Positions 1 to 64,000 of a DNA stretch of 64,000 nt are shown here, in pieces. The stretch comes from Baekduia alba. Its GTDB lineage: Bacteria; Actinomycetota; Thermoleophilia; Solirubrobacterales; Solirubrobacteraceae. A program made the position numbers and the translations under genes. The notes under the pieces are model-generated. The model saw only the letters and a list, made by a program, of their open reading frames with translations. It searched no databases and was not told where the DNA came from. Numbering within the stretch: position 1 is the stretch's first letter; every line of letters begins with the position of its first letter. The stretch is taken from contig NZ_CP114013.1 in NCBI RefSeq assembly GCF_028416635.1, positions 992,001-1,056,000 of the forward strand. Direction: 5' to 3'.

Positions 1-2
1 TC

Positions 3-83
3 AAGCCCGATGCCCGCGAGGCCGACCTGCAAATGTTCTACTTCGACTTTCTCAAGGGCGGCCTCCTCGGCGACATCACATGA
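3..83 (+). CDS. 3' end of an unidentified gene (cut by window edge)
   Basis: The frame beginning at base 3 is open to a TGA at 81-83 and reads KPDAREADLQMFYFDFLKGG and then LLGDIT. The acidic/hydrophobic composition is more protein-like than the Arg/Pro-rich alternatives in the other frames. It would be the C-terminus of a rightward gene lying left of the integrated element. I do not recognise a family and only 26 residues are visible. Confidence 0.3.
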   Translation, partial: KPDAREADLQMFYFDFLKGGLLGDIT

Positions 84-283
84 GACGCCGCGCGTAGCCG
101 GGGGCCGCGCTGACCGCTGCTTCGCCTATGGCGCGCTCGGCCTCCTCATCATCGTGGACAGGCGTGAGCGCGATGTATCGATAGTCCGGTGCCGCGTTAC
201 CCTGCCCGCATGACCCGAGTTTCGGCCAACGTTTCGGCCAAAGCAGGGGGTTTGCTGTTCTCGGTCGCGGAGCCCCGAACGAC

Positions 284-310
284 GGAAGGCCCCGGTTTGC
301 GGGGCCTTCC
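284..310. terminator. Probable native terminator of the tRNA-Val gene, displaced by integration
   Basis: Perfect 11-bp inverted repeat (GGAAGGCCCCG / CGGGGCCTTCC) with a 5-nt loop, ending 3 bp before the 45-bp attL repeat. The tRNA is transcribed leftward, so before integration this hairpin would have stood directly downstream of it. The element now carries its own hairpin at the equivalent place next to attR (21097-21117). No long U tract is seen. Confidence 0.6.
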
Positions 311-312
311 AG

Positions 313-357
313 GATGGGCGCGGCGGGTTTCGAACCTGCGACCTCTCGCGTGTGAAG
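313..357. repeat. attL: 45-bp direct repeat of the tRNA-Val 3' half
   Basis: Identical base for base to 21126-21170. It covers the anticodon loop, variable region, T arm and 3' acceptor strand of the leftward tRNA, plus two flanking bases. The match ends abruptly at 358 (GACGAGG against CGAGCGC at the right end), which marks the crossover limit. Confidence 0.9.
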
Positions 358-562
358 GACGAGGACGATCAGGGCGAAACGCCCGGGAACGCTGAAGAAC
401 ACGGGGGATAGGGGCTGGGCGCCCTCGTTGGATGCTGCCGAATCGTGGGCGATATCGGCGGATACGGGCACCGAGCCCGGCCCAGTGCCCGTTGCGCCAT
501 GACTTACATCTATCGCCCGCGCTCCTTCCTACGCTTGCTTCCGGGGCTCTGCTGAGGGGCGC

Positions 563-640
563 GTGGCGACTGAGATCCGGACGGCGGCGGGCGGGATCAT
601 CATCGCGGTCGTCTCGTACGGGGTGCCCAACGGCGAGTAG
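563..640 (+). CDS. Possible 25-residue hydrophobic peptide
   Basis: GTG start at 563 with a GAGGGG stretch just upstream. It encodes a 25-residue peptide starting VATEIRTAAGG, with a central IIIAVVSYG segment, then TAG. The composition suits a small membrane or leader peptide. The rest of 358-800 shows no convincing gene. A TAGAAT at 713-718 may be a -10 box for the gene at 801. There is no homology evidence, so this is a weak call. Confidence 0.25.
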   Translation: MATEIRTAAGGIIIAVVSYGVPNGE

Positions 641-800
641 TCTGCCGGTCCGGCTAGGACGGTCGTCCGCTGGACGTCAACTTATCCGTGTACAGGGCCG
701 ATCCTGTTCAGATAGAATGACACTCACGCGATGGAGCCCATAGTCCGGCCGTCCGCAGTACCCAAGGCCTCGCAGGACGACGAAGCCGCAGGATGACGTT

Positions 801-1250
801 ATGAGCACCACCGAACTCGCGAGCCCGCCACGGCCAACTGAGGAGACCCCGGAGCACGGGGTCATCTCTATCGGCGACGTGACCCTGTCGCAGGTCGTCC
901 ACTGGATGGAGCACGATCTGTTCGTGTTCCGGTCGACGGAGTTCGATGTGATCGCCGCCGACGAAGACCTTCAGACGGCAATCCGGGCGTTCGTCGAGAG
1001 CGCACAGGACTACGCGCGCATGGTGGGCGATCTCGGCGCCGACGAGCTCACACAGGATGAGGCAGAAACCGCCTTGCTGATCTACCGCCGGCTCAACGAC
1101 GCCTACCAGGGCATCGCGGCTGACCTGCGCGCAAGATTGGCACATCGCGTACGAATCGTTAGCATTCTGCGCAAGCGCGGCCACGACGCGCCCCGCTCGT
1201 GGTACCGCAAGTCCTCACTGCCGACCTCATCGCCGCAGCCACACGGCTAG
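801..1250 (+). CDS. Hypothetical element protein, 149 aa
   Basis: ATG with AGGA 8 nt upstream. The acidic protein is mainly helical in pattern: residues 20-45 hold VTLSQVVHWMEHDLFVFR, followed by alternating Ala/Asp/Glu helices to about residue 115. The last 35 residues are basic and overlap the next gene. I recognise no domain. It is the first clear gene inside attL and lies on the same strand as the next gene, overlapping it by 52 bp, so the two are probably co-transcribed. The unusual basic tail could mean that true translation ends differently. Confidence 0.6.
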   Translation: MSTTELASPPRPTEETPEHGVISIGDVTLSQVVHWMEHDLFVFRSTEFDVIAADEDLQTAIRAFVESAQDYARMVGDLGADELTQDEAETALLIYRRLNDAYQGIAADLRARLAHRVRIVSILRKRGHDAPRSWYRKSSLPTSSPQPHG

Positions 1251-1519
1251 CTGGCGCCGAACCCCGCAAAGCACGCCACGGGATGCTGTTCCGCGTCCCG
1301 GTCACGTCCAGCGACGGCGTCAAAACGGCGGTCACGTTCCAGATCGACGGGCACCGGAAGTGGGCGATGTCCTACGTACTCAACGACATCGCGCGGAATC
1401 TCCGCCTTGAACGGGACCAGGTAGTCCAGGTGATGAGCGACTGGACGCACGACGACCTCCTGACCCACCTCGGGCAGTTCACGGCCGCCGACCTTCGCCC
1501 GTCGGCACTGCGCCGCTAG
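1199..1519 (+). CDS. Hypothetical element protein, 106 aa
   Basis: Starts at GTG 1199 inside the preceding gene. It reads VLTADLIAAATRLAG, then a beta-rich core (FRVPVTSSDGVKTAVTFQID) and a helical end with NDIARNLRLERDQVVQVMSD. The last part looks like a small DNA- or protein-binding helical unit (about residues 65-95), but no family is recognised. A strong hairpin terminator follows at 1554-1586, so this pair forms a short transcription unit. A later start near 1283 is possible because of the long overlap. Confidence 0.6.
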   Translation: MVPQVLTADLIAAATRLAGAEPRKARHGMLFRVPVTSSDGVKTAVTFQIDGHRKWAMSYVLNDIARNLRLERDQVVQVMSDWTHDDLLTHLGQFTAADLRPSALRR

Positions 1520-1553
1520 GCCCGGCCTCACCTACAACTTCATGCAGCACCTC

Positions 1554-1586
1554 AGCGCCCCGTCGGCTACGTGCCGGCGGGGCGCT
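1554..1586. terminator. Bidirectional hairpin between convergent genes
   Basis: AGCGCCCCG pairs with CGGGGCGCT, and an inner CGGC/GCCG extends the stem around a TACGT loop. It lies between the stop of the rightward gene (1519) and the stop of the leftward collagen-like gene (1596), so it can serve both. Confidence 0.7.
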
Positions 1587-1595
1587 TCGTACGTT

Positions 1596-2159
1596 CTAGC
1601 GGTGCTGGGCTCGACGCTCCGCCAGCAGCCTGGCGTACCGCCTCGTGCCCTCAAATCGATCTACGGCCCGCGCGGCGACGGCCTGCCCGCTTGCGGCGCA
1701 GTTCGCATACACCGTCTGGCTGTAGGTCGACGTGTTGCCGTAGGTGTCGACGCCCGCGCTCCACGTGCCTCCGACGCCATCGCTGAGGAACGCGAAGCCG
1801 ACGACGCCGAAGCCTCCGGATACGACGCTTTGGCCGGCGGGACACGCGACCGAAATCAGCTGTACCTGGTCGGGGCCGATCGCCACGGTGTTTGAGACGT
1901 GCGTGAGACGACTGACCGCGGCGGGGCCTGCCGGACCGGCGGGTCCTGCGGCGCCGGGGAGGCCGATGCCGTCGGTGCCGTCGTGTCCGGGGTCGCCTTC
2001 GGGGCCGCGTGCTCCCTTGGCGCCCTTGAGCGCATGGCGGACGCTCGGCTTGATCTGCTTGGCGGAGGTGATGAGGTAGCGGTTGGCGGCGCCGGCCGTC
2101 GCTGTGATGCTGATTGCGGCGACGATGATGCAGGCGATCAGGGTGTGGGACCGTTTCAT
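1596..2159 (-). CDS. Secreted collagen-like (Gly-X-Y) protein
   Basis: 187 aa. N-terminal signal peptide: basic MKRSH, then hydrophobic LIACIIVAAISITATAGAA (about 1-25). Next is a linker with ALKGAKGARGPEGDPG that runs into Gly-X-Y repeats to about residue 80. The C-terminal domain (about 85-165) contains CPAGQSVVSGGF and two Cys, in the style of the small beta domains that follow collagen repeats in secreted actinobacterial proteins. It lies leftward inside the element, against the flow of the phage genes, so it is more likely host-modifying cargo than a structural protein. The last ~20 residues are basic and may lie beyond the folded part. Confidence 0.8.
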   Translation of the reverse strand: MKRSHTLIACIIVAAISITATAGAANRYLITSAKQIKPSVRHALKGAKGARGPEGDPGHDGTDGIGLPGAAGPAGPAGPAAVSRLTHVSNTVAIGPDQVQLISVACPAGQSVVSGGFGVVGFAFLSDGVGGTWSAGVDTYGNTSTYSQTVYANCAASGQAVAARAVDRFEGTRRYARLLAERRAQHR

Positions 2160-2229
2160 GGTGCGACGGTATCGGAAGCGCTCAGGTCTAGCTGACCAAC
2201 TTTCGGCTAGCTTCGATCCGCACGGCTAG

Positions 2230-2427
2230 TCAGCCTCGACATAGACCTCCGGCGACCCTTCCGCCTGACCCGTCGTTCTCGAACCTCTCGATCGCCTCAG
2301 GCTTGTAGCGGTAGAGCCGGCCGAGCTTCAGCGCCGGGATCTTGCCGGCGACCAGCTCGCCACGCAGGATCTCGACCTACGCGGGCGCATCGACGATGAC
2401 GCGCGCCGTCGTCGCGCCTGTGGCCAT
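2230..2427 (-). pseudogene. Helix-turn-helix protein with in-frame TAG
   Basis: The leftward frame from ATG (2427-2425) reads MATGATTARVIVDAPA, then TAG, then VEILRGELVAGKIPALKLGR followed by LYRYKPEAIERFEND. The second part matches the recognition-helix/wing half of excisionase-like HTH_17 proteins. The stop falls inside what should be the first helix. The start overlaps the stop of the upstream frame as TAATG, which suggests the two were once translationally coupled. A single C-to-G change (TAC to TAG) would explain the lesion. Sequencing error or a decayed second excisionase are both possible. Confidence 0.5.
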
Positions 2428-2648
2428 TACCTCGATGACGGTGTGCGCAGCACGATCGACTCGCCGGTGGTCCGGCTCAACGCGAGGCCCATGCTGAACT
2501 CGTCGGTCGCCGCAGCCGCGCGCTCAAGCCCGGCTGTCGAACGCCGGACCTCGCCAGTCGATCTCAGGACTCGTGCGAAGGTGCGGTGCGACCCGACGAG
2601 TCGTAAGCGGCTACCACCCCACGTGGGTCGTCGTGTCGGGCAGGCAGG

Positions 2649-2885
2649 TCAAGTCCACTCGTTCTTGGGAAGCAGCTTACCTGCGACGAACTCGCCGATG
2701 TGCTCGCCCCGATCCCAACCATCGGGAGCCCCAGACCACCGGACCGCCGTGACACGGGCGTCTGGATGCTGCGCGCTGAGCGACCCCGCCAGAGCCAGTG
2801 CGATCCCGTCGTCGTCCATAGCAGGTGGCGACACTGGTGCTGGGCTGCCGTCGATCAGGATTGTCCAGTGCGTAGGCTCGCTCAT
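2649..2885 (-). CDS. Hypothetical 78-aa protein
   Basis: ATG start. It begins MSEPTHWTILIDGSPAPVSP and continues with an acidic helix (AMDDDGIALALAGSLSAQHP) and a beta segment ARVTAVRWSGAPDG, ending ...LPKNEWT. The fold looks like a small alpha/beta domain, but no family is recognised. After its TGA the same frame stays open for 73 codons (2648-2430) to the TAATG junction with the HTH frame. The whole block may therefore once have been one longer protein broken by a nonsense codon. There is no nearby Shine-Dalgarno of note. Confidence 0.5.
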   Translation of the reverse strand: MSEPTHWTILIDGSPAPVSPPAMDDDGIALALAGSLSAQHPDARVTAVRWSGAPDGWDRGEHIGEFVAGKLLPKNEWT

Positions 2886-2950
2886 GGAACGACCCTAGCG
2901 CTCAACGCGAGGCCTCCGAAGGGCGTCGAAGGCGCCTGCCGTCCCGGCAG

Positions 2951-3223
2951 CTACTGGAGAGGCCGGCTCCGCATGGGTGCCAAGTCTAGATCGGCGCCGT
3001 TCTCGGTCGCGCCTTGGCGCTCAGCCCACGCGAGCGCGTCCTTCACTCGGAACCGGACCAGTCGCCGCCCCCACGTCACGTGCGGCATCCCGGCGCGACG
3101 CATCCGGTCGATCGTCGGGACGGACACGCGCATGATCTCGGCTAGCTCTTGACGGGTGACCAGCTCCGGCAGCGACGTGTTCGCGGTGCGGTCTCCATGG
3201 CTCTTGGGCTGAACGCGACTCAC
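2951..3223 (-). CDS. Excisionase-like helix-turn-helix DNA-binding protein
   Basis: 90 aa from GTG 3223, whose GTGA overlaps the stop of the upstream membrane-protein gene, so translation is coupled. The HTH_17/MerR-type core spans about residues 20-65: LVTRQELAEIMRVSVPTIDR, then MPHVTWGRRLVRFRVKDALA. It resembles the element's other excisionase at 17115 (WGRR-x-RRF against WGRRLVRF) but is a different gene on the other strand. It is likely a DNA-binding regulator or recombination directionality factor. Which of the two serves the integrase cannot be decided here. Confidence 0.75.
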   Translation of the reverse strand: MSRVQPKSHGDRTANTSLPELVTRQELAEIMRVSVPTIDRMRRAGMPHVTWGRRLVRFRVKDALAWAERQGATENGADLDLAPMRSRPLQ

Positions 3224-3894
3224 GATGTCACGAGCGTCGGAGCCTCCTGCGGTTCGGACACAGTTACCCGCTGACGGACCAGCGGCGACCGGGCCCCGAA
3301 CAGGACATCGCCGAAGAGAGCGAGCGGCCAGCTGAGGAACAGCGCGACGACGAGGAACGAGCCGAACCGGAAGCCGTTGCGGCTTGCGTGCGCGGCGACG
3401 AGGATGCTTGGCACCACCCAAACGAGCACGCCGGCGACGATCGCGAGAGCGAGGATGGCGTTGCTGTTGTCGTCCATGTTCGGGGACTCCTGGTCGGTGA
3501 TCGACGGACGTGCTGGGGGCGCGACGGAGCGCGCGGGCGCCTGAGCCGCGGGCGGGGCGACCTCGGCCGCGCTGGCGCTCGGAAACTTGATGTAGGCGTT
3601 GGTGCCCGCCGTGCACTCGACCGTTGACGCGGACGCGGCGCAGGACACGTCGTAGCGCTTGCCGGTCGTTGGGCTCACGACGCTCAGCTGCTCGTCTCCG
3701 CTCCCATCGTCGGCGTCGAGGTACGCGGCACGGACGCTGCGGGCGAACGCGCAGCTCGCATGGCGGCCGGCGTCGAGGTCGGAGCCGCAGCTGCGAACTC
3801 CCGTTGGCGCAGCGGGGGCTGCGGGAGCAACGAGCAGGCCGACGATCAAGGCGAGGATGAGGGTCCTGAACGTGGCTCGGAGGAGGCGTGGCAT
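3220..3894 (-). CDS. Secreted or membrane protein with C-terminal two-helix membrane domain
   Basis: 224 aa. Signal peptide of about 1-30 (MPRLLRATFRTLILALIVGL then LVAPAAPAAP). A Cys-containing extracytoplasmic region follows (about 35-100, four Cys). Then comes a Pro/Ala linker, and two membrane helices near the C-terminus (AILALAIVAGVLVWVVPSIL and FGSFLVVALFLSWPLALFG). The double-helix end with charged residues between resembles small phage superinfection-immunity membrane domains, but this is a pattern impression only. The gene is coupled to the downstream HTH gene by a GTGA overlap. Because the element carries it leftward, it may be lysogenic-conversion cargo. Confidence 0.65.
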   Translation of the reverse strand: MPRLLRATFRTLILALIVGLLVAPAAPAAPTGVRSCGSDLDAGRHASCAFARSVRAAYLDADDGSGDEQLSVVSPTTGKRYDVSCAASASTVECTAGTNAYIKFPSASAAEVAPPAAQAPARSVAPPARPSITDQESPNMDDNSNAILALAIVAGVLVWVVPSILVAAHASRNGFRFGSFLVVALFLSWPLALFGDVLFGARSPLVRQRVTVSEPQEAPTLVTS

Positions 3895-4092
3895 CGGGGC
3901 GCGCCGACACTACGCCACAATAAGGATCGCTGCAACGCTCAGCGACGCTCACGCACGTCCGGGCATTGTGCGGGCACCGTCGACGCCTTCGAGTCGGCGG
4001 CCCTGGCAAACGACGCCTGGAGACAGGGCGCACTCGACCAACGAGCGCTCGCCTGCCTCGCGAGAGGCCGGCCCGTGGACCGTGCCGGCGGA

Positions 4093-4135
4093 GATCCTCT
4101 TCACCGCGATGAAGAGGATCGGTCCCGCGGGACCG
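4093..4135. terminator. Pair of adjacent perfect hairpins
   Basis: GATCCTCTTC (4093-4102) pairs with GAAGAGGATC (4111-4120) around an 8-nt loop. It is followed directly by the 16-bp perfect palindrome CGGTCCCGCGGGACCG (4120-4135). They lie just downstream of a small leftward frame (4140-4265) and could end leftward transcription, or act as a protein-binding site. The flanking stretch 3895-4092 shows nothing I can call a gene. Confidence 0.4.
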
Positions 4136-4139
4136 ATGG

Positions 4140-4265
4140 TCAGGGCGCCCGGCTCAAGCCCTCGGCCTTGGCCTCGTTGATCACCTCCTCGAACTGCTCA
4201 TCGGGCGCGTCTGCGAGCACGTAGTGCTGCGTGATCGTGGAAGCGTTATCCGCCGGAAGCCCCAT
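4140..4265 (-). CDS. Possible 41-aa protein or fragment
   Basis: Leftward ATG frame beginning MGLPADNASTITQHYVLADA and ending with an acidic helix (PDEQFEEVINEAKAEGLSRAP). It has good helix-forming, protein-like composition, and open sequence continues upstream without a better start. It may be the C-terminal remnant of a larger protein. No family is recognised. Two hairpins lie immediately downstream. Confidence 0.3.
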   Translation of the reverse strand: MGLPADNASTITQHYVLADAPDEQFEEVINEAKAEGLSRAP

Positions 4266-4330
4266 CGCCTCAGAGGGTCGCCGTGAGAGTTCCGCATCGT
4301 GATGCGGAACTCGCTGACCTCTCGTTGTGA

Positions 4331-4531
4331 CGGTGCCATCGCGCTGCCCTTCGCGGACGGCTCACCGATCCGGCGTTCGCAGCGGCTCAGCTGTCCGCCA
4401 CGGAGATCGTGCGCGTCGAACGCCAGCTCCTTCTCGCGGATCACGCTTCTCGGAGGCCATGGAAGGCCATGCTGGAGAGGCAGGCCATGGAGGTCGTCTT
4501 GCGCACCTCCTCCGTCGGCGACGCTTGCTAG
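4331..4531 (+). pseudogene. Open coding-like frame without a proper start
   Basis: After a TGA at 4328 this frame reads ALRGRLTDPAFAAAQLSATE, then IVRVERQLLLADHASRRPWK and AMLERQAMEVVLRTSSVGDAC, ending at TAG 4529. It is clearly more protein-like than the other frames, but no ATG precedes the helical core. The first candidate is GTG 4409. It is probably the 3' part of a decayed phage gene. The hairpin at 4576-4607 lies downstream. Confidence 0.3.
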
Positions 4532-4575
4532 CTTCCACGATGGCGGTTAGGTCATTGGTGTGACCTCTCTTTCAA

Positions 4576-4607
4576 GCGGCCCCCGGGACCTTCGTCCTGG
4601 GGGCCGC
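4576..4607 (+). terminator. Strong GC hairpin with TTCG loop
   Basis: GCGGCCCCC pairs with GGGGGCCGC, and an inner GGA/TCC extends the stem across a short loop containing TTCG. It separates the decayed stretch on the left from the replication-like gene block that starts near 4700. There is no long T tract, as is common in high-GC actinobacteria. Confidence 0.6.
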
Positions 4608-4699
4608 GGTCGTTCTGAAGCGAAGACGTCCGCCGAGCCTGCGACAGTCCCCTGCGAGGGCTCAGGCTCTCCGACCAAGATGGAAAGAGGACACCAACG

Positions 4700-4738
4700 A
4701 TGATCACCACCCACCGCCATGAGCCAGACCTCGCCTAA
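4700..4738 (+). CDS. Possible 12-codon leader peptide overlapping the next start
   Basis: AGAGG at 4686-4690 stands 9 nt before ATG 4700. The reading frame MITTHRHEPDLA ends at TAA 4736 and overlaps, out of frame, the ATG at 4719. It may be a translational-coupling leader, or the better ribosome site may simply feed the second ATG. Confidence 0.25.
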   Translation: MITTHRHEPDLA

Positions 4739-5426
4739 GGTCGCACCCGCTCCGCCGGTCTTCGGCGCCAGCTGGCTCGAGGATCTCCTCGGACTCCGGC
4801 CCGCGCTCGCCGGACTGGACCGGCTTCAACGACACATCGCCACCTACGAGTGGTTCGGTCGGCTGTGCGACGAGCTCGCATCCTTCGATGCCGTACACCC
4901 GGACACTGGCGATTGCTCAGACGAGCTGCAGAAGGTTCGCCGGTGCCTGCAGGACGCCCACATGGAGGCGTCCGAGATGATGGACGACGCTCGCGACCGG
5001 TGGCGTATCTCTACCGGCGATGGTGTCCGCGTCGACCGGGAGCGCCGACGCCGGGCCAAGATCCTACGCCGCTCCTTCCGCGTCGATCGTCGGTCGACGT
5101 GCGCGCGTCAGCGTGGCGCTCGCGCTCGCGGCGCCGGGCGTCCGGCCGCTCGCCGGCGCGCTGTCTCGACGCCCTCGGCGTCAGACGACCCTGGCCCACC
5201 AGGCCATCTAGGCCCCGCCGGCGGACGAAGCCGGCATTCCATCCACCTCACGGCGACGAGCACCGCTCGCGCCCTCCATACGCTCTTCCGCTGCCCTGAC
5301 GGGTGGCTCTTCGTCGCGCCCGGTTTCGGTGCGCGGCATGGTCGCTACCCGTCGTCTACGCGCCAGGGCTCGGGCCGTGGCGACGGGCGCGGCCGGGTTC
5401 TGTGCCTCGTGGCGGTGGTCGCATGA
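4719..5426 (+). CDS. Hypothetical early-region protein, possibly frameshifted in its second half
   Basis: Residues 1-115 are convincing: a soluble helical protein with WLEDLLGLRPALAGLDRLQR, a Cys pair region and an acidic helix (MEASEMMDDARDRWRIS). From about residue 120 the frame becomes Arg/Ala/Ser-rich, while the +1 frame at 5100-5211 reads a more natural ARVSVALALAAPGVRPLAGA. A frameshift near 5060-5100 is therefore possible. No family is recognised. The gene opens the block that leads to the RecA-like ATPase, and its stop overlaps the next start (ATGA at 5423). Confidence 0.45.
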   Translation: MSQTSPKVAPAPPVFGASWLEDLLGLRPALAGLDRLQRHIATYEWFGRLCDELASFDAVHPDTGDCSDELQKVRRCLQDAHMEASEMMDDARDRWRISTGDGVRVDRERRRRAKILRRSFRVDRRSTCARQRGARARGAGRPAARRRAVSTPSASDDPGPPGHLGPAGGRSRHSIHLTATSTARALHTLFRCPDGWLFVAPGFGARHGRYPSSTRQGSGRGDGRGRVLCLVAVVA

Positions 5427-5761
5427 AGCGCCAGCGCATGACGCAGACCGCCCGGGTCGAGCAGCTCCTGCGCCGACGCGGCGAGCTGGGCATCACCGCG
5501 GCGGACTTCCTGCTGCCCGACGTCGCGGACGGCGGCCCGCCCATCCTGCGCTTGGCCGCCCGCGTGGACGAGCTCCGTTCGCGTCACGGCGTGACGATCG
5601 TGACGCTGTTCGAGCACAAGGGCGACGCGCGCGTCGCTCGGTATGTGCTGCGGGAGCAGCACTTCGTCACGGCGTCCATGCCGGTCAACGCGCCCGATGC
5701 CTCGGACCAGCTGCTGGCGCCGCCCCCGAGGTCCGCCGTGTTGGGCTGGGAGGAGGCGTGA
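5423..5761 (+). CDS. Winged helix-turn-helix protein (HTH_39-like)
   Basis: 112 aa from ATG 5423, with ATGA overlap to the previous frame. Residues 8-60 (VEQLLRRRGELGITAADFLL then LRLAARVDELRSRHGVTIVT) have the layout of the small phage/ICE winged-helix domain found near replication genes: helix, spacer, RLAARVDELR recognition helix, beta wing. It is probably a DNA-binding accessory of the replication block. Its stop overlaps the next GTG start (GTGA at 5758). Confidence 0.65.
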   Translation: MKRQRMTQTARVEQLLRRRGELGITAADFLLPDVADGGPPILRLAARVDELRSRHGVTIVTLFEHKGDARVARYVLREQHFVTASMPVNAPDASDQLLAPPPRSAVLGWEEA

Positions 5762-5991
5762 TTACCTCGCTCAGCGTCGCGGAGGCGCGGGCGCAGATCC
5801 TGCACGCCGCGCTGCTCAAGAGCCCCGCAGCCACGTGCGTCGACGACCTGCCGCGGGCTCTGCCGGAGTTCGCACGCTGGCGGCCCGACATCCTCGGCGC
5901 CGCGATCGCCGACCTCGTCGCCGACGGCCGCATCACCGAGAGCCCGGCCGGACGACTCCGGGTCCACGTCGTCGAGGAGCCAACCTCATGA
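5758..5991 (+). CDS. Small helical/winged-helix protein, 77 aa
   Basis: GTG start at 5758 within a GTGA overlap, with GGAGG upstream. The sequence includes SVAEARAQILHAALLKSPAA and then LGAAIADLVADGRITESPAG followed by RLRVHVVEE. The helix-helix-wing order suggests a second small winged-helix protein in tandem with the first. Specific family not recognised. It overlaps the ATPase start by ATGA (5988), so the three genes are translationally linked. Confidence 0.6.
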   Translation: MITSLSVAEARAQILHAALLKSPAATCVDDLPRALPEFARWRPDILGAAIADLVADGRITESPAGRLRVHVVEEPTS

Positions 5992-7166
5992 GCCCGCTGG
6001 TCGACGGCGGCGCGTTCATCCTCGACGCACCCGAACACGTGCCGGCGGTCTGGGGAGACGAGGGCAACGGCGTCCTCTGGGCCAAAGGCGAACCGCTCCT
6101 GCTGTGCGGACCGCCCGGTGTCGGCAAGTCGACGCTGATCCAGCAGGTCATGCGCGCCCGGATGGGGCTCTTCGGCGACCTCGAAGTGCTCGACCATATC
6201 GTCGCCCCGAGCACCAAGCGTGTGCTGTACCTCGCCTGCGATCGCCCCGCGCAGATCGCTCGCTCGATGCGACGCCTGTTCCGTCCCGAGCATCGAAAGA
6301 TGGTCGGCGAGCTTCTCGTCGTCTGGCGCGGGCCGTTGCCCTACAACCTGGTCGACAACCCCGGTCAGCTCGCGCTCGACGCCGCCGCCCAGGGCGTCGA
6401 CACCGTCATCATCGACAGCCTCAAGGACATCGCCTCGCCGCTCACCAGCGACGAGGTCGGCTCGGCCGTCAAGGCGTGCATGGCCGCGCTCAACGAGGCC
6501 GGCATCGAGGTCTGCGCCCTCCACCATCAGCGCAAGGCCAACGGGGACAACAAGAACCCGGACAAGCTCGAAGACGTCTACGGGTCGACGTGGATCACCG
6601 CGGGAGCCGGCAGCGTCCTGCTCCTCAAGGGCCAGGCCGGAGACGCCGTCGTCGAGCTCAAGCACCTCAAGCAGCCCGCAGACGAGGTCGGGCCGCTGAC
6701 GGTCGTCCACGACCACGCCACCGGCACGAGCACCGTGGAGCGCGAGCGCAGCATCCGAGACGTCCTCGCGGCCGAGTGGCGCCTCACCGCTCCCGAGGCG
6801 GCGGCCATCCTCCACGGGCCCACACCGAGCCGCAACGTCGTCGAGAAGGTCCGCCGCAAGCTCGACAACCTCGTCGCCAACGGCGTCGCCTACAAGGACC
6901 CGCCAGCGGCGCCGCGAGCGCCCATCACGTACGTCTACTCAGCAGACGACCGTGCAGAGCGTGCAGAGGACCGTGTAGCTACACGGTCGCTACACGGTCC
7001 TGCACGAACCCCTAGGGATCCGCTGCACGATGACTACACGGCACTGCACGCCGACGCTGCAACCCGCCCCAACCCCCTTAAGGGGGCGGGTGCAGCAGAA
7101 CGTGCAGAGACCTCGACTCCCGTTAGCGCCCTCACCGCCGACGTCTTCGCCGAGGAAGCCGCATGA
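5988..7166 (+). CDS. RecA-type (AAA_25/RepA-like) replication ATPase
   Basis: 392 aa. Walker A GPPGVGKST at residues 41-49, Walker B DTVIIDS at 138-143, then a KxxHxxR-like ALHHQRKANGDN segment (about 170-185) typical of hexameric RepA/DnaB-family ATPases. Residues 250-310 look like a C-terminal winged helix (RDVLAAEWRLTAPEAAAILH, VVEKVRRKLDNLVANGV). The last ~75 residues are low-complexity and overlie a cluster of repeated hexamers (6952-7107). It probably acts as the element's replicative helicase or loader in the cytoplasm. No primase is seen beside it. Both flanking genes overlap it by ATGA. Confidence 0.8.
   Translation: MSPLVDGGAFILDAPEHVPAVWGDEGNGVLWAKGEPLLLCGPPGVGKSTLIQQVMRARMGLFGDLEVLDHIVAPSTKRVLYLACDRPAQIARSMRRLFRPEHRKMVGELLVVWRGPLPYNLVDNPGQLALDAAAQGVDTVIIDSLKDIASPLTSDEVGSAVKACMAALNEAGIEVCALHHQRKANGDNKNPDKLEDVYGSTWITAGAGSVLLLKGQAGDAVVELKHLKQPADEVGPLTVVHDHATGTSTVERERSIRDVLAAEWRLTAPEAAAILHGPTPSRNVVEKVRRKLDNLVANGVAYKDPPAAPRAPITYVYSADDRAERAEDRVATRSLHGPARTPRDPLHDDYTALHADAATRPNPLKGAGAAERAETSTPVSALTADVFAEEAA
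6952..7107. repeat. Iteron-like cluster inside the 3' end of the ATPase gene
   Basis: In 156 bp there are four GTGCAG (6952, 6961, 7090, 7102), three CTGCAC (7000, 7023, 7044) and four CTACACGG/CCGTGTAG units (6971, 6979, 6990, 7034). The cluster includes the perfect 18-bp palindrome ACCGTGTAGCTACACGGT (6970-6987). A 14-bp palindrome CCCCCTTAAGGGGG (7073-7086) is nested in a larger hairpin (7057-7095). The encoded protein tail is correspondingly low in complexity. It is a candidate replication origin. Confidence 0.55.
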
Positions 7167-7630
7167 GCCGGCCACCCCATGACAGCGCCGGACCCCTTGG
7201 CAGCGTCGCCCAGGAGATCCGCCTCGCGCCCGACCAGCTCGCCGACCTCTTCGCGGGCGGCTTGACGGTGCTCGCTCCTGGCGGTGTGGCAATCCGGTTG
7301 GTGCCGGACTACTCGTCGGCGCCCGTCACGGGTCGCTGTCTCGTTGATGCCGCGACGGTCGCTCAAGAGATCGGGATGTCGGCACCGTGGGTGCGCGAGC
7401 ACGCCGAGATCCTCGGCGGTCAGCGCATGGGCGACGGGCCGCGGCCGCGGCTGCGGTTCGACCTCGAGCGTGCCCGCGCGGCGTGGGCCTCTCGCTCTGT
7501 GAGCGAGCGGCCGCTGGCGACAGATCCGACTCCACGGGCGGCATCGCGCCGCCGTCGATCGACCACTTCGGGCAGCGACGTCGAGTTGCTGCCCGTCCGA
7601 GGCCAACTAGGAGGCCGCCATGCCGCATGA
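7163..7630 (+). CDS. Helix-turn-helix phage/element protein
   Basis: 155 aa, with ATGA overlap to the ATPase gene. After a beta/alpha N-terminus (LAPDQLADLFAGGLTVLAPG) comes a MerR/HTH_17-like unit at about 55-105: VDAATVAQEIGMSAPWVREH, then PRLRFDLERARAAW. The C-terminal third is Arg/Ser-rich and overlaps the start of the TerS-like gene by 11 bp. It is probably a DNA-binding protein made with the replication block. It could equally be a terminase-associated DNA binder, given the neighbour. Confidence 0.6.
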   Translation: MSRPPHDSAGPLGSVAQEIRLAPDQLADLFAGGLTVLAPGGVAIRLVPDYSSAPVTGRCLVDAATVAQEIGMSAPWVREHAEILGGQRMGDGPRPRLRFDLERARAAWASRSVSERPLATDPTPRAASRRRRSTTSGSDVELLPVRGQLGGRHAA

Positions 7631-8255
7631 CTCTGCCGTCTGCGGAGCGAAGACCACGGCCGGCACCGGGTGCCGGCGACCAGCCGGATGGGGCACGGGA
7701 CATCCGGGCTACTCACGGTGCAAGCTCCACGGCGGCGCATCGCCGCAGGCCGAGATGAGCGGCGCCCTCGCAGTCGCCCGCGTCGAGGCGACCGCGATGG
7801 GCATTCCGCTCGAGATCGAGCCCCACGAGGCGATCCTGCAGTGCATCCGGATCGCCGCTGGCGAGGTTCGCTACTGCAGCGATCGGATCGCGGAGCTTTA
7901 TCTCGACGACGCCGTCGGCCCGATCGTCAGCCGAAAGAGGCGGCCGCTATCGCATGGCAAGGACGGCGAGTCGGCGACCGAAACCGTCGAGGAGGTCACC
8001 TCCGGACCGCCCGAGCTGCACGTCTGGGTCCGAGCGCGGCAGGTGGCGATGGACCGCCTCGTGAACTTCTCGAAGATCGCGCTGGCCGCGGGTGTCGAGG
8101 AACGGCGCGTGACGGTCGCCGAGCGTCACGGCCAGGCCATGGCCGAGCTGATCCGTGGCGTGCTCGGTGACCTCGGTGTGCCGCTCGACGAGCCTCGCAC
8201 CCGCGAGGTCGTCACGCGGCGCCTGATGCTGATCGATGGAGGGGGTGCGGCATGA
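7620..8255 (+). CDS. Small terminase subunit-like protein (HGG motif)
   Basis: 211 aa with a perfect AGGAGG 8 nt before ATG. The N-terminal CGAKTTAGTGCRRPAGWGTG followed by HPGYSRCKLHGG (about 8-39) is the Cys/HGG signature of many actinobacteriophage small terminases and associated packaging proteins. The remainder is helical (EPHEAILQCIRIAAGEVRY, ARQVAMDRLVNFSKIALAAG), ending in an oligomerisation-like helix. TerS recognises packaging sites. No large subunit is encoded anywhere in the element, which is how phage satellites redirect helper packaging. The alternative is a deleted prophage. Confidence 0.65.
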   Translation: MPHDSAVCGAKTTAGTGCRRPAGWGTGHPGYSRCKLHGGASPQAEMSGALAVARVEATAMGIPLEIEPHEAILQCIRIAAGEVRYCSDRIAELYLDDAVGPIVSRKRRPLSHGKDGESATETVEEVTSGPPELHVWVRARQVAMDRLVNFSKIALAAGVEERRVTVAERHGQAMAELIRGVLGDLGVPLDEPRTREVVTRRLMLIDGGGAA

Positions 8256-8455
8256 CCGACGACGACCTCGCACGGCTCGACGAGCGGCTCGGCGACCTCA
8301 CCGGGCTCGCGGCCCTGTTGTTCACGTCGGACGAGCGGCGCCGGATCGGTGCGCTCGTGCGCGAGGAACTCGGACTCGACCGGGCCGACCACGGCCGGGA
8401 ACCACGCGATGCGGAGACGGCCGACGCGCCCCAACCCGAAGGACAAGCCAAATGA
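8252..8455 (+). CDS. Hypothetical 67-aa phage protein
   Basis: ATGA overlap with the TerS-like gene. Acidic and helical: MTDDDLARLDERLGDLTGLA, then LLFTSDERRRIGALVREELG. No family is recognised. The tight coupling suggests it is made together with the packaging protein. It may be a small head-gene or a linker from a deleted morphogenesis cluster. Confidence 0.6.
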   Translation: MTDDDLARLDERLGDLTGLAALLFTSDERRRIGALVREELGLDRADHGREPRDAETADAPQPEGQAK

Positions 8456-8481
8456 CCAACACCACCGACAAGGAGAACCAC

Positions 8482-8703
8482 ATGGACTTGCAGGAAACGA
8501 GCGACGATCGAGTGCTCGACCTCAGCGAACGAGACGCGCTCGCCGCGGAGTTCCTGCAGGTTGGCGTCGCGGATCTGGGCCGGTTGCTCGTCGAGGTGGG
8601 CGCCCACTCGCTGGACAAGGTCACGGTCGCGCAGGCGGTGCGTCTCCGCGCGCTCGCGCCGACGGCTGCCGCCGAGCACCGCGCCGTCGGCGGCGTCGCG
8701 TGA
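8482..8703 (+). CDS. Hypothetical 73-aa acidic protein
   Basis: I chose ATG 8482 because AAGGAG lies 6 nt before it. An in-frame ATG at 8452 overlaps the previous stop (ATGA) and would add 10 residues. The protein (MDLQETSDDRVLDLSERDAL followed by AAEFLQVGVADLGRLLVEVG) is two or three amphipathic helices. No family is recognised. Its stop forms a GTGA overlap with the next gene. Confidence 0.55.
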   Translation: MDLQETSDDRVLDLSERDALAAEFLQVGVADLGRLLVEVGAHSLDKVTVAQAVRLRALAPTAAAEHRAVGGVA

Positions 8704-9434
8704 CCGAGATCGAGACACGTCAGGGCCGTCGCAGCAGCGGCGAGATCCTCGCGCACCTGATCGGGCTGATCCAGCCGCAAGGGCGCCGCGGGTGGGTCGA
8801 GCAGTCCGAGCACCCTTGGCTGGAGCCGCTCCGGGAGCGTCACGAAACGGCGGTGCGTGGTCGGGTCGTCGCGTTGATGCAGGTGCCGGCGACGCTCGCC
8901 GCTCTCCAGGACGAGGACGCCGTGTTCGCCGACGGGTACCACGCGTGGTTGCGGGAGCGTCGCCGTGCGCTGGTGGAGGGGCGGGTGATCCCGCCCGGTC
9001 CGCGCGGGCTGACCGACCAGGAGCGTCGGGGCCGGCTGGACGAGGCCTGGTCGACGGTGGCGGAGGCCCACGGGCGGCTGGCGAGTGTGGTCGACGAGGT
9101 CGGGCGCACGCTGCTTGCGCATCTCGACGAGGTCGAGCGGACCTACCTCGCTCAGCATCGGATGGCGGCGTCGTCGGCCTGGAGTCAGACCAACGTGTCG
9201 CGTCAGTGGTTCGTCAGCGCCGTGGATGACGCTCAGAGCGGTGTGCTGGCGCACGCCGTGGCTGAGATCCGCGACTTCGCGACGTCGTGGCGGCCGGACT
9301 TCGCGTCGCCCGAGCGGCAGACGTCCTCTTCGCTCGATGTTCCCGCGTCGGCGATCACCACCACCTTGCCGCCCGGGCGCGCGTACGCCCCCGCGCCCTT
9401 CCAGGGCGTTTATGGGCTCGGAGCGTCCCGGTGA
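8700..9434 (+). CDS. Hypothetical helical phage protein, 244 aa
   Basis: GTG start at 8700 (GTGA overlap). Mostly long amphipathic helices: a start with GEILAHLIGLIQPQG, a central RLDEAWSTVAEAHGRLASVV and LLAHLDEVERTYLAQHRMAA, and a Pro-rich C-terminus with AYAPAPFQGVYGLG. Position between a TerS-like and a scaffold-like gene suggests a head-assembly or portal-adjacent role, but the length and lack of motifs argue against a portal itself. I do not recognise the family. Confidence 0.55.
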   Translation: MTEIETRQGRRSSGEILAHLIGLIQPQGRRGWVEQSEHPWLEPLRERHETAVRGRVVALMQVPATLAALQDEDAVFADGYHAWLRERRRALVEGRVIPPGPRGLTDQERRGRLDEAWSTVAEAHGRLASVVDEVGRTLLAHLDEVERTYLAQHRMAASSAWSQTNVSRQWFVSAVDDAQSGVLAHAVAEIRDFATSWRPDFASPERQTSSSLDVPASAITTTLPPGRAYAPAPFQGVYGLGASR

Positions 9435-9466
9435 CCAAGATCATCAACAACAGAAGGAGCAACAAC

Positions 9467-9973
9467 GTGCCGTCCTCAACTACTCGGCGCCGAATCGAGG
9501 TGTTCACCGGCCCAAACGGCGAGCCGGCGCCACGCCCGGTGACGGTCGTGACCGCCTCAGCGGCCGACTTGGCGCCGCGACTCGGTCTTCCCGCGACGGC
9601 ATCGACAGGCGATGTCGTCGCAGCCCTTAGCTCCACCCACGCAAGTTCTACAACTACGAAGGAGAACGACGTGCCCACCCCCATCACCACAACCGGCTGG
9701 TTCCCGCAGCTCGACGAAGCATCGGCTGCGATCGACGGTGCCGAAGCCGCACGGCGTGACCGGATCGTCGCGGCCGCGGCCGACGCTGGCAAGATCACGG
9801 CGACCGACACGGGCCGCACGAGCTGGCGTGAGGCGTTCGACGAGGACCCCGCCGGCACCGAGCGGCTGCTGACGGCCTCCGCCAGCAACGGCGGCCTCGC
9901 GGCGGCGAAATTCGCGCCCACGGGCCAACCGACGAGCACCGGCCTGTTCCCGCATCTGGACGAGGTGGCGTGA
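9467..9973 (+). CDS. Scaffold-like protein resembling the C-terminus of Mu gpI protease/scaffold
   Basis: I chose GTG 9467 (AAGGAG 7 nt upstream); an earlier in-frame GTG (9431) overlaps the previous stop. The central segment DLAPRLGLPATASTGDVVAA and the later RIVAAAADAGKITATDTGRT, then WREAFDEDPAGTERLL, follow the pattern of the scaffold end of Mu-type head proteases. No protease domain is present. A second AAGGAG plus GTG occurs in frame at 9671 and would give a 100-residue inner product, reminiscent of nested protease/scaffold genes. The assignment is inferred from pattern only. Confidence 0.5.
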   Translation: MPSSTTRRRIEVFTGPNGEPAPRPVTVVTASAADLAPRLGLPATASTGDVVAALSSTHASSTTTKENDVPTPITTTGWFPQLDEASAAIDGAEAARRDRIVAAAADAGKITATDTGRTSWREAFDEDPAGTERLLTASASNGGLAAAKFAPTGQPTSTGLFPHLDEVA

Positions 9974-10683
9974 TGACCGTGTATGCGACCGGATCATCGC
10001 CGCGCGCGTCGGGTCCCCTCGACTACGACTGGCTGGCCAGCGACGTCCGCGCGTTCGAGAGCGGCGGTCCGACGGACCCCAACCGGGTGCCGGTTGACCT
10101 CAGCGGCGAGCACGACCGCGCGGTGGGCGCCTACAACCGGGCGCGAACGACGCTTCAGCGCGCGATCGACGCTCGCCGGTCTATCCCGAGCGCCCCGCCG
10201 GTCGCGCCCGGCATGCCCTACCTCAGTGACGAGGCTTACGAGCGTGCGCAGAAGACGCTCGCCGAGGAACGTGCTCGTGGCGACCAGCGGATCGCCGACG
10301 CGGAGACCAACGTGGTGTCTGCGGCCGTCGCGCTTGCGGGCGTGATCGACCGCGTGGCCGAGGCGTTTGCCGACAAGGTGCTCGCCGATGACCGCAACAC
10401 CTACAAGTTGCACAGCAGCCGGCTGCGGGACGAGGCCGAGCGCCTGCGTCCGTCGGCGCCGGCAGGCCCTGATGATCTGCTCGGCGAGCGCGGTTGGAAG
10501 GCGCTGCGCGACCAGGGGGCGCGGGCCGGGATCGCCGATGAGCGGACCCTGCTGATGAAGGTCGACGTCGGGCACCCCGGCGAGCTTCGCGTCCGCCACG
10601 AGGCGATCCTGCGCGACCACATCGACGAGATCGCCCAGATGGCACGGCGCGGCATGGCCGACCCGATCGGACAGCGTCGATGA
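9970..10683 (+). CDS. Hypothetical coiled-coil phage protein, 237 aa
   Basis: ATGA-type overlap with the scaffold-like gene. Contains a long helical stretch (about 50-130: EHDRAVGAYNRARTTLQRAI, YERAQKTLAEERARGDQRIA) and a C-terminal LRVRHEAILRDHIDEIAQMA segment. No enzyme motif is seen. In size and place it would suit a head-tail or minor structural protein left over from a larger cluster. Stop/start overlap (ATGA at 10680) couples it to the next gene. Confidence 0.55.
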   Translation: MMTVYATGSSPRASGPLDYDWLASDVRAFESGGPTDPNRVPVDLSGEHDRAVGAYNRARTTLQRAIDARRSIPSAPPVAPGMPYLSDEAYERAQKTLAEERARGDQRIADAETNVVSAAVALAGVIDRVAEAFADKVLADDRNTYKLHSSRLRDEAERLRPSAPAGPDDLLGERGWKALRDQGARAGIADERTLLMKVDVGHPGELRVRHEAILRDHIDEIAQMARRGMADPIGQRR

Positions 10684-11015
10684 GCGCCCCCGCGCCGTTG
10701 TCCCGCGACTGGATTCCACGCACAGAAGTGCCGTGGCTGGAGCAGCTTCGGATGTGGCATGTCGGTCAGGTCGGCGCGCACCAGCGCGCGCGCCAGGCCG
10801 TCACCGACAGCAGCGGCAACTACGGCGACCTCGTCGAGGACGAGCGCCTCACCGCCGCCGAGCTCGCGCGGATCATCGGCGAGGTGGCACGCCTCGTCGG
10901 CGACCGCGCCAGCGATCCCGCGGCCGGGCAGGTCGACGTCAGCGACATCACTGTCGCGGCCGCCCGGCGGTGGCTGCGCGTCGACGACTGTGACGTCGAG
11001 GCGGTGGCGGCGTGA
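10680..11015 (+). CDS. Hypothetical 111-aa phage protein
   Basis: Starts in an ATGA overlap. It reads MSAPAPLSRDWIPRTEVPWL, then a helical body with LTAAELARIIGEVARLVGDR and a C-terminal VSDITVAAARRWLRVDDCDV. It is the last rightward gene before a 409-bp interruption (leftward gene 11021-11224 and 200 bp with no gene I can call), after which tail genes begin. If the element is a deleted prophage, the missing capsid-to-tape-measure block would have stood near here. Confidence 0.55.
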   Translation: MSAPAPLSRDWIPRTEVPWLEQLRMWHVGQVGAHQRARQAVTDSSGNYGDLVEDERLTAAELARIIGEVARLVGDRASDPAAGQVDVSDITVAAARRWLRVDDCDVEAVAA

Positions 11016-11020
11016 GGTGC

Positions 11021-11224
11021 TCAGTCGTGGTAGAGCGACGTGACGTCGCTCAGTTGCAGCCGCTCGGCGTCGGCGCGCACCTCGAGGATCTGGTCGCAGC
11101 CGGTCACGCGCAGGTGAACGGCGCGGCCGCCATCGACGGCGGCAATCGACTCCACCTTCTTCCCGAGAAGGAAGCTGGCGAGCTCGTCCTGGACCTGGTT
11201 CTGCCGCAGCTGTTCGGTCGTCAT
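11021..11224 (-). CDS. Hypothetical 67-aa protein, opposite to the structural genes
   Basis: The ATG at 11224 gives MTTEQLRQNQVQDELASFLL followed by a beta-rich part (VESIAAVDGGRAVHLRVTGC) and DVTSLYHD. A helix followed by three strands suggests a small single-domain protein. No family is recognised. It is the only leftward gene within the structural region and marks the boundary between head-like and tail genes. 11225-11424 upstream of it shows no convincing gene. Confidence 0.5.
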   Translation of the reverse strand: MTTEQLRQNQVQDELASFLLGKKVESIAAVDGGRAVHLRVTGCDQILEVRADAERLQLSDVTSLYHD

Positions 11225-11424
11225 GACTGCACCGTGCACCTCGGGTCGGACGGCGCCGGAGCCGCGGTCGCTCGCGTCGCACGCAGGCGTTCGATCGCAC
11301 CGGCGGCTAGCCACAGAGCGGCTCGCCGTCACCTGCCATGCTCGGCAGACGCCGGGCGGTGCCCGCTCGGTGGCCGTTCAACGCCTGCCGCGCTGATCCT
11401 CATCGACGACATGGCGGGTCGCTG

Positions 11425-12678
11425 ATGGCCTACCGGCTCAACGGCACCGACCCGTTCCTGCGCGCCTCTGTCGGTGCCTTCAACGGCTACAACGTGCGCG
11501 GGGCTCCGGCCAGCGCCTTTGCGCTGGTCAAGCGCAACGCGACCGGCGGATCGACGGCGTGGCATGGCGTCTACACGATGGACCAGGGCAACACGTCGAT
11601 CGCCCACGACTGGCTCGAGTTCGACCCGACCGACCACCTCAGCGGCTACCTGGGCAACGGGGCCGGGTACGCGACGGCCGCGACGTTCGCCGACACCTCG
11701 AACTGGATGATCGTCGGGTTCACCTGGGACGGCACAGCGAGCGGCTGGACGTGGTGGTGGAAGACGGGGGCGGGCGCATGGCAGTCCGAGTCCGAGACGC
11801 TGTCTGCCGTCTTCACCCTCAACGCGGGCGCAGGGTTCCGGCACATTGTCGGCAACGAGCCGGGCCTCGGTGACGACGCGAACTTCGACATCGTCTGCGT
11901 CGGAGCGATCAAGTCGCAGCTCACCGGCGCCACCGTCCAGACGTTGAGCCTGACGAGCATCGCGTCGTGGGACGCGGTGTTCACCGGCCCTAACGCGTGG
12001 CTGTTGGGGTTCGATGCGATTGGCTCGCGCAGCGACCGCACAGGCAACGGAGGCGACGAGCTCGCGCGCTCGGCGGGCATCACGGTGGTCGCTGATCCAG
12101 CCGGCTTCGCGTGGGGTGCCCAGGGCGGGCCAAGTGCGACCACCGTCCGGTTGTCATCGGTGGTCGCGGGCCGCAAGACCGCACAGGCGGCCGCAGCCGC
12201 GACCGTCCGGTTCGCCACCACGGCGGCCGGCTCGGCGTCGCCGCACGGTGGACCATCCAGCTCCTCGTTGAAGCTCGCCGCCGCCGCGACCGGACGCAAG
12301 TCCACCGGAGCGAACGCCGCGGCGGCGGTGCACCTCTCCCCAGCGCATGCTGGCCGCAAGACCGCTTCCGGCGCCGCAGCTGCCGTCGTTCGGTTCTCGG
12401 TCCAGGCCATAGGAACGGGCGCCGCGCCGCGCCTCGGCCCCAGCGCAGCCACCGTGCGGTTCCTCAGCAGCGCGACCGGGCGCAAGAACGGCCGCAACTC
12501 GGGCGCGGTCACCCTCGTCCTGGCGGCCGCTGCGACCGGCCACGAGACCGCCGTTGGTAGCAGCGCGGCCAGTGTGCGCTTCAACGGAACCCGCGGGCAC
12601 GCCGGCCGCTGGCCGGTCATCACAGGGCGGCCGGGCACCGGTCGCATCGCACATACAAGCATGGGGAGGATCGCATGA
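11425..12678 (+). CDS. Tail adhesin: lectin-like N-terminus plus Ala/Gly repeats
   Basis: 417 aa from ATG 11425. Residues 1-220 have the beta-sandwich pattern of LamG/concanavalin-type domains (TAWHGVYTMDQGNTSIAHDW, WMIVGFTWDGTASGWTWWWK, SDRTGNGGDELARSAGI). From about 235 to 395 runs a degenerate repeat of ~22-28 residues built on A-A-T-V-R-F-x-x-x-A-x-G-R-K, at least six copies. It probably binds the host surface as a fibre or tail-tip protein. It is coupled by overlap to the next gene. Repeat number is a likely site of variation. Confidence 0.65.
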   Translation: MAYRLNGTDPFLRASVGAFNGYNVRGAPASAFALVKRNATGGSTAWHGVYTMDQGNTSIAHDWLEFDPTDHLSGYLGNGAGYATAATFADTSNWMIVGFTWDGTASGWTWWWKTGAGAWQSESETLSAVFTLNAGAGFRHIVGNEPGLGDDANFDIVCVGAIKSQLTGATVQTLSLTSIASWDAVFTGPNAWLLGFDAIGSRSDRTGNGGDELARSAGITVVADPAGFAWGAQGGPSATTVRLSSVVAGRKTAQAAAAATVRFATTAAGSASPHGGPSSSSLKLAAAATGRKSTGANAAAAVHLSPAHAGRKTASGAAAAVVRFSVQAIGTGAAPRLGPSAATVRFLSSATGRKNGRNSGAVTLVLAAAATGHETAVGSSAASVRFNGTRGHAGRWPVITGRPGTGRIAHTSMGRIA

Positions 12679-13019
12679 CCGTCGTGTCGTGGCGAGGTCA
12701 GACGGCCGTCGTCGACGATGGCGAACAGCTCGTCGAGGTCGACTGCAGCGGACTCGCGCGTGCCGTCGACCCGGTGCAGCTGCAGGGCTGCGTCGACCGG
12801 GTGACGTTTCCGTCAGACGGCTCGGTGTGGGTGTTCGTCGAGGACGCCGGCCGGACCATGATGGGCACCGGCTTCAACGAGCTGCCGCCGGGGCGCGTCG
12901 CGGTCGAGGTCGGCGGGGTGGTCCTGGGCTTGGGGATGGTGCAGTTCCAGGCCGACGCGGGGCCGGACGCGAAGATCATCATGGTCTTCGAGCCGACCGG
13001 TGACGGGCGGTGTAGCTGA
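12675..13019 (+). CDS. Small beta-rich tail/baseplate-associated protein
   Basis: 114 aa, with ATGA overlap to the adhesin. Strand-rich sequence: TVVSWRGQTAVVDDGEQLVE, VTFPSDGSVWVFVEDAGRTM, VAVEVGGVVLGLGMVQFQAD, and a final KIIMVFEPTG. No family is recognised. Its position between adhesin and gpI-like protein indicates a tail-tip or baseplate accessory. The last stop overlaps the next ATG. Confidence 0.55.
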   Translation: MTVVSWRGQTAVVDDGEQLVEVDCSGLARAVDPVQLQGCVDRVTFPSDGSVWVFVEDAGRTMMGTGFNELPPGRVAVEVGGVVLGLGMVQFQADAGPDAKIIMVFEPTGDGRCS

Positions 13020-13618
13020 TGCCCGTCCCGAGCATGGGTGCGGTCGCGGCCGAGATCTACCAGCAGCTTCGTCCGCTCGCCCGCGACGACGAGGCCTACG
13101 GGTGGCCGCTGGCCCACTACGTCGCCGCCAAGTACAAGCCGTTGGAAGAGGTCGCGTCGTGGGTGCGCGACTCCGACGACGGCCCCGGCTACAGCGTCCT
13201 GCTCGACATCGACCGCTGCCCCGCAGTTGCGCTGCCGTGGCTGGCGCAGTTCAAGGGCGTGGTCATCCCCGCGGGACTCGCCGAGGCCGAGCAGCGCGCA
13301 TGGATTCGCTCGGCCGAGGGTCAGCACCGCGGCAGCGTGGACGCGCTCAAGCGGGCGGGCGCCCGCCACCTCACGGGCACCAAAAGCGTCCGGGTCCTCG
13401 AACGCGTCGGCGGCAACGCCTACAACCTGACAGCCGTCACCCGAACGAGCGAGACACCCGACCCCATCGCCACGAAGGCCGACCTGATGTCGGCCAAGCG
13501 CATTGGGATCGTCCTGACCCACGTCGTAACCGACGAGGCGATCGTCGACGAAGCGACCCGCACGTTCAACGCGATCACCGCCGCCATCGACTCCATGACC
13601 CTTCCGAACGTCACCTAG
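13019..13618 (+). CDS. P2 gpI-like tail/baseplate protein
   Basis: 199 aa. The stretch LDIDRCPAVALPWLAQFKGV followed by RAWIRSAEGQHRGSVDALKR (about 65-115) matches the pattern of Tail_P2_I proteins: Cys-Pro, LPWLA, then a helix with R-x-x-I-R-x-A-x-x-x-H. In contractile and related tails these proteins join baseplate to fibre, which fits the collar-fibre gene directly downstream. Start overlaps the previous stop (TGATG). It ends just before a good ribosome site (TAGGAG) for the fibre. Confidence 0.65.
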   Translation: MPVPSMGAVAAEIYQQLRPLARDDEAYGWPLAHYVAAKYKPLEEVASWVRDSDDGPGYSVLLDIDRCPAVALPWLAQFKGVVIPAGLAEAEQRAWIRSAEGQHRGSVDALKRAGARHLTGTKSVRVLERVGGNAYNLTAVTRTSETPDPIATKADLMSAKRIGIVLTHVVTDEAIVDEATRTFNAITAAIDSMTLPNVT

Positions 13619-13627
13619 GAGAACACC

Positions 13628-14425
13628 ATGCCTGGAACCCCTTCCGCGAAGTGGAGCCTGCCGACGATGGCAGGCACCGACATCGCCAACACCATCGACG
13701 AGTACACGGTCGCGCTAACTGGCGCGATCGATCCCTTGCTTGCGCCCGTCGATAGCGGTCCGCTCGCCAGCCGTCCGCCCTCGACGGCGCCATCTCCTGG
13801 CAAGCTCGGACGCCACTACTACGCCACCGACCTCGGCGTCACGTTCCTGGACTACGGCACCGGATGGATCGCGCTGAACGAGCCCATCGGCAACGTCACG
13901 TGGTGGGCGGGCGCTGGCGCGCCGAGCGGCGGCACACACGTCGAAGCCAACGGCCAGGCCATCAGCCGCAGCACCTACCCGCTGTACATGAGTCTCATCG
14001 GAACCTTGCACGGCGCCGGGAACGGCTCTACGACCGTCAACGTCCCGGACCTCGTGGGCCGTACGGCCGTTGGTCGCGACCCATCGGCGACGCGTATCCC
14101 TAACAACCCGCGCGCTGTCGGCCAGGGCGGCGGCGAGGAACGCCACCTGTCGACAGCAGCCGAGTCCGGCGTCAACGGCAACGGCAGCACTGGAAACGAC
14201 ACGCCGGACCACACTCACGGCCTTGGCGGCACCGCGCTGCGCGACAGCGCAAGTTTCCAGAACTGGCAGCTTCCCGGTGGCGCGGGTCGTGAGATCGAGC
14301 AGTTCTCCGCGACCGCTGGCGCTTCGACGCGCCACACGCATCCGCTGATCGCTCGCAACGCCGACGCGGCCCACAACAACATGCAGCCCTATCTGGCGCT
14401 GACCCCGATCGTGCGGGTGGCCTGA
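13628..14425 (+). CDS. Phage tail collar fibre
   Basis: 265 aa with TAGGAG before ATG. After an N-terminal attachment region (about 1-85) comes the tail-collar fold: GNVTWWAGAGAPSGGTHVEA, NGQAISRSTYPLYMSLIGTL, then GSTTVNVPDLVGRTAVGRDP, the classic P-D-L-R/V-G-R-x-x-x-G motif (about 140-155). The C-terminus has HTHxH-type metal-binding repeats (DHTHGLGG, RHTHPLI) and ends NMQPYLALTPIVRVA, as in T4-like and prophage fibres. It is the most secure phage structural gene here. Confidence 0.9.
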   Translation: MPGTPSAKWSLPTMAGTDIANTIDEYTVALTGAIDPLLAPVDSGPLASRPPSTAPSPGKLGRHYYATDLGVTFLDYGTGWIALNEPIGNVTWWAGAGAPSGGTHVEANGQAISRSTYPLYMSLIGTLHGAGNGSTTVNVPDLVGRTAVGRDPSATRIPNNPRAVGQGGGEERHLSTAAESGVNGNGSTGNDTPDHTHGLGGTALRDSASFQNWQLPGGAGREIEQFSATAGASTRHTHPLIARNADAAHNNMQPYLALTPIVRVA

Positions 14426-14745
14426 TGCACACGATCACGGCCACGCTGATCCTCGATGACACGGCCGATCCGCCGCGCGCCGCGGTGTCAATCCAGGTCG
14501 ACGGTGAGGTGGTCGCGGCTCACGAGCACGTCTCGCCCGCCGACTCCGTGGCCGCGCTCGACGCGTTTGCCCAGGGCGACGAGGAACTGCGCAGCCGGCT
14601 TCGGCTCACCGTGGCGTCCACCATCAGCCGGCTGCAGGAGATCGTCGAAAAGGGCCACGAGGCTCAGCTCGCGCGTGAGGCCGCGCTCAGCGAGTGGCAG
14701 CTCGTACTCGATGCGGGCGTTCCGGCCGCAGCCCCCGATGCGTGA
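14425..14745 (+). CDS. Fibre-associated small protein, 106 aa
   Basis: Start overlaps the fibre stop (TGATG). N-terminal strands (HTITATLILDDTADPPRAAV, SIQVDGEVVAAHEHV) are followed by long helices (SRLRLTVASTISRLQEIVEK, AREAALSEWQLVLDAG). In placement it resembles fibre-assembly chaperones or Mu gpU-type proteins encoded after a fibre gene, but no motif confirms this. It ends the rightward structural operon; a leftward secreted-protein gene follows. Confidence 0.55.
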   Translation: MHTITATLILDDTADPPRAAVSIQVDGEVVAAHEHVSPADSVAALDAFAQGDEELRSRLRLTVASTISRLQEIVEKGHEAQLAREAALSEWQLVLDAGVPAAAPDA

Positions 14746-14767
14746 GCAGCATCTCGACTCGTGCGGG

Positions 14768-15427
14768 CTACGGCTGGCGCACGGGCGGGCCGCAGTCCAG
14801 CGTGTTGTCTGCGGATGGAGTGGCGGTGTCGATCGTCAGGTCGTACTCGCGATCGAAATGCCCCTTCATGTCGTAGCTGCAGCCATCGGGCGCCTCGGCG
14901 GTCGTGGTGCATCGCCAGACGCCGGGCGACCCGAAGTTGCACTGCGTGTTGTTGGACACACGCACCACCGCGAGCGCGCTCTCGCCGAGATACGTGCGCA
15001 CCCCGTCTCGGAAGATGAGGCGGTACTCCGGGTAGACCGACCCCGGCGCGAGCCAGAGGTCGCCGGTGCCGTAGCGCGATCGGACCCGAAGATGGCTGTA
15101 GTACCGGTGACCGGCACTGTCGTACTCCCAGCGGCTCGCGCTGACGGTCATCGGGACGCGTTCTCGCGGCAGATGGAAGCTCAGCGACATCGCGGTGGCC
15201 GTTGCCGTGGTCGCTCCCCAGTGGCGCCACCTGAGCTTGACGAGATCCACAGAGCCAGCCAGCGAGGCCGTCGGGTCCAAGGTGAGGCACGATGACGGCT
15301 TCTGCTTTGGCACGAGGCCGCGGGCCCCGTTGGACGTTGAGCACGGTAGATACGTGGCCCGGCTCGCCGCCTCCGCTGTCGAACACAGCAGCAGGACGAC
15401 GGCACTCGTGGCGAGCAGCATACGCAT
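14768..15427 (-). CDS. Secreted Cys-rich protein, element cargo
   Basis: 219 aa. Signal peptide of about 1-20 (MRMLLATSAVVLLLCSTAEA). The mature part is strand-rich with six Cys, for example RVSNNTQCNFGSPGVWRCTT and TPSADNTLDCGPPVR. It looks like a beta-sandwich exported protein. No family is recognised. It stands alone and leftward between the fibre operon and the duplicated control module, as is typical for lysogenic-conversion genes. The ~165 bp between it and the duplication show no gene that I trust. Confidence 0.6.
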   Translation of the reverse strand: MRMLLATSAVVLLLCSTAEAASRATYLPCSTSNGARGLVPKQKPSSCLTLDPTASLAGSVDLVKLRWRHWGATTATATAMSLSFHLPRERVPMTVSASRWEYDSAGHRYYSHLRVRSRYGTGDLWLAPGSVYPEYRLIFRDGVRTYLGESALAVVRVSNNTQCNFGSPGVWRCTTTAEAPDGCSYDMKGHFDREYDLTIDTATPSADNTLDCGPPVRQP

Positions 15428-15619
15428 CCGCCGACTGTAAACCCCTCACCGGTCGCGCCGGCGCGACGTCGGACGAATGGCGACGCCCACTGCTAAGCAC
15501 TCTCGCCTCTCGTGCAAGCCACCCCTGGTGCCCGATCGTCCGGCGCAGCCGGCGCCGGCGGCGACACCGCTGGCGCTGGTTGTGGGTCGCTGCCCGATCG
15601 GTGCCCGCAGGAGGCGTCG

Positions 15620-15946
15620 ATGCGTGAGCTCGGGCGTCGACTACGCGCGGCGTGGCGAGTGCTGCGTCACGGCGACGAGAGCACGGCAGCCGGCAGCGCG
15701 AGGGACCAGGTGGTGGTCTCGATGGAGGAACTTGATGAGCTGGTCGGCCCGACATCCTCGGCGCCGGCCTGCCCGAGCGCTGGCACCGGACGGCGACATC
15801 AGAGCAGCTCGCAGCGATCGCCACTGCGGCGAACTGCGCTCGCGGGCTCCGCGCGACCGAGTGGGTCGATGTCGAGGCTGGACGATGGCCTGCCACGGCG
15901 CCAGCGGCTGAGCAGCCGGGCGCGTGAGCTTGCGAAACGCTCTTGA
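15620..15946 (+). CDS. Hypothetical protein, copy 1, probably frameshifted
   Basis: AGGAGG 6 nt before ATG 15620. The first ~41 residues (MRELGRRLRAAWRVLRHGDE ... MEELDELV) are convincing, but after about 15738 another frame (15739-15927) gives the more natural RPDILGAGLPERWHRTATSE, then QLAAIATAANCARGLRATEW. This suggests a frameshift joining the two, or two overlapping genes. The defect is identical in copy 2, so it predates the duplication. No family is recognised. It precedes the regulator promoter. Confidence 0.45.
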   Translation: MRELGRRLRAAWRVLRHGDESTAAGSARDQVVVSMEELDELVGPTSSAPACPSAGTGRRHQSSSQRSPLRRTALAGSARPSGSMSRLDDGLPRRQRLSSRARELAKRS

Positions 15947-15972
15947 CACGCCAGTGCCATATATGGCACTAT
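15943..15972 (+). promoter_or_regulatory. Promoter with 18-bp palindromic operator for the RHH gene (copy 1)
   Basis: Consensus -35 TTGACA at 15943-15948. After an 18-bp spacer the -10-like CACTAT lies at 15967-15972. The perfect palindrome AGTGCCATATATGGCACT (15953-15970) fills the spacer and overlaps the -10 box. The GTG start of the ribbon-helix-helix gene follows only 6 nt after the -10, so the transcript is probably leaderless and self-repressed. Confidence 0.7.
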
Positions 15973-15978
15973 GTGGTC

Positions 15979-16125
15979 GTGGCGAAAGGGAAGACTCAGG
16001 TCCGGATGCCGCCGGCACTTCACGAGCAGCTCGAGCAGCGCGCCGCCGAGCAGGGCGTCTCGCTCAACAGCTTGATCGTGAACTTGCTCGCTGGCGGTGT
16101 CGGGTTCAAGCTCCCACCCGCCTGA
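15979..16125 (+). CDS. Ribbon-helix-helix (Arc/HicB-type) regulator, copy 1
   Basis: 48 aa from GTG 15979, chosen because it lies directly behind the promoter; no Shine-Dalgarno is present, consistent with leaderless translation. The N-terminal strand KGKTQVRMPPALHEQLEQRA followed by AEQGVSLNSLIVNLLAGGVG is a complete RHH fold (strand, helix A, turn, helix B). It probably binds the palindrome at 15953-15970 and controls the downstream operon (HhH protein, two small proteins, excisionase, integrase). No toxin partner is adjacent. Confidence 0.8.
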   Translation: MAKGKTQVRMPPALHEQLEQRAAEQGVSLNSLIVNLLAGGVGFKLPPA

Positions 16126-16193
16126 CCAACACATATAAGTCGGCCCCGCGCGGTTGCACCCGCCGGGGCCACGTCCCAAGGAGCAGTCACTCC

Positions 16194-16721
16194 ATGAGCA
16201 ACTACCACGGTACCGACCCGTCCGGGTCGAACGACCACACGCCCGACCACATCGCCATCGAGGCGGCCGAGGGCATCACCGCGTTCGAGCGACTGCTCTC
16301 CCGCAGCGCCAAGCCCGCCGAGTCCGTGTGGACGCTGGAGGGACGCGTCGCTCAGACGATCAGCGAGCACGCGTACGCCGCTGCGCACGAGCTGCCAGCC
16401 GAGTCCGAGCTGCGCGCGCAGCTGCTCGACCAGGCCGAGGACTGGCTCCTGTTCGCGTCAATGCGCGGCCAGACGCGCTACGACCAGTTCGACGAGGCTC
16501 AGCGCCTCTCCAAGGGCGAGAACGGCATCTGGACCTGGGAGGCCCTTCCGCTGGAGCTGCGACGGACGTTCTACAACGAGCGTGTCTACACCATCGACGA
16601 GGTCCGCGAGATGGCCGCCGACCGCGAGCTGCAGTCCATCAACGGCGTCGGCCCCGCACGCGAGCGTCAGATCCTCGAGGCGCTCGCCGCCACCGACGCC
16701 AACCAGGACTGGCTGCGATGA
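16194..16721 (+). CDS. Helix-hairpin-helix protein, copy 1
   Basis: 175 aa from ATG 16194 with AAGGAG 8 nt upstream. The N-terminal half is helical (ITAFERLLSRSAKPAESVWT, EDWLLFASMRGQTRYDQFDE). The C-terminus holds one HhH unit, LQSINGVGPARERQILEALA (about 147-166), a non-specific DNA-backbone binding motif. Such a protein inside an integration operon could assist excision, replication or DNA bending. The family is not otherwise recognised. It overlaps the next start (ATGA). Confidence 0.7.
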   Translation: MSNYHGTDPSGSNDHTPDHIAIEAAEGITAFERLLSRSAKPAESVWTLEGRVAQTISEHAYAAAHELPAESELRAQLLDQAEDWLLFASMRGQTRYDQFDEAQRLSKGENGIWTWEALPLELRRTFYNERVYTIDEVREMAADRELQSINGVGPARERQILEALAATDANQDWLR

Positions 16722-16933
16722 CCGCGACCCTCATCGCCTTTCCCGGTGGGCGGTCACGTACCGTCGGGGAATGGGAGGCCGCCGCCGAACTCGCGGCCGC
16801 AGACGCGATCGATCGCTTCCTCGGATCGAACCCCTGCCCGGTGCCGGGTCTCAGCCAGGTCGCCATTGATCTCGCCGAGTGGGCGGCCCGCCTCCGAAGC
16901 GATGCCGGCGCACGCAGAGCAGAGGCTCGCTGA
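16718..16933 (+). CDS. Small hypothetical protein (71 aa), copy 1
   Basis: Begins in an ATGA overlap with the HhH gene. It reads MTATLIAFPGGRSRTVGEWE, then helices AAELAAADAIDRFLGSN and LSQVAIDLAEWAARLRSDAG. No recognised domain. The tight overlaps on both sides (ATGA, TGATG) mean it is made stoichiometrically with its neighbours. Confidence 0.6.
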   Translation: MTATLIAFPGGRSRTVGEWEAAAELAAADAIDRFLGSNPCPVPGLSQVAIDLAEWAARLRSDAGARRAEAR

Positions 16934-17115
16934 TGGCCCTTCTCACCACCCCTGGGCGCCTGCGCCGCCTCGCCGCCGAGTACGACCAGGCGGCCGCGCA
17001 CCTGCGCAGCGCAGCCGAGGTCGTCGAGCACGATCCGGAGAACCCCGACGTCGACAACATCATCAACACGATCGTCGAGCGCTTCCCCGCGCTCGACAGG
17101 GCTGGAGGCGCCTGA
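16933..17115 (+). CDS. Small hypothetical protein (60 aa), copy 1
   Basis: Starts in a TGATG overlap. The sequence MALLTTPGRLRRLAAEYDQA followed by AAHLRSAAEVVEHDPENPDV and NIINTIVERF is helical with an acidic hinge and may be a small dimerising accessory factor. No family is recognised. It is directly followed, with overlap, by the excisionase. Confidence 0.6.
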   Translation: MALLTTPGRLRRLAAEYDQAAAHLRSAAEVVEHDPENPDVDNIINTIVERFPALDRAGGA

Positions 17116-17309
17116 TGCTGCATGACCCCGACAACGAGCCGGAGGCCTACGTCAACCGTGACGAGATGGCCCGCCGGCTCGGCGTGAGCGTGAGCCTGGT
17201 CGACCAGATGGTGGCCCGGAATGAGATCCCGAGCGTGACGTGGGGGCGCCGCACGCGGCGGTTCCTGCCCTCGGAGGTCATCGCCGCCCTCAAGGAGCGT
17301 GACACCTGA
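17115..17309 (+). CDS. xis: Excisionase (HTH_17/MerR-like), copy 1
   Basis: 64 aa from ATG 17115. RDEMARRLGVSVSLVDQMVA followed by IPSVTWGRRTRRFLPSEVIA is the standard excisionase helix-turn-helix plus wing (about 15-57). It sits directly before the integrase with an overlapping stop/start, the usual xis-int order. It would bend attachment-site DNA and favour excision. In this copy it is followed by a truncated integrase, so dosage of Xis to functional Int may be raised to 2:1. Confidence 0.8.
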   Translation: MLHDPDNEPEAYVNRDEMARRLGVSVSLVDQMVARNEIPSVTWGRRTRRFLPSEVIAALKERDT

Positions 17310-18211
17310 TGCCCCGTCGATCGACCGGCCAGGTCATCCCGAAGGAGACGCAACGCGGCACCGTGTACGCCCTGCGATTCCGCGCCTACGGCCAGCGCCG
17401 CTACGTGACGATGCCCGACGGCACGTCCGAAGATCAGGCGCGTCGCGAGCTGGCCTACATCCTGCTGCAGGTCGAGCGCGGCGAGTGGGTCCCGCCGGCG
17501 GCGGTCGAGGTCGAGCTGCCGCCGGATGACCCGACGTTCCACGTGTTCGCGTCGGAGTGGTGGGCGGCGAAGAAGCTCACTGTGCGCCCGAACACCGTCA
17601 ACGCGTACGAGAACGAGCTGACGGTGCACCTGCTGCCGTTCTTCGCGCGGCACCTGCTCTCGCAGATCACCGTGGCGGAGGTCGACCGCTACCGCGAGCA
17701 CAAGGTCCGCGAGGGCCGCCTCGGTGCCGACACCATCAACAAGACGCTCACGCGCCTCGGCCAGATCCTCGATGTCGCTGAGGAGCGTGGTCTCATCGAC
17801 CGCAACCCGCTGCGGGTCAACCCGCGCAACCGCAAGCTCCGTGTCGCGAAGAAGCGGCCGGTGTACCTCGACACCGCCGAGCACATCACCGCGCTCCTGC
17901 AGGCGGCGAGCGAGGTCGACGCGACGAAGGGTGCACGGACGTCGGGCCGGCGCGCGCTGATCGCCACGCTCGTCTTCTCGGGGCTCCGCGTCAGCGAGGC
18001 GTGCGAGTTGCGTTGGCGCGATGTCGACCTCGCCGGCGGCCGCATCACGGTCGGCAAGGCGAAGACCGATGCCGGCAGCTACCGCGAGGTCGACATCCGG
18101 GCCGTCCTCCGCGACGAGCTGCTCGCGTACAAGGCCGGTCGTCGCGCTCGTCAGGTCGAGCGCGACGCCTTGGTGTTCCGATCGGTGCCCGCAGGAGGCG
18201 TCGATGCGTGA
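17309..18211 (+). pseudogene. Integrase copy 1, truncated by the duplication junction
   Basis: Residues 1-290 equal the intact integrase (19893-21188). At the junction (18177/18178) the frame continues for ten foreign residues (RSVPAGGVDA) to TGA. The arm-binding and core-binding domains and the first catalytic Arg (R227) are kept. The His-x-x-Arg, second His and nucleophile Tyr are lost. It cannot recombine, but if made it could still bind arm sites and interfere with the intact enzyme. Confidence 0.9.
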
Positions 18212-18530
18212 GCTCGGGCGTCGACTACGCGCGGCGTGGCGAGTGCTGCGTCACGGCGACGAGAGCACGGCAGCCGGCAGCGCGAGGGACCAGGTGGTGG
18301 TCTCGATGGAGGAACTTGATGAGCTGGTCGGCCCGACATCCTCGGCGCCGGCCTGCCCGAGCGCTGGCACCGGACGGCGACATCAGAGCAGCTCGCAGCG
18401 ATCGCCACTGCGGCGAACTGCGCTCGCGGGCTCCGCGCGACCGAGTGGGTCGATGTCGAGGCTGGACGATGGCCTGCCACGGCGCCAGCGGCTGAGCAGC
18501 CGGGCGCGTGAGCTTGCGAAACGCTCTTGA
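18204..18530 (+). CDS. Hypothetical protein, copy 2, probably frameshifted
   Basis: Exact duplicate of 15620-15946, including AGGAGG, the convincing first ~41 residues and the same frame change after residue ~41. Here it overlaps the 3' end of the truncated integrase frame by 8 bp, so it may be translated from the xis-int1 message, unlike copy 1. Confidence 0.45.
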   Translation: MRELGRRLRAAWRVLRHGDESTAAGSARDQVVVSMEELDELVGPTSSAPACPSAGTGRRHQSSSQRSPLRRTALAGSARPSGSMSRLDDGLPRRQRLSSRARELAKRS

Positions 18531-18556
18531 CACGCCAGTGCCATATATGGCACTAT
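18527..18556 (+). promoter_or_regulatory. Promoter/operator for the RHH gene (copy 2)
   Basis: Identical to 15943-15972: TTGACA at 18527-18532, palindrome AGTGCCATATATGGCACT at 18537-18554, CACTAT at 18551-18556, then GTG after 6 nt. The element therefore has two operator sites for the same repressor. Confidence 0.7.
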
Positions 18557-18562
18557 GTGGTC

Positions 18563-18709
18563 GTGGCGAAAGGGAAGACTCAGGTCCGGATGCCGCCGGC
18601 ACTTCACGAGCAGCTCGAGCAGCGCGCCGCCGAGCAGGGCGTCTCGCTCAACAGCTTGATCGTGAACTTGCTCGCTGGCGGTGTCGGGTTCAAGCTCCCA
18701 CCCGCCTGA
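18563..18709 (+). CDS. Ribbon-helix-helix regulator, copy 2
   Basis: Exact duplicate of 15979-16125 (48 aa, leaderless GTG). It heads the only operon that ends in an intact integrase. With two genes and two operators, repressor dosage and operator number rise together. Confidence 0.8.
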   Translation: MAKGKTQVRMPPALHEQLEQRAAEQGVSLNSLIVNLLAGGVGFKLPPA

Positions 18710-18777
18710 CCAACACATATAAGTCGGCCCCGCGCGGTTGCACCCGCCGGGGCCACGTCCCAAGGAGCAGTCACTCC

Positions 18778-19305
18778 ATGAGCAACTACCACGGTACCGA
18801 CCCGTCCGGGTCGAACGACCACACGCCCGACCACATCGCCATCGAGGCGGCCGAGGGCATCACCGCGTTCGAGCGACTGCTCTCCCGCAGCGCCAAGCCC
18901 GCCGAGTCCGTGTGGACGCTGGAGGGACGCGTCGCTCAGACGATCAGCGAGCACGCGTACGCCGCTGCGCACGAGCTGCCAGCCGAGTCCGAGCTGCGCG
19001 CGCAGCTGCTCGACCAGGCCGAGGACTGGCTCCTGTTCGCGTCAATGCGCGGCCAGACGCGCTACGACCAGTTCGACGAGGCTCAGCGCCTCTCCAAGGG
19101 CGAGAACGGCATCTGGACCTGGGAGGCCCTTCCGCTGGAGCTGCGACGGACGTTCTACAACGAGCGTGTCTACACCATCGACGAGGTCCGCGAGATGGCC
19201 GCCGACCGCGAGCTGCAGTCCATCAACGGCGTCGGCCCCGCACGCGAGCGTCAGATCCTCGAGGCGCTCGCCGCCACCGACGCCAACCAGGACTGGCTGC
19301 GATGA
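18778..19305 (+). CDS. Helix-hairpin-helix protein, copy 2
   Basis: Exact duplicate of 16194-16721, with the same AAGGAG ribosome site and the same C-terminal HhH unit at residues ~147-166. It lies in the operon with the functional integrase. Confidence 0.7.
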   Translation: MSNYHGTDPSGSNDHTPDHIAIEAAEGITAFERLLSRSAKPAESVWTLEGRVAQTISEHAYAAAHELPAESELRAQLLDQAEDWLLFASMRGQTRYDQFDEAQRLSKGENGIWTWEALPLELRRTFYNERVYTIDEVREMAADRELQSINGVGPARERQILEALAATDANQDWLR

Positions 19306-19517
19306 CCGCGACCCTCATCGCCTTTCCCGGTGGGCGGTCACGTACCGTCGGGGAATGGGAGGCCGCCGCCGAACTCGCGGCCGCAGACGCGATCGATCGC
19401 TTCCTCGGATCGAACCCCTGCCCGGTGCCGGGTCTCAGCCAGGTCGCCATTGATCTCGCCGAGTGGGCGGCCCGCCTCCGAAGCGATGCCGGCGCACGCA
19501 GAGCAGAGGCTCGCTGA
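19302..19517 (+). CDS. Small hypothetical protein (71 aa), copy 2
   Basis: Exact duplicate of 16718-16933, again in ATGA and TGATG overlaps with its neighbours. Function unknown. Confidence 0.6.
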   Translation: MTATLIAFPGGRSRTVGEWEAAAELAAADAIDRFLGSNPCPVPGLSQVAIDLAEWAARLRSDAGARRAEAR

Positions 19518-19699
19518 TGGCCCTTCTCACCACCCCTGGGCGCCTGCGCCGCCTCGCCGCCGAGTACGACCAGGCGGCCGCGCACCTGCGCAGCGCAGCC
19601 GAGGTCGTCGAGCACGATCCGGAGAACCCCGACGTCGACAACATCATCAACACGATCGTCGAGCGCTTCCCCGCGCTCGACAGGGCTGGAGGCGCCTGA
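19517..19699 (+). CDS. Small hypothetical protein (60 aa), copy 2
   Basis: Exact duplicate of 16933-17115, overlapping the excisionase start. Function unknown. Confidence 0.6.
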   Translation: MALLTTPGRLRRLAAEYDQAAAHLRSAAEVVEHDPENPDVDNIINTIVERFPALDRAGGA

Positions 19700-19893
19700 T
19701 GCTGCATGACCCCGACAACGAGCCGGAGGCCTACGTCAACCGTGACGAGATGGCCCGCCGGCTCGGCGTGAGCGTGAGCCTGGTCGACCAGATGGTGGCC
19801 CGGAATGAGATCCCGAGCGTGACGTGGGGGCGCCGCACGCGGCGGTTCCTGCCCTCGGAGGTCATCGCCGCCCTCAAGGAGCGTGACACCTGA
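19699..19893 (+). CDS. xis: Excisionase, copy 2
   Basis: Exact duplicate of 17115-17309 (HTH plus wing, WGRRTRRF). Its stop overlaps the start of the complete integrase, so this is the copy coupled to functional recombination. Confidence 0.8.
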   Translation: MLHDPDNEPEAYVNRDEMARRLGVSVSLVDQMVARNEIPSVTWGRRTRRFLPSEVIAALKERDT

Positions 19894-21188
19894 TGCCCCG
19901 TCGATCGACCGGCCAGGTCATCCCGAAGGAGACGCAACGCGGCACCGTGTACGCCCTGCGATTCCGCGCCTACGGCCAGCGCCGCTACGTGACGATGCCC
20001 GACGGCACGTCCGAAGATCAGGCGCGTCGCGAGCTGGCCTACATCCTGCTGCAGGTCGAGCGCGGCGAGTGGGTCCCGCCGGCGGCGGTCGAGGTCGAGC
20101 TGCCGCCGGATGACCCGACGTTCCACGTGTTCGCGTCGGAGTGGTGGGCGGCGAAGAAGCTCACTGTGCGCCCGAACACCGTCAACGCGTACGAGAACGA
20201 GCTGACGGTGCACCTGCTGCCGTTCTTCGCGCGGCACCTGCTCTCGCAGATCACCGTGGCGGAGGTCGACCGCTACCGCGAGCACAAGGTCCGCGAGGGC
20301 CGCCTCGGTGCCGACACCATCAACAAGACGCTCACGCGCCTCGGCCAGATCCTCGATGTCGCTGAGGAGCGTGGTCTCATCGACCGCAACCCGCTGCGGG
20401 TCAACCCGCGCAACCGCAAGCTCCGTGTCGCGAAGAAGCGGCCGGTGTACCTCGACACCGCCGAGCACATCACCGCGCTCCTGCAGGCGGCGAGCGAGGT
20501 CGACGCGACGAAGGGTGCACGGACGTCGGGCCGGCGCGCGCTGATCGCCACGCTCGTCTTCTCGGGGCTCCGCGTCAGCGAGGCGTGCGAGTTGCGTTGG
20601 CGCGATGTCGACCTCGCCGGCGGCCGCATCACGGTCGGCAAGGCGAAGACCGATGCCGGCAGCTACCGCGAGGTCGACATCCGGGCCGTCCTCCGCGACG
20701 AGCTGCTCGCGTACAAGGCCGGTCGTCGCGCTCGTCAGGTCGAGCGCGACGCCTTGGTGTTCACGACCGCGGCCGGCACCGCGCGCGACAAGGACAACGT
20801 CCGCTCGAAGGTGCTCGCGCCGGTCGTCGCCCGCGCCGGCAAGATCCTCGCGGCGGCCGACGCGATGCCGCTGCCGGTCGGCGTGACCTCCCACAAGCTG
20901 CGGCACACGTTCACGTCGATCCTGTTCGCGCTCGGCGAGGACGCGCCCTACGTGATGGGTCAGCTCGGGCACGCCGACCCGAAGTTCACGCTGCGCGTCT
21001 ACGCCCACGTGATGCGCCGCGGCGACGACGAGCGGGCCCGGCTGAAGGCCCTCGTCGAGGGCGCCGAATGGGCACCATTGGGCACTAAGACGGAAACGGC
21101 CCCCGAGTCGGGGGCCGAGATTCCTGATGGGCGCGGCGGGTTTCGAACCTGCGACCTCTCGCGTGTGAAGCGAGCGCTCTCCCACTGA
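19893..21188 (+). CDS. int: Tyrosine integrase (intact copy)
   Basis: 431 aa. Arm-binding N-terminus (about 1-65, RGTVYALRFRAYGQRRYVTM), SAM-like core-binding domain (about 78-165) and catalytic domain with R227, H334-x-x-R337, H360 and Y370 (LRVYAHV). It integrates the element at tRNA-Val together with Xis. The frame does not stop inside the element: it runs through the 45-bp attR repeat (GRGGFRTCDLSRVK) and ends five codons later, antisense within the tRNA gene. After excision the same frame would instead end with DEDDQGETPGNAEEHGG encoded beyond attL. The tail is beyond the catalytic Tyr, so both forms may be active. Confidence 0.95.
   Translation: MPRRSTGQVIPKETQRGTVYALRFRAYGQRRYVTMPDGTSEDQARRELAYILLQVERGEWVPPAAVEVELPPDDPTFHVFASEWWAAKKLTVRPNTVNAYENELTVHLLPFFARHLLSQITVAEVDRYREHKVREGRLGADTINKTLTRLGQILDVAEERGLIDRNPLRVNPRNRKLRVAKKRPVYLDTAEHITALLQAASEVDATKGARTSGRRALIATLVFSGLRVSEACELRWRDVDLAGGRITVGKAKTDAGSYREVDIRAVLRDELLAYKAGRRARQVERDALVFTTAAGTARDKDNVRSKVLAPVVARAGKILAAADAMPLPVGVTSHKLRHTFTSILFALGEDAPYVMGQLGHADPKFTLRVYAHVMRRGDDERARLKALVEGAEWAPLGTKTETAPESGAEIPDGRGGFRTCDLSRVKRALSH
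21097..21117. terminator. Element-borne terminator next to attR
   Basis: CGGCCCCC pairs with GGGGGCCG around GAGTC. It lies within the integrase tail on the plus strand but directly downstream of the leftward tRNA-Val. It therefore replaces the tRNA's own terminator (284-310) that integration moved ~20.8 kb away. Confidence 0.6.
21126..21170. repeat. attR: 45-bp direct repeat
   Basis: Identical to 313-357. It overlaps both the integrase 3' coding sequence and the 3' half of the intact tRNA-Val, so the element's crossover region is coding on one strand and tRNA on the other. Confidence 0.9.
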
Positions 21189-21199
21189 GCTACGCGCCC
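21128..21199 (-). tRNA. tRNA-Val (anticodon CAC)
   Basis: 72 nt read leftward: 7-bp acceptor GGGCGCG/CGCGCCC, D arm GCTC/GAGC, anticodon arm CTCGC-TTCACAC-GCGAG (anticodon CAC), five-base variable region and T loop TTCGAAA, discriminator A. CCA is not encoded. The T stem GCAGG/CCCGC has one A-C mismatch as I read it. It is the attachment site of the element; the integrated state keeps it whole because the 45-bp repeat restores its 3' half. Confidence 0.92.
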
Positions 21200-21280
21200 C
21201 AGGGGAACGGGCAGTTTAGCCGGGGGAGAGCCGGATCGTCGTCACCGCGGCTGGGTACACCGTGTCCTAGCCTCATGCCG

Positions 21281-22222
21281 ATGTCCAGGAGCGCCGGTCA
21301 GCCGCAGCCGCAGCCGCAGGTCCAGAAGGAGTCCGACAACGACGGGCGGTTCGTCCGTGAGGAGTCGCGGTTCCGTGGGTTCGTCGCCGAGCGGCCGGAG
21401 CCCAACCGGTATCACCTGTACGTGTCGCTCGCGTGCCCGTGGGCGTCGCGTGCGGTGATCGTGCGGCAGCTGATGGGCCTCGAGGACGTGCTGCCGATGA
21501 CGGTCGTCGATCCGATCCGCGACGACCGCGGCTGGCGCTTCACGCCCGATGCGCCCGATCCGGTGAACGGCTTGACCTTCCTGTCCGAGGCCTACATCTT
21601 GACCGACCCGTCGGTCGCCGACCGGGTCACGGTCCCGGTGCTGTTCGACACCGAGGCCAACCGCATCGTCAACAACGAGAGCGCCGAGATCATCCGGATG
21701 CTCAACGCTTGGGCGCCGGAGCGCGTCGACCTCTACCCGCCGGACCTGCGCACCGCGATCGACGAGGTCAACGACCGCGTGTACAACTCGGTCAACAACG
21801 GCGTCTACCGCGCGGGCTTCGCGACGAGCCAGGCCGCCTACGACGAGGCGTTCGACGAGCTGTTCACGACGCTCGACTGGCTCGACGACCGCCTCGCGAC
21901 CAACCGCTACCTGCTCGGCGACGAGATCACCGAGGCCGACTGGCGCCTGTTCGTCACGCTCGTGCGCTTCGACGCCGTCTACGTCGGCCACTTCAAGTGC
22001 AACCTGCGCCGCATCGCCGACTACGAGCACCTGTCCGGTTACCTGCGCGACCTCTACCAGGAGCACGGCATCGCCGACACGGTCGACTTCGACCAGATCA
22101 AGCGCCACTACTACACGACGCACCCGCAGTTGAACCCGACGCGGATCGTCCCGAAGGGACCCGAGCTGGACCTCTGGGCGGTCCACGACCGGGACCGGCT
22201 GGACCGCCGGCGCGCGGCGTAG
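21281..22222 (+). CDS. Glutathionyl-hydroquinone reductase-like (GST superfamily)
   Basis: 313 aa from the second ATG (21281); an in-frame ATG at 21275 is also possible. TAGCCT at 21268-21273 lies 7 nt before 21281, which suits leaderless transcription. The family signature SLACPWASR carries the active Cys (C52), followed by DPIRDDRGWRF and the C-terminal helical domain with AYDEAFDELFTTLDWLDDRL and TEADWRLFVTLVRFDAVYVG. These cytosolic enzymes reduce glutathionyl- or mycothiol-type quinone conjugates. Actinobacteria usually use mycothiol, so the thiol partner is uncertain. It is the first host gene right of the element. Confidence 0.88.
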   Translation: MSRSAGQPQPQPQVQKESDNDGRFVREESRFRGFVAERPEPNRYHLYVSLACPWASRAVIVRQLMGLEDVLPMTVVDPIRDDRGWRFTPDAPDPVNGLTFLSEAYILTDPSVADRVTVPVLFDTEANRIVNNESAEIIRMLNAWAPERVDLYPPDLRTAIDEVNDRVYNSVNNGVYRAGFATSQAAYDEAFDELFTTLDWLDDRLATNRYLLGDEITEADWRLFVTLVRFDAVYVGHFKCNLRRIADYEHLSGYLRDLYQEHGIADTVDFDQIKRHYYTTHPQLNPTRIVPKGPELDLWAVHDRDRLDRRRAA

Positions 22223-22294
22223 CGCCCCCTCCGTTCGGAGGGGTCTGTGACGGGACCGACACAAAATGACGCCCCCGTCAGGAATACTGTGGGC

Positions 22295-22438
22295 ATGTCC
22301 GCGACCCCCGCATCGACCGTCCCGACCAGCAGCGCGGCGGGCGGCAACGTCTACGTCGGCCCGTCGCTGGCCTCGTCGCTCTTTCGCTTCGCGGCCGCGC
22401 TCGCGACCGCGCGGCCGGAAGCGGCTCCGCAGCGATAG
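22295..22438 (+). CDS. Possible 47-aa small protein
   Basis: ATG 22295 begins MSATPASTVPTSSAAGGNVY and continues VGPSLASSLFRFAAALATAR to TAG at 22436. Its composition is plausible, but there is no ribosome site and no family. It ends 10 bp before the SRP RNA and could simply be leader sequence of that gene. Confidence 0.25.
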   Translation: MSATPASTVPTSSAAGGNVYVGPSLASSLFRFAAALATARPEAAPQR

Positions 22439-22448
22439 ACTCCACGGC

Positions 22449-22722
22449 GGACCGTGCTAGGCGGGGAGGTAGCGGTGCCCTGTCGCTCGCAATCCGCTCT
22501 AGCGAGGCCGAATCCCCGATCGAGGGGTGTGGCCAACGGGGTCAGCGCGCCGTGGCGGCGCTGATGGCCCGGGTCCCGCGCGGCGTCGGCTCGTGAACCA
22601 GGTCAGGTCCGGAAGGAAGCAGCCTTAAGCGATCACCGGCGGGCGCAGCGGGAGCTCCCGGGTCGGAGCCGCCCTCCGGCGTAGCGCCCGGGGACCGCAT
22701 CTCGATTTCGGGTGCACGGTCC
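22449..22722 (+). ncRNA. ffs: Signal recognition particle RNA, large (Bacillus-like) type
   Basis: The 5' GGACCGTGC and 3' GCACGGTCC close the molecule. The Alu-domain block near 22461-22511 (GCGGGGAGGTAGCGGTGCCC ... GCAATCCGCTCTAGCGAGG) and the S-domain tetraloop motif at 22598-22623 (CAGGTCCGGAAGGAAGCAG) match the known large bacterial SRP RNA. At about 274 nt it includes helices 1-5 and 8, unlike the ~100-nt 4.5S type. It works with Ffh in membrane targeting. A strong terminator follows. As in Bacillus it lies upstream of dnaX-ebfC-recR, here about 5 kb away. Confidence 0.92.
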
Positions 22723-22735
22723 ACTGACTGCAAGG

Positions 22736-22769
22736 CGAAGGCCCCGCCGGGATCCCGGCGGGGCCTTCG
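22736..22769. terminator. Terminator of SRP RNA and of the convergent MFS gene
   Basis: CGAAGGCCCCGCCGG pairs perfectly with the following CCGGCGGGGCCTTCG around a short loop. It lies 14 bp after the SRP RNA and 26 bp from the leftward MFS stop. Confidence 0.8.
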
Positions 22770-22794
22770 TCGTTCCGGGTGTGTCGCCGGCGGG

Positions 22795-24234
22795 CTACCG
22801 CGCGGCTTCGGCCAGCGCGGCCGCCGGTGCCTCGGCCTCGGCTTCGACGCCGGCGCGCCGCTTGCCCGGGATCAGCAGCGCCAGCAGCGCGCCGACCGCC
22901 AGGACCGCCGCGCCGATCGGCAGCGCCGCCGTCATCCCGTCCACGTAGGCCGCCGGCGACTCGTACCCGCCGTTGGCCGTGAACACCGACGCCAGCACCG
23001 CGACGCCCAGGACGCCGCCCAGCTCGCGGATCGCGTTGGTCGCGCCCGACGCCTGGCCGGCCTCCTCGGGCCGGACCGAGCCCAGCACGCTGTTGGCCGC
23101 CGGCGCGAAGACCAGCGCCATGCCCGTGCCGGCCAGGATGAACGGAACGATGAGCGCCGCGTAGGCGACGGTCGGCGTCGACACCGCGGCCAGCCAGCCG
23201 ATCGCGATCGCCTGCAGCGCCAGCCCGGTGGCCATCAGCGGCCGCGCGCCGATCCGGTCGCTGAGGATGCCGGCGATCGGCGCGACGAACATCGGCATCA
23301 GCGTCCAGGGCAGCACGCGCAGGCCGGACTCCAGCGGCGAGAGCCCCTGCGTCGTCTGGAAGAACTGCGACAGCAGGAAGATCGAGCCGAAGACGCCGAA
23401 GAACATCGCCAGCGACGCGCCGTTGGTGGCGGCGAAGGCGCGGGACTTGAAGAACCGCAGCGGCAGCATCGGTGCCGGCGCCCGGCGCTCCCAGGCCAGG
23501 AAGGCCACCAACAACACGAGGCCGGCGGCGATCGTGCCGACGATCGGCGCCGAGGTCCAGCCCAGCGCCTCACCGCGGACGATGCCGAAGACGACGCCGA
23601 GCAGGCCGAGGCCGGCGAGCCCGATGCCGGGGAGGTCGAGCCGGTCGGCGGGGCCGTGCGACTCGGTCAGGTAGCGCATCGCCAGCGGGACCAGAGCCAG
23701 GCCGATGGGGACGTTCAGCCAGAAGATCCAGTGCCACGAGATGCCGTCGACGACCGCGCCGCCGACGACCGGTCCGAGCGCGACGCCGAGGCCGGAGATC
23801 CCGGACCACGCGCCGATCGCCAGGCCGCGCTTCTCGGTCGGGACCGCCTCGGAGAGCAGCGTCAGCGTGAGCGGCAGGACGATCGCCGCCCCGACGCCCT
23901 GCAGGCCGCGGGCGGCGACGAGCGCGCCGGCCGACGGCGCCAGCGCGGCGGCCGCGCTGGACAGCGTGAACAGCGAGATGCCGATGCTGAACATGCGCTT
24001 GCGCCCGAAGCGGTCGCCGAGCGCCGCGCCGGTGAGCAGCAGGACGGCGAACGCCAAGGTGTAGGCGTTGACCGTCCACTCGAGCGACTCGAGCGACGCG
24101 CCGAGGTCGACGCGGATCGTCGGCAGCGCGGTACTGACGACGAGGTTGTCGAGCGCGGTCATGAACAGCGCGACGCTGACGATCGCGAACGTCCAGCCGG
24201 CGCGCGGCCTGGCGGACGTGGGTGAGAGGGTCAT
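22795..24234 (-). CDS. MFS drug exporter, DHA2 (EmrB/QacA) family
   Basis: 479 aa with about 14 membrane helices. N-terminal FMTALDNLVVSTALPTIRVD is the motif D1 of 14-TM drug/proton antiporters, LTGAALGDRFGRKRMF is motif A, and LGPVVGGAVVDGISWHWIFW is motif C. It exports drugs or lipophilic cations across the inner membrane. It is transcribed leftward, directly after the TetR gene. A TetR-type palindrome (24276-24291) lies between them, 42 bp before the start. Confidence 0.92.
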   Translation of the reverse strand: MTLSPTSARPRAGWTFAIVSVALFMTALDNLVVSTALPTIRVDLGASLESLEWTVNAYTLAFAVLLLTGAALGDRFGRKRMFSIGISLFTLSSAAAALAPSAGALVAARGLQGVGAAIVLPLTLTLLSEAVPTEKRGLAIGAWSGISGLGVALGPVVGGAVVDGISWHWIFWLNVPIGLALVPLAMRYLTESHGPADRLDLPGIGLAGLGLLGVVFGIVRGEALGWTSAPIVGTIAAGLVLLVAFLAWERRAPAPMLPLRFFKSRAFAATNGASLAMFFGVFGSIFLLSQFFQTTQGLSPLESGLRVLPWTLMPMFVAPIAGILSDRIGARPLMATGLALQAIAIGWLAAVSTPTVAYAALIVPFILAGTGMALVFAPAANSVLGSVRPEEAGQASGATNAIRELGGVLGVAVLASVFTANGGYESPAAYVDGMTAALPIGAAVLAVGALLALLIPGKRRAGVEAEAEAPAAALAEAAR

Positions 24235-24275
24235 CGGATGGCCTCCTGGGACCGGGTTGGGGAGGGGTCTGACGG

Positions 24276-24291
24276 GAGTGAGCGCTCACTC
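24276..24291. promoter_or_regulatory. TetR operator before the MFS gene
   Basis: Perfect 16-bp palindrome GAGTGAGCGCTCACTC. It agrees at 13 of 16 positions with the site at the TetR gene's own start (24901-24916), indicating that one repressor controls both genes. Confidence 0.75.
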
Positions 24292-24332
24292 ACTCGACGG
24301 CGAAAAAAAGGGGCCCGCGGCGACGACATGGC

Positions 24333-24890
24333 TCAGCAGACGCGCAGGTTCTGAGCCCAGGTGCCGTGCTCGTCGGTGGCGCCGATGGCGGCCATGACGT
24401 TCAGCAGCATGCCCGTCGCGAAGAAGCGGTGGATGTCGTCGGGCGGCAGGCCGGTCTCGCGCGCGACGAGGTCGTAGAGCGTCGCGAACCAGTCGCGCGA
24501 GGCCTCGGCGACCTCGGGCATCGAGGCGGCCGCCGCGTGCTGGTGGATCTGGGTCATCAGCATGGTGCGGTCCTGCAGCAGCTCGCTGTAGGAGTCGGCC
24601 ATCGCCTCGAGCGGGTCCGTGCCCGCGGCGTGGGCCCGGGCCGCGGCTGACGCGAACGCGTCGTGGATGCGCTCGTTGGAGCGGCGGACGACCGCGAGGA
24701 CCAGGTCGGTCTTGGTGGGGAACAGGCGGAAGAGGTAGGCCTGCGAGATCCCGGCGGCCTTGGCGACCTCGGTGGTCGGCGTGCCGAGGAAGCCCTTCTC
24801 GGCGAAGACCGACATCCCGGCCTCGAGCACGGCCTCGCGCCGCTCTTCGGCGGTGGAGAGGGTGCGCTTGGAGGTGGTGGCGGTCGTCAT
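24333..24890 (-). CDS. TetR-family repressor of the MFS pump
   Basis: 185 aa from ATG 24890, chosen because the longer frame (from 24914) would start inside the operator. HTH at about 15-60: EAVLEAGMSVFAEKGFLGTP followed by VAKAAGISQAYLFRLFPTKT. The rest is an all-helical ligand domain with a Met/His-rich face (LMTQIHQHAAAA) and a terminal Cys. It probably binds GAGTGAGyGC-type sites before itself and before the pump and is released by the pump's substrate. CATACT within the operator is a likely -10, giving a nearly leaderless message. Confidence 0.88.
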   Translation of the reverse strand: MTTATTSKRTLSTAEERREAVLEAGMSVFAEKGFLGTPTTEVAKAAGISQAYLFRLFPTKTDLVLAVVRRSNERIHDAFASAAARAHAAGTDPLEAMADSYSELLQDRTMLMTQIHQHAAAASMPEVAEASRDWFATLYDLVARETGLPPDDIHRFFATGMLLNVMAAIGATDEHGTWAQNLRVC

Positions 24891-24900
24891 CGCGAGGTGT

Positions 24901-24916
24901 GAGTATGCACTCACTC
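24901..24916. promoter_or_regulatory. TetR autoregulatory operator
   Basis: On the minus strand it reads GAGTGAGTGCATACTC, extended by outer GTGTGAGT/ACTCACAC arms (24897-24920). It lies 10 bp upstream of the chosen TetR start and covers the presumed -10 box. Confidence 0.72.
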
Positions 24917-24926
24917 ACACCCGGCG

Positions 24927-26378
24927 TCAAGGGCGGACGAAGAATCCCGTGAGGCCTTCGCCGACGAGCGCGCATCGGCCGCCATCGCCGGCGAGGCGCC
25001 AGTGACGACGGGCCACGCCCTCGGTGGCCTGTGGAGGATTGGGCGGCAGCGTCTTGTCGGCGTCGCTGGGATCGAGGACGAACTGGCGGGCGATGGCCGG
25101 CGAGGCCGGTACGAAGGCCGGCAGGCCGTACCGGCCATCCTCCTGCGCGCTGTGGATCACGGCCGCCCGGCGGTCGGTCCACAGCGCGATCTGCGGCACG
25201 GCGCGCCGGTTCGGCACCCATACGGCGCACGAGGGGTCCGACGGCAGGTGGTCGACGGCCAGGTCGTGCAGCTCGTCCAGGATGTGCGTCTGGGCGATCA
25301 GCGCGCTGCGCGTGTTCTTCAGGCGCGTCACCTGGGACGGGACGAACACCACCATCCCGACGACGGTCAGCGCCGCGAGCGCCATCCATCTTGTACGCCA
25401 TGGGTCGGCGCGCGGGAGCTCGGTCCAGGCGCAGATGCCGGCGGCGGCGAAGATCGCGAGGAGCGTCGCGGGGAACATCAGGTAGCGCGTGAGGATCGAC
25501 AGGCCGGCGGTCGCCAGCAGCGCGAAGGCGATCACGGCCAGGACGCCGGCTGCCGCGGCGAGCTGCACGCCGCGCGTGCGCAGCCGCCACAGCGACAGCA
25601 CGCCGCCGACCGCCGCGCCGAACAGCACCGGCTCGCGCAGGATCTCGCCGAGGCGGCGCGGCATCGCGGTCGGCACGTGCTGAAGGCCGGTCACGCGCCC
25701 GAGGTCCTCGGCCGTCGACCGCGTCCCCGTCAGCGAGTGCAGCGGGTCGCCCGTGATCGCGAGGTCGCTCAGCGCCCACAGCACCGGCGCGCCGACGACC
25801 AACCCGACGTGCACCGGGCGCAGCGCACCCCCGCGCCACAGCCACCACGCGTAGACGACCGCGAACAGCCACGCCTCCGGCCGCAGGAGCCCGGCCAGGG
25901 CCATCAACATCAGCGGAGCGGTCCCGGCGCGCGGCCTGCGCGTCTCGATCAGCAACGCCCCCAACAACAGGCAGATGTAGGGGATGTCGACGTACGCGCG
26001 GACGCCGTAGCTCAGGATCGGCTCGCGGGTCAGGACGATGGCCGCGGCCACGACGCCGGTCGCCGGCGTGAACCACGCCGCGCCCAGCGCGTAGACCAAC
26101 CACCCCAACACGCCCAGGGCCAGGAAGGCCAGGACGATGAACAGGCCTTCGAGGAAGCCGGTCCCGAAGAGCGCGCCGACCGCGGCGACCGCCGTGGCCA
26201 GCGGATGCGGCGTCGGCGCGAACGCGACGTCGTAGTCCGGCGTCCGGCCGTGGACGATGTCGTTGCCCCACAGCAGCGCGTACTCGGTGTCGTAGTTGAC
26301 GAACCGCGCGGGCGCGCAAGCGAGCGCCACGATCGCCCCGAGGACGACCGCGACCGCGATGGGGACCGCCCTTCTCAG
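24927..26378 (-). CDS. Multi-pass membrane glycosyltransferase-like protein
   Basis: About 483 aa with roughly ten membrane helices. Near the N-terminus ARFVNYDTEYALLWGNDIVH followed by GRTPDYDVAFAPTPHPLA resembles the first periplasmic loop of GT-C (ArnT/PMT-like) enzymes, which use polyprenyl-phosphate sugars. A soluble C-terminal region (about 380-480) contains CAVWVPNRRAVPQIALWTDR. No ATG or GTG precedes the first helix: a CTG at 26378 overlaps the M20 stop as CTGA, and the first GTG (26330) would cut into the helix. The start is therefore uncertain. Confidence 0.65.
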   Translation of the reverse strand: MRRAVPIAVAVVLGAIVALACAPARFVNYDTEYALLWGNDIVHGRTPDYDVAFAPTPHPLATAVAAVGALFGTGFLEGLFIVLAFLALGVLGWLVYALGAAWFTPATGVVAAAIVLTREPILSYGVRAYVDIPYICLLLGALLIETRRPRAGTAPLMLMALAGLLRPEAWLFAVVYAWWLWRGGALRPVHVGLVVGAPVLWALSDLAITGDPLHSLTGTRSTAEDLGRVTGLQHVPTAMPRRLGEILREPVLFGAAVGGVLSLWRLRTRGVQLAAAAGVLAVIAFALLATAGLSILTRYLMFPATLLAIFAAAGICAWTELPRADPWRTRWMALAALTVVGMVVFVPSQVTRLKNTRSALIAQTHILDELHDLAVDHLPSDPSCAVWVPNRRAVPQIALWTDRRAAVIHSAQEDGRYGLPAFVPASPAIARQFVLDPSDADKTLPPNPPQATEGVARRHWRLAGDGGRCALVGEGLTGFFVRP

Positions 26379-27703
26379 GGCTTCAGCCCTGCCAGGCCGG
26401 TCAGCAGCTCGCGCGCGCTCTTGTACCCCAGCTCGAGGCCGCGCACGGAGAACGACTCGTTGGGCGCGTGGAACGGGTCGTCGGGCAGGACGAAGCCGGT
26501 GACGATCGTCGGGATGCCCTTCTCGCTCAGGTCGGCGACGAACGGGATCGCGCCGCCGGTGCGCGTGAACGCGGGCGCGACGCCGACCGCGCGCTCGATC
26601 GCGGCGCCCGCGATCTGCAACGCCGGCGAGTCGGCCGGGAAGTGCGCGGGCGGCGCCGCGTGGCGCGAGACGATCGTCATCTCGGCGCCGGCGGGCAGCG
26701 CCTCGCGGATCAGGCGCTCGAGCTCGGCGCCCATCGCGTCGACGTCCTGGCCGGGGGCGACGCGGATCGAGACGGTCGCGCGCGCGACCGCCGGGATCAC
26801 CGTGCGGGTGTCGCCGGCGACGATCTGGTCGACGTCGACGGCGGTGTCCGAGCCGTTGCGCTCGACGTACTCGGCGCCGGCGCCGGGGTAGGCCTCGCGC
26901 GCGCCCGCGGCCGCGAGTGCCTCGTCGCCGCCGGGCAGGCCGGCCCACGACGCGCGCTCCTCGTCCGACGGCGGCACGATCCCGACGCGTAGCTCCTCGC
27001 GCGCGCGACCGTCGGGGCCGGGGATGACGGCGGCCAGGCCCTGGTGCAGGGCGTGCAGGGCGTTGAGCGCGGTGCCGCCGTACATGCCGGAGTGCAGGTC
27101 GCGCTGCGCGGCGCGGACGTCGAAGGTCATCAGGTAGACGCCGCGCAGGCCGACGGTGATCGCCGGGCGGTCGGGGCCGACCATGCCGCTGTCGTAGACG
27201 ATCGCAGCGTCGGCGCCGCGGGGGTCGTCCTTCAGCCATTGGGAGATCGATTCGCCGCCGGCCTCCTCCTCGCCCTCGACCGCGACGCGGACGTTGACCG
27301 GGAGGGCGCCCTCGGCGGCCAGGTCGCAGGCGGCGGCCAGCAGCGGCAGGAAGTTGCCCTTGTCGTCGGCCGCGCCGCGCGCGTAGATGCGCCCGTCGCG
27401 GATCTCAGGCTCGAACGGCGGCGAGGTCCAGAGGTCCAGCGGCTCGGCGCCCTGGACGTCGTAGTGGCCGTAGATCAGGACGGTCGGAACGTTCTCGGCG
27501 TCGGCGGACGCGCGCAGCTCGCCGACGACCAGCGGGTTGCCGCCCTCGCGCACGGTCAGCAGCTCGACCTCGCCGCCCGCGGCGCGGACCTTGGCCGCCG
27601 CCCATTCCGCGGCCCGCGCGATCTCCGCAGGATCGCCGCCGCCCGTGGAGATGCTCGGGATGCGCAGCCAGTCGAAGAGCTCGTCGAGGAGGGTGTCGGC
27701 CAT
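26375..27703 (-). CDS. M20-family dipeptidase
   Basis: 442 aa from ATG 27703. Metal-binding residues in family order: IYGHYDVQ (H80, D82), ARGAADDKG (D113), catalytic EGEEEAGG (E144-E146), and DPFHAPNE with the last His near 420. The insertion domain (about 190-300, RDLHSGMYGGTALNALH) is the dimerisation lid with its conserved His. It hydrolyses dipeptides or N-acyl amino acids in the cytosol using two Zn ions. Its stop overlaps the start of the membrane protein downstream. Confidence 0.92.
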   Translation of the reverse strand: MADTLLDELFDWLRIPSISTGGGDPAEIARAAEWAAAKVRAAGGEVELLTVREGGNPLVVGELRASADAENVPTVLIYGHYDVQGAEPLDLWTSPPFEPEIRDGRIYARGAADDKGNFLPLLAAACDLAAEGALPVNVRVAVEGEEEAGGESISQWLKDDPRGADAAIVYDSGMVGPDRPAITVGLRGVYLMTFDVRAAQRDLHSGMYGGTALNALHALHQGLAAVIPGPDGRAREELRVGIVPPSDEERASWAGLPGGDEALAAAGAREAYPGAGAEYVERNGSDTAVDVDQIVAGDTRTVIPAVARATVSIRVAPGQDVDAMGAELERLIREALPAGAEMTIVSRHAAPPAHFPADSPALQIAGAAIERAVGVAPAFTRTGGAIPFVADLSEKGIPTIVTGFVLPDDPFHAPNESFSVRGLELGYKSARELLTGLAGLKP

Positions 27704-27817
27704 GCGGGACACCCTACGCGGGCGCACGTCGGCAAGACCGCGCGCCGGGCGCTCGTTTTGCTTGCGGGTGCTCGCCTGGCGGCTCGGACACCGCCGCTGG
27801 GGCAACCCCTAAGCTAG

Positions 27818-29611
27818 GTGCACGTGCCTGCCGGACCTTCGCTCTACCGCCGCCATCGCCCGCGGACGTTCGCCGACGTCATCGGCCAGGAGCACGTCGT
27901 GCGCACGCTCCGCCACGCCATCGAGCGCGGGCAGGTGCACCACGCCTACCTGTTCGTCGGCTCGCGCGGGACGGGCAAGACGTCGATGGCCAAGATGCTC
28001 GCGGCGTGCCTGAACTGCGTCAACGGGCCGACCACCGAGCCGTGCGGCACCTGCGAGTCGTGCGTGTCGATCGCGTCCGCGACGTCGATGGACGTCATCG
28101 AGATGGACGCCGCGTCCAACAACTCGGTCGACGACATCCGCGAGCTGCGCGACTCCGTCCAGTACGCCCCGGTCACCGGCCGGTACAAGGTGTACATCTT
28201 GGACGAGGCGCACATGCTGTCCACGGCGGCGTGGAACGCGTTCCTGAAGACCTTGGAGGAGCCGCCGCCGTCGACGATCTTCGTCCTCGCGACGACCGAG
28301 GCGCACAAGGTGATGGACACGGTCGTCGACCGCTGCCATCGCTTCGACTTCCGCCGCCCGACGGTCGAGCAGCTCGCGACGGTCGTGGACCGCGTCGCGG
28401 GCAAGGAGTCGATCGAGATCGCGCCCGAGGCGGTCGCGCTGGTCGCGCGCAACGCGACGGGCTCGTACCGCGACGCCCTCGGGACGCTCGAGCAGCTCGT
28501 GACCTACTCCGGGTCGTCGATCGCGACCGAGGACGTGCTGGCGGTGCTCGGCGTCGCCGACGACGACCTGCTGTTCGGGGCGTTGGACGCCGTGGGCGCG
28601 CGTGACGCGCGAGCGGCCTGGCAGGTCGCGGCGCGGCTGGCCGACTCCGGCCGCGACGCCGCACAGTTCCTGCGCGACCTCGAAGCGCACACGCGTGACG
28701 TGCTGGTCGTCCAGACGCTCGGCGAGGTCCCGTCGCAGCTGGCGATGACCACCGAGCGCGACGCTCGGCTGGCCGATCAGGCACGGCGCCTGACGGGCGC
28801 CGACTCGGTCCGGATGCTCGACCTGCTCGCCGCCGGGATGCGCCTGGCCAAGGACGGGGCCGACGCGCAGACGCAGCTCGAAGTGGCGCTGGTGAAGGCG
28901 GCGGCGCCGGAGGTCGACCCGTCGACGCGCGCGCTGCTGGCGCGGCTGGAGCGGATGGAGGCGGCCGCCGCCCCGACGCCCGCGCCGGCCGTTGCCGCTC
29001 CGACGCCCGCGCCGGCCGTTGCCGCTTCGCCGCCGGCCGCCGCCGCGCCGCCCGCTCCTGCGCCCGCCGGGTCCGCTCCGCCGCCGCCGCCCGCTCCCGG
29101 GTCCGCGCCGCCGCCGCCCGCCGAGCCGGTCGCCTCCGCTCCGCCGCCGGCCGCCGCGCCCGAGCCCGCGCCGCAGCCTGCGGCCGTCGCCGTCGTCGCC
29201 GTCGCCGTCGCCGAGCCGGTCGCGCCGCTCGGCGAGCTCGATCTCGCGATGGTCCAGGAGCTCTGGCCCGCGGTGCTGCAGAACGTCGCCGAGGGCAATC
29301 AGCTCCTGGCCGGCTGCCTCGCCGAGGCCCGGCCGGTCTCGGTGAGCGGCCGCGACGTCACGCTCGCGTTCACGCCGGCGTGCAGCTTCCAGAAGCGCAA
29401 GGCGGAGGATCCCGCCGCGCGCCAGCAGTTGACGACCGCGTTCAAGGAGCTCACCGGCATCGCGCCGCGGCTGGTCTTCGAGACGCGCGAGCCCGAAGAG
29501 CTCGGCGCGGAGCCCGAGGCCATCAGCGAGGATGACTTCATCGCCCGTCTCCGGGCAGAATTCGACGCCGTCGACCACGAGCCCGACCACGAAGAGCAGG
29601 AGCAGGCCTGA
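27818..29611 (+). CDS. dnaX: DNA polymerase III subunits gamma/tau
   Basis: 597 aa. Walker A VGSRGTGKTS (48-56), zinc ligands C67, C76, C79, C82, Walker B LDEAHML (about 128-134), SRC-type sensor region and clamp-loader lid domain to about 370. A long Pro/Ala linker (about 385-470) leads to the tau-like C-terminus (LWPAVLQNVAEGNQLLAGCL), which contacts DnaB and Pol III. Start may be GTG 27818 or GTG 27824, both just behind a TAAGCT box. It overlaps ebfC by TGATG. I see no slippery heptamer for a short gamma form. Confidence 0.95.
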   Translation: MHVPAGPSLYRRHRPRTFADVIGQEHVVRTLRHAIERGQVHHAYLFVGSRGTGKTSMAKMLAACLNCVNGPTTEPCGTCESCVSIASATSMDVIEMDAASNNSVDDIRELRDSVQYAPVTGRYKVYILDEAHMLSTAAWNAFLKTLEEPPPSTIFVLATTEAHKVMDTVVDRCHRFDFRRPTVEQLATVVDRVAGKESIEIAPEAVALVARNATGSYRDALGTLEQLVTYSGSSIATEDVLAVLGVADDDLLFGALDAVGARDARAAWQVAARLADSGRDAAQFLRDLEAHTRDVLVVQTLGEVPSQLAMTTERDARLADQARRLTGADSVRMLDLLAAGMRLAKDGADAQTQLEVALVKAAAPEVDPSTRALLARLERMEAAAAPTPAPAVAAPTPAPAVAASPPAAAAPPAPAPAGSAPPPPPAPGSAPPPPAEPVASAPPPAAAPEPAPQPAAVAVVAVAVAEPVAPLGELDLAMVQELWPAVLQNVAEGNQLLAGCLAEARPVSVSGRDVTLAFTPACSFQKRKAEDPAARQQLTTAFKELTGIAPRLVFETREPEELGAEPEAISEDDFIARLRAEFDAVDHEPDHEEQEQA

Positions 29612-30066
29612 TGCCGCAGCCCAACATCCAGAACATGCTCAAGCAGGCGCAGGAGGTCATGGCCGCGCAGCAGGAGGCGCAGGACGCCCTCAAGGAGCAG
29701 AAGGTCGAGTCGTCCGCGGGCGGCGGCATGGTCAAGGTCGTCGTGTCCGGCGACCTCAAGCTGGAGTCGCTGACGATCGACCCCGACGCCGTCGATCCCG
29801 AAGACGTCGAGATGCTCCAGGACCTCGTCCTGGCCGCGACCAACGAGGCGCTGCGCCAGGCCGTCGAGCTCCAGGAGAAGGCGATGCAGGCGGCCTCGGG
29901 CCCCGGCGGCTTCGACCCGATGCAGGCGCTCGAAGGCCTCGGCCTCGGCGACGCGCTGGGCGGCCTCGGCGGCGGCGGCGCGGCTGGCGGCCTGCCGGCT
30001 GGCGGCGGCGGGGCTCCGGGCATGAACCGCGCGGCGCGGCGCGCCGCGGCGAAGAAGAACCGATAG
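29611..30066 (+). CDS. ebfC: YbaB/EbfC nucleoid-associated protein
   Basis: 151 aa. Typical start (MPQPNIQNMLKQAQEVMAAQ), strand region with VKVVVSGDLKLESLTIDPDA, helix LQDLVLAATNEALRQAVELQ. The C-terminus carries a Gly-rich tail and ends in a basic patch, longer than the usual ~110 residues. It binds DNA as a dimer and is nearly always encoded between dnaX and recR, as here. Confidence 0.92.
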   Translation: MPQPNIQNMLKQAQEVMAAQQEAQDALKEQKVESSAGGGMVKVVVSGDLKLESLTIDPDAVDPEDVEMLQDLVLAATNEALRQAVELQEKAMQAASGPGGFDPMQALEGLGLGDALGGLGGGGAAGGLPAGGGGAPGMNRAARRAAAKKNR

Positions 30067-30069
30067 CGC

Positions 30070-30672
30070 TTGTTCGCCCCGCCCGTCCAGCGCCTGGTCA
30101 CCGAGCTGGGCAAGCTCCCCGGCATCGGCCAGCGCACGGCGCAGCGGCTCGCGTTCCACCTCCTGCGGGTCGATCCGGAGGACGCCAACGCGCTCGCCGA
30201 CGCGATCCGCGAGGTCAAGGAGAAGATCCGGCCCTGCGAGATCTGCTTCAACCTGGCCGACGAGGCGCGCTGCCGGATCTGCCAGGACGAGCGCCGCGAC
30301 GGCGCCATCATCTGCGTCGTCGAGGAGCCGGGCGACATCATCCCGATCGAGCGCACCCACGAGTTCCGCGGCCTGTACCACGTGCTCGGCGGCGCGCTGT
30401 CGCCGATCGACGGCGTGGACCCCGAAGACCTGAAGGTGGCCGAGCTCTACCGGCGCGTCGAGGCCGGCGAGGTCCGCGAGGTCGTCATCGCCACCAACCC
30501 GACGACGACCGGCGAGGCGACCGCGCACCACATCGCCGCCGCGCTGCGCGAGCGCACGCCCGACGTCGCCGTCACCCGCCTCGCCTCCGGCCTGCCGGTC
30601 GGCGGCGACCTCGAGTACGCCGACGAGGTCACGCTCGGCCGCGCGTTCTCAGGTCGCCGCGAGATCGCCTGA
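30070..30672 (+). CDS. recR: Recombination protein RecR
   Basis: 200 aa from TTG 30070. HhH region with LGKLPGIGQRTAQRLAFHLL (about 14-33), C4 zinc finger C56-x2-C59 / C68-x2-C71, then the Toprim domain with CVVEEPGDIIPIERTHEFRG and Walker-B-like C-terminus GGDLEYADEVTLGRAF. With RecF/RecO it loads RecA at gaps. Rare TTG start with 3 bp after ebfC suggests coupling. Followed by a strong bidirectional hairpin. Confidence 0.95.
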   Translation: MFAPPVQRLVTELGKLPGIGQRTAQRLAFHLLRVDPEDANALADAIREVKEKIRPCEICFNLADEARCRICQDERRDGAIICVVEEPGDIIPIERTHEFRGLYHVLGGALSPIDGVDPEDLKVAELYRRVEAGEVREVVIATNPTTTGEATAHHIAAALRERTPDVAVTRLASGLPVGGDLEYADEVTLGRAFSGRREIA

Positions 30673-30720
30673 GCGTCGTTCTGCGGCCCGGATCGGCGAG
30701 GCGGCCCGCAGAACGACGCT
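30672..30720. terminator. 15-bp perfect inverted repeat after recR
   Basis: AGCGTCGTTCTGCGG (30672-30686) pairs with CCGCAGAACGACGCT (30706-30720) across a 19-nt loop. It ends the dnaX-ebfC-recR operon and faces the 3' end of the VOC remnant. Confidence 0.75.
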
Positions 30721-30930
30721 CTAGAACAGCTCCGCGCCCATCACGTAGGCCATCCGCTCGGCCCACTCCGGGTCGGCCCAGCGGCGGGCGAGCTCTTCGG
30801 CCTCGACCTCCTCGACGCGTTCCTGGAGCCACCAGACGTTGCCCAGCGGGTCGCGGATGCGGCCGATGCGATCGCCGAAGGCCAGGTGGGTCGGCGTCGT
30901 GACCGAGGTGCCTTCGTCATCAACCGCCTG
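30721..30930 (-). pseudogene. 3' remnant of a VOC-family (PhnB/glyoxalase-like) gene
   Basis: The leftward frame reads AVDDEGTSVTTPTHLAFGDR, then IGRIRDPLGNVWWLQERVEE, ending at TAG 30721. GDRxGxxRDPxGNxW is the C-terminal half of VOC proteins of the PhnB type, with the metal-ligand Glu in QERVE. The N-terminal ~80 residues are missing: upstream, at about 30910-30940, the sequence changes to another gene's interior. No start codon suits a complete protein. Confidence 0.7.
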
Positions 30931-31218
30931 CGCGCCATGGCGCCGACGGCGACCGCCGTCGTCCGCTTCGCCGCGCCGGCCGCCGAGGTCCGCCGGCGAA
31001 CCGGCGGCGCGCTCGGCGAGCCGGAGCCGATCGCCGCCGACGCCTGCCGCCTGCGCACGCCCGCCGACGCGCTGGACTGGCTGGCCCTGCGCCTGCTGAT
31101 CTGCGGCCTGGAGCTCACGGTCGAGGAGCCGCCGGAGCTGGTCGACCGGCTCCGGGAGATCGGGAGCCGCGCGCGACGCGCAGGCTCTGAGGGATCCTCA
31201 CCAGATCGAGGCGCGTAG
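30931..31218 (+). pseudogene. 3' remnant of a WYL-domain regulator
   Basis: The rightward frame reads AVVRFAAPAAEVRRRTGGAL, then ACRLRTPADALDWLALRLLI followed by a C-terminal helix with PPELVDRLREIGSRARRAG. This is the C-terminal extension (WCX) of WYL-type transcription factors. The N-terminal HTH and WYL domains (about 220 residues) are absent. It abuts the VOC remnant back to back, so one deletion removed the 5' ends and the shared promoter of two divergent genes. Confidence 0.65.
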
Positions 31219-31231
31219 GGTCCGCCGCGCC

Positions 31232-31654
31232 ATGGCTGAGTCAGATGTCGCATACACGACCATCAACACCAACAACAGCGAGCGCTTCCAGTCGCTGCGG
31301 CGGGAGCTGGGCGTCTCCGGCTTCGGCATGAACGCGATCACGCTCGCGCCGCGCCAGCGCGGCCGGATCCACGCGCACGAGCGCCAGGAGGAGGTCTTCC
31401 TGGTCCTCGACGGCGAGCTGACGATCGGCGTCGAGGGCGAGGAGCAGACCGTGGGCCGCAACGGCCTCGTCCGCGTCCCGGCCGGCGTCCGCCGCCAGCT
31501 CGTCAACCGCTCCACCTCGACGCTGCTCCTCCTCGCGCTCGGGGCCGACGGCGAGCACGTCGGCCGCGACGCCCGCGCCTGGGAGTCGTGGGACGAGGAC
31601 GGCGACGGCCGCTCGCCGCAGGACGTCCCGCTGCCGGCCGACCTGCCGGTCTAG
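31232..31654 (+). CDS. Cupin-domain protein
   Basis: 140 aa. Cupin motif 1 LAPRQRGRIHAHERQEEVFLV (in two halves) with HxH and a downstream Glu, and motif 2 GLVRVPAGVRRQLVNRSTST with the final His replaced by Gln/Asn, so metal binding may be incomplete. An acidic C-terminal tail follows. Function unknown. Its TAG stop lies in the CTAG that was duplicated by the IS481 element directly downstream. TAGGGT lies 10 nt before the ATG. Confidence 0.8.
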   Translation: MAESDVAYTTINTNNSERFQSLRRELGVSGFGMNAITLAPRQRGRIHAHERQEEVFLVLDGELTIGVEGEEQTVGRNGLVRVPAGVRRQLVNRSTSTLLLLALGADGEHVGRDARAWESWDEDGDGRSPQDVPLPADLPV

Positions 31655-32689
31655 CTGTAGTTCCTGAGGACGTTGTTCATCCGGGTCTCCTTGGAGGCTG
31701 GTGGTTGTCGAGGCCCCAGTCCCAAGGAGACACCGGATGAAGTTGCACGCTAACGCCAGGCTCAGTCCGAACGGCCGTCGGTTGCTCATCGACCGTCTGG
31801 AGACCGATGGTTGGGATATTCGTGATGCCGCAGAGGCGGCCGGAATCAGCGTTCGGACTGCTCGCAAATGGCTGGCGCGGTGGCGAGCCGAGGGCGAGGT
31901 CGGGCTGGTCGATCGGTCCTCGGCACCCAAGATGGTGGCCAACAAGACCGACGAGACACGGATCGCGTGCATCGCGGCGCTGCGCCGGTTGCGGATGACC
32001 GGGCCCGAGATCGCCGAGACCCTCGGGATGGCGCTCTCGACCGTCTCGGGGATCCTGAAGTCCATCGACATGGGCAAGCTCGGCCGGCTGGGCTTAGAGC
32101 CCGCGCGGCGCTACGAACGGGCTCGACCGGGCGAGCTGATCCACATTGACATCAAGAAGCTGGGACGGATCGTTCGCGCCGGGCACCGGATCACTGGGGT
32201 CGCGGGCAAGCGCCAGGCCGGCTATCACCGCAAGAAGTTCAGTGCCGGCTGGGAGTTCTGTCACGTCGCGATCGACGACGCCACCAGGCTGGCCTATGTC
32301 GAGGTCTTGGCCGACGAGAAGGCCGCGACCGCGGTCGGGTTCTTGCGCCGCGCCAAGGCGTTCTTTGAGAGCTACGGCATGACGGTCGAGTCGGTCATGA
32401 CCGACAACGGCGGCGCCTACCGCTCCACCATCCACGCCCTGGCCTGCAAGGCACTCGGGCTAAAGCACCTCCGGACCAGGGCCTATCGGCCTCAGACCAA
32501 CGGCAAAGCCGAGCGCTTCATCCGCACGATGCTCGGCGGCTGGGCCTACGGCGCGATCTACACCAACTCCTCAGACCGCGCCGCAGCCCTTGACGGCTGG
32601 CTGTTCACCTACAACCATCGCCGACGACACGCAGGCATCAACCGCCAGACACCTATCCAACGGCTGAACAACCTGCTCGGGACTTACAG
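31655..32689 (+). mobile_element. IS481-family insertion sequence, inserted at CTAG
   Basis: 1,035 bp flanked by direct CTAG repeats (31651-31654, 32690-32693). Ends are imperfect inverted repeats beginning CTGTAGTTCC and CTGTAAGTCC, about 75-80% identical over the outer 29 bp. One transposase fills the element. CTAG targeting is known for IS481 itself. It sits exactly between the convergent cupin and GH3-like genes, and duplication of CTAG leaves each with a stop codon. It looks intact and possibly active. Confidence 0.9.
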
Positions 32690-32693
32690 CTAG
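31737..32693 (+). CDS. IS481-family transposase (DDE)
   Basis: 318 aa from ATG 31737 (AAGGAG 9 nt upstream). N-terminal HTH (about 25-55, WDIRDAAEAAGISVRTARKW), second HTH (about 88-110), rve catalytic core with D138 (LIHIDIKK), D223 (VMTDNGG) and E259 (GKAERFIR), giving DD35E spacing. It ends ...LNNLLGTYS. The TAG stop (32691-32693) is not in the IS: it is supplied by the duplicated target CTAG. Confidence 0.95.
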   Translation: MKLHANARLSPNGRRLLIDRLETDGWDIRDAAEAAGISVRTARKWLARWRAEGEVGLVDRSSAPKMVANKTDETRIACIAALRRLRMTGPEIAETLGMALSTVSGILKSIDMGKLGRLGLEPARRYERARPGELIHIDIKKLGRIVRAGHRITGVAGKRQAGYHRKKFSAGWEFCHVAIDDATRLAYVEVLADEKAATAVGFLRRAKAFFESYGMTVESVMTDNGGAYRSTIHALACKALGLKHLRTRAYRPQTNGKAERFIRTMLGGWAYGAIYTNSSDRAAALDGWLFTYNHRRRHAGINRQTPIQRLNNLLGTYS

Positions 32694-33949
32694 CGGACGC
32701 CGTAGGACGCGCGCAGCAGGCCCACGCGCTTCAACGCGTCGGCCGCGCGCGCGGCCGGGATGTCGCCGGTGCGCAGCGCCCGCACCACTGCGCGCCAGGC
32801 CGCGTCCTGGTCGGCCGCGTCGCCCGGGATCCACACCAGGTCGACGCCGGCCTTGATCGCGTCCACGGCCAGCGCGGACACCGGCTCGCCGCCGGCCAGC
32901 GACGCCGCCTGGAGGTCGCCGCTGACGATGACGCCGGCGAAGCCCAGGTCGTGGCGCAGCAGCTTGACCACGTCGGGCAGCAGCGTCGCGGGCGTCACGC
33001 CGTCCCACGCGACGTAGGTCGCCGCGCTCAGCTGCATCGCGGGCGCGTGCTTGGCCACGGCCGCGAACGGCTTCAGGTCGCGCGCCTTCAGCTCGTCGAG
33101 CGACAGGCCGACGGTCGCGGCCTCCAGCGCCGGGTCGCCCGACGCGGCGCCCTCGCCCGGGAAGTGCCCCGGCACCGCCGCGACCTCGCCGTCCTTCCAG
33201 CCCGACACCGCGGCGGCCGTCATGTCGCTCACGGTCTGCGCGTCGTCGGCGAACGCGACGCCCTCCCACGGCCCGCCGGCGAAGCCGATGTCGGCGTCCG
33301 GACCGAGGACCATGCGGACGCCGAGCGGGTGGATGGCCTTGGCCTCGCCGAGTGCCACGGCGCGCGCCGCCGGCGCGTCGGCGGCCTGCGACTGCGGCGG
33401 CGCGCCGACCGGCACGGCGTCCTGGTCGCCGCCGAGCTGCGACGCGGCGATCAGCGGCGCCTGGTGGCGAGCGCGCGCGGCCGCGCCCCGCAGCTGGCCG
33501 ATGACGTCGGCGACCTGCTGGGGCGAGGCGCCGTTGCCGGGCTCGAGCACGACGCCGCCCCATTCGTGCAGCGCGAAGCGCTTGAGCACGGCGTCGCCGA
33601 CCCGGGGGCCGCCGAAGCCGATCAGGAACAGCCGCGCCGCCGCGCGGGCCTGCGAGGTCGGGAGCCCGGGCGCGGCGTCGGGCTCAGGACTCGAACCCAC
33701 GGCCGCCTGCGCGCCGGCCGCCTGCGCACCCGGCGCGCCGCCGCCGGCGGCCAGCACCGGGGCCAGCGCGTCCATCAGCCCGCCGCGTTTCCCCTGCGCA
33801 CGGGCACCAGCGCCGAACGACGAGCCGCCTTCCGGCACCCCGTGGGTCTTGGCCCCGCCGCTGACCGTGAGCACGACGACGACGACCATGACAACCGTCA
33901 GGCACCCACCCAGGCCGATGAGCCGCCGTCGCGTCATGGCTTCACGCAT
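32690..33949 (-). CDS. GH3-like membrane-anchored protein with degenerate active site
   Basis: 419 aa. A signal anchor (about 8-32, LIGLGGCLTVVMVVVVVLTV) and a Gly/Ala linker precede a NagZ-type TIM barrel (about 100-415). The usual KHFPGHG...DSH loop reads GHFPGEGAASGDP, losing the Lys and the catalytic His. The nucleophile motif S-D-D-L reads VSGDL. Hydrolase activity is therefore doubtful and a peptidoglycan- or sugar-binding role is more likely. It is convergent with the cupin gene; its TAG stop lies in the CTAG duplicated by the IS. Confidence 0.8.
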   Translation of the reverse strand: MREAMTRRRLIGLGGCLTVVMVVVVVLTVSGGAKTHGVPEGGSSFGAGARAQGKRGGLMDALAPVLAAGGGAPGAQAAGAQAAVGSSPEPDAAPGLPTSQARAAARLFLIGFGGPRVGDAVLKRFALHEWGGVVLEPGNGASPQQVADVIGQLRGAAARARHQAPLIAASQLGGDQDAVPVGAPPQSQAADAPAARAVALGEAKAIHPLGVRMVLGPDADIGFAGGPWEGVAFADDAQTVSDMTAAAVSGWKDGEVAAVPGHFPGEGAASGDPALEAATVGLSLDELKARDLKPFAAVAKHAPAMQLSAATYVAWDGVTPATLLPDVVKLLRHDLGFAGVIVSGDLQAASLAGGEPVSALAVDAIKAGVDLVWIPGDAADQDAAWRAVVRALRTGDIPAARAADALKRVGLLRASYGVR

Positions 33950-33972
33950 CGACCATCTAGCATTGCGCGTCC

Positions 33973-35250
33973 ATGCCGGGCACCGTCGTCATGAAGTTCG
34001 GAGGCACATCCGTCGCGGACGCGTCGCGCCTGAAGCGCGCCGCCGAGCGGATCGTCGCCAAGCGCGAGGACGGCACCCGCGTCGTGGCGGTCCTGAGCGC
34101 GCGCGGCAAGGAGACCGACCGGCTGATCGCCGACGCCTTCGAGGTCAGCCGGACGCCCGACCCTCGCGAGATGGACATGCTCCTCTCGACGGGCGAGCGA
34201 GTTTCGTGCGCGCTGTGCGCCATGGCGATCAACGATCTCGGCCATCGCGCGATCTCGCTGACGGGATCACAGGCCGGCATCGTCACAGATACGAGCCACA
34301 CGAAGGCCCGCATCCTGGAAGTTCGGGCCGATCGCATCAGGGCGGCGCTCGACGAGGACAGCATCGTCCTGGTCGCCGGCTTCCAGGGCGTGAGCACCGC
34401 GAAGGACGTGACGACGCTCGGTCGCGGCGGCTCGGACACCACCGCGGTCGCGCTCGCCGCCGCCATCGGCGCGGACGCCTGCGAGATCTACACCGACGTG
34501 CCCGGCGTGTTCACCGCGGACCCGCGCATCGTGCCCGACGCCCGCAAGCTCGACGTCGTCACCTTCGACGAGATGCTCGAGATGGCCGCGTCCGGCGCCG
34601 GGGTGCTGCAGCTGCGCAGCGTCGAGTACGCCCGCAACCACGGCGTGCGCATCCACTGCCGCTCGAGCTTCGACGACTCCAACGGGACCTTCGTCGTGTC
34701 CGACGAAGAGGCCAAGGACAAGGACATGGAGAACCCCCTCATCACCGCCGTCACCCACTCGCGTGGCGAGGCGCGGGTGACGCTCATCGGCCTGCCCGAC
34801 TCGCCCGGCATCGCCGGCCGGGTCACGACGGCGCTGGCCGACGCCAACGTCAACATCGACATGATCATCCAGAACGACCCGCGCTCCGCGGGCGCGCTGG
34901 CCGAGCTGTCCTTCACGGTCCCCAAGGAGGACGTGGACGCGGCACGCGCGGCGCTGGCGCCGATCGCGACCGAGCTCGGGATCCAGGTCGAGACCGACGA
35001 CCGCATGGGCAAGGTGTCGATCGTCGGCGCCGGGATGAAGTCGCACCCGGGCGTCGCGGCCAAGGTCTTCAGCGTCCTCGGCGCGAACGACATCAACATC
35101 GAGATGATCTCGACCTCGCCGATCCGCATCTCGTGCGTGGTCCCGGTCGAGAAGGTCGAGCCCGCGGTCAAGGCGCTGCACACCGCGTTCGACCTGTCGG
35201 GGGCGGACACGATCCGCCCGGAGCAGCCGTTCGGGGAGTTCGCCTCATGA
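33973..35250 (+). CDS. lysC: Aspartokinase
   Basis: 425 aa. VVMKFGGTSVAD at residues 5-16, the substrate-binding STGERVSCAL, GFQGVSTAKDVTTLGRGGSD and EIYTDVPGVFTADPRI, then two ACT regulatory domains (about 265-335 and 345-415; VTLIGLPDSPGIAGRV, VSIVGAGMKSHPGVAAKVFS). It phosphorylates aspartate, the first step to lysine, threonine, methionine and diaminopimelate, and is feedback-inhibited through the ACT domains. TAGCAT lies 9 nt before the ATG. The asd gene follows 40 bp later. An internal ATG (34726) could give a small regulatory subunit, as in Bacillus and Corynebacterium. Confidence 0.95.
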   Translation: MPGTVVMKFGGTSVADASRLKRAAERIVAKREDGTRVVAVLSARGKETDRLIADAFEVSRTPDPREMDMLLSTGERVSCALCAMAINDLGHRAISLTGSQAGIVTDTSHTKARILEVRADRIRAALDEDSIVLVAGFQGVSTAKDVTTLGRGGSDTTAVALAAAIGADACEIYTDVPGVFTADPRIVPDARKLDVVTFDEMLEMAASGAGVLQLRSVEYARNHGVRIHCRSSFDDSNGTFVVSDEEAKDKDMENPLITAVTHSRGEARVTLIGLPDSPGIAGRVTTALADANVNIDMIIQNDPRSAGALAELSFTVPKEDVDAARAALAPIATELGIQVETDDRMGKVSIVGAGMKSHPGVAAKVFSVLGANDINIEMISTSPIRISCVVPVEKVEPAVKALHTAFDLSGADTIRPEQPFGEFAS

Positions 35251-35290
35251 ACACCTACCACAACGAACTCGTCGTGAGGTCCGCTTCCTA

Positions 35291-36340
35291 ATGTCCTTGT
35301 ACCGCGTTGCCGTCGTGGGCGCCACGGGCGCCGTCGGCTCCGAGATGCGGCGCCTGCTGCGCGACCGCGCGTTCCCGGCCTCGGAGATCGTGCCGTTCGC
35401 GTCCGAGCGCTCCGCCGGCAAGACGCTCGACGACGGCCTCGTCGTCCAGGGCCTCGTCGACGACGAGCGCCTGGACGGCTTCGACGTCGCGATCTTCAGC
35501 GCCGGCGGGGGCGTGTCGAAGGCGTGGGCGCCGACGTTCGCCGCCCGCGGCGCGATCGTGGTGGACAACTCGTCCGCGTTCCGCATGGACCCCGACGTCC
35601 CGCTCGTCGTCTCCGAGGTCAACGGCGACGCCCTCGACCACATCAACAAGGGCATCGTCGCCAACCCCAACTGCACGACGATGGCGATCATGCCGCCGCT
35701 GCACGCGCTCCACGAGGAGTTCGGCCTGGTCTCCATCGTCGCGACCTCGTTCCAGGCCGCCGGCGGCGCCGGTCAGAAGGGCATGGACGAGCTGATCGAG
35801 CAGGTCCCGGGCCTCCTGGCCGACCCGACCGCGCTGGCTCAGCGCGGCGCCGAGGCCGCCGCGGGCGTGGGCGAGACGCCGGTCTTCGGCAAGGCGCTGG
35901 CCTTCAACGTCGTGCCGCTGCTGGGCACCGACACCGGCAACGGCTACACCGACGAGGAGATGAAGCTCCAGAACGAGTCCCGGAAGATCCTCGGGATCCC
36001 GGAGCTCGGCGTCTCCCCGACCTGCGTGCGCGTGCCGGTGATGGTCGGCCACTCGATCGAGGTCAAGGCGACCTTCGAGCGCGAGCCGTCGGTCGCGCGC
36101 GCGCTGGAGGTCATGGGCGCGCACGCCGGCGTCGAGCTCGACGACGTCCCGACGCCGCTGGAGTGGGCCGGCAAGGACCCCGTGGCCGTCGGCCGCGTCC
36201 GCCAGGACCTCGCCGACCCCAAGTCCCTGAACCTGTTCGTCGTGGGCGACAACCTGCTCAAGGGCGCGGCGCTCAACACGGTGCAGATCGCCGAGCTGCT
36301 GCACGAGCGCGGGCTGCTGCGCGCCGGCGCGACCGCCTAG
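35291..36340 (+). CDS. asd: Aspartate-semialdehyde dehydrogenase
   Basis: 349 aa. N-terminal VAVVGATGAVGSEMRRLL binds NADP. The active-site Cys lies in IVANPNCTTMAI (about 130), with GTDTGNGYTDEEMKLQNESR and the later CVRVPVMVGHSIEV (catalytic His). It reduces aspartyl phosphate made by LysC. The stop TAG is within CTAG 36337-36340, which is simultaneously the stop of the convergent RsbP-like gene: an unoccupied site of the kind filled by the IS at 31655. Confidence 0.95.
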   Translation: MSLYRVAVVGATGAVGSEMRRLLRDRAFPASEIVPFASERSAGKTLDDGLVVQGLVDDERLDGFDVAIFSAGGGVSKAWAPTFAARGAIVVDNSSAFRMDPDVPLVVSEVNGDALDHINKGIVANPNCTTMAIMPPLHALHEEFGLVSIVATSFQAAGGAGQKGMDELIEQVPGLLADPTALAQRGAEAAAGVGETPVFGKALAFNVVPLLGTDTGNGYTDEEMKLQNESRKILGIPELGVSPTCVRVPVMVGHSIEVKATFEREPSVARALEVMGAHAGVELDDVPTPLEWAGKDPVAVGRVRQDLADPKSLNLFVVGDNLLKGAALNTVQIAELLHERGLLRAGATA

Positions 36341-37455
36341 GGCGCGTCCGCGGGCGGCGTCCAGCGCACGGCGAGCAGGCAGGCGTCGTCGTTGGACCGG
36401 CGGCCGGCGAGCGCCGCGCGCGTCACGGCGTCGGCCAGCTCGCCGGCGGGGAGCGCGCGGTGCGCGTCGATCTCCTCCAGCAGGCGGTCGAGGCCGGCCT
36501 TCAGGGGCCGGTCGACGCGCTCGAACAGCCCGTCGGTGAAGAGGACGACGAGGGCACCGGGCGTCAGCGCCAGCGGGGCCTCGGGGCGTGGCTCGGGCGC
36601 GAACGCGGCGTCCAGCGGCGGGGATCGGCCGTCCCAGGCGAACACCGCGCTCGCGCCCGGCGCGGCGACGGCGGGCGGCGGGTGGCCGGCGCAGGCGAAG
36701 GTCAGGGAGCCGTCGAGGACGTCGAGCTCGGCGTAGGCCAGCGTCGTCATCTGGCCGACGTCGTGGCGGCGCGCGTAGCCGTCGAGCGCGTCGAGCAGCG
36801 CGCTCGCGCCCAGCCCGGTCGACGCCAGCGCACGTACCGCGCTGCGCAGCTGGCCCATCGTGGTCGCGGCGCCGATGCCGCGGCCGACGACGTCGCCGAC
36901 CACCAGCCCGAGCCGCCGCTCGCTCAGCCAGAACGCGTCGTACCAGTCGCCGCCGACCTCGAGGCCGGCCACGGCCGGCCGGTAGCTCACGCCGAGGTCG
37001 ATCGCGGGGTTGCGCGGCGCCGCGCCGCCCAGCAGCGCGCGCTGCAGCTCGCCGGCGATCGCGTGCTCCCTGTCGCGCGCGCGAACCAGCTCCTGCTCGT
37101 ACCGGCGCCGGTCGACGGCCTCGAAGATGATGGTCCGGACCTCGTCGCCGCGCACGGTCGAGGTGATGAGCGCCGGGATCGTCGAGCCGTCGCCGCCCAC
37201 GAGGTCCACCGCGATCTCGCGCACCCTGCCCTGCATCGCCAGGAGCGGCGCGTAGTGCGTTTCGTGGTAGATCTGCCCGCCGACGGTCAGCAGCTCCTGG
37301 AACCGCCGGCCGACGAGCGCGGCGGCCGGCTGCCCGAGGAGCGCCGCGAGCGTGTGGTTGACGCGGACGATCGTGCCGTCGCGCGTCGCGACGACGTAGC
37401 CGCACGGCGCGTGCTCGAAGAGGTCCTCGGCCTCGGCGCCGTCCATCGGCGTCAT
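36337..37455 (-). CDS. RsbP-like PAS plus PP2C (SpoIIE) phosphatase
   Basis: 372 aa, ATGA-coupled to the RsbQ-like gene upstream. PAS domain about 10-120 (FEHAPCGYVVATRDGTIVRV, LVGRRFQELLTVGGQIYHET). A coiled linker (about 120-150, YEQELVRARDREHAIAGELQ) leads to the SpoIIE/PP2C domain (about 165-370) with VGGDWYDAF, GDVVGRGIGAA and FTDGLFE metal sites. In Bacillus, RsbP dephosphorylates an anti-anti-sigma factor during energy stress, activated through RsbQ. The gene order and both architectures match. Its sigma-factor targets are not in the window. Confidence 0.85.
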   Translation of the reverse strand: MTPMDGAEAEDLFEHAPCGYVVATRDGTIVRVNHTLAALLGQPAAALVGRRFQELLTVGGQIYHETHYAPLLAMQGRVREIAVDLVGGDGSTIPALITSTVRGDEVRTIIFEAVDRRRYEQELVRARDREHAIAGELQRALLGGAAPRNPAIDLGVSYRPAVAGLEVGGDWYDAFWLSERRLGLVVGDVVGRGIGAATTMGQLRSAVRALASTGLGASALLDALDGYARRHDVGQMTTLAYAELDVLDGSLTFACAGHPPPAVAAPGASAVFAWDGRSPPLDAAFAPEPRPEAPLALTPGALVVLFTDGLFERVDRPLKAGLDRLLEEIDAHRALPAGELADAVTRAALAGRRSNDDACLLAVRWTPPADAP

Positions 37456-38255
37456 GCCTCGAGGAACGCGCGGATCGCCGCGACGGTCTCCTCTGGCGCG
37501 CTGAGGTTGGGGCAGTGGCCGGTGGCGGCCATCACGACCAACTCGCTGTCGGCCAGGTGCGCGTGGACGTACTCGCCGACGCCGCTGGGCGCGATGACGT
37601 CCGAGGAGCACTGCAGCACCAGCGTGCGCGTCGGGACGCGCGCGAGGTCGTCGCGGTTGTCGGAGAGGAACGTCACGCGCGCGAAGTGGGCGGCGATCGC
37701 CGGGTCGGTCGCGCAGAACGAGGCCGTCAGCTCGGCGCCCAGCTCCGGCCGCTCCGCATTGCCCATGATCGCCGGCGCCATCGCGCTCGACCAGCCGAGG
37801 TAGTTGCTCTCCAGCGAGGCGAGCAGCCCGTCGATGTCGGCGCTGGAGAACCCGCCGACATACCCGTCGTCGTCGAGGTAGCGCGGCGACGGGCCGACCA
37901 TGACCAGGCGCGCGAAGCGCTCCGGCTCGGCCGCGGCCGCCAGCGCGCCGATCATCGCGCTGACCGAGTGGCCGACGAAGACGACGTCGGAGTCCAGCTC
38001 GAGCTCCCGGCAGATGTCGAGGACGTCGGCCGCGTAGCCGTCGAGCGTCGCGTGGCGCTCGGGGTCGAACGCGCTGCGGTCCGACCGCCCGTGGCCGACG
38101 TGGTCGAACAGGACGACCCGGTGCTCGGCGGCGAAGCTCGGCCACACGTGGCGCCACATGTTGTGGTCGCAGCCGAAGCCGTGCGCGAACACCATGGGCT
38201 GCGCGTCGGGCGGCCCATGGAGCTGCACGTCGTGGCGCGTCGTCGCTCTCGTCAC
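37452..38255 (-). CDS. RsbQ-like alpha/beta hydrolase
   Basis: 267 aa. Very close in pattern to Bacillus RsbQ: FAHGFGCDHNMWRHVWPSFA, VVLFDHVGHGRSDRSAFDPE, VGHSVSAMIGALAA (S97), LVMVGPSPRYLDDDGYVGGF, TLVLQCSSDVIAPSGVGEYV (D219) and ATGHCPNLSAPEETV (H247). The spacing of the triad is that of RsbQ. It is thought to act on or bind a small hydrophobic molecule and switch on the PAS domain of its partner, encoded immediately downstream with a 4-bp overlap. It is related to plant karrikin/strigolactone receptors. Confidence 0.88.
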   Translation of the reverse strand: MTRATTRHDVQLHGPPDAQPMVFAHGFGCDHNMWRHVWPSFAAEHRVVLFDHVGHGRSDRSAFDPERHATLDGYAADVLDICRELELDSDVVFVGHSVSAMIGALAAAAEPERFARLVMVGPSPRYLDDDGYVGGFSSADIDGLLASLESNYLGWSSAMAPAIMGNAERPELGAELTASFCATDPAIAAHFARVTFLSDNRDDLARVPTRTLVLQCSSDVIAPSGVGEYVHAHLADSELVVMAATGHCPNLSAPEETVAAIRAFLEA

Positions 38256-38289
38256 CGGCGCGATGGTACGCCTGCGGCCCGCAGTCGGG

Positions 38290-38382
38290 TCAGACGTGGT
38301 TGAGGATCGCCAGGGCGCCTGGAGCGAAGAGGACGGCCAGGTGCAGGAGGGCGAGGGGGAGGGCTCGGGTCATGGCAGCCAT
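38290..38382 (-). CDS. Possible 30-aa single-helix membrane peptide
   Basis: Leftward ATG frame beginning MAAMTRALPLALLHLAVLFA and ending PGALAILNHV: one predicted membrane helix with a basic N-terminus. It is 34 bp from the start of the RsbQ-like gene and on the same strand, so it could be its leader or a membrane partner. There is no strong ribosome site, and the call rests on composition only. Confidence 0.3.
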   Translation of the reverse strand: MAAMTRALPLALLHLAVLFAPGALAILNHV

Positions 38383-38449
38383 GATGCGGGCCCCGAACGC
38401 TCCCGTACATCGGGGATCCCCCTGAACCCTGGGCCGGGTAGCCGTACCC

Positions 38450-38695
38450 CTACTGGTCGTCGTCGACCGGCGGGATCTCGCGGCGCAGGCGGGTGCGGGC
38501 CGCGTCGAGGTCGAGGGCCAGCGGCGAGGCGGCCGGTGCGGCCGGCTCGAGCCAGGACGGCGTCTCGTCCTCGTCGACGATCGGGACGATGGACATCGGC
38601 CCGCCCGTCCGGGCGTCGGTGCGCGGCCGGCGCCGGCGGCGACGAGGGCTCTCGTCGATCGCCGGCGCCGTGCGCAGGAACTTCGGGACCTTCAA
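38450..38695 (-). CDS. Hypothetical 81-aa protein
   Basis: Starts MKVPKFLRTAPAIDESPR, followed by an Arg run and an acidic/Pro C-terminus (ETPSWLEPAAPAASPLALDL, DAARTRLRREIPPVDDDQ). It is likely disordered with a short C-terminal helix. It starts 4 bp after the SdhE gene ends on the same strand, so it may be the last member of the sdh operon. Family unknown. Confidence 0.55.
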   Translation of the reverse strand: MKVPKFLRTAPAIDESPRRRRRRPRTDARTGGPMSIVPIVDEDETPSWLEPAAPAASPLALDLDAARTRLRREIPPVDDDQ

Positions 38696-38699
38696 CGAC

Positions 38700-39623
38700 C
38701 TACCAGCCGGCGCCGTCGCCGGCGCCCACGCCCGCGACGACCGAGGTCGACCAGTCGACGACCGCGGTGGGCTTGACGACGTGGCGCGACAGACCGAGGT
38801 CCTTGGGATCGACGCCCAGGGCCAGGCCGACGAGCTGCGGCAGGTGCAGGACCGGCATGTTCAGCTCACGGCCGACGGTGCGCTCGGCCAGCGGCTGCTG
38901 GAGGTCCAGGTTGAGGTGGCACAGCGGGCACGGCGTGACGAGGCAGTCCGCGTCGGCGTCGACCGCGTCGCCGAGGTGGCGGCCGGCCTGCTTCAGCGAC
39001 GCTTCCTTGTTCATGGTGATGATCGGGAAGCCGCAGCACTTGTGCGAGCCGGCGTAGTCGATGACCGTGCCGCCCAGCGCCTCGATCACGAGACCGAGGT
39101 AGGTGTCGCGCGGGTTCTCGTCGTCGATGCCCAGCCGGTCGGTCGGACGGACGATGTAGCAGCCGTAGAAGGGGCCGACCTTCAGGTTGGTCAGCGGCCG
39201 CTGCACGCGCTCGCGCAGGTTGTCGAGGCCGAACTCCTCCACCAGCACCCAGAGGAAGTTCTTGTTGGCCAACCCGGCGCGGTACTCCAGGTTGTACTTG
39301 GCGAGCGTCTCGTTGACGTGGCCGCGGTACTCGGCCGACGCGTCGAGGCGCTCCTGGCACTCGCCCTGCGCGCCCTGGCAGGTCGAGCAGATGTTCATCA
39401 TCAGGTCGGCGCCCTCGACCTGCTGGGCGAGCGCGAACGTGCGCGCGTTCAGCGTGTCGGCGAGCTCCTGGTTGTGCTCGGCGATGACGCCGGCGCCCGA
39501 GCAGCAGGCGCGGTCGAGCTCGACGAGCTCGATGTCCAGCATCGGGGCGATCTTCGCCATCGAGCCGTGCAGCTCCGGCGTGAAGCCGCGGCTCACGCAG
39601 CCGGGCCAGTACGCAACCTTCAT
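38700..39623 (-). CDS. sdhE: Succinate dehydrogenase subunit E-type (CCG domain, HdrB-like)
   Basis: 307 aa with two CCG (Cys-rich) domains: RACCSGAGVIAEHNQELADT with ICSTCQG (about 40-85), and GSHKCCGFPIITMNKEASLK with TPCPLCHLNLD (about 190-245). The paired motifs ligate a non-cubane 4Fe-4S cluster as in heterodisulfide-reductase HdrB. In type-E succinate dehydrogenases this subunit replaces the cytochrome b membrane anchor and passes electrons to quinone. No SdhC/SdhD-like membrane gene lies in the operon, in line with that. Confidence 0.85.
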   Translation of the reverse strand: MKVAYWPGCVSRGFTPELHGSMAKIAPMLDIELVELDRACCSGAGVIAEHNQELADTLNARTFALAQQVEGADLMMNICSTCQGAQGECQERLDASAEYRGHVNETLAKYNLEYRAGLANKNFLWVLVEEFGLDNLRERVQRPLTNLKVGPFYGCYIVRPTDRLGIDDENPRDTYLGLVIEALGGTVIDYAGSHKCCGFPIITMNKEASLKQAGRHLGDAVDADADCLVTPCPLCHLNLDLQQPLAERTVGRELNMPVLHLPQLVGLALGVDPKDLGLSRHVVKPTAVVDWSTSVVAGVGAGDGAGW

Positions 39624-39675
39624 CGACGGATGTCCTTCCCGGTGGTCGGCGCTTCGGTTGTGGCTGCGACCTTCA

Positions 39676-40857
39676 TCAGGCGTTGTCCTCCGCGTTGGCG
39701 TCGCCGGTGGCTTCGACGCGCTCGCTCACGGGGCCGTCGTTGTTCTCGTCGGTGCCCGAGATGTACAGGTTGAACTCGAGGCGCTGATCGCGACCCTCGA
39801 CGGTCTCGTAGATCTCCTTGACCTGCTTGAGGTCCTCGGCGGGGATCTTGTGCGGCTTGAGCGCGCCCATCGGGGTCACCTTGCGGCGCAGGACCGACTT
39901 GGTGATGACCGGCAGCGAGGAGAGGAGCTCCTGGCCGGCCGCCGGGTGGAACTTGCCGAACCACGACGGGCCGCCGTAGGAGCGGGGCAGCAGCTCCGCC
40001 TCCCAGAGCAACCCGTAGTTCTTGATCAGCTGGACGAACGCCGCCTCGTGGCGCTCGCCGTTGTTGCGGTCCACGATGTGGTAATCGGTGCCGGCGCGGC
40101 GGCGCAGGCGCATGATCTGGTTCATCGGGGCGACGCCCTTGGGGCACGCCTCGATGCACTTGAAGCAGTGCGTGCAGTCGTAGATGCCGTGCGGATCCTC
40201 GGCGAGGTCCTTGAGGCGCTCGTACTGCTGCGCGTCGCGCGGGTCGCCGACGAAGCGGTAGGACTTGGCCAGCGCGGCCGGACCGATGAAGAGCGGGTCG
40301 ACCTCCATCGCCAGGCAGTCCGAGACGCAGGCGCCGCACTGGATGCAGGCCATCGTCTGCGTGACGTCCACCATCGACTCGCGGTCGACGATGTACTCGC
40401 GCTCGGGGATCGGCTCCTTGTTGATGAGCCACGGCGTGACGCGCTGGACCTTCTTCCAGTGGACGGCGTCCATGTCCACGATCAAGTCCTTGATGACGGG
40501 CATGTTGCCCATCGGCTCGATCTCGATGACGCCGTCCTTGGACGTCCGCTTGGCCTTGTCGAGGTGCGTGTGGCACGCGAGGCCGGGCTGGCCGTTGATC
40601 CGCACGCCGCACGAGCCGCAGATCGCGGCCTTGCACGAGCAGCGGATGCCGATCGAGCCGTCGAAACGGCCCTTGGCCTGGAGGATGCCCTCGAGGACGG
40701 AGCGGTGGGGCTCCAGCTCGATGGTGTGCTCGACCCAGTACGGCGCGTCGCCGGACTCCGGGTCGTAGCGGCGGATGCGGAGGGTGAAGGGCTCGGAGTG
40801 ATCCGAGTGCGCCGGGCTGGCCTCGGCGCCTTCGGTGGTCAGGGGCTCTGCGGCCAT
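39676..40857 (-). CDS. sdhB: Succinate dehydrogenase iron-sulfur subunit
   Basis: 393 aa, longer than the usual ~250 because of a ~120-residue C-terminal extension. The 2Fe-2S site is IRCSCKAAICGSCGVRINGQ with a later Cys (about 73-95). The 4Fe-4S/3Fe-4S ferredoxin part has MACIQCGACVSDCLA and YDCTHCFKCIEACPKGVAPM (about 170-245). It passes electrons from SdhA flavin to the SdhE subunit. The long tail (LRRKVTPMGALKPHKIPAED) is typical of the type paired with CCG subunits. Starts 4 bp after sdhA. Confidence 0.92.
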   Translation of the reverse strand: MAAEPLTTEGAEASPAHSDHSEPFTLRIRRYDPESGDAPYWVEHTIELEPHRSVLEGILQAKGRFDGSIGIRCSCKAAICGSCGVRINGQPGLACHTHLDKAKRTSKDGVIEIEPMGNMPVIKDLIVDMDAVHWKKVQRVTPWLINKEPIPEREYIVDRESMVDVTQTMACIQCGACVSDCLAMEVDPLFIGPAALAKSYRFVGDPRDAQQYERLKDLAEDPHGIYDCTHCFKCIEACPKGVAPMNQIMRLRRRAGTDYHIVDRNNGERHEAAFVQLIKNYGLLWEAELLPRSYGGPSWFGKFHPAAGQELLSSLPVITKSVLRRKVTPMGALKPHKIPAEDLKQVKEIYETVEGRDQRLEFNLYISGTDENNDGPVSERVEATGDANAEDNA

Positions 40858-40861
40858 TGGA

Positions 40862-42559
40862 CTAGTACTTTCTCTCTTCTGGCTGCCACTGGGTGATGGT
40901 CACGGGGCTGTAGGCCACGTGGGGGATGTCGTCCCCGTTGCGCGAGAGGGTGATGTGCTTCTGCCACTCCTCGTCGTTGCGGTCGGGGTAGTCGACGCGG
41001 AACTGCGCCCCGCGCGACTCCTTGCGCTCGATGGCACCGACGACGGTGCACTCCGCGCAGTCGAGCATGTACCCCAGCTCGAGGGCGCCGAGGACGTCCT
41101 GGTTGAAGACCGTGCCCTTGTCGTCGACGTAGGCGGTCTTCGCCTCCTCCTTGAGACGGCGGACGACGTCGAGCGCGTGCTCGAGGCCGTCCTGCGTCCG
41201 GAAGACGGCCACGTTCTCGTTCATCTCGGTGCCGAGGTCGTCCTTGATCTCCGAGATGCGGCGGCCGGTCTTGGGCCGGCCGATGATCCCGTCGATCATG
41301 GTCTGCTCGTCGTTGAGGCGCGCCTGTCCGACGGCGGTCGGCATCGGCATGCTGGCGGCGCGGGCGGCCGCGTGCTCGCCGGCGCGACGGCCGAAGATCA
41401 GCGTGTCCAGCAGCGAGTTGGCGCCGAGGCGGTTGCCGCCGTGGACCGAGACGCAGGCGACCTCGCCCGCGGCGTAGAGGCCCTCGATCGGCGTGGCGCC
41501 GTCGACGTCGGTCTTGACGCCGCCCATGATGTAGTGCTGGCCGGGGCGGATCAGGATCGGCTCGCGCGTGATGTCGACGCCGGCGAAGTCCTTGCCGATG
41601 TTGACGATCTCGCGCAGCGCCTCGAGCGTGCGCTTGCGCGGCACGACCGTGACGTCGAGGTAGATGCCGACGCCGCCGGGGCCGACGCCGCGGCCCTCGT
41701 TGATCTCGGTCTGCTCGGCGCGGGAGACGACGTCGCGCGACGCCAGCTCCATCTTGTTCGGCGCGTACTTCTCCATGAAGCGCTCGCCGTCGGCGTTGAG
41801 CAGGTGCGCGCCCTCGCCGCGGGCGCCCTCGGTGATGAGGAAGCCGTTCTCGACGAGACACGTGGGGTGGTACTGGACCATCTCCATGTCCATCAGCGGC
41901 GCGCCGAGGCGGTAGGCCTGCGCGATGCCGTCGCCGGTGCAGATCAGGCCGTTGGTCGTCGGCTTGAACGCCTGGCCGACGCCGCCGGTGGCGAGGATCA
42001 CGTTCTTGGCGGTGAACTCGGCCAGCTCGCCGGTGCGGATGTCGCGGGCGATGCAGCCGGAGACGGCGCCGGACTCGTCCTGGAGGAGGTGGGTGGTGAA
42101 CCACTCCTCGTAGCGGTCGACGGTCTCGTGGTGCTTCATCAGCTGCTCGTACAGGACGTGCAGGATCGCCTGGCCGGTGATGTCGGCCACGTAGGCGGTG
42201 CGCTTCATGGACGCCCCGCCGAACGCGCGGAGGTCCATCTGACCGGTCTCGTTGCGGTGGAACGTGACGCCGATGTGCTCGAGGTGCATCACCTCGTGCG
42301 GCGCCTCGCGGCACATGACCTCGATCGCGTCCTGGTCACCGATGAAGTCGGATCCCTTGACGGTGTCGTAGGCGTGTGAGCGCCAGTCGTCGGCAGGGTT
42401 GATGGCGGCGTTGATGCCACCGGCGGCAGCGACAGAGTGCGAGCGGACCGGGTGGACCTTGCTCATGATCGCCACCGACGCTCCCGCTTCCGCGGCGGCC
42501 AAAGCGGCCCGCTGACCGGCGAGGCCGGCGCCGAGGATGAGGACGTCGTGTGCAGGCAT
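40862..42559 (-). CDS. sdhA: Succinate dehydrogenase flavoprotein subunit
   Basis: 565 aa. FAD-binding ILGAGLAGQRAALAAAEAGA at the N-terminus, the covalent-flavin type segment HPVRSHSVAAAGGINAAINP with its His (about 43), substrate motif EGARGEGAHLLNADGERFME, and active Arg in the capping domain. It oxidises succinate to fumarate. First gene of the sdhA-sdhB-sdhE operon, all leftward. Upstream lies a 66-bp gap to the MocR gene end. Confidence 0.95.
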   Translation of the reverse strand: MPAHDVLILGAGLAGQRAALAAAEAGASVAIMSKVHPVRSHSVAAAGGINAAINPADDWRSHAYDTVKGSDFIGDQDAIEVMCREAPHEVMHLEHIGVTFHRNETGQMDLRAFGGASMKRTAYVADITGQAILHVLYEQLMKHHETVDRYEEWFTTHLLQDESGAVSGCIARDIRTGELAEFTAKNVILATGGVGQAFKPTTNGLICTGDGIAQAYRLGAPLMDMEMVQYHPTCLVENGFLITEGARGEGAHLLNADGERFMEKYAPNKMELASRDVVSRAEQTEINEGRGVGPGGVGIYLDVTVVPRKRTLEALREIVNIGKDFAGVDITREPILIRPGQHYIMGGVKTDVDGATPIEGLYAAGEVACVSVHGGNRLGANSLLDTLIFGRRAGEHAAARAASMPMPTAVGQARLNDEQTMIDGIIGRPKTGRRISEIKDDLGTEMNENVAVFRTQDGLEHALDVVRRLKEEAKTAYVDDKGTVFNQDVLGALELGYMLDCAECTVVGAIERKESRGAQFRVDYPDRNDEEWQKHITLSRNGDDIPHVAYSPVTITQWQPEERKY

Positions 42560-42625
42560 GTATGCGGCTCTTCGTCTCGAAGTTCGGGGATGCGGACTCT
42601 ATAGATCACGTCCGTTCGGCCTCCC

Positions 42626-44035
42626 TCACGTCAGGGCGCGCGCGAGCGCCCTGACGGCGGCGGGCGCGCTGGGCTCGGGGAGGTTGGCGTACCCGATCAC
42701 CAGCCCGGCGCGGCCCGGGGCTCTGAGCGGCTCGAGGGCGACGCCGCCGTCGGCTGCCCGCTCCGCGATCGCCTGCTCGTCGGCGCCGTCGGGGAGCAGC
42801 AGGACCGCGAAGAGCCCGGCGGCGGCGCCGCGAACCGGGAATCCGGGGAGCTGCGTGGCGAGCTCGGCGAGCAGGGCGTCGCGGCGCTTGCGGTAGCGGA
42901 GGCGCTGGCGGCGCAGGTGGCGGTCGACCTCGCCGCGCTCGATGAGGTCGGCGAGCGCGAGCTGGTCCAGCGGGGGCGGCGTGCCGGCCGGCGAGGCGGG
43001 GTCGTCGTCGTGCAAGTTCCGTGTCAGCGTGGACGGAAGGACGAGCCAGCCGAGCCGCAGCGCGGGCGCGAGCGTCTTGGAGCACGAGCCGCCGTAGATC
43101 ACGAGGTCGGGCGCGAGGCCCTGCAGCGAGCCGATCGGCTGGCGGTCGTAGCGGAACTCGGCGTCGTAGTCGTCCTCCAGGACGAACGCGTCGTGGGCGC
43201 GGGCGTAGGCCACGAGCGCGGCGCGGCGGGCGGGGGAGAGGACGGCGCCGGTGGGGAACTGGTGCGCGGGCGTGACGGCGACGGCCTGGACGTCGGCGAG
43301 CGCGTCGGGTCGCAGGCCGTCGTCGTCGGTCGGGACGGGCACGGGCGTGAGGCCGGACTCCTGCGCGCTGCGCCCGATGCGCCACCAGCCCGGGTCCTCG
43401 ACGCCGACGCGGCGCGCGCCGCGCTGGCGCAGCAGCCGCCAGACCAGCGGGAGCGAGTCGCGCAGGCCGCCGGTGACGAGGATCTGGTCGGGCGTGGCGC
43501 GGACGCCGCGCCGGCGGGCGAGCGAGGCGGCGAGCGCGGTCCGCAGCTCCGGCTCGCCCCGGCGGTCGCCGTAGCCGAGGCGCTCGTCGGGCAGCGTGCG
43601 CAGGACGCGGGTCAGGGCGCCGAGCCAGGCCTGGCGCGGGAAGCCGTCGACGCTGGGCAGCGCCGGGCGCATGTCGAAGCGCGCCGGCGGCACGGCGCCG
43701 CGCACGTTCGCGCCGCGGTGCAGTGGCGCGCCCGCGGCCGCGCCGGTCGCGACCATGCCGCCGCCCGCGGGCCGCGCGTCGTGCGCCGCGCCGCTGCCGG
43801 CCACGCGCGTCCCGCCCCCGCGGCGCGTGTCGAGGTAGCCCTCGGCGGCGAGCTGGGCGTAGGCCTCGACGACGACGCCGCGGGACACGCCGAGCTCGGT
43901 CGCCAGCGCGCGGGTCGCGGGCAGGCGCGTGCCGGGGAGCAGCCGGCCGCCGCGGACCGCTTCGCGCAGGGCGTGCTCGGTCCGGGCGCGGAGCGTTCCG
44001 CCCGGCGCGCGGTCGAGGTCGAGGTGGAGATCCAT
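42626..44035 (-). CDS. MocR/PdxR-type GntR regulator with aminotransferase-like domain
   Basis: 469 aa from ATG 44035. GntR winged helix at about 12-75 (TEHALREAVRGGRLLPGTRL, ALATELGVSRGVVVEAYAQL). Fold-type-I aminotransferase-like domain at about 105-465 with the PLP Lys in IYGGSCSKTLAPALRLGWLV and the LEDDYDAEFRYDR motif. Such regulators sense pyridoxal phosphate or amines. It is divergent (67 bp apart) from a pyridoxamine-phosphate-oxidase-fold gene, its likely target. Confidence 0.9.
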   Translation of the reverse strand: MDLHLDLDRAPGGTLRARTEHALREAVRGGRLLPGTRLPATRALATELGVSRGVVVEAYAQLAAEGYLDTRRGGGTRVAGSGAAHDARPAGGGMVATGAAAGAPLHRGANVRGAVPPARFDMRPALPSVDGFPRQAWLGALTRVLRTLPDERLGYGDRRGEPELRTALAASLARRRGVRATPDQILVTGGLRDSLPLVWRLLRQRGARRVGVEDPGWWRIGRSAQESGLTPVPVPTDDDGLRPDALADVQAVAVTPAHQFPTGAVLSPARRAALVAYARAHDAFVLEDDYDAEFRYDRQPIGSLQGLAPDLVIYGGSCSKTLAPALRLGWLVLPSTLTRNLHDDDPASPAGTPPPLDQLALADLIERGEVDRHLRRQRLRYRKRRDALLAELATQLPGFPVRGAAAGLFAVLLLPDGADEQAIAERAADGGVALEPLRAPGRAGLVIGYANLPEPSAPAAVRALARALT

Positions 44036-44102
44036 TTGGCCCCATGTTGCCAGACGCGCTTGGACCTGGATCGCGGGCCAAGTCGAACCTACGGTCCCGG
44101 GC

Positions 44103-44762
44103 ATGGTCCGCTCCTCCTCCCCAGCTCCGTCCGAGCGCTCCCGCGTGCGCCGGGCGCCCGCGCGCGCCGACTACGACCGCGCCACGATCGACGCGATCCT
44201 CGACGAGGCGCTCGTCGCGCACCTCGGGTTCACAGTCGACGACCAGCCCTACGTCATCCCGACGCTGCACGCCCGGATCGGCGACGAGGTCTACGTGCAC
44301 GGCTCGACGGCGTCGCGGATGGTCAAGACGGTCGGCGCCGGCGTGCCGGTGTGCCTGACCGCGACGCTGCTCGACGGGCTCGTGCTCGCGCGCTCGGCGT
44401 TCAACCACTCCATGAACTACCGGTCGGTCGTCGTCCTCGGCCAGGCGCGCTACGTCGAAGGCGACGCGGAGCGGACCGCCGCGATGGAGGCGCTCACCGA
44501 GCGCCTCGTCCCCGGCCGCTGGGCCGAGTGCCGTCCGCCGTCGCGCCAGGAGATGAAGGGCACGCAGATGCTCGCGCTGTCGCTCGACGAGGCCTCCGCG
44601 AAGGTCCGCGCCGGCGGCCCGGTCGACGCCGCCGAGGACTACGCGTCCGACGCCTGGGCCGGGGTCGTCCCGCTGCGCCTCACGCGCGGCGCGATCGAGC
44701 CCGACGAGCAGCTGCGCGACGATATCCCGGTGCCGGCGTCGGTGGAGGCGTGGGTGAGCTAG
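44103..44762 (+). CDS. Pyridoxamine 5'-phosphate oxidase-fold flavoprotein (NimA-like)
   Basis: 219 aa from ATG 44103. Split-barrel core: HLGFTVDDQPYVIPTLHARI, VYVHGSTASRMVKTVGAGVP, VCLTATLLDGLVLARSAFNH and MNYRSVVVLGQARYVEG, with the NimA-type SMNYRSV segment. It probably binds FMN or haem; substrate unknown. Divergent from a MocR regulator. Its TAG stop shares CTAG (44759-44762) with the convergent site-2 protease gene. Confidence 0.85.
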   Translation: MVRSSSPAPSERSRVRRAPARADYDRATIDAILDEALVAHLGFTVDDQPYVIPTLHARIGDEVYVHGSTASRMVKTVGAGVPVCLTATLLDGLVLARSAFNHSMNYRSVVVLGQARYVEGDAERTAAMEALTERLVPGRWAECRPPSRQEMKGTQMLALSLDEASAKVRAGGPVDAAEDYASDAWAGVVPLRLTRGAIEPDEQLRDDIPVPASVEAWVS

Positions 44763-45925
44763 ACGCTCGCCGCGAGCGCCCGGCGCACGCGGTCCAGCGT
44801 CAGGACGCCGCACAGGCGGCCGTCGGCGTCGACGACCGCCAGCGCGCCGAAGCGCCGCAGGGGCTCGGAGCCCAGCAGGGTCTCCAGCGGCGTGTCGCGG
44901 CCGACGGCGACCTCGTCGCCCTCGCCGGTCTTCAGCAGCTCGTCGGCGGTCAACGTCGGGTGGCCGCCGGCGAGCGCTCCGTCGACCATCTCCTCGCGCA
45001 GCAACCCCACCAACAACCCGGCGGCGTCGACCACGGGGAACCACGCGTAGCGGTAGCGCAGGAAGAACTCGTCCTGCGCGGCCAGCGCCGTGGTCTCGCG
45101 CGGGACCGCGACCGGCTCGGCGTCCATGAGGTCGGCGGCCGTCACGCCCTCGATCCGCTCCGCGAACTGCGACGAGACGACCGCGCTGCGCGCGCCCTGG
45201 GCCAGGAACCACCCGAGGATCCCCAGCCAGATGCCGTCGGCGGCGTCGCCGTTGGCCAGCAGGTACAGGCCGAACCCGATCAGGATGTAGGCGAAGCCCT
45301 GGCCGAGCCGGCCGGCCAGGCGCGTGGCGCGATGGCGGTCGCCCGTCACCTTCCACGCGATCGCCCGCGCGATTCGCCCGCCGTCGAGCGGGAAGCCCGG
45401 GACGAGGTTGAAGATCAGCAGCCCCGCGTTGACCAGCGCCAGCCACGCGGCGAGCGCGAGCACCGGCGAGCTGTCGGCCACGTCGCCGGCCAGGTTGTCG
45501 CCGAAGTCCTCGTGCGAGAACACCAGGACGCCGAGGATCGCGACCAAGGTGATCAACAACGTCACGGCCGGCCCGGCGGCCGCGACCCGGAACTCCTCGC
45601 CCGGCGTCTCGGAGTCGCGCGACAGCTTGGCCAGTCCGCCGAAGACCCACAGGTCGATGCCGAGCACGCCGATGCCGTTGCGCCGCGCGACGATCGCGTG
45701 GCCGAGCTCGTGGAGGGCGATCGACAGGAAGAACAGCAGCGCGCCGGCGACCGCCGTCGCGTACGTGGTGGTGTTGCTCGCGCCGGGCAGCTCGTCGGCG
45801 AAGCGCTCCGACAGCCACCAGATCATCAGGAACAGGAAGACGAACCAGCCAGGGCTGGCGCCGATCCGGATCCCGAAGACCCGGGCGAGCTGCGTCGATC
45901 CTCCTCCGCCGAACATCGGGCACAT
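44759..45925 (-). CDS. Site-2 protease (M50) with two CBS domains
   Basis: 388 aa, about six membrane helices. Zinc site HELGHAIVARR (about 72-83) and the distant NLVPGFPLDGGRIARAI (about 167-183). CBS pair at about 248-385 (AADLMDAEPVAVPRETTALA, GALAVVDADGRLCGVLTLDR). It is an intramembrane metalloprotease, probably controlled by a nucleotide bound to the CBS pair. Alternative in-frame ATG at 45916. Its start lies back to back with aat. Confidence 0.9.
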   Translation of the reverse strand: MCPMFGGGGSTQLARVFGIRIGASPGWFVFLFLMIWWLSERFADELPGASNTTTYATAVAGALLFFLSIALHELGHAIVARRNGIGVLGIDLWVFGGLAKLSRDSETPGEEFRVAAAGPAVTLLITLVAILGVLVFSHEDFGDNLAGDVADSSPVLALAAWLALVNAGLLIFNLVPGFPLDGGRIARAIAWKVTGDRHRATRLAGRLGQGFAYILIGFGLYLLANGDAADGIWLGILGWFLAQGARSAVVSSQFAERIEGVTAADLMDAEPVAVPRETTALAAQDEFFLRYRYAWFPVVDAAGLLVGLLREEMVDGALAGGHPTLTADELLKTGEGDEVAVGRDTPLETLLGSEPLRRFGALAVVDADGRLCGVLTLDRVRRALAASV

Positions 45926-45933
45926 TGTTACGC

Positions 45934-46515
45934 GTGGATCACCGCGCCATCCTCGGTCTTTACGCGCAGGGCCTGTTCCCGATGGACGACGACGGCTTCG
46001 AGGAGCTGCCGTGGTGGGTCGCCGACCCCCGCACCGTCCTGCCGCTGGACCCCGAGTCCCGGGCCAAGCTGCGCCGCCGCGTCCGCCGCTCGATCGCCGT
46101 GCGCGACGACTGGGAGCTGCGCGTCTCGACCGCGTTCGACACGGTCGTCGAGCACTGCGGGCGGCCGCGCGGCGCCGGCGACGGCGTGTGGCTGACGCCC
46201 CGGATGCACGCGCTCTACCGCGTTCTGCACGCCGCCGGCCACGCGCACACGTTCGAGATCTGGGTGGGCGGCGACACGCTGGCGGCCGGCCTGATCGCCG
46301 TCACGCTCGGCCGCGCCGCGATGCTCGAGTCGATGTGGCACCGCGTCCCGCACGCGGGCAACGTCCTGGTCTCGCGCACGGTCGACGCGCTCGCCGCCGC
46401 GGGGGCGACGCTGTGCGACATCCAGACCTCGACGCCGCACACGCTGCGCCTCGGCGCGGTCGAGATCACGCGCGCCGAGTACGAGCGGCGCCTGCAAGCC
46501 GCGCTGCAAGGGTGA
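45934..46515 (+). CDS. aat: Leucyl/phenylalanyl-tRNA-protein transferase-like
   Basis: 193 aa from GTG 45934; a TTG at 45925 would add three residues. ILGLYAQGLFPMDDDGFEEL and WWVADPRTVLPLD are the conserved N-terminal motif. The GNAT core follows (HTFEIWVGGDTLAAGLIAVT, AAMLESMWHRVPHAGNVLV, CDIQTSTPHTLRLGAVEITR). It is about 40 residues shorter than the E. coli enzyme, and the usual GGELYG and ESMFSR segments are altered (GDTLAAG, ESMWHR). It adds Leu/Phe to N-degron proteins for ClpAP/ClpS. Confidence 0.82.
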   Translation: MDHRAILGLYAQGLFPMDDDGFEELPWWVADPRTVLPLDPESRAKLRRRVRRSIAVRDDWELRVSTAFDTVVEHCGRPRGAGDGVWLTPRMHALYRVLHAAGHAHTFEIWVGGDTLAAGLIAVTLGRAAMLESMWHRVPHAGNVLVSRTVDALAAAGATLCDIQTSTPHTLRLGAVEITRAEYERRLQAALQG

Positions 46516-46564
46516 CGAGCGTCACCAAGAAATGCGCAACTGGCCGACTACAATTAGAAGAGCG

Positions 46565-46819
46565 ATGGACACCGGCGATCGCCTCACCTGGACGCAGCGT
46601 CGCGAGCTGGAGCGCGAGCTCTGGCTCGACGATCACCTGCGCGCGCTGGGCGAGGTCGTGCCGGAGGATCTCGACGACCCGGAGCTGCTGCGCGCGATCG
46701 AGTCGCGCGCCCGCGGGCTGGCCGAGACGATCGCCAAGCTGCGCCAGATGCGCGGCGACGAGCTCGTGGTGGAGCGCGAGGTCATGGCGTTCCGCGGCGC
46801 CCTCGAGCAGCTGGGCTGA
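46565..46819 (+). CDS. Hypothetical helical protein, 84 aa
   Basis: ATG 46565 chosen because the upstream extension is not protein-like. It reads MDTGDRLTWTQRRELERELW, then LLRAIESRARGLAETIAKLR and a C-terminal helix with VVEREVMAFRGALEQLG. A small, mostly coiled-coil acidic protein, possibly a regulator or structural factor; family unknown. A small hairpin (46862-46877, GCTCGG/CCGAGC) follows and may end transcription. Confidence 0.55.
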   Translation: MDTGDRLTWTQRRELERELWLDDHLRALGEVVPEDLDDPELLRAIESRARGLAETIAKLRQMRGDELVVEREVMAFRGALEQLG

Positions 46820-46936
46820 GCGTCGGGCCCGGAGCGGCCCTCGAGGGCCAAGCTCAGCAACGCTCGGCTGACCGAGCCGAGCTTCAGGGGTCTCCCCGAT
46901 GTCGCGCGTGGCGTGCGGTCCGTACAACCGCTTCGC

Positions 46937-48190
46937 ATGCGCCTCCTCCTCACCTCCACCCACGGCATGGGCCACGCCATGCCGCTCATGCCCTTCGCCC
47001 GTGCCTGCCGCGACGCCGGCCACGACGTCCTGCTCGCCGGCCCGCACCCGATCGCCGAGGTCGCGGCCCGCGAGGGCCTGACCTACCAGCGGCTGCCCTG
47101 GCCCGACGAGGAGCGCCTCGCCGCGGTCCGCCGCCTCGTCGCCGCGCGCCAGGGGATGGCGCGCGTCAAGACCGCGATGTCCGACCTGTTCGTCCGGACC
47201 TACGCCCGGGCGGCGCTGCCGGGCACGCTCGCGCTCGTCGAGGACTGGCGCCCCGACGCGATCCTGCACGAGACGGCGGAGGCGTCGGCGCTGATCGCCG
47301 GCGACGCGCTCGGCGTGCCGACGCTGCGGGTCGGCGTCGCGCTCGCCACGCCGTACGAGGAGTGGTGGCTGAGCATGACGACGGAGGCCCTCGACGAGGT
47401 CCGGGCCGAGGCCGGCCTGACCCCGGACCCGGGCGCGCTGCGCGCCGCGCAGACGCCGGTGCTCACGCAGGTCCCGGCCGCGCTCGACGCATACCAAGGC
47501 CCGCCGCCGGCCCACGTGCACCGCTACCGCGACGAGCACGTCGGCGCGGCGCTGGCGCCGGGGCTGGAGTCCTCGTTCGACCACTACGCCTGGCCGGACC
47601 CCGACGCGCCGCTGGTCCCGATCAGCTTCGGCACGATGGTCCCGACCGACGGCCACTTCCCGAGCCTGTACCGCGCGGCGATCGACGCGGTGGCGGACCT
47701 GCCGATCCGCGTCCTGGTCACCGTCGGCCGCCACGCCGACCCCGCGACGCTCGGCCCGCTGCCGGCCAACGTGCGCGCGGAGCGGTGGATCCCGATGGCC
47801 GATGTCCTGCCGCACGCCGCCGCGTTCGTCACCCACGGCGGCGCCGGGACGACGCTCGCCGCGCTGGCGGCCGGCGTCCCCATGGCGCTGCTGGCGATCT
47901 CGGCCGACCAGCCGCTGAACGCCAGGCTGGTCGCGCGGCTCGGCGCCGGCCTGGCGCTGGAGGGCGGGCCCGGCCAGGCGCCCGCGCTCGGCGCGCTGGT
48001 CAAGGCGCTGCTCGACGACGACCGCCATGCCGCGGCGGCCCGGCGCATCGCCGACGAGATCGCCGCCCTGCCCCCGATCGCCGCCGCGGTCGGCGAGATC
48101 GAGGGGCGGGCGGCCGGCGCTCAGCCCTGGGCGGTCGGGACGACGATGAGCTCGGCGATGTTCACGCGCGGCGGCGCGGCGACCGCGTAG
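46937..48190 (+). CDS. UGT/MGT-family glycosyltransferase
   Basis: 417 aa from ATG 46937. N-terminal MRLLLTSTHGMGHAMPLMPF is the GT-B acceptor domain. The donor domain has VPISFGTMVPTDG and the signature WIPMADVLPHAAAFVTHGGA (about 285-305) with AALAAGVPMALLAISADQPL. It transfers a sugar from a nucleotide donor to a small hydrophobic molecule, as in macrolide-inactivating and antibiotic-synthesis enzymes. Its last 70 bp overlap the 3' end of the convergent SDR gene. Confidence 0.88.
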   Translation: MRLLLTSTHGMGHAMPLMPFARACRDAGHDVLLAGPHPIAEVAAREGLTYQRLPWPDEERLAAVRRLVAARQGMARVKTAMSDLFVRTYARAALPGTLALVEDWRPDAILHETAEASALIAGDALGVPTLRVGVALATPYEEWWLSMTTEALDEVRAEAGLTPDPGALRAAQTPVLTQVPAALDAYQGPPPAHVHRYRDEHVGAALAPGLESSFDHYAWPDPDAPLVPISFGTMVPTDGHFPSLYRAAIDAVADLPIRVLVTVGRHADPATLGPLPANVRAERWIPMADVLPHAAAFVTHGGAGTTLAALAAGVPMALLAISADQPLNARLVARLGAGLALEGGPGQAPALGALVKALLDDDRHAAAARRIADEIAALPPIAAAVGEIEGRAAGAQPWAVGTTMSSAMFTRGGAATA

Positions 48191-48909
48191 GCGATCGCGT
48201 CGGCGATGTCGCCCGGCTCCAGCGCGGCGATCTGGGCGTGCAGGCCGGCCAGCATCTCGCGGCCGGTGTCGTGGGCCATGTCGTCGCCGAGCTCGGTCGC
48301 GACCAGCCCCGGCTCGACGGCCTTCACGCGCACGCCGCGCGGGCCGAGCTCGGCGCGCAGGTTGCGCGTGAGGTGCGCGACGGCGGCCTTGGTCGCGGCG
48401 TAGACGCCGTAGTTGGGGAACGTGAGGTGGCCGCCGACCGACCCGACGTGCACGAGGTCGGCGGGCAGGCCCTCGGCCGCGGCGGCGAGCAGGTCGTCGG
48501 CGAACACGCGGCCGGTGCGCAGCAGGCCGCGGACGTTGACGTCGATCATGCGGTCCCACTCGGCGACGTCGGCGTCCTCCCAGGGCGCGCCGAGCATCTG
48601 GCCGGCGTTGGCGACGACGAGGTCGACGCGGCCGAGCTTGGCCCGGACGACCTCGGCGACGCCGGTGAGCGCGTCGGGGTCGGACACGTCGGCGGCGACG
48701 GGGACGACGCCGTCGTCGTCGAGGAGCACGGCGAGCTCGTCGAGGCGCTCGGCGCGGCGGCCGACGACGGCGACGGCGGCGCCGGCGGCGACGAGGCTCT
48801 GCGCGGTGGCGGCGCCGATGCCGCTGGTGGCGCCGGTCACGACGGCGACGCGGCCGGTGAGGGGCTTGTCGTCGGCGCGGGTGGTGGAGAAGGCTTCGGT
48901 GGAGCTCAT
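48121..48909 (-). CDS. Short-chain dehydrogenase/reductase
   Basis: 262 aa from ATG 48909. NAD(P)-binding AVVTGATSGIGAATAQSLVA, NAG at about 108, catalytic Ser in LVHVGSVGGHLTFPNYG and YxxxK in YGVYAATKAAVAHL. It is an oxidoreductase of unknown substrate. Divergent from an XRE-type regulator at 49027, the usual pairing for this class of SDR. Confidence 0.92.
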   Translation of the reverse strand: MSSTEAFSTTRADDKPLTGRVAVVTGATSGIGAATAQSLVAAGAAVAVVGRRAERLDELAVLLDDDGVVPVAADVSDPDALTGVAEVVRAKLGRVDLVVANAGQMLGAPWEDADVAEWDRMIDVNVRGLLRTGRVFADDLLAAAAEGLPADLVHVGSVGGHLTFPNYGVYAATKAAVAHLTRNLRAELGPRGVRVKAVEPGLVATELGDDMAHDTGREMLAGLHAQIAALEPGDIADAIAYAVAAPPRVNIAELIVVPTAQG

Positions 48910-49026
48910 GTCGTACAACCTGACCCAGCGCGTGCGTCCTAGCCAGAGCCCCCGCGACCCCGGGAGTCGCGACCCTGGGAGTGCCAGGGCCACCCACGCG
49001 GGTTTCGCGATGGGTACCTTCGAGCC

Positions 49027-49935
49027 ATGGCAGGCAGCAGCAGCAGTGGCTCCGGCGACAACCTCATCGGCTCCTTCCTCCGCGCCCGGCGCGAGCAGGT
49101 CCGCCCGGAAGATGTAGGCCTTCAGAGCCTGTCCCCGCCCACCCGCCGGCGCGTGCCCGGCCTGCGCCGCGAGGAGCTGGCGATGCTCGCCGGCGTCTCG
49201 GCCGACTACTACGTCCGCCTCGAGCAGGGGCGCGACCAGCATCCGTCCGAGCAGGTGGTCGAGGCGCTGGGCCGCGCGCTGCAGCTCGACGACGACGCCG
49301 CCGCCCACCTGCACGAGCTGGCCCGGCCGACCCCGCGCCGGCGCCGCCGCTCACCGGCGCGCGTCGAGCGGGTGCGCCCCGGGCTGCTGCGGATGCTGGA
49401 CGCCTGGCCGCACACGCCGGCCTTCATCACCGGCCGCCGGATGGACGTCCTGGCGTCCAACGCGCTGGCCGTCGCCCTGAACCCGGCGTGCGGTCCGGGA
49501 AGCAACATGGTGCGGTCGTTCTTCCTGGACGACGACGCCGCGCGCGAGCTGTACCCCGACTTCGACAAGATCGCCGTCGAGATCGTCGCCTCGCTGCGCG
49601 CGTCGGTCGGGCCCGACCTCGACGACCCGCAGCTGACCGACCTCGTGGGCGAGCTGTCGTTGAAGTCCGACCTGTTCCGCAAGCTCTGGGCGCGCCACGA
49701 CGTGCGCGACAAGGCCGACGGCGACAAGCGCTTCCACCACCCGCTCGTCGGCCCGATCGAGCTGCGCTACGAGTCGTTCGCCATCAACGGCGCCGACGGG
49801 CAGCTGCTGGTGATCTACCACACCGAGCCGGGGTCGAAGTCGGCCCAGGCGCTGGCGTTGTTGTCGTCGATGATCGGCCAGCCGGCCGAGCCGATGCCGC
49901 GGGAGGCCGCCGGGCAGGAGAGCCCGGCGACCTAG
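49027..49935 (+). CDS. XRE-family regulator with MmyB-like ligand domain
   Basis: 302 aa. XRE HTH at about 12-80 containing RRRVPGLRREELAMLAGVSA and DYYVRLEQGRDQHPSEQVVE, the hallmark of this family. The MmyB-like PAS/ligand region spans about 110-285 (DAWPHTPAFITGRRMDVLAS, LVGELSLKSDLFRKLWARHD). It probably senses a small molecule or fatty acid and controls the divergent SDR gene. TACCTT 6 nt before the ATG suggests a leaderless message. Confidence 0.9.
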   Translation: MAGSSSSGSGDNLIGSFLRARREQVRPEDVGLQSLSPPTRRRVPGLRREELAMLAGVSADYYVRLEQGRDQHPSEQVVEALGRALQLDDDAAAHLHELARPTPRRRRRSPARVERVRPGLLRMLDAWPHTPAFITGRRMDVLASNALAVALNPACGPGSNMVRSFFLDDDAARELYPDFDKIAVEIVASLRASVGPDLDDPQLTDLVGELSLKSDLFRKLWARHDVRDKADGDKRFHHPLVGPIELRYESFAINGADGQLLVIYHTEPGSKSAQALALLSSMIGQPAEPMPREAAGQESPAT

Positions 49936-49970
49936 CGCGATCGGCGCCGCGGCCGTCAGGCCGGAACTCG

Positions 49971-50369
49971 CTAGCCGGCGGTCAGGCCGGCCGCTTGGAC
50001 CTTCGGACCCAGCGCCTGCGCGAGGGCGATCAGGCCCGAGAGCGGTCGGATCATCACGGTGAAGTCGGCGATCAGGCCGTCCGCGCCGATGCGCATCAGG
50101 TCCAGCCCCTCGAGCTCGCGCTCGCCGACCCGCGCGCGGAAGATCAGCGCGTGGACGGGATCGGCGCCGTCGCCGGCCAGCTCGTCGGTGTAGCGGAAGT
50201 CCTCGAACGTCTCGAAGACCAGGCGCAAGAGGGCGGAGACGGTCTCCTTCCCGCGGTACTCCTTGAAGACCGCGGGGCTGTGGAACACGATGTCGTCGGC
50301 CAGCGTCGCGAGCGCGGCCTCGATGTCGGCGGCCTCGACGCCGGCGCGGAACCGCTGGGCGGCGCTCAT
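49971..50369 (-). CDS. SnoaL/NTF2-like protein
   Basis: 132 aa. Cone-fold pattern: RFRAGVEAADIEAALATLAD, DIVFHSPAVFKEYRGKETVS, FRYTDELAGDGADPVHALIF, LEGLDLMRIGADGLIADFTV. Such proteins are polyketide cyclase-like or unknown-function small-molecule binders. Its start overlaps the stop of the acyl-CoA dehydrogenase (ATGA), so it belongs to that operon, third after tetR and the dehydrogenase. Confidence 0.82.
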   Translation of the reverse strand: MSAAQRFRAGVEAADIEAALATLADDIVFHSPAVFKEYRGKETVSALLRLVFETFEDFRYTDELAGDGADPVHALIFRARVGERELEGLDLMRIGADGLIADFTVMIRPLSGLIALAQALGPKVQAAGLTAG

Positions 50370-52039
50370 GCGGCCACCGGCGCGTGGCGCTCGATGATCG
50401 CCGTGACGTCGGTGCCCGGAGGCAGCGTCCCGTAGTGCATCCCGCCGTCGCCGCCCAGGCGGGTGGCGACGAACGCGTCGGCGACCGGCGTCGGCGCGTG
50501 GCGCAGCAGCTGCGAGGCCTGGAGCGCGACGGCCATGCGCTCGACGACGAGCCGCGCGCGGTGCTCCAGCTCGGCGGGGCGGGAGAACTCGGAGCGCACG
50601 GTCTGCACGTAGGCGTCGTAGCGCGTGTCGCTGCCGGTCGCGGCGTCCAGCTCCTCGAGGAAGACGTCGAGCGCCTCCGGCGTGCGGGCCAGCGCGCGGA
50701 GGACGTCCAAGGCCATGACGTTGCCCGAGCCCTCCCAGATCGAGCACAGCGGCGCCTCGCGGTACAGGCGCGGCATGCCCGACGCCTCGACGTAGCCGTT
50801 GCCGCCGAGGCACTCCAGCGCCTCGAACGCGTGGTTGGGGACGCGCTTGCACACGTGGTACTTGGCGACCGCGGTCGCCAGGCGCTTGAAGTGGTCGGCG
50901 CGCTCGTCGCCGGCGGCGGCCTCGTCGTAGGCGCGGCAGAGGCGCAGCGTGAGCGCGGTCGCCGCCTCGGCCTCGACCATCAGGTCGGCGAGGACGTTGC
51001 GCATCAGCGGCTGGTCGATGAGCGGCTTGCCGAAGGCGGCGCGGTGCATCGCGTGCCAGGTCGCGGTCGCGACCGCCGCGCGCATCCCGCCGGCGCCGCC
51101 CATCACGCAGTCCAGCCGGGTGTGGCCGACCATCTCGATGATCGTCGGGACGCCGCCGCCGGGCTCGCCGAGCATCTGGCCCCAGGCGCCCTTGAGCTCG
51201 ACCTCGGACGACGCGTTGGACTTGTTCCCCAACTTGTCCTTGAGGCGCTGGAGCTGGAAGCCCGTGTTCTTGGCGCCGTCGGGCAGGAAGCGCGGGACGG
51301 CGAAGCAGGACAGGCCCTCGTCGGTCTGGGCCAGGACGAGGAAGAGGTCGCTCATCGGCGCCGAGCAGAACCACTTGTGGCCGACGAGCAGGTACTCGGC
51401 GCCCTCGCCGCCGCCGTCGATCGGCGTCGCGGTGGTGCTGTTGGCGCGGACGTCGGAGCCGCCCTGCTTCTCGGTCATCGCCATGCCGCAGATCGCGCCG
51501 GGCTTCTCGGAGGCGGGCTTGAGCGCGCCGTCGTAGCCGCGGGCGGTGAGGCGCGGGACCCATTCGTCGGCGATGGACGGCGTGGCGCGGAGGGCGGGCA
51601 CGGCCGCGAAGGTCATCGTGATCGGACAGCCGAAGCCGGCCTCGGCCTGCGTGCCCGACATGTAGATCGCCGCGCGGGCGACCTGCGCGCCGGGCTGCGG
51701 GTCGTTCCACGGCAGCGCGTGCATCTCGTCGTGGACGCCGCGCGCCATCAACTGGTGCCAGGCGGGGTGGAAGGTCACGGCGTCCAGGCGGTTGCCGTAG
51801 CGGTCGTGCGTCTGGAGGACCGGCGGGTTCTCGTTGGCGTCGAAGCCCCACTGCAACGGCTCGCCGCCCCAGAACTTCCCGACCTCGACCGCGCGGTCGT
51901 GCGCCCAGGCCCCGCCCTCACGAGCAAGGCCCTCAACAAGAGGCGCGTTGTCCAGGAACAGGTTGCGGCCGGTCAGCGGCGGGACCTGGTTGCGGACCTC
52001 GTGTGTGACGTAGTTGTCGTTCTTGGTGGTGATGCTCAT
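50366..52039 (-). CDS. Acyl-CoA dehydrogenase (AidB-like)
   Basis: 557 aa. N-terminal extension with RNLFLDNAPLVEGLAREGGA is typical of the AidB/long acyl-CoA dehydrogenase group. FAD site GMAMTEKQGGSDVRANSTTA and LVGHKWFCSAPMSDLFLVLA, then FEALECLGGNGYVEASGMPR and LYREAPLCSIWEGSGNVMAL. A C-terminal helical domain of ~120 residues binds DNA in AidB; whether it does so here is unknown. It is in one operon with its TetR (upstream overlap) and a SnoaL-like protein. Confidence 0.88.
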   Translation of the reverse strand: MSITTKNDNYVTHEVRNQVPPLTGRNLFLDNAPLVEGLAREGGAWAHDRAVEVGKFWGGEPLQWGFDANENPPVLQTHDRYGNRLDAVTFHPAWHQLMARGVHDEMHALPWNDPQPGAQVARAAIYMSGTQAEAGFGCPITMTFAAVPALRATPSIADEWVPRLTARGYDGALKPASEKPGAICGMAMTEKQGGSDVRANSTTATPIDGGGEGAEYLLVGHKWFCSAPMSDLFLVLAQTDEGLSCFAVPRFLPDGAKNTGFQLQRLKDKLGNKSNASSEVELKGAWGQMLGEPGGGVPTIIEMVGHTRLDCVMGGAGGMRAAVATATWHAMHRAAFGKPLIDQPLMRNVLADLMVEAEAATALTLRLCRAYDEAAAGDERADHFKRLATAVAKYHVCKRVPNHAFEALECLGGNGYVEASGMPRLYREAPLCSIWEGSGNVMALDVLRALARTPEALDVFLEELDAATGSDTRYDAYVQTVRSEFSRPAELEHRARLVVERMAVALQASQLLRHAPTPVADAFVATRLGGDGGMHYGTLPPGTDVTAIIERHAPVAA

Positions 52040-52632
52040 GTCGTGGCTCGCAGGCAGAAGGTGGTCAGATGGGCGACGAGGACGTCCGCGTCCGTCGCCG
52101 CGTGGGTGGGGGAGAGCGGACCGACCAGCGCTTCGCCGATCGCGCCGACGAGCGCGGTCGCGGTGAAGTGCGGGTCCTGCTCGGGCAGTTGATGATCTTG
52201 GACGCCCAGCGCGATCGTGCGCGCGAAGACGTCGGCGTAGGCGCGGCGGAACTGCAGGCGCTCGGCCTCGACGGCCGGGTCCACGGGCTCGGCCAGCAGG
52301 GCCCACGCCAGCCGCCGGCCCTGCAGCGCGCGGCGCGCGAAGGTCTCGACGGCGGCGGCGATGCGGTCCTGCGCAGTCGCGCCGCGGGCTGCTTGCGCGA
52401 CCGCATCGACCTCATGCTGCGAGGCGACCCGGAAGACCTCGGTCAGCAGATCGGCCTTGGACGGGAAGTGCCGGTAGACCGTGCCGGTCGCGACATCGGC
52501 GCGCTGGGCGACCGCGGCCACCTGCGCCTCGCGATAGCCACCGCGAGCGACGAGCTCCAGCGCGGCCCGCACGATCCGCTCACGCGTCGCGGCACGCTTG
52601 GCCTCTGTCCGCTCGGTGGGGCGATACGGCAT
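52036..52632 (-). CDS. TetR-family regulator of the acyl-CoA dehydrogenase operon
   Basis: 198 aa from ATG 52632. HTH at about 12-60: RIVRAALELVARGGYREAQV, VAQRADVATGTVYRHFPSKA. All-helical ligand domain thereafter. First gene of a leftward operon (tetR, ACAD, SnoaL), each joined by a 4-bp overlap. The 14-bp palindrome TGAACCATGGTTCA lies 11 bp upstream of the start and is its likely operator; acyl-CoA is a plausible inducer. Confidence 0.9.
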   Translation of the reverse strand: MPYRPTERTEAKRAATRERIVRAALELVARGGYREAQVAAVAQRADVATGTVYRHFPSKADLLTEVFRVASQHEVDAVAQAARGATAQDRIAAAVETFARRALQGRRLAWALLAEPVDPAVEAERLQFRRAYADVFARTIALGVQDHQLPEQDPHFTATALVGAIGEALVGPLSPTHAATDADVLVAHLTTFCLRATT

Positions 52633-52643
52633 CCGGGAAGAAG

Positions 52644-52657
52644 TGAACCATGGTTCA
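52644..52657. promoter_or_regulatory. Palindromic operator of the TetR/ACAD operon
   Basis: Perfect 14-bp palindrome TGAACCATGGTTCA between the tetR start and the upstream region. The same half sites with the same 2-bp spacer (TGAACC GG GGTTCA) recur at 53255-53268. The remaining sequence 52658-52888 shows no gene. Confidence 0.7.
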
Positions 52658-52888
52658 GTGCTTGACGCAACTGCTCCGGCCGCGGCCATCCGCCCGCGGC
52701 TGTCGTGCCCGCCGCTGGCCGCACGCACGGGGAGGGCCCGAGTCCGGTGGCGCGGAGCAGACCCGGCCGGGTCGCCAGCACCCAGACGATCGTCCAGGCC
52801 GTGGTCTTTGAGACTGGCGGGGCGGCGCTCGGTCTGCTTTCCTGCGCGATCGCATGAACGCGCAGGGTGACTCAGTGGACAAGGCGGG

Positions 52889-53182
52889 ATGAGGCGCAAG
52901 CAGGATCGGAGCCGGTGTCCGAAGTGCGCGGAGCGGGTGACGCCGTTCGCGGCGGGCTGCGCGATCTGCGGCATGGATCTGGACGTCCGCCGTTGGGACA
53001 CCGGGCCGAGCGTCTCGCAGCGCGCCGGATCGTTCGTGCGCGCGTTGTCGTCGGGGCCGACGGTCGGCCGGCCGAGGAGCGGCGGGTCGGGCCTGGTGCT
53101 CAACTGCGCGGTCGCCGGCGTGCTCCTCAGCGTGGTCGGTGCGCTGATCGCCGGCGTGCTGTCGCTGGTCGGCGCGCTCTAG
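52889..53182 (+). CDS. Zinc-ribbon membrane protein
   Basis: 97 aa. N-terminal zinc ribbon C10-x2-C13 ... C24-x2-C27 (RCPKCAERV, GCAICGMDL). A basic linker is followed by one or two C-terminal membrane helices (LVLNCAVAGVLLSVVGALIA and GVLSLVGAL). It is probably a small membrane-bound regulator or assembly factor. Its TAG stop lies in the CTAG that flanks the downstream MITE-like element. Confidence 0.75.
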   Translation: MRRKQDRSRCPKCAERVTPFAAGCAICGMDLDVRRWDTGPSVSQRAGSFVRALSSGPTVGRPRSGGSGLVLNCAVAGVLLSVVGALIAGVLSLVGAL

Positions 53183-53341
53183 TGTCGTGAAGCAGAAGTT
53201 CGACGGCAGTCTCCGGGCGCCCGCCGCCGCCTGACGTCCGCCGCCGATCCTCGATGAACCGGGGTTCACCTGCGGTCGTCGACGACCGTCAGACGGGGCC
53301 GAGCATCCCGGATGCTGCGGCCGAACTTCTGCTTCACGCCA
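53183..53341. mobile_element. MITE-like element between duplicated CTAG sites
   Basis: 159 bp without a coding frame of note, flanked by CTAG (53179-53182 and 53342-53345). Terminal inverted repeats of about 25 bp differ at three positions: left begins TGTCGTGAAGCAGAAGTTCG, right (complement) begins TGGCGTGAAGCAGAAGTTCG. Inside are a 14-bp palindrome GGTCGTCGACGACC (53274-53287) and TGAACCGGGGTTCA (53255-53268). It sits exactly between the stop codons of two convergent genes. The 5' TGT ends and CTAG target suggest mobilisation by an IS481-type transposase, but its ends differ from those of the IS at 31655. Confidence 0.75.
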
Positions 53342-53767
53342 CTAGCGCGCGGCCGCGCGGCGACGGCGGAGGCCGGTCACCGCCATTCCGACGAAGCCCG
53401 CCGAGGTCGCGACGAAGGACGCGCCGGCCAGGCCGCGGTAGACGGGGTGCTTGTCGACCTCCGGCGCGAAGGCCAGCGGGAGGAAGGACATCGCGTTGGT
53501 CCACGCGCCGACGCCGAGGGGGACCGACGCCCACTTCGGCGCCTCCGGCACCGCGGTTCCGATCGCGACGGTGAGCCCGCCGAGCATCGCGAGGTCCAGG
53601 TGCCACTGCCGGATCCGGGCGCCGGACTTGATCCCGACCTTCCGTGCCGCCTCCGGATCCTGCCGGACCAGCGTGTACGGCCACCCCGCCAGCGCCCCCG
53701 CCGCGACCTCGAGGAGGCCGGAGACGACGAGCGCGCTGGGCACGGAACGGGCGGCGGGCGAAGGCAT
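53342..53767 (-). CDS. Four-helix membrane protein of unknown function
   Basis: 141 aa from ATG 53767. Four hydrophobic segments: VPSALVVSGLLEVAAGALAG, WHLDLAMLGGLTVAIGTAV, LGVGAWTNAMSFLPLAFAPE, and LAGASFVATSAGFVGMAVTG. Family not recognised; it has the look of small DUF integral membrane proteins with conserved Arg/His between helices. Convergent with the zinc-ribbon gene; its TAG stop lies in the right-hand CTAG of the MITE. Divergent from an Rrf2 remnant. Confidence 0.7.
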   Translation of the reverse strand: MPSPAARSVPSALVVSGLLEVAAGALAGWPYTLVRQDPEAARKVGIKSGARIRQWHLDLAMLGGLTVAIGTAVPEAPKWASVPLGVGAWTNAMSFLPLAFAPEVDKHPVYRGLAGASFVATSAGFVGMAVTGLRRRRAAAR

Positions 53768-53851
53768 CGGCGCGCATCCTGACACAGCGTCAAGCCAGCG
53801 GTCGCCGGTGGGTCGCCGCCTTCCGCACCGGCCCAGCTCAGCTCCGAGGAG

Positions 53852-54208
53852 ATGGCCGGCAGCGCCAGGTCCAACCCGGTCCACGTCCGGCGCGTGCTGG
53901 GCGGCCTGCGCGCCGCCGGGCTGGTCACCTCGAAGCCGGGCGTCGGCGGCGGCTGGCAGCTCACCGCCGACCCGGCGACGACCACGCTCGCCGACGTCTG
54001 GCGCGTGGTCCACGGGGAGGACCAGGAGATCCTCGGCCTGCGCGGCACCCATCCGGACTGCCCCGGTCGGCCAGTCGATCCAGGCCCTCCTGGTCGACGT
54101 CGATCCGCGCGCGCGCAGCAGGCGATCTCCGCCGAGCTCGCGGCGACGACGATCGCCCAGCTCGTCGCGCAGGCCGTCGCCGGCGCGGACCTGCACGCGC
54201 TCGCCTAG
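53852..54208 (+). pseudogene. Rrf2-family regulator, truncated and doubly frameshifted
   Basis: The frame keeps MAGSARSNPVHVRRVLGGLR followed by GLVTSKPGVGGGWQLTADPA, the recognition helix and wing of Rrf2, and ends QQAISAELAATTIAQLVAQA. The first ~25 residues are lost. Between about 54062 and 54115 the frame reads GRPVDPGPPGRRRSARA, while the neighbouring frame of the same bases gives VGQSIQALLVDVDPRA, the family sequence. So one insertion and one compensating indel (in a C run and a GC-dinucleotide run) bracket a wrong-frame patch. Sequencing error there is possible. Confidence 0.6.
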
Positions 54209-54259
54209 GCGTCGCAGCTACCGTTCGCCGCCCTCACGACTGCGAACCCCAGGATCGAC

Positions 54260-57463
<3,204 letters not shown>

Positions 57464-57464
57464 A

Positions 57465-57618
57465 CATGAACGCCGCGGGTTTCGCCCTCTGGGCGAACAC
57501 CCGCATCGCCAGGCGAGCCCCCTGGGCGAGCTCTAGCCCTCCATGGACGCCGCGGGTTTCGCCCTCTGGGCGAACACCCGCATGGCTAGGCGAGCCCCCT
57601 GGGCGAGCTCTAGCCCTC
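57465..57618. repeat. Two tandem 77-bp repeats with hairpins between convergent genes
   Basis: 57465-57541 and 57542-57618 are about 95% identical (few differences near 57506 and the first bases). Each unit holds a strong hairpin: GCGGGTTTCGCCC against GGGCGAACACCCGC. Each ends with GAGCTCTAGCCCTCCAT, which includes the last codons and stop of the leftward gene at 57610. They probably act as a doubled bidirectional terminator. Confidence 0.85.
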
Positions 57619-58032
57619 CATCGGGTGCCAGCCCCGGCCCTCCTTGCGGATCAGCCCCTCCTTCTGGAGGCCGGGGAGCACCCGATAGAGGTAGTTCTGC
57701 TGGATGCCCATCTGCTCGGCGATCTCCGGGATCGTGATGCCGGGGTTGGTCGTGACCAGCTCCAGCGCCTGCTTGCCGCGGGTGCCCGACCCGCGGGGGC
57801 GACCGCGCCGCCCGTTGCCCGAGCCGGGGCCGCCGGCCGGTGACGCGCCACCGCCACCGCCACCGCCACCGCTGCCGCGACGGCGCGTGGCCACGCCGGG
57901 GGCGGGCGTCGTGCCGACGCCGTCCAGCGCGGCGATCGCCGCCTCCAGGCGATGGAACTCGTCCACCAGTGGACGGAGCTCCTTGAGACGCTCCTGCATC
58001 TCGCGCCGCTTCTCGTCCAGGAAATCTGCCAT
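57610..58032 (-). CDS. Coiled-coil plus winged-helix DNA-binding protein
   Basis: 140 aa. N-terminal coiled coil (about 1-38, MADFLDEKRREMQERLKELR), a Gly-rich linker with eight consecutive Gly (about 53-62), an AT-hook-like GRRGRPRGSG (about 74-83) and a C-terminal winged helix with LELVTTNPGITIPEIAEQMG and IQQNYLYRVLPGLQKEGLIR. The order (oligomerising coil, flexible linker, DNA-binding end) resembles nucleoid-associated silencers such as Lsr2 in outline, though the domains differ. Divergent promoter region has TTACTA-T-TAGTAA (58054-58066), an unusually AT-rich palindrome. Confidence 0.75.
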   Translation of the reverse strand: MADFLDEKRREMQERLKELRPLVDEFHRLEAAIAALDGVGTTPAPGVATRRRGSGGGGGGGGASPAGGPGSGNGRRGRPRGSGTRGKQALELVTTNPGITIPEIAEQMGIQQNYLYRVLPGLQKEGLIRKEGRGWHPMEG

Positions 58033-58053
58033 GGGTAAGTCCTCGTGAGAGAG

Positions 58054-58066
58054 TTACTATTAGTAA
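58054..58066. promoter_or_regulatory. AT-rich palindrome in a divergent promoter region
   Basis: TTACTA-T-TAGTAA between the start of the coiled-coil/winged-helix gene (58032, leftward) and the MDH-like gene (58101, rightward). The surrounding ~25 bp are far richer in A/T than the rest of the window, fitting a promoter and possibly a self-bound operator of the neighbouring AT-hook protein. Confidence 0.45.
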
Positions 58067-58100
58067 AACAGTGTGACACACCCTCGACGGTGGGAGTCAA

Positions 58101-58634
58101 ATGCGGCGCAAGGTGACGTGCACGGCCGTGACGCGGACGGGTGAGATCGCGGCGCTGCTGGTGGCCCAGCTGGACCTGACGGCGCTGACGCTGCTCGGCG
58201 GCGACGCCGCGCTGGCCGACGACCTCGCCGGCGCGGCGCGGGCGCAGGGCTTCGAGCCGCGCGTCCGGACGGGCGCGGGGTGGGCCGACGCCGCGGGCGC
58301 CGACCTCGTGGTCGTCGACGCGGTGGAGGGCGAGACGGGCGCCGAGATCGCGGCGCGCTGCGCGGGCGCGGTGGTCGTCGTGGCGTCGGTCGATCCGGTC
58401 GGCGACGTGGAGCGGCTGCTGGCCGAGACGCACCTGCCGCGCGGGCGGATCCTCGGCGCCGACGTCGCGGGCGCCGGGCCGGTGACGGCCGCGGCGCTGG
58501 CCGTCGAGATCGTCGACGCCGTGTTGCGCGACCGCCGTCGCGCGCTGCGCGTGGCGGTCCAGGCGCTGGAGGATGACGCGGTCGCGGTGCGCGAGGCGCG
58601 CGTCGGAGCCGGCGGCGTCCAGGCGATCTTGTAG
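58101..58634 (+). CDS. Orphan malate-dehydrogenase-like Rossmann protein
   Basis: 177 aa. The start MRRKVTCTAVTRTGEIAALL follows the LDH/MDH nucleotide-binding fold, but the GxGxxG loop has become VTRTGEIA. The middle has ADLVVVDAVEGETGAEIAAR and VVVVASVDPVGDVERLLAET followed by LPRGRILGADV, matching the 'NPVD...GLPKNRVIG' stretch of LDH-like malate dehydrogenases. The catalytic domain (Arg and His residues) is missing. It is not a working dehydrogenase; a ligand-binding or regulatory role is possible. It lies one gene away from a true mdh. Confidence 0.6.
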   Translation: MRRKVTCTAVTRTGEIAALLVAQLDLTALTLLGGDAALADDLAGAARAQGFEPRVRTGAGWADAAGADLVVVDAVEGETGAEIAARCAGAVVVVASVDPVGDVERLLAETHLPRGRILGADVAGAGPVTAAALAVEIVDAVLRDRRRALRVAVQALEDDAVAVREARVGAGGVQAIL

Positions 58635-58649
58635 GTCGTGCGCGCGCCG

Positions 58650-59084
58650 TCAGCGCGCGCGCTCGGCCAACGCCTTCAACTTGCGCAGCGAGGCGTCGGC
58701 CTCCTTGGCCGGGAGCCCGCCGACGATCGCGTGGCTGGCGATCGCCCCGAGCGGGCCGAGCGGTGCCTTGAACTCGTTGCGGTAGTCGAAGCGCGTGCCG
58801 CCCTGGCCGTTGTCACTCAACCGATATTCGGTCTCGGCGTGTGACCGGGCAGGGCCGCGACCCTGCCACATGGCGTGCTTGGGCGCCTTGGACTTGGCGA
58901 GGTGCCACTTCACCTTGAAGTTGGCGCCGCGCAGGCACAGCACCTGCTCCATCTCGTCGTCGTCGTAGGAGATCAGGCGCCGGTGGATCGTGACCCACGC
59001 TTCCAACTGGGTCGGATCCATGACGATGCGCCACACCTCTTCGACGGGCGCGTCGATGTCGATGCTCGTCGAGACCTCGCTCAC
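58650..59084 (-). CDS. SRPBCC (polyketide cyclase/Bet v1-like) protein
   Basis: 144 aa. Typical start STSIDIDAPVEEVWRIVMDP, central strands (EQVLCLRGANFKVKWHLAKS, HAETEYRLSDNGQGGTRFDY) and the C-terminal helix (PAKEADASLRKLKALAERAR). It forms a hydrophobic cavity for a lipid-like ligand; the ligand is unknown. Next to, and on the same strand as, the NAD-binding protein gene. Confidence 0.88.
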   Translation of the reverse strand: MSEVSTSIDIDAPVEEVWRIVMDPTQLEAWVTIHRRLISYDDDEMEQVLCLRGANFKVKWHLAKSKAPKHAMWQGRGPARSHAETEYRLSDNGQGGTRFDYRNEFKAPLGPLGAIASHAIVGGLPAKEADASLRKLKALAERAR

Positions 59085-59112
59085 GGACGCATCAGCCTAG
59101 ACGGATCGCGGC

Positions 59113-60072
59113 TCACCGCGCCCGCAGCTCCTCGACCGTCTCCCACTCGCGCAGCGCGCGCTCGATCGCGGCGTCGAGGCGGTGGAGGCGCACGCCGAGG
59201 AGATCGGGTGCGCGCGTGTCGCGGGGCAGGAGGTCGCCGGACAGGCCCTCCATCAGCGGGCCGATCAGCGCGTGGTCCTCGCCGGCGATCGCCGCCGCGA
59301 CGCGGCTGGCGACAGGCGTGAGGCTGAAGCCGAGGCGGATCGGCGCCCGGCCGACCAGCAGGGCGTCGCGGATGCGCGTGACGAGCTCGCCGTAGGTCAC
59401 GACGTCCGGGCCGGCGATGTCGAGCGAGAGCGGGCCGTCGACCGCGTCCGACGTGGCGCCCGCGAGCAGGTAGGCCAGGACGTCGCGGCCGTCGATCGGC
59501 TGCGTGCGGTTGTCGCGCCAGGACGGCAGCGGCATGACCGGGACGCGCTCGACCAGGCGGACCAGGAAGCGGAAGGAGCGCGACCGCGCCCCGACGACGA
59601 TCGAGGCGCGCAGCGCCAGCGCTTCGGGCGCGGCGTGCAGCAGCGCCTCCTCGACCTCCAGGCGCGACGCGAGGTGGGCCGACGCGGCGTAGGCGTCCGG
59701 GACGAGGCCGCCGAGGTAGACGACGCGCCGCACGCCGGCGCGGCCGCAGGCGTCGGCGAAGGCCTCGGCGGCGCGGCGGTCGCGGGAGGCGAAGCCGTCG
59801 TCGGCGCCCCCGGGCGCGCCGGTCTCCATCGAGTGGATCAGGAAGTACGCGACGTCCACGCCGTCCAGCGCGGCATCCAGGCCGGCGCCGCTGACCGCGT
59901 CGCCGGTGACGAGCTCCAGCCCGGCCAGGTCGACGCCCGCGGCCGCCACGCGCTCCGGCGAGCGGGCGAACGCGCGCACGTCGTGGCCGGCCGCCCGCAG
60001 GCGGGGGAGGAGCGCGGCGCCGACATAGCCGCTGGCGCCGGTGACGAGGACGCGAGCCATCGAGTCCGCCAT
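59113..60072 (-). CDS. NAD(P)H-binding atypical SDR protein
   Basis: 319 aa from ATG 60072 (a second ATG at 60060). RVLVTGASGYVGAALLPRLR, AYFLIHSMETGAP and VRRVVYLGGLVPDAYAASAH are those of extended/atypical SDRs (NmrA/DUF2867-like). The C-terminal part includes SWRDNRTQPIDGRDVLAYLL. Such proteins act on lipid or quinone precursors or act as redox sensors. It is 28 bp upstream of the SRPBCC gene in the same direction. Confidence 0.85.
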   Translation of the reverse strand: MADSMARVLVTGASGYVGAALLPRLRAAGHDVRAFARSPERVAAAGVDLAGLELVTGDAVSGAGLDAALDGVDVAYFLIHSMETGAPGGADDGFASRDRRAAEAFADACGRAGVRRVVYLGGLVPDAYAASAHLASRLEVEEALLHAAPEALALRASIVVGARSRSFRFLVRLVERVPVMPLPSWRDNRTQPIDGRDVLAYLLAGATSDAVDGPLSLDIAGPDVVTYGELVTRIRDALLVGRAPIRLGFSLTPVASRVAAAIAGEDHALIGPLMEGLSGDLLPRDTRAPDLLGVRLHRLDAAIERALREWETVEELRAR

Positions 60073-60155
60073 CGTGCCCGATCCGGGCCCGGGTCCAACA
60101 TGTAGGACTTCGATAGCAGGTCGTGGTCGGGCACGCCGGCGTTTCTCCCATCCTC

Positions 60156-60273
60156 CCCGCAAACACCGCGAAACGGTGCTCGATTCCCGCTCTTAGCAGG
60201 GATTTCGGGCCTTTCTGCGGCATTTGCGGGATGGGCGCGATGCCGTCCGCCCTGGATGTGTGCGATTTGCGGG
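60156..60273. promoter_or_regulatory. Three copies of an 8-bp motif in a divergent promoter
   Basis: CCCGCAAA at 60156-60163 (reverse) and TTTGCGGG at 60223-60230 and 60266-60273 (forward). They lie in the ~240-bp region between the leftward NAD-binding gene and the rightward Cys-rich gene. Spacings are 67 and 43 bp between starts. They may be operator half sites; no regulator is identified. Confidence 0.4.
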
Positions 60274-60309
60274 AAGCGGCATTGCGGCGGTCCGTCCGGA
60301 CGTGGTTCT

Positions 60310-60591
60310 ATGGCCGCCGTGGTGAACGAGCTGGTCGAGCAGAAGGAGATCGCAACACGGATGTCGAAGGCGCGCGCGAGAAGCAAGAAGCCGAGCTGCG
60401 AGGACTGCTACTTCCGCTGCAACATGCTCTGCGCGCTGGCCGACGACGAGCCGTGCTCGACGTTCCGGCCCGACCATCCGGAGGGGCTGCGGCCGCCGCG
60501 CCAGTTGCGCTTCAACTTCCCCCAGCAGGGCCGCACGACCGCCGCCTGGGCGTTCCCCAACGCCCAGGAGCAGGCGGCGCTGCACGGGTGA
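60310..60591 (+). CDS. Small Cys-rich (zinc or Fe-S) protein
   Basis: 93 aa from ATG 60310. A basic helical start precedes PSCEDCYFRCNMLCALADDE and PCSTFRPDHPEGLRPPRQLR: Cys spacing C-x2-C-x3-C-x3-C-x8-C. This suits a zinc or iron-sulfur site, in the style of small actinobacterial regulators, though the spacing is not that of WhiB. Family not recognised. Followed 26 bp later by adh. Confidence 0.6.
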   Translation: MAAVVNELVEQKEIATRMSKARARSKKPSCEDCYFRCNMLCALADDEPCSTFRPDHPEGLRPPRQLRFNFPQQGRTTAAWAFPNAQEQAALHG

Positions 60592-60617
60592 CCGCGCGCG
60601 GGTCTTAGGCTGCGGGC

Positions 60618-61724
60618 ATGAAGATCCGCGCCGCCGTCCTCGAGGAGTTCGCGAAGCCGCTCGTCGTCCAGGAGGTCGACCTGGACGGGCCCGGCCCCGG
60701 CGAGGTGCTGGTCCGCCTCCACGCCTGCGGCGTCTGCCACACCGACATGTACACCGCCTCGGGCGCCGACCCGTCCGGGTACGCGCCGGCGGTCCTCGGC
60801 CACGAGGGCGCGGGCGTCGTCGAGGCCCTCGGCGAGGGCGTGACCGACCTCGCGGTGGGCGACCACGTCGTCACGCTGTTCTCGCCGCAGTGCCGCGAGT
60901 GCCTCCACTGCCGCAGCGACAAGACGAACCTCTGCCTGGCGATCCGCGAGCAGCAGAACCTCGGCCACCTGCCCGACGGCACGACGCGCCTGCACCGCGG
61001 CGAAGAGCGCATCCGCCACTTCATGGGGACCTCGACGTTCGCCGAGGCGACGGTGATGCCGTCCATCGCGCTGGCGAAGATCGACCCGGAGGCGCCGCTG
61101 GACGTCGTCGCGACGCTCGCGTGCGGCGCGACGACCGGGATCGGCGCGGCGCTGTACGTCGCGAAGGTGGAGGAGGGGTCGACGGCGGTCGTCTTCGGCG
61201 CGGGCCTCGTCGGTCTGGGCGCGGTCGCGGGCGCGCGGCTGGCCGGCGCCGAGCGGATCGTCTGCATCGACCTCGACGAGGGCCGGCTGGCGCAGGCGCG
61301 CGCGCACGGCGCGACGGACACGTTCATCGGCGGCGAGGACGCCGTCCAGAAGATCCTCGACATGACCGACGGCTTCGGCGCCGACTACACCTTCGAGGCG
61401 ACCGGCAGCGTGAAGGTCATGCGCCAGGCGGTCGAGGCCGCGCGCATGGGCTGGGGCCTGGCGACCGTCGCCGGCGTCGCCGGCAGGGGCGAGGTCCTGG
61501 AGGTCGTGCCGCGCTACCTGATCACGGGCCGGCGGGTCGCGGGCGCGTCGTTCGGCGGCGCCAAGGGGCGCGACCGCGTGCCGCAGCTGGTCGACCTGTA
61601 CCTGAAGGGCGACCTCGACCTCGAGGCCTTCGTGACCGACCGCATCGCGCTCGACGGCGTCAACGACGCCTTCGCGGCGATGGATCGCCACGAAGGCGTG
61701 CGGACGGTGATCACGGAGTTCTAG
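60618..61724 (+). CDS. Zinc-dependent alcohol dehydrogenase, class III-like
   Basis: 368 aa. Catalytic zinc C40 (GVCHTD) with H62/E63 (LGHEGAG), structural zinc C92, C95, C98, C106, Rossmann VVFGAGLVGLGAVAGARLAG. The segment FMGTSTFAEATVM and the length match the class III (thiol-linked formaldehyde) dehydrogenase group; in this phylum the thiol is probably mycothiol. TAGGCT stands 6 nt before ATG (leaderless type). Its TAG stop shares CTAG (61721-61724) with the convergent gene. Confidence 0.9.
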   Translation: MKIRAAVLEEFAKPLVVQEVDLDGPGPGEVLVRLHACGVCHTDMYTASGADPSGYAPAVLGHEGAGVVEALGEGVTDLAVGDHVVTLFSPQCRECLHCRSDKTNLCLAIREQQNLGHLPDGTTRLHRGEERIRHFMGTSTFAEATVMPSIALAKIDPEAPLDVVATLACGATTGIGAALYVAKVEEGSTAVVFGAGLVGLGAVAGARLAGAERIVCIDLDEGRLAQARAHGATDTFIGGEDAVQKILDMTDGFGADYTFEATGSVKVMRQAVEAARMGWGLATVAGVAGRGEVLEVVPRYLITGRRVAGASFGGAKGRDRVPQLVDLYLKGDLDLEAFVTDRIALDGVNDAFAAMDRHEGVRTVITEF

Positions 61725-62047
61725 GCGCGGCGCGGCGCCGCGGGGAACATCCCCCGCAGCAGCTGAAGCGTCGTCACGCCGCCGCGGTGGGGCGCCGGCG
61801 CGGTGATGTGGCCGGCGCGCTCCTGGAGCAGCTCGACGACGTTGTCGGTGAGCGCGAACGGGTCGGCGATCCAGCGGCCGTCGTGGAGGTCGACGGCGGC
61901 GATGATGCGCTCGTCGGCGAGGGCGACGAGGTGCGGGCCGGGCGTGAGCCGCTGGCTGTCGAGCCGTGCGAGGCGGTCCAGGTCCCGCAGGTCCGCCGGC
62001 GTCGCACGCCGGATCGTGATGGGCTGGGCGGCGGAGGAGGAGGTCAT
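61721..62047 (-). CDS. GNAT-like N-terminal domain protein, short
   Basis: 108 aa from ATG 62047 (ATGs at 62056 and 62071 are in frame). ITIRRATPADLRDLDRLARL and RLTPGPHLVALADERIIAAV match the first strands and helix of GNAT acetyltransferases, but the acetyl-CoA loop (Q/RxxGxG/A) is absent, so it is probably inactive as an acetyltransferase. Stop shared with adh in CTAG. Divergent from a LysR gene. Confidence 0.65.
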   Translation of the reverse strand: MTSSSAAQPITIRRATPADLRDLDRLARLDSQRLTPGPHLVALADERIIAAVDLHDGRWIADPFALTDNVVELLQERAGHITAPAPHRGGVTTLQLLRGMFPAAPRRA

Positions 62048-62118
62048 GGACACCATGATGAGCCGCGCCAAGGATCATGTCCAATGATGACTTGACCTAG
62101 CTGGCATCATGGTTCGTG

Positions 62119-63054
62119 ATGCTCGATCTGAAGCTCCTGACGACCTTCCGCGAAGTCGCGCTGCGCCACTCCTTCAGCGAGGCCGCGACGATCCTCGGCT
62201 ACACGCAGCCGGCCGTGTCCCAGCACGTGTCGCGGCTGGAGGCGGCCGTCGGCGTCCGCCTGCTGGAGCGCGACGCGCGCGGCGTGCACCTCACGCCCGC
62301 GGGCGAGCTGCTGCTCACGCGCGCCGCCTCGCTGCTCGACGCGGCCCGCCGTGCCGAGGACGACGTCCGCGAGGCCGCGGGCGCCGGCCGCCCGACCGTC
62401 CGGATCGGGGCGTTCGCCACGCTCGCCGGCGGCCTGCTGCCGGGTGCGACGCGCGACCTGCGCGCGCGCCGGCCCGACCTCCGGCTGGAGATCAAGGTGC
62501 TCGAGCCCGAGGAGAGCATCGACGCGCTGCTCGCCGACCGCCTCGACGTCGCGACGATCATCGACTCCGAGCTGCTGCCGATGGGCGTCCGTCCCGGCGT
62601 CGAGCACGTCCACCTCTGCGACGACCCTTTGTTCGTGGTGATGGGCAGCGACCACCCGATGGCGGGCCGCCCCTCGATCGGCCTCGAGGAGCTGTCCGAG
62701 GAGGGCTGGCTGATGCCCGACGTCGGCGGCACCTGCCCGGACTCCAACATCGTCCTGCGCGCCTGCCGCGACGCCGGCTTCGAGCCCGACGTGCGCCTCG
62801 CCTTCGACGACTACCCGGCGCTGCAGGGGATGGCGGCCGCCGGCGTAGGCGTCGCACTGCTGCCGAGCCTCGCGACCTCCAACCTGCGCTCCGACGTCTC
62901 GGTGATCCCGCTCCGCGGCCAGCCGCCGGCCCGCCGCATCCAGGCCGCCGTCCGCGTCGGCGAGGCCGACCCGCTCGTCGACCACGTCATCGACGCACTC
63001 CGCGCCGCGGGCCGCGCGCTGCCGTCGGGCCGCGCGCTGACAGCGGTGGCTTAG
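62119..63054 (+). CDS. LysR-family regulator
   Basis: 311 aa from ATG 62119 (GTG 62116 also in frame). wHTH at about 1-60 (LDLKLLTTFREVALRHSFSE, YTQPAVSQHVSRLEAAVGVR). Periplasmic-binding-like effector domain at about 90-295 (PTVRIGAFATLAGGLLPGAT, AAAGVGVALLPSLATSNLRS). Divergent from the GNAT-like gene, its probable target; the 71-bp space contains the usual LysR site region. Confidence 0.92.
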   Translation: MLDLKLLTTFREVALRHSFSEAATILGYTQPAVSQHVSRLEAAVGVRLLERDARGVHLTPAGELLLTRAASLLDAARRAEDDVREAAGAGRPTVRIGAFATLAGGLLPGATRDLRARRPDLRLEIKVLEPEESIDALLADRLDVATIIDSELLPMGVRPGVEHVHLCDDPLFVVMGSDHPMAGRPSIGLEELSEEGWLMPDVGGTCPDSNIVLRACRDAGFEPDVRLAFDDYPALQGMAAAGVGVALLPSLATSNLRSDVSVIPLRGQPPARRIQAAVRVGEADPLVDHVIDALRAAGRALPSGRALTAVA

Positions 63055-63110
63055 CGCTCGAAGGGCTCCGACGGAATACTCTCTCGCACGGAGGAGAGAG
63101 GGGGTCAAGG

Positions 63111-63908
63111 ATGCGCATCACCGTCTTGGGCAAATCGCCCTCCTGGCAGGACGCCGGAGGGGCATGCAGCGGGTACCTCGTCGAGGAGGACGGGACGTTC
63201 CTGCTGCTGGACTGCGGCAACGGCGTGTTCTCGAAGCTGCGCCGCTACCGCGACTACGTGGCGGTCGATGCGGTCGTGATCTCGCACCTGCACGCCGACC
63301 ACTTCCTGGACCTCGTCCCGTACGCCTATGCCTTGACCTACGCGCCGCGCCAGCAGCCGGTCCCGGTCGACCGCTGGCCGGGCACGCGGGCGCCGGCCAA
63401 GCCGAAGCTGTTCGCGCCGCGCGGCGCGCGCCAGACGTTCCGGCGGGTCGTCGGCGCGTGGGGCGCCGAGGACCTGATCGACAACGCGTTCGACATCCAC
63501 GAGTACGCGCCCGGCGAGGCGCTGAGCGTCGGCCCGCTGAACCTCCGCTTCCACGAGGTCCCGCACTGGCTGCCGACGTGCGCGGTCGACATCGCCTCCA
63601 CCGTCAACGGCTCCGGACGCTTCACCTACGGCGCCGACACCGCGCCGACCGACGAGCTCGTCGCCTTCGCCGCCGGGGCCGACCTGCTGATGATCGAGGC
63701 GACGCTGCCGCGGCCGGAGCGCGACGGCGTGCGCGGCCACCTCACGCCCGCCGAGGCCGGCGAACACGGCAGCCGCGCCAAGGTCGGCCGCCTCGTCATC
63801 ACGCACTTCTCCGACGAGATGGACGAGCTGTGGGCGCGCCGTGAGGCCGAGCGCGCCTTCGCCGGGCCCGTGTCGGTCGCCCGCGAGGGCGCCGTGTACG
63901 AGGTCTGA
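63111..63908 (+). CDS. Metallo-beta-lactamase-fold hydrolase (RNase Z-like)
   Basis: 265 aa. Metal motif ISHLHADHFLDL (H59, H61, D63, H64), FHEVPHW with a further His (about 145), YGADTAPTDELVAF with the bridging Asp and a final ITHFSDEM with His. An RNase Z/PhnP-type hydrolase; substrate unknown. GGAGAG-type ribosome site upstream. Spacing of 27 bp to the Hsp20 gene. Confidence 0.88.
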   Translation: MRITVLGKSPSWQDAGGACSGYLVEEDGTFLLLDCGNGVFSKLRRYRDYVAVDAVVISHLHADHFLDLVPYAYALTYAPRQQPVPVDRWPGTRAPAKPKLFAPRGARQTFRRVVGAWGAEDLIDNAFDIHEYAPGEALSVGPLNLRFHEVPHWLPTCAVDIASTVNGSGRFTYGADTAPTDELVAFAAGADLLMIEATLPRPERDGVRGHLTPAEAGEHGSRAKVGRLVITHFSDEMDELWARREAERAFAGPVSVAREGAVYEV

Positions 63909-63932
63909 GCGCAGGGCGGTACATTCGTTCGC

Positions 63933-64000
63933 GTGCCTCCCGAGCGCGACCTCTTCGCCAACTTCGAGCGCATGCGCCGAGAGATGGACGAGCTGTTCGG
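63933..64000 (+). CDS. Small heat-shock protein Hsp20, 5' end (cut by window edge)
   Basis: The GTG start at 63933 gives VPPERDLFANFERMRREMDE, then LFG, the conserved N-terminal arm of Hsp20 proteins (FERMRREMDELFG). TACATT lies 7 nt before the GTG, suggesting a leaderless message. The alpha-crystallin domain lies outside the window. Confidence 0.75.
   Translation, partial: MPPERDLFANFERMRREMDELF

What the first reader, a model, noticed from the sequence alone, without database searches (positions are those of the whole stretch)
6952..7107. Candidate replication origin embedded in the 3' end of the ATPase gene
Seven GTGCAG/CTGCAC hexamers, four CTACACGG units, an 18-bp palindrome and a large hairpin crowd into 156 bp that also code for a low-complexity protein tail. 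The density cannot come from amino-acid constraint alone. Origins inside initiator genes are known from phages and satellites.
Basis: partly seen in the sequence, partly recalled or inferred. Interest (0 to 1): 0.58.

Follow-up and report, generated by a model that had tools for sequence, protein, structure and literature searches.

The report
Phage-like element's likely replication origin
A cluster of short DNA repeats and a hairpin at the end of a helicase gene in a 21-kb integrated, phage-like element is very probably the spot where that element starts copying itself, and many actinobacterial viruses and mobile elements carry the same arrangement with different repeat sequences that seem to track the DNA-reading end of their own helicase.

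Summary
The repeats are real and far beyond codon chance (0 of 20,000 synonymous redraws). They lie at the 3' end of a RepA/DnaB-type helicase gene (5988-7166) in a 20.8-kb integrated element (45-bp att repeats 313-357 and 21126-21170). Of 82 diverged relatives of the helicase, 62 carry a dense repeat array at this same place. In 54 of these the densest part lies after the stop codon, in 8 (this window among them) inside the reading frame. So the array is conserved DNA, and lying inside the gene is incidental. Units differ between elements (mostly NNN-CACG) and run about 9-12 bp apart. Many loci add a strand-specific box CCGCAGGTCA (73-fold enriched) and a G+C-rich hairpin. The 26 viral records tested all carry the array; 12 have a phage portal gene, none a relaxase. 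Across relatives, unit identity tracks residue 285, at the start of the helicase's predicted recognition helix. Best reading: an iteron origin recognised by the helicase's own C-terminal winged helix, working like SaPI rep-ori but with a RepA/DnaB-type motor. Function is inferred. The window's copy is atypical: no box, units on both strands.

The parts
313..357 (.). attachment-site copy (45-bp direct repeat), left end of the integrated element
   Evidence: identical 45-bp repeat at 21126-21170
21126..21170 (.). attachment-site copy in the 3' part of tRNA-Val (21128-21199, - strand), right end of the element
5988..7166 (+). RepA/DnaB-type helicase gene (392 aa): AAA_25 core, C-terminal winged helix (helices 256-263, 268-276, recognition helix 282-297, wing 301-304/314-317), disordered tail from 322
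   Evidence: Pfam AAA_25 1.6e-15; phrog_6012 DNA helicase 4e-84; AlphaFold2 pLDDT 84.7; profile of 34 relatives finds RSF1010 RepA 1g8y first, E 3.1e-4
6950..6978 (-). three units read on the - strand (CTGCACG 6951-6957, CTGCACG 6960-6966, CTACACG 6972-6978)
6969..6988 (.). 20-bp perfect palindrome made of two head-to-head units
6979..7050 (+). six units read on the + strand (6979, 6990, 7000, 7023, 7034, 7044); spacings 11, 10, 23, 11, 10 bp
7056..7096 (+). G+C-rich hairpin with tip CCCCCTTAAGGGGG; its outer arm contains a GTGCAG unit (7090)
   Evidence: -17.7 kcal/mol, z -4.4; core shared with relative L016
7101..7107 (-). last unit, inverted, downstream of the hairpin (CTGCACG on the - strand)
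5423..5761 (+). upstream gene, weak winged-helix match; possible accessory DNA-binding protein
   Evidence: Pfam HTH_39 3.6e-4, below its cut-off
5758..5991 (+). short ORF overlapping the start of the helicase gene, no family
19893..21188 (+). tyrosine integrase of the element
   Evidence: Pfam Phage_integrase 1.8e-17; phrog_1 1.2e-57

Best explanation
The array at 6951-7107 is the replication origin of the integrated 20.8-kb element. The short units are iterons, about one per helical turn, bound by the winged-helix C-terminal domain of the RepA/DnaB-type helicase encoded by the same gene (inferred). Binding gathers helicase subunits at the array; with help of the hairpin, which can fold when strands separate, the hexamer is loaded onto single strands and opens the fork for host or element priming (inferred). 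The array lies in the reading frame here only because this gene's stop codon falls after it, and the tail it encodes is a by-product (shown by comparison). Shown: repeats beyond chance; same place in most relatives; unit sequence changing between elements; hairpin and box; shared by phage-like and relaxase-bearing elements; unit identity associated with a recognition-helix residue. Not shown: binding, unwinding, replication.
For: Repeats beyond codon chance. The locus-wide maximum of repeat density falls at the helicase 3' end in 66 of 119 loci, 5.0 expected; 62 of 82 representatives below 75% identity have an array there, 54 after the stop, 8 inside the ORF. Units 289 on + against 22 on - strand in 44 array-bearing representatives with a clear unit; same-strand spacings peak at 9-12 bp. 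Box CCGCAGGTCA exact: 33 in region on + strand, 0 on -, against 10 and 3 in 22 times more flanking DNA. Hairpin at +180..+320 of the domain end in the top 5% of its own locus in 36 of 82 (about 4 expected), with 36 different stems. The array is the top repeat window of the whole viral contig in 4 of 6 contigs. All 26 viral records tested carry it: portal in 12, relaxase in 0, ParB over cut-off in 1; yet 25 of the loci carry a neighbouring relaxase-family gene (Relaxase match for its tested member L041). Residue 285, at the start of the modelled recognition helix 282-297, is the column most associated with unit identity (45 representatives; all-column family-wise 0.026, helix-only 0.001).
Against: No binding or replication data. 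20 of 82 representatives lack an array by my criterion, including relatives in isolated mycobacteriophages, so this helicase type can do without it. GC skew does not switch at the array in the element and clearly coincides in only 1 of 6 contigs. The window's copy lacks the box, has units on both strands, and its hairpin is not in the top 5% under the ungapped scoring (0.174), though it folds well. No broad A+T-rich opening region shows (mean A+T about 0.35-0.41 over the array against 0.27-0.43 before it). The association is sensitive: with a 65% cut-off residue 285 ranks second and the all-column test of the best column gives 0.22; a test by residue class and base class found nothing significant (best 0.36). 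The window itself was not in that set, as it has two unit types.
Confidence: 0.65

Rival explanations
1. The array is an origin, but the initiator is another protein (for example the small winged-helix product upstream, 5423-5761, or a host protein), the helicase being only recruited, as with RepC and RepA in RSF1010.
For: RSF1010 uses a separate iteron-binding RepC (passage of PMC4234260); a weak HTH_39 match lies upstream.
Against: In the neighbourhood clustering only the helicase itself was found in nearly all loci (121); the next clusters by position (57, 42, 41 loci) did not hold the window; the unit association peaks in the helicase's own recognition helix.
Confidence: 0.16
2. The array is an operator and attenuator or terminator controlling the genes downstream of the helicase.
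For: It lies between the helicase core and the next gene; regulators often bind repeats; the hairpin could act in RNA.
Against: Only 2 of 28 strong hairpins have a T-rich (or A-rich opposite) flank as an intrinsic terminator needs; no Rfam match; downstream genes differ between phage-like elements and relaxase-bearing elements while the array stays.
Confidence: 0.08
3. The array is a partition site (parS-like centromere) for a low-copy extrachromosomal state.
For: [quoted passage not shown]
Against: ParB_N over its cut-off in only 1 of 26 array-bearing viral records; the window's element has att sites and an integrase, so it is carried by the chromosome; array fixed to the helicase gene.
Confidence: 0.07
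4. The array is a DNA-transfer site (oriT nicked by a relaxase, or a clt-type site bound by a TraB translocase).
For: 25 of the loci carry a relaxase-family gene about 3 kb downstream (Relaxase E 8.5e-10 for its tested member); Streptomyces translocase sites are short repeats (recalled).
Against: Relaxase in 0 of 26 array-bearing viral records, 12 of which have a phage portal; array adjoins the helicase, not the relaxase. TraB genes were not searched.
Confidence: 0.04

Closest known systems
SaPI rep-ori (staphylococcal pathogenicity islands) and the SCCmec Cch2 putative origin
   Same: Initiator helicase with a C-terminal DNA-binding domain; origin of short repeats (iterons) directly downstream of the helicase gene (passages of PMC7581432).
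   Different: Those helicases are of other families (DUF927 or Primase_Cterm types, same source); here an AAA_25 RepA/DnaB-type motor, fused in the two relatives tested to a DnaB N-terminal domain; G+C-rich setting, box and hairpin.
RSF1010 oriV with RepA/RepB'/RepC
   Same: RepA-family helicase (1g8y is the best solved match), iterons, stem-loops near the origin (passage of PMC4234260).
   Different: Iterons read by a separate RepC there; here a winged helix on the helicase itself is proposed; units are short (core about 7 bp).
pRN1 plasmid origin
   Same: Stem-loop just 3' of the replication gene required in cis for replication; replication protein with a winged helix (passages of PMC4234260).
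   Different: Replication protein is a primase plus superfamily-3 helicase; origin is a 100-bp stem-loop without such an iteron array.
Phage lambda origin inside gene O
   Same: Origin within an initiator's reading frame (recalled; also mentioned in a passage of PMC7157519).
   Different: Here in-frame location is the exception among relatives (8 of 62).

Membership tests
SaPI-type rep-ori | short repeated units directly downstream of (or at the end of) the initiator helicase gene | tested here: met
   62 of 82 representatives
SaPI-type rep-ori | C-terminal DNA-binding domain on the helicase | tested here: met
   model shows a winged helix at residues 256-317; prediction only
SaPI-type rep-ori | C-terminal domain recognises the cognate units | tested here: inconclusive
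   residue 285 association: helix-only family-wise 0.001 (75% cut-off), 0.015 (65%), 0 of 3000 (60%); all-column 0.026, 0.22 (for the best column, residue 142) and 0.001; no binding assay
SaPI-type rep-ori | helicase of DUF927 or Primase_Cterm family | tested here: not met
   AAA_25, phrog_6012, RepA/DnaB-like folds
RSF1010 replicon | RepA-type hexameric helicase | tested here: met
   1g8y first hit, E 3.1e-4; hexamer not tested
RSF1010 replicon | separate RepC iteron-binding initiator | not tested
   no RepC search was made; upstream ORF 5423-5761 has only a weak HTH_39 match
RSF1010 replicon | RepB'-type primase and ssi sites | not tested
   a hairpin is present, but no primase search or priming test
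Intrinsic terminator | stem followed by a T run | tested here: not met
   2 of 28 hairpins
oriT | cognate relaxase on the element | tested here: not met
   0 of 26 viral records
parS | cognate ParB on the element | tested here: not met
   1 of 26 viral records over cut-off
Known structured RNA (Rfam 15) | match to a family | tested here: not met
   none in window 4000-9500 at E up to 1; only tRNAs in 15 loci

The most novel reading that the evidence does not exclude
A widespread actinobacterial origin class in which a RepA/DnaB-type (RecA-fold) replicative helicase carries its own origin-reading winged helix, so that initiator, loader and helicase are one protein; each element evolves a private iteron word (NNN plus a mostly CACG core) matched by the first turn of the recognition helix, giving replicon-specific, mutually non-interfering origins shared by prophages, satellites and relaxase-bearing elements.
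Probability: 0.5. Interest if true: 0.7.

Novelty: new variant of a known kind. Interest (0 to 1): 0.57.

Why it matters
If right, it marks the replication origin of a large, little-studied set of actinobacterial prophages and integrative mobilisable elements, none of which had a relative in the plasmid collection searched. It would also show a DnaB/RepA-type helicase that needs no separate origin-binding initiator. The private iteron words make a readable protein-DNA code that can be tested with simple binding and plasmid assays, and could yield compatible replicons for actinobacteria.

Tried and rejected
Protein constraint on the tail: rejected by synonymous redraws and codon permutation. 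Conservation of the tail protein: rejected; window and L016 tails share little beyond the hairpin-encoded P-x-PLKGAG, and most relatives stop before the array. Single-protein scan of viral contigs and two hairpin patterns in viral contigs found no relative and no match; alignment scans worked. Relatives in plasmids: none by tblastn with two queries. Isolated phages with a full-length relative: 27 mycobacteriophage records; the two read (LittleE, Gaia) have no array at this place. Residue-class by base-class test: not significant. GC skew: uninformative. Rfam: none. Literature: eight answered searches plus one for the box sequence; the listings showed no paper describing this array. Only open-licence PubMed Central papers were searched, so this does not show that none exists. 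Seen of papers: passages of PMC4234260, PMC3218068, PMC7581432, PMC7157519 and PMC10023795; the rest only as search listings.

Full report
WHAT IS THERE. The stretch 6952-7107 lies in the last quarter of an ORF (5988-7166, +) encoding a 392-residue ATPase (AAA_25; phrog_6012 DNA helicase). The ORF belongs to an element with 45-bp direct repeats at 313-357 and 21126-21170, the latter in a tRNA-Val, with a tyrosine integrase and phage tail genes. The window is part of a 5.86-Mb single contig.

THE OBSERVATION. The hexamers, the CTACACGG units and the palindrome (20 bp) are as described. Single-strand DNA folding gives a hairpin at 7056-7096 (z -4.4) and a second around the palindrome (z -3.9). 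The density is not explained by the protein: 0 of 20,000 synonymous redraws and 0 of 20,000 codon permutations reach it. In the element it is the densest spot; in the 64-kb window six spots outside the element score higher.

RELATIVES. The closest relative, in Paraconexibacter antarcticus (60% identity; L002 and L016 are the same place), has at the same position other units (GGTCACG and complement) and the same hairpin core. In 66 of 119 loci the single most repeat-dense 180-bp window of the whole locus lies at the helicase 3' end, 5.0 expected. After removing near copies, 62 of 82 representatives have an array there (33 of 38 from genomes, 29 of 44 viral). In 54 the densest part is beyond the stop codon; in 8 (window, L016, L053, L064, L090, L097, L182, L192) it is inside the ORF. 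Hence the array is not a protein feature.

ANATOMY. Where a clear unit could be called it is NNN-CACG, with NNN constant within and different between elements (AAT, AGT, CTT, GGT and others). Some arrays have other cores (for example TTACG in L081 and L065, CGGGCGAC in L079, CCGATAACCG in L094). Units run mostly on the helicase strand (289 to 22), with spacings peaking at 9-12 bp. A box AACCGCAGGTCAG lies within many arrays: exact CCGCAGGTCA 33 times on the + strand and never on the - strand in 27 kb of array region, against 10 and 3 in 597 kb of flanks. Beyond the array comes a G+C-rich hairpin, often with a TT, TTTAG or GTA tip: in 36 of 82 representatives it ranks in the top 5% of its own locus, with 36 different stems, so pairing rather than sequence is kept. 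Few have a terminator-like T run (2 of 28). The window's copy has units on both strands, no box, and a hairpin interrupted by unpaired bases that my ungapped scoring places only at 0.174.

CONTEXT. In many Streptomyces loci the order is integrase-type gene, HTH_31 regulator, helicase, array, DUF2637, MobC/NikA-like gene, relaxase. In viral records the array comes with phage genes instead: all 26 tested carry the array, 12 have an HK97-type portal over cut-off, none a relaxase, one a ParB_N over cut-off. The constant partner is the helicase. In four of six larger viral contigs (46 to 97 kb) the array is the most repetitive spot of the whole contig. GC skew: minimum at the array in G821, near it in G823, elsewhere in four; no signal in the window's element.

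THE BINDER. The AlphaFold2 model (pLDDT 84.7) shows a C-terminal winged helix with recognition helix 282-297 and a disordered tail from 322. Among 45 representatives below 75% core identity and with a clear unit, the alignment column most associated with sharing a unit is residue 285 (z 5.1; all-column family-wise 0.026; helix-only 0.001). At 60% it is again first (z 6.8, 0.001); at 65% it is second (z 3.9, helix-only 0.015, all-column test of the best column 0.22). A test by residue class and base class gave no significant pair. I read this as moderate evidence that the helicase itself reads the units. The window is not among the 45.

COMPARISON. By profile the best solved relative is RSF1010 RepA; by fold DnaB, T7 gp4 and Twinkle; two relatives tested have a DnaB N-terminal domain, for which the window and L016 proteins gave no match. 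SaPI islands offer the closest mechanism: a Rep helicase whose C-terminal domain recognises iterons directly downstream of its gene (PMC7581432 passages). pRN1 offers a stem-loop origin just 3' of the replication gene (PMC4234260 passages). The present case works like these but fails membership on helicase family. The RepA of extrachromosomal mycobacterial prophages (PMC7157519 passages) is described there as a plasmid-type initiator with an N-terminal HTH and is not this protein as far as those passages tell.

VERDICT. That this is an origin: about 0.8, counting both the reading with the helicase as binder of its own array (0.65) and the one with another initiator (0.16). The other rivals (regulation, partition, transfer) are listed with what would decide. 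Novelty: a new variant of a known kind.

Noticed in passing
15594-18178 and 18178-20762: An identical 2585-bp tandem duplication inside the element; the first copy ends in a truncated integrase ORF (17309-18211), the second in the full one (19893-21188). Real duplication or assembly artefact was not decided.
   Followed up: partly
313-21170: The element carries tail-fibre or collar-like genes and an integrase; among the ORFs scanned no portal or terminase large subunit turned up, so it may be a degenerate prophage or a satellite.
   Followed up: partly
L041 7117-8850 and related loci L016-L095: A family of Streptomyces integrated elements with integrase-type gene, HTH_31, DnaB_N-AAA_25 helicase, DUF2637, MobC/NikA-like and relaxase genes: apparently integrative mobilisable elements.
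   Followed up: partly
L081, L065, L079, L094, L117, L186: Arrays whose units lack the CACG core (ATTACG, CGGGCGAC, CCGATAACCG, CGCCAGACA, AACCGGACA), a natural set for testing the recognition code.
   Followed up: no
57465-57621: Two 77-bp tandem copies, 96% alike, in the chromosome outside the element.
   Followed up: no
28964-29228: G+C-rich low-complexity repeat stretch (periods 15 to 51), the most repetitive spot of the 64-kb window.
   Followed up: no

Follow-up and report, generated by a model that had tools for sequence, protein, structure and literature searches.

The integrase gene of a tRNA-Val prophage runs across its own attachment core: evidence that the excised-state tail may be a selected coding sequence in related elements

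Background

The integrase of the Myxococcus phage Mx8 was reportedly studied by Tojo (1996) and by Magrini (1999). In this phage attP is part of int, which acquires a new 3' end on integration; the integrase is not inactivated by this, but its specificity is modified (PMC6070905). Mycobacteriophage BPs carries attP inside its repressor gene: the products of virus and prophage differ at the C-terminus, and the prophage form is stable (PMC4557955). In the suicidal archaeal integrases of the SSV type the att site is also found inside the integrase gene (PMC8371274), and the part of the Islander paper considered here makes provision for integrases whose gene spans attP, with Mx8 and SSV as examples (PMC4383910). 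An attP placed within a gene, with a change of the C-terminus upon integration, is a known principle represented by Mx8, BPs and SSV. Here we describe a prophage of Baekduia alba in which the att core, a fragment of tRNA-Val, lies inside the reading frame of a tyrosine integrase, and we compare the two ends of this protein with those of related elements.

Results

The stretch of DNA analysed, called the window, comprised 64,000 nucleotides (chromosome 992001-1056000; genome of 5.86 Mb in one contig) with a GC content of 72%. An exact 45-bp direct repeat, 313-357 being identical to 21126-21170 (chance expectation 0.00), bounded a prophage of 20.8 kb (Table 1). The position of the tRNA-Val called by ARAGORN on the minus strand implies that the core consists of the 3' 43 nt of the tRNA plus 2 nt. 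The locus thus presented the features of a prophage with a tRNA-targeting tyrosine integrase, i.e., a tRNA, a tRNA fragment, int beside the tRNA and phage genes in between; the stop of the excisionase-like HTH gene overlaps the start of int. The hairpin next to the right core is most likely a replacement terminator, supplied by the element to the restored tRNA-Val; read on the other strand, it corresponds to the integrase codons just before the core. The hairpin left of the left core would be the displaced terminator or the terminator of a neighbouring element. A terminator would provide a DNA-level reason for the integrase codons before the core, but none for 358-411.

Table 1 Features of the prophage and its attachment cores (window coordinates)
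Feature	Position	Strand	Basis or remark
Left hairpin GGAAGGCCCCGCAAACCGGGGCCTTCC, left of left core	284..310	-	52-nt flank folds at -31.1 kcal/mol; role putative
Left att core, tRNA-Val 3' fragment	313..357		45-bp repeat; no tRNA called there
Excised-state tail DEDDQGETPGNAEEHGG + TAG (409-411), reached in circle only	358..411	+	frame reading
Helicase	5643-7166		phrog_6012, E 2.4e-84
Head maturation protease	9287-9973		between the cores
Tail collar protein	13628-14425		between the cores
Likely excisionase-type HTH protein, 64 aa	19699..19893	+	phrog_66 excisionase match, ORF 19330-19893, E 5.8e-7
Tyrosine integrase ORF, 431 aa, integrated form, ending GRGGFRTCDLSRVK then RALSH and stop	19893..21188	+	PF00589, E 1.8e-17; phrog_1, E 1.2e-57
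Right hairpin GGCCCCCGACTCGGGGGCC	21098..21116	-	67-nt flank folds at -35.9 kcal/mol; role putative
Right att core, within both integrase 3' end and tRNA-Val	21126..21170		45-bp repeat
tRNA-Val (CAC), target, restored by the element's core	21128..21199	-	ARAGORN
Integrated-state tail RALSH + TGA, antisense to tRNA-Val	21171..21188	+	frame reading

The integrase reading frame contains the att core and continues beyond it, and the claim of the preliminary description that the frame crosses a 45-bp core was correct to the base. A codon boundary of int coincides exactly with the end of the core (AAG, 21168-21170). In the integrated state the next codons are CGA GCG CTC TCC CAC TGA and the protein ends SRVK-RALSH; that this end is antisense to the tRNA-Val, as had been proposed, was borne out. 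When 21170 is joined to 358, the frame continues GAC GAG GAC GAT ... GGA TAG, giving a protein of 443 aa with the C-terminus SRVK-DEDDQGETPGNAEEHGG, and both the coordinates and the acidic 17-residue peptide previously predicted for this join were right. The excised tail has a net charge of -7. In the window, random open frames had a median length of 69 codons and a mean net charge of +2 to +3, and the probability of a charge of -7 or lower among them was about 0.001, a value to be read with the caveat that acidity is why the tail drew notice. We know of no degradation tag that DEDDQGETPGNAEEHGG resembles. Likeness to solved recombinases stops at about residue 389, and the C-terminal swap occurs 40-50 residues beyond, outside the conserved catalytic fold. 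As judged from the reading of both joins, integration would swap the C-terminal residues and leave the catalytic domain whole, the domain matches ending upstream of the core.

Four copies of the tRNA-Val core stood in tandem, at chromosome positions 967422, 979119, 992313 (window 313) and 1013126 (window 21126), so that at least three segments share one tRNA and the element is the last of them. With the extra cores at 967422 and 979119, three cores are candidates for the attL partner; we took the nearest core (313-357), the element's own left end, as the natural one. If either of the two remaining left cores were used for excision, the frame would end in the tail RSEARTEVPQ or in a basic tail of 115 residues, so that the acidic tail depends on the nearest left end. 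Two segments, those that end at 979119 and 992313, have the motif GGCCAACGTTTCGGCCAAAGCAGGG in common before the core. Directly after core 979119 (L013:7303-8517, chromosome ~979303-980517) there is the N-terminal half of another integrase, ~38% identical, followed by unrelated sequence, either a remnant or a fusion. Within the prophage, an exact 2584-bp tandem duplication (15594-18177 and 18178-20761), due to a recent event or to an assembly error, takes in the excisionase-like gene together with several small ORFs and two thirds of int, counted from its start. Of the two int copies, the first (17309-18211, 300 aa) is truncated and without the catalytic tyrosine, whereas the second is intact. 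The truncated copy and the four tandem cores with an integrase remnant beside one of them are what a fixed or rearranged prophage of a tandem array would present, one that no longer excises and whose excised tail is never made. We regard this as quite unlikely, given the intact second int copy, the identity of the nearest two cores over 45 bp and the excisionase-like gene directly upstream of int.

Other arrays were observed in the genomes compared. Tandem tRNA-Val cores a few kb apart, with ~140 bp of post-core DNA conserved at 70-90%, occurred at loci L144-L148 (G085, G086 and G087), where no in-frame integrase of the window's group was found. At L163 (G167:C41) four tRNA-Val cores in 4.2 kb were each followed by similar DNA, and at L170 (G191:C99) a truncated integrase was fused directly to the tRNA-Val core. 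In G170 a second 28-bp tRNA-Arg fragment lies at chromosome ~1608061, 800 bp left of attL.

Searches in 146 genomes of the family gave no homologue of the window tail (358-411), and for window 340-860 the only matches were very short (25-48 bases), with none among phages. IMG/VR contigs with the tRNA-Val core contained no in-frame integrase of the window's group, and the integrase search of genome contigs returned distant matches only. Free-phage relatives with a visible attP were also sought; the best phage records, ~24-30% identical, were not close enough to be matched with this attP.

Related integrases were drawn from the family and the order with their surroundings read, several loci coming from draft assemblies. 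Among 37 integrases with a tRNA close by, 12 reached into the tRNA, two of them ending within the core itself, and 25 stopped before it. A stop before the att core in relatives had been named as an observation that would speak against a role of the tail; it was found in many of them, including an integrase of the same genome, 51% identical, whose stop is 15 bp short of its tRNA-Pro. The feature is thus optional, and the enzyme family needs no state-dependent tail. Where the frame does enter the tRNA, antisense tails were present at several tRNAs (Val, Met, Gly, Arg and Asp).

Each crossing integrase was paired with its left core, giving eight elements, counted as six independent, whose excised frames always closed within 1-27 codons (17, 16, 16, 16, 14, 7, 27 and 1 residues). 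Net charges were -7 for the window, -2 for each of the 16-residue tails (G018 A, G018 B and G226), -2 for the 14 residues of G197, +2 for the 7 residues of G001 at tRNA-Met (RGSGPSR), -3 for the 27 residues of G097 at tRNA-Gly, and -1 for the single D of G170 at tRNA-Arg. Compared with 37 control left ends, where the frames had a median length of 43-51 codons, the excised frames were shorter (Mann-Whitney P 0.0025; six independent elements), and tails of at least 7 residues were more acidic than comparably short control frames (P 0.0025); these tests were devised after the pattern had been noticed, and the independent elements are few. The expectation of an acidic tail past attL in relatives stood as regards early closure, a mostly acidic charge and the residues kept in one group, but the acidic stretch as such varies (+2 in G001, a single D in G170). 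The related proposal that the tail reports the integration state is supported in that the C-terminus must change if excision joins the element's own cores; the acidic stretch is not conserved, and a sensing or regulating role of the tail is hypothetical.

A different account is that the tail is a neutral by-product: int would simply run into an abutting tRNA-derived attP, and any short tail would be tolerated in either state, with no function. The many relatives that stop before the tRNA, the large differences of the tails between groups, the end of the recombinase similarity near residue 389 and the variety of tRNAs with antisense tails agree with it. The excised frames, however, differ from control frames in their earlier closure and greater acidity, and one subgroup keeps its tail residues with synonymous change (see below), so that we consider this account possible but somewhat unlikely.

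In this subgroup the left ends of G009, G018 (two) and G226, i.e., three genera of two families, had tails of equal length, 16 residues, all ending in QGxLF followed by the stop: RDGGDGNVPSGQGTLF, RDDGDGGQPPEQGRLF, RDEGVDAQPPEQGRLF and RDEGMGEVPPEQGRLF. Three of the four had been met before the pattern was used, and only that of G226 was found by it. An excess of synonymous changes was confined to the integrase frame (P 0.005 with four tails, 0.011 with three, and 0.03-0.04 without G226), with none in the other two frames or in a control group whose post-core DNA is conserved; the N/S ratio over the whole 16 codons was just moderately low (0.24-0.84). Beyond the core-specific pattern, no QGxLF tail was found in 389 class genomes, a sample without the three known carriers, nor in viral contigs. 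Some of the integrases with the conserved tail are broken: that of G018 A is truncated, that of G226 is represented by its C-terminal part only, and that of G018 B matches in separate pieces (one match with an in-frame TAG). For G009 the left end was considered apart from the matching integrase end. In a tandem pair of G018 (L081 ~9822, G018:C91:49822) the frame of the upstream integrase continues past the shared core into the following element's left end, whereby the QGRLF tail is kept even while integrated.

Among the QGxLF left ends, Blast similarity is lost 55-57 bases beyond the core, directly behind the stop codon. Since the attP arms lie in these 55-57 bp beside the core, the sequence past the left core could have been kept as DNA, as an arm-binding site of integrase or excisionase, and not as protein. 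This we hold to be very unlikely: substitutions favour synonymous positions of the integrase frame alone, the stop codon alternates between TGA and TAG while the length is kept, the control group has no synonymous bias, and repeated arm-type words do not stand out in the attP arms of the window. Taken together, the early stops, the acidic bias and the synonymous excess suggest that the excised-state tail of the relatives behaves like selected coding sequence, and for the QGxLF group the evidence of selection on the excised-state protein is modest but specific.

QLxLF is a sliding-clamp motif that is C-terminal in many transposases (PMC4549789). The QGRLF and QGTLF ends of the relatives retain in form its Q1, L4 and F5, which makes QGxLF a candidate sliding-clamp motif, taken as a lead only; a candidate hydrophobic degron is equally possible. 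The motif, with Q1, L4 and F5 at the very C-terminus, was absent from the window tail.

Discussion

On the evidence of frames and substitutions, we think it somewhat probable that the prophage has its attP inside the 3' end of int and that the excised-state tail is a selected coding sequence in this integrase group. In the free circle int would run through the tRNA-derived core into a short tail encoded by the element (17 residues, charge -7), and recombination with tRNA-Val would exchange this tail for the constant RALSH, encoded antisense to the tRNA. Selection would keep the stop in all sampled cases and the residues in one subgroup; a tail kept in this way probably belongs to the protein made while the element establishes itself and once it has excised. 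This presumes that the element of the window still excises and that both proteins are made, and the swap may alter stability, partner binding or activity, by analogy with Mx8 Int and the BPs repressor. It seems unlikely that a group of tRNA-targeting prophages and islands encodes in the circle a selected, state-reporting tail (in one subgroup ending in QGxLF) that integration removes, with the partners or lifetime of the enzyme changing without a regulator.

If the tail is functional, recombination itself would reprogram the recombinase, a direction control without an extra gene. The test of early closure and residue conservation on the excised frame is applicable to all tRNA-crossing elements, and its wider use would show how often the annotated C-terminus of an integrase is the wrong one.

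As in Mx8, the att core of this element lies inside int and C-terminal residues would be replaced upon integration; unlike in Mx8, the attP is a tRNA-Val fragment, and the exchange, of a 17-residue tail for one of 5 residues, is predicted from sequence. In BPs the gene with attP is the repressor, here it is the integrase, and a role of the window tail as a degradation tag, such as a BPs-type switch would call for in the virus form, is hypothetical. Integration of SSV splits the catalytic gene in two; here the catalytic part is whole and only the end changes. With the tRNA islands of the Islander type the element shares a tRNA fragment plus an intact tRNA, a tyrosine integrase and tandem arrays, and selection on an excised-state tail is no topic of the part of that paper considered here (PMC4383910). 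What the present comparison would add to these systems is statistical evidence, drawn from relatives, pointing to selection on a tail that only the circle encodes.
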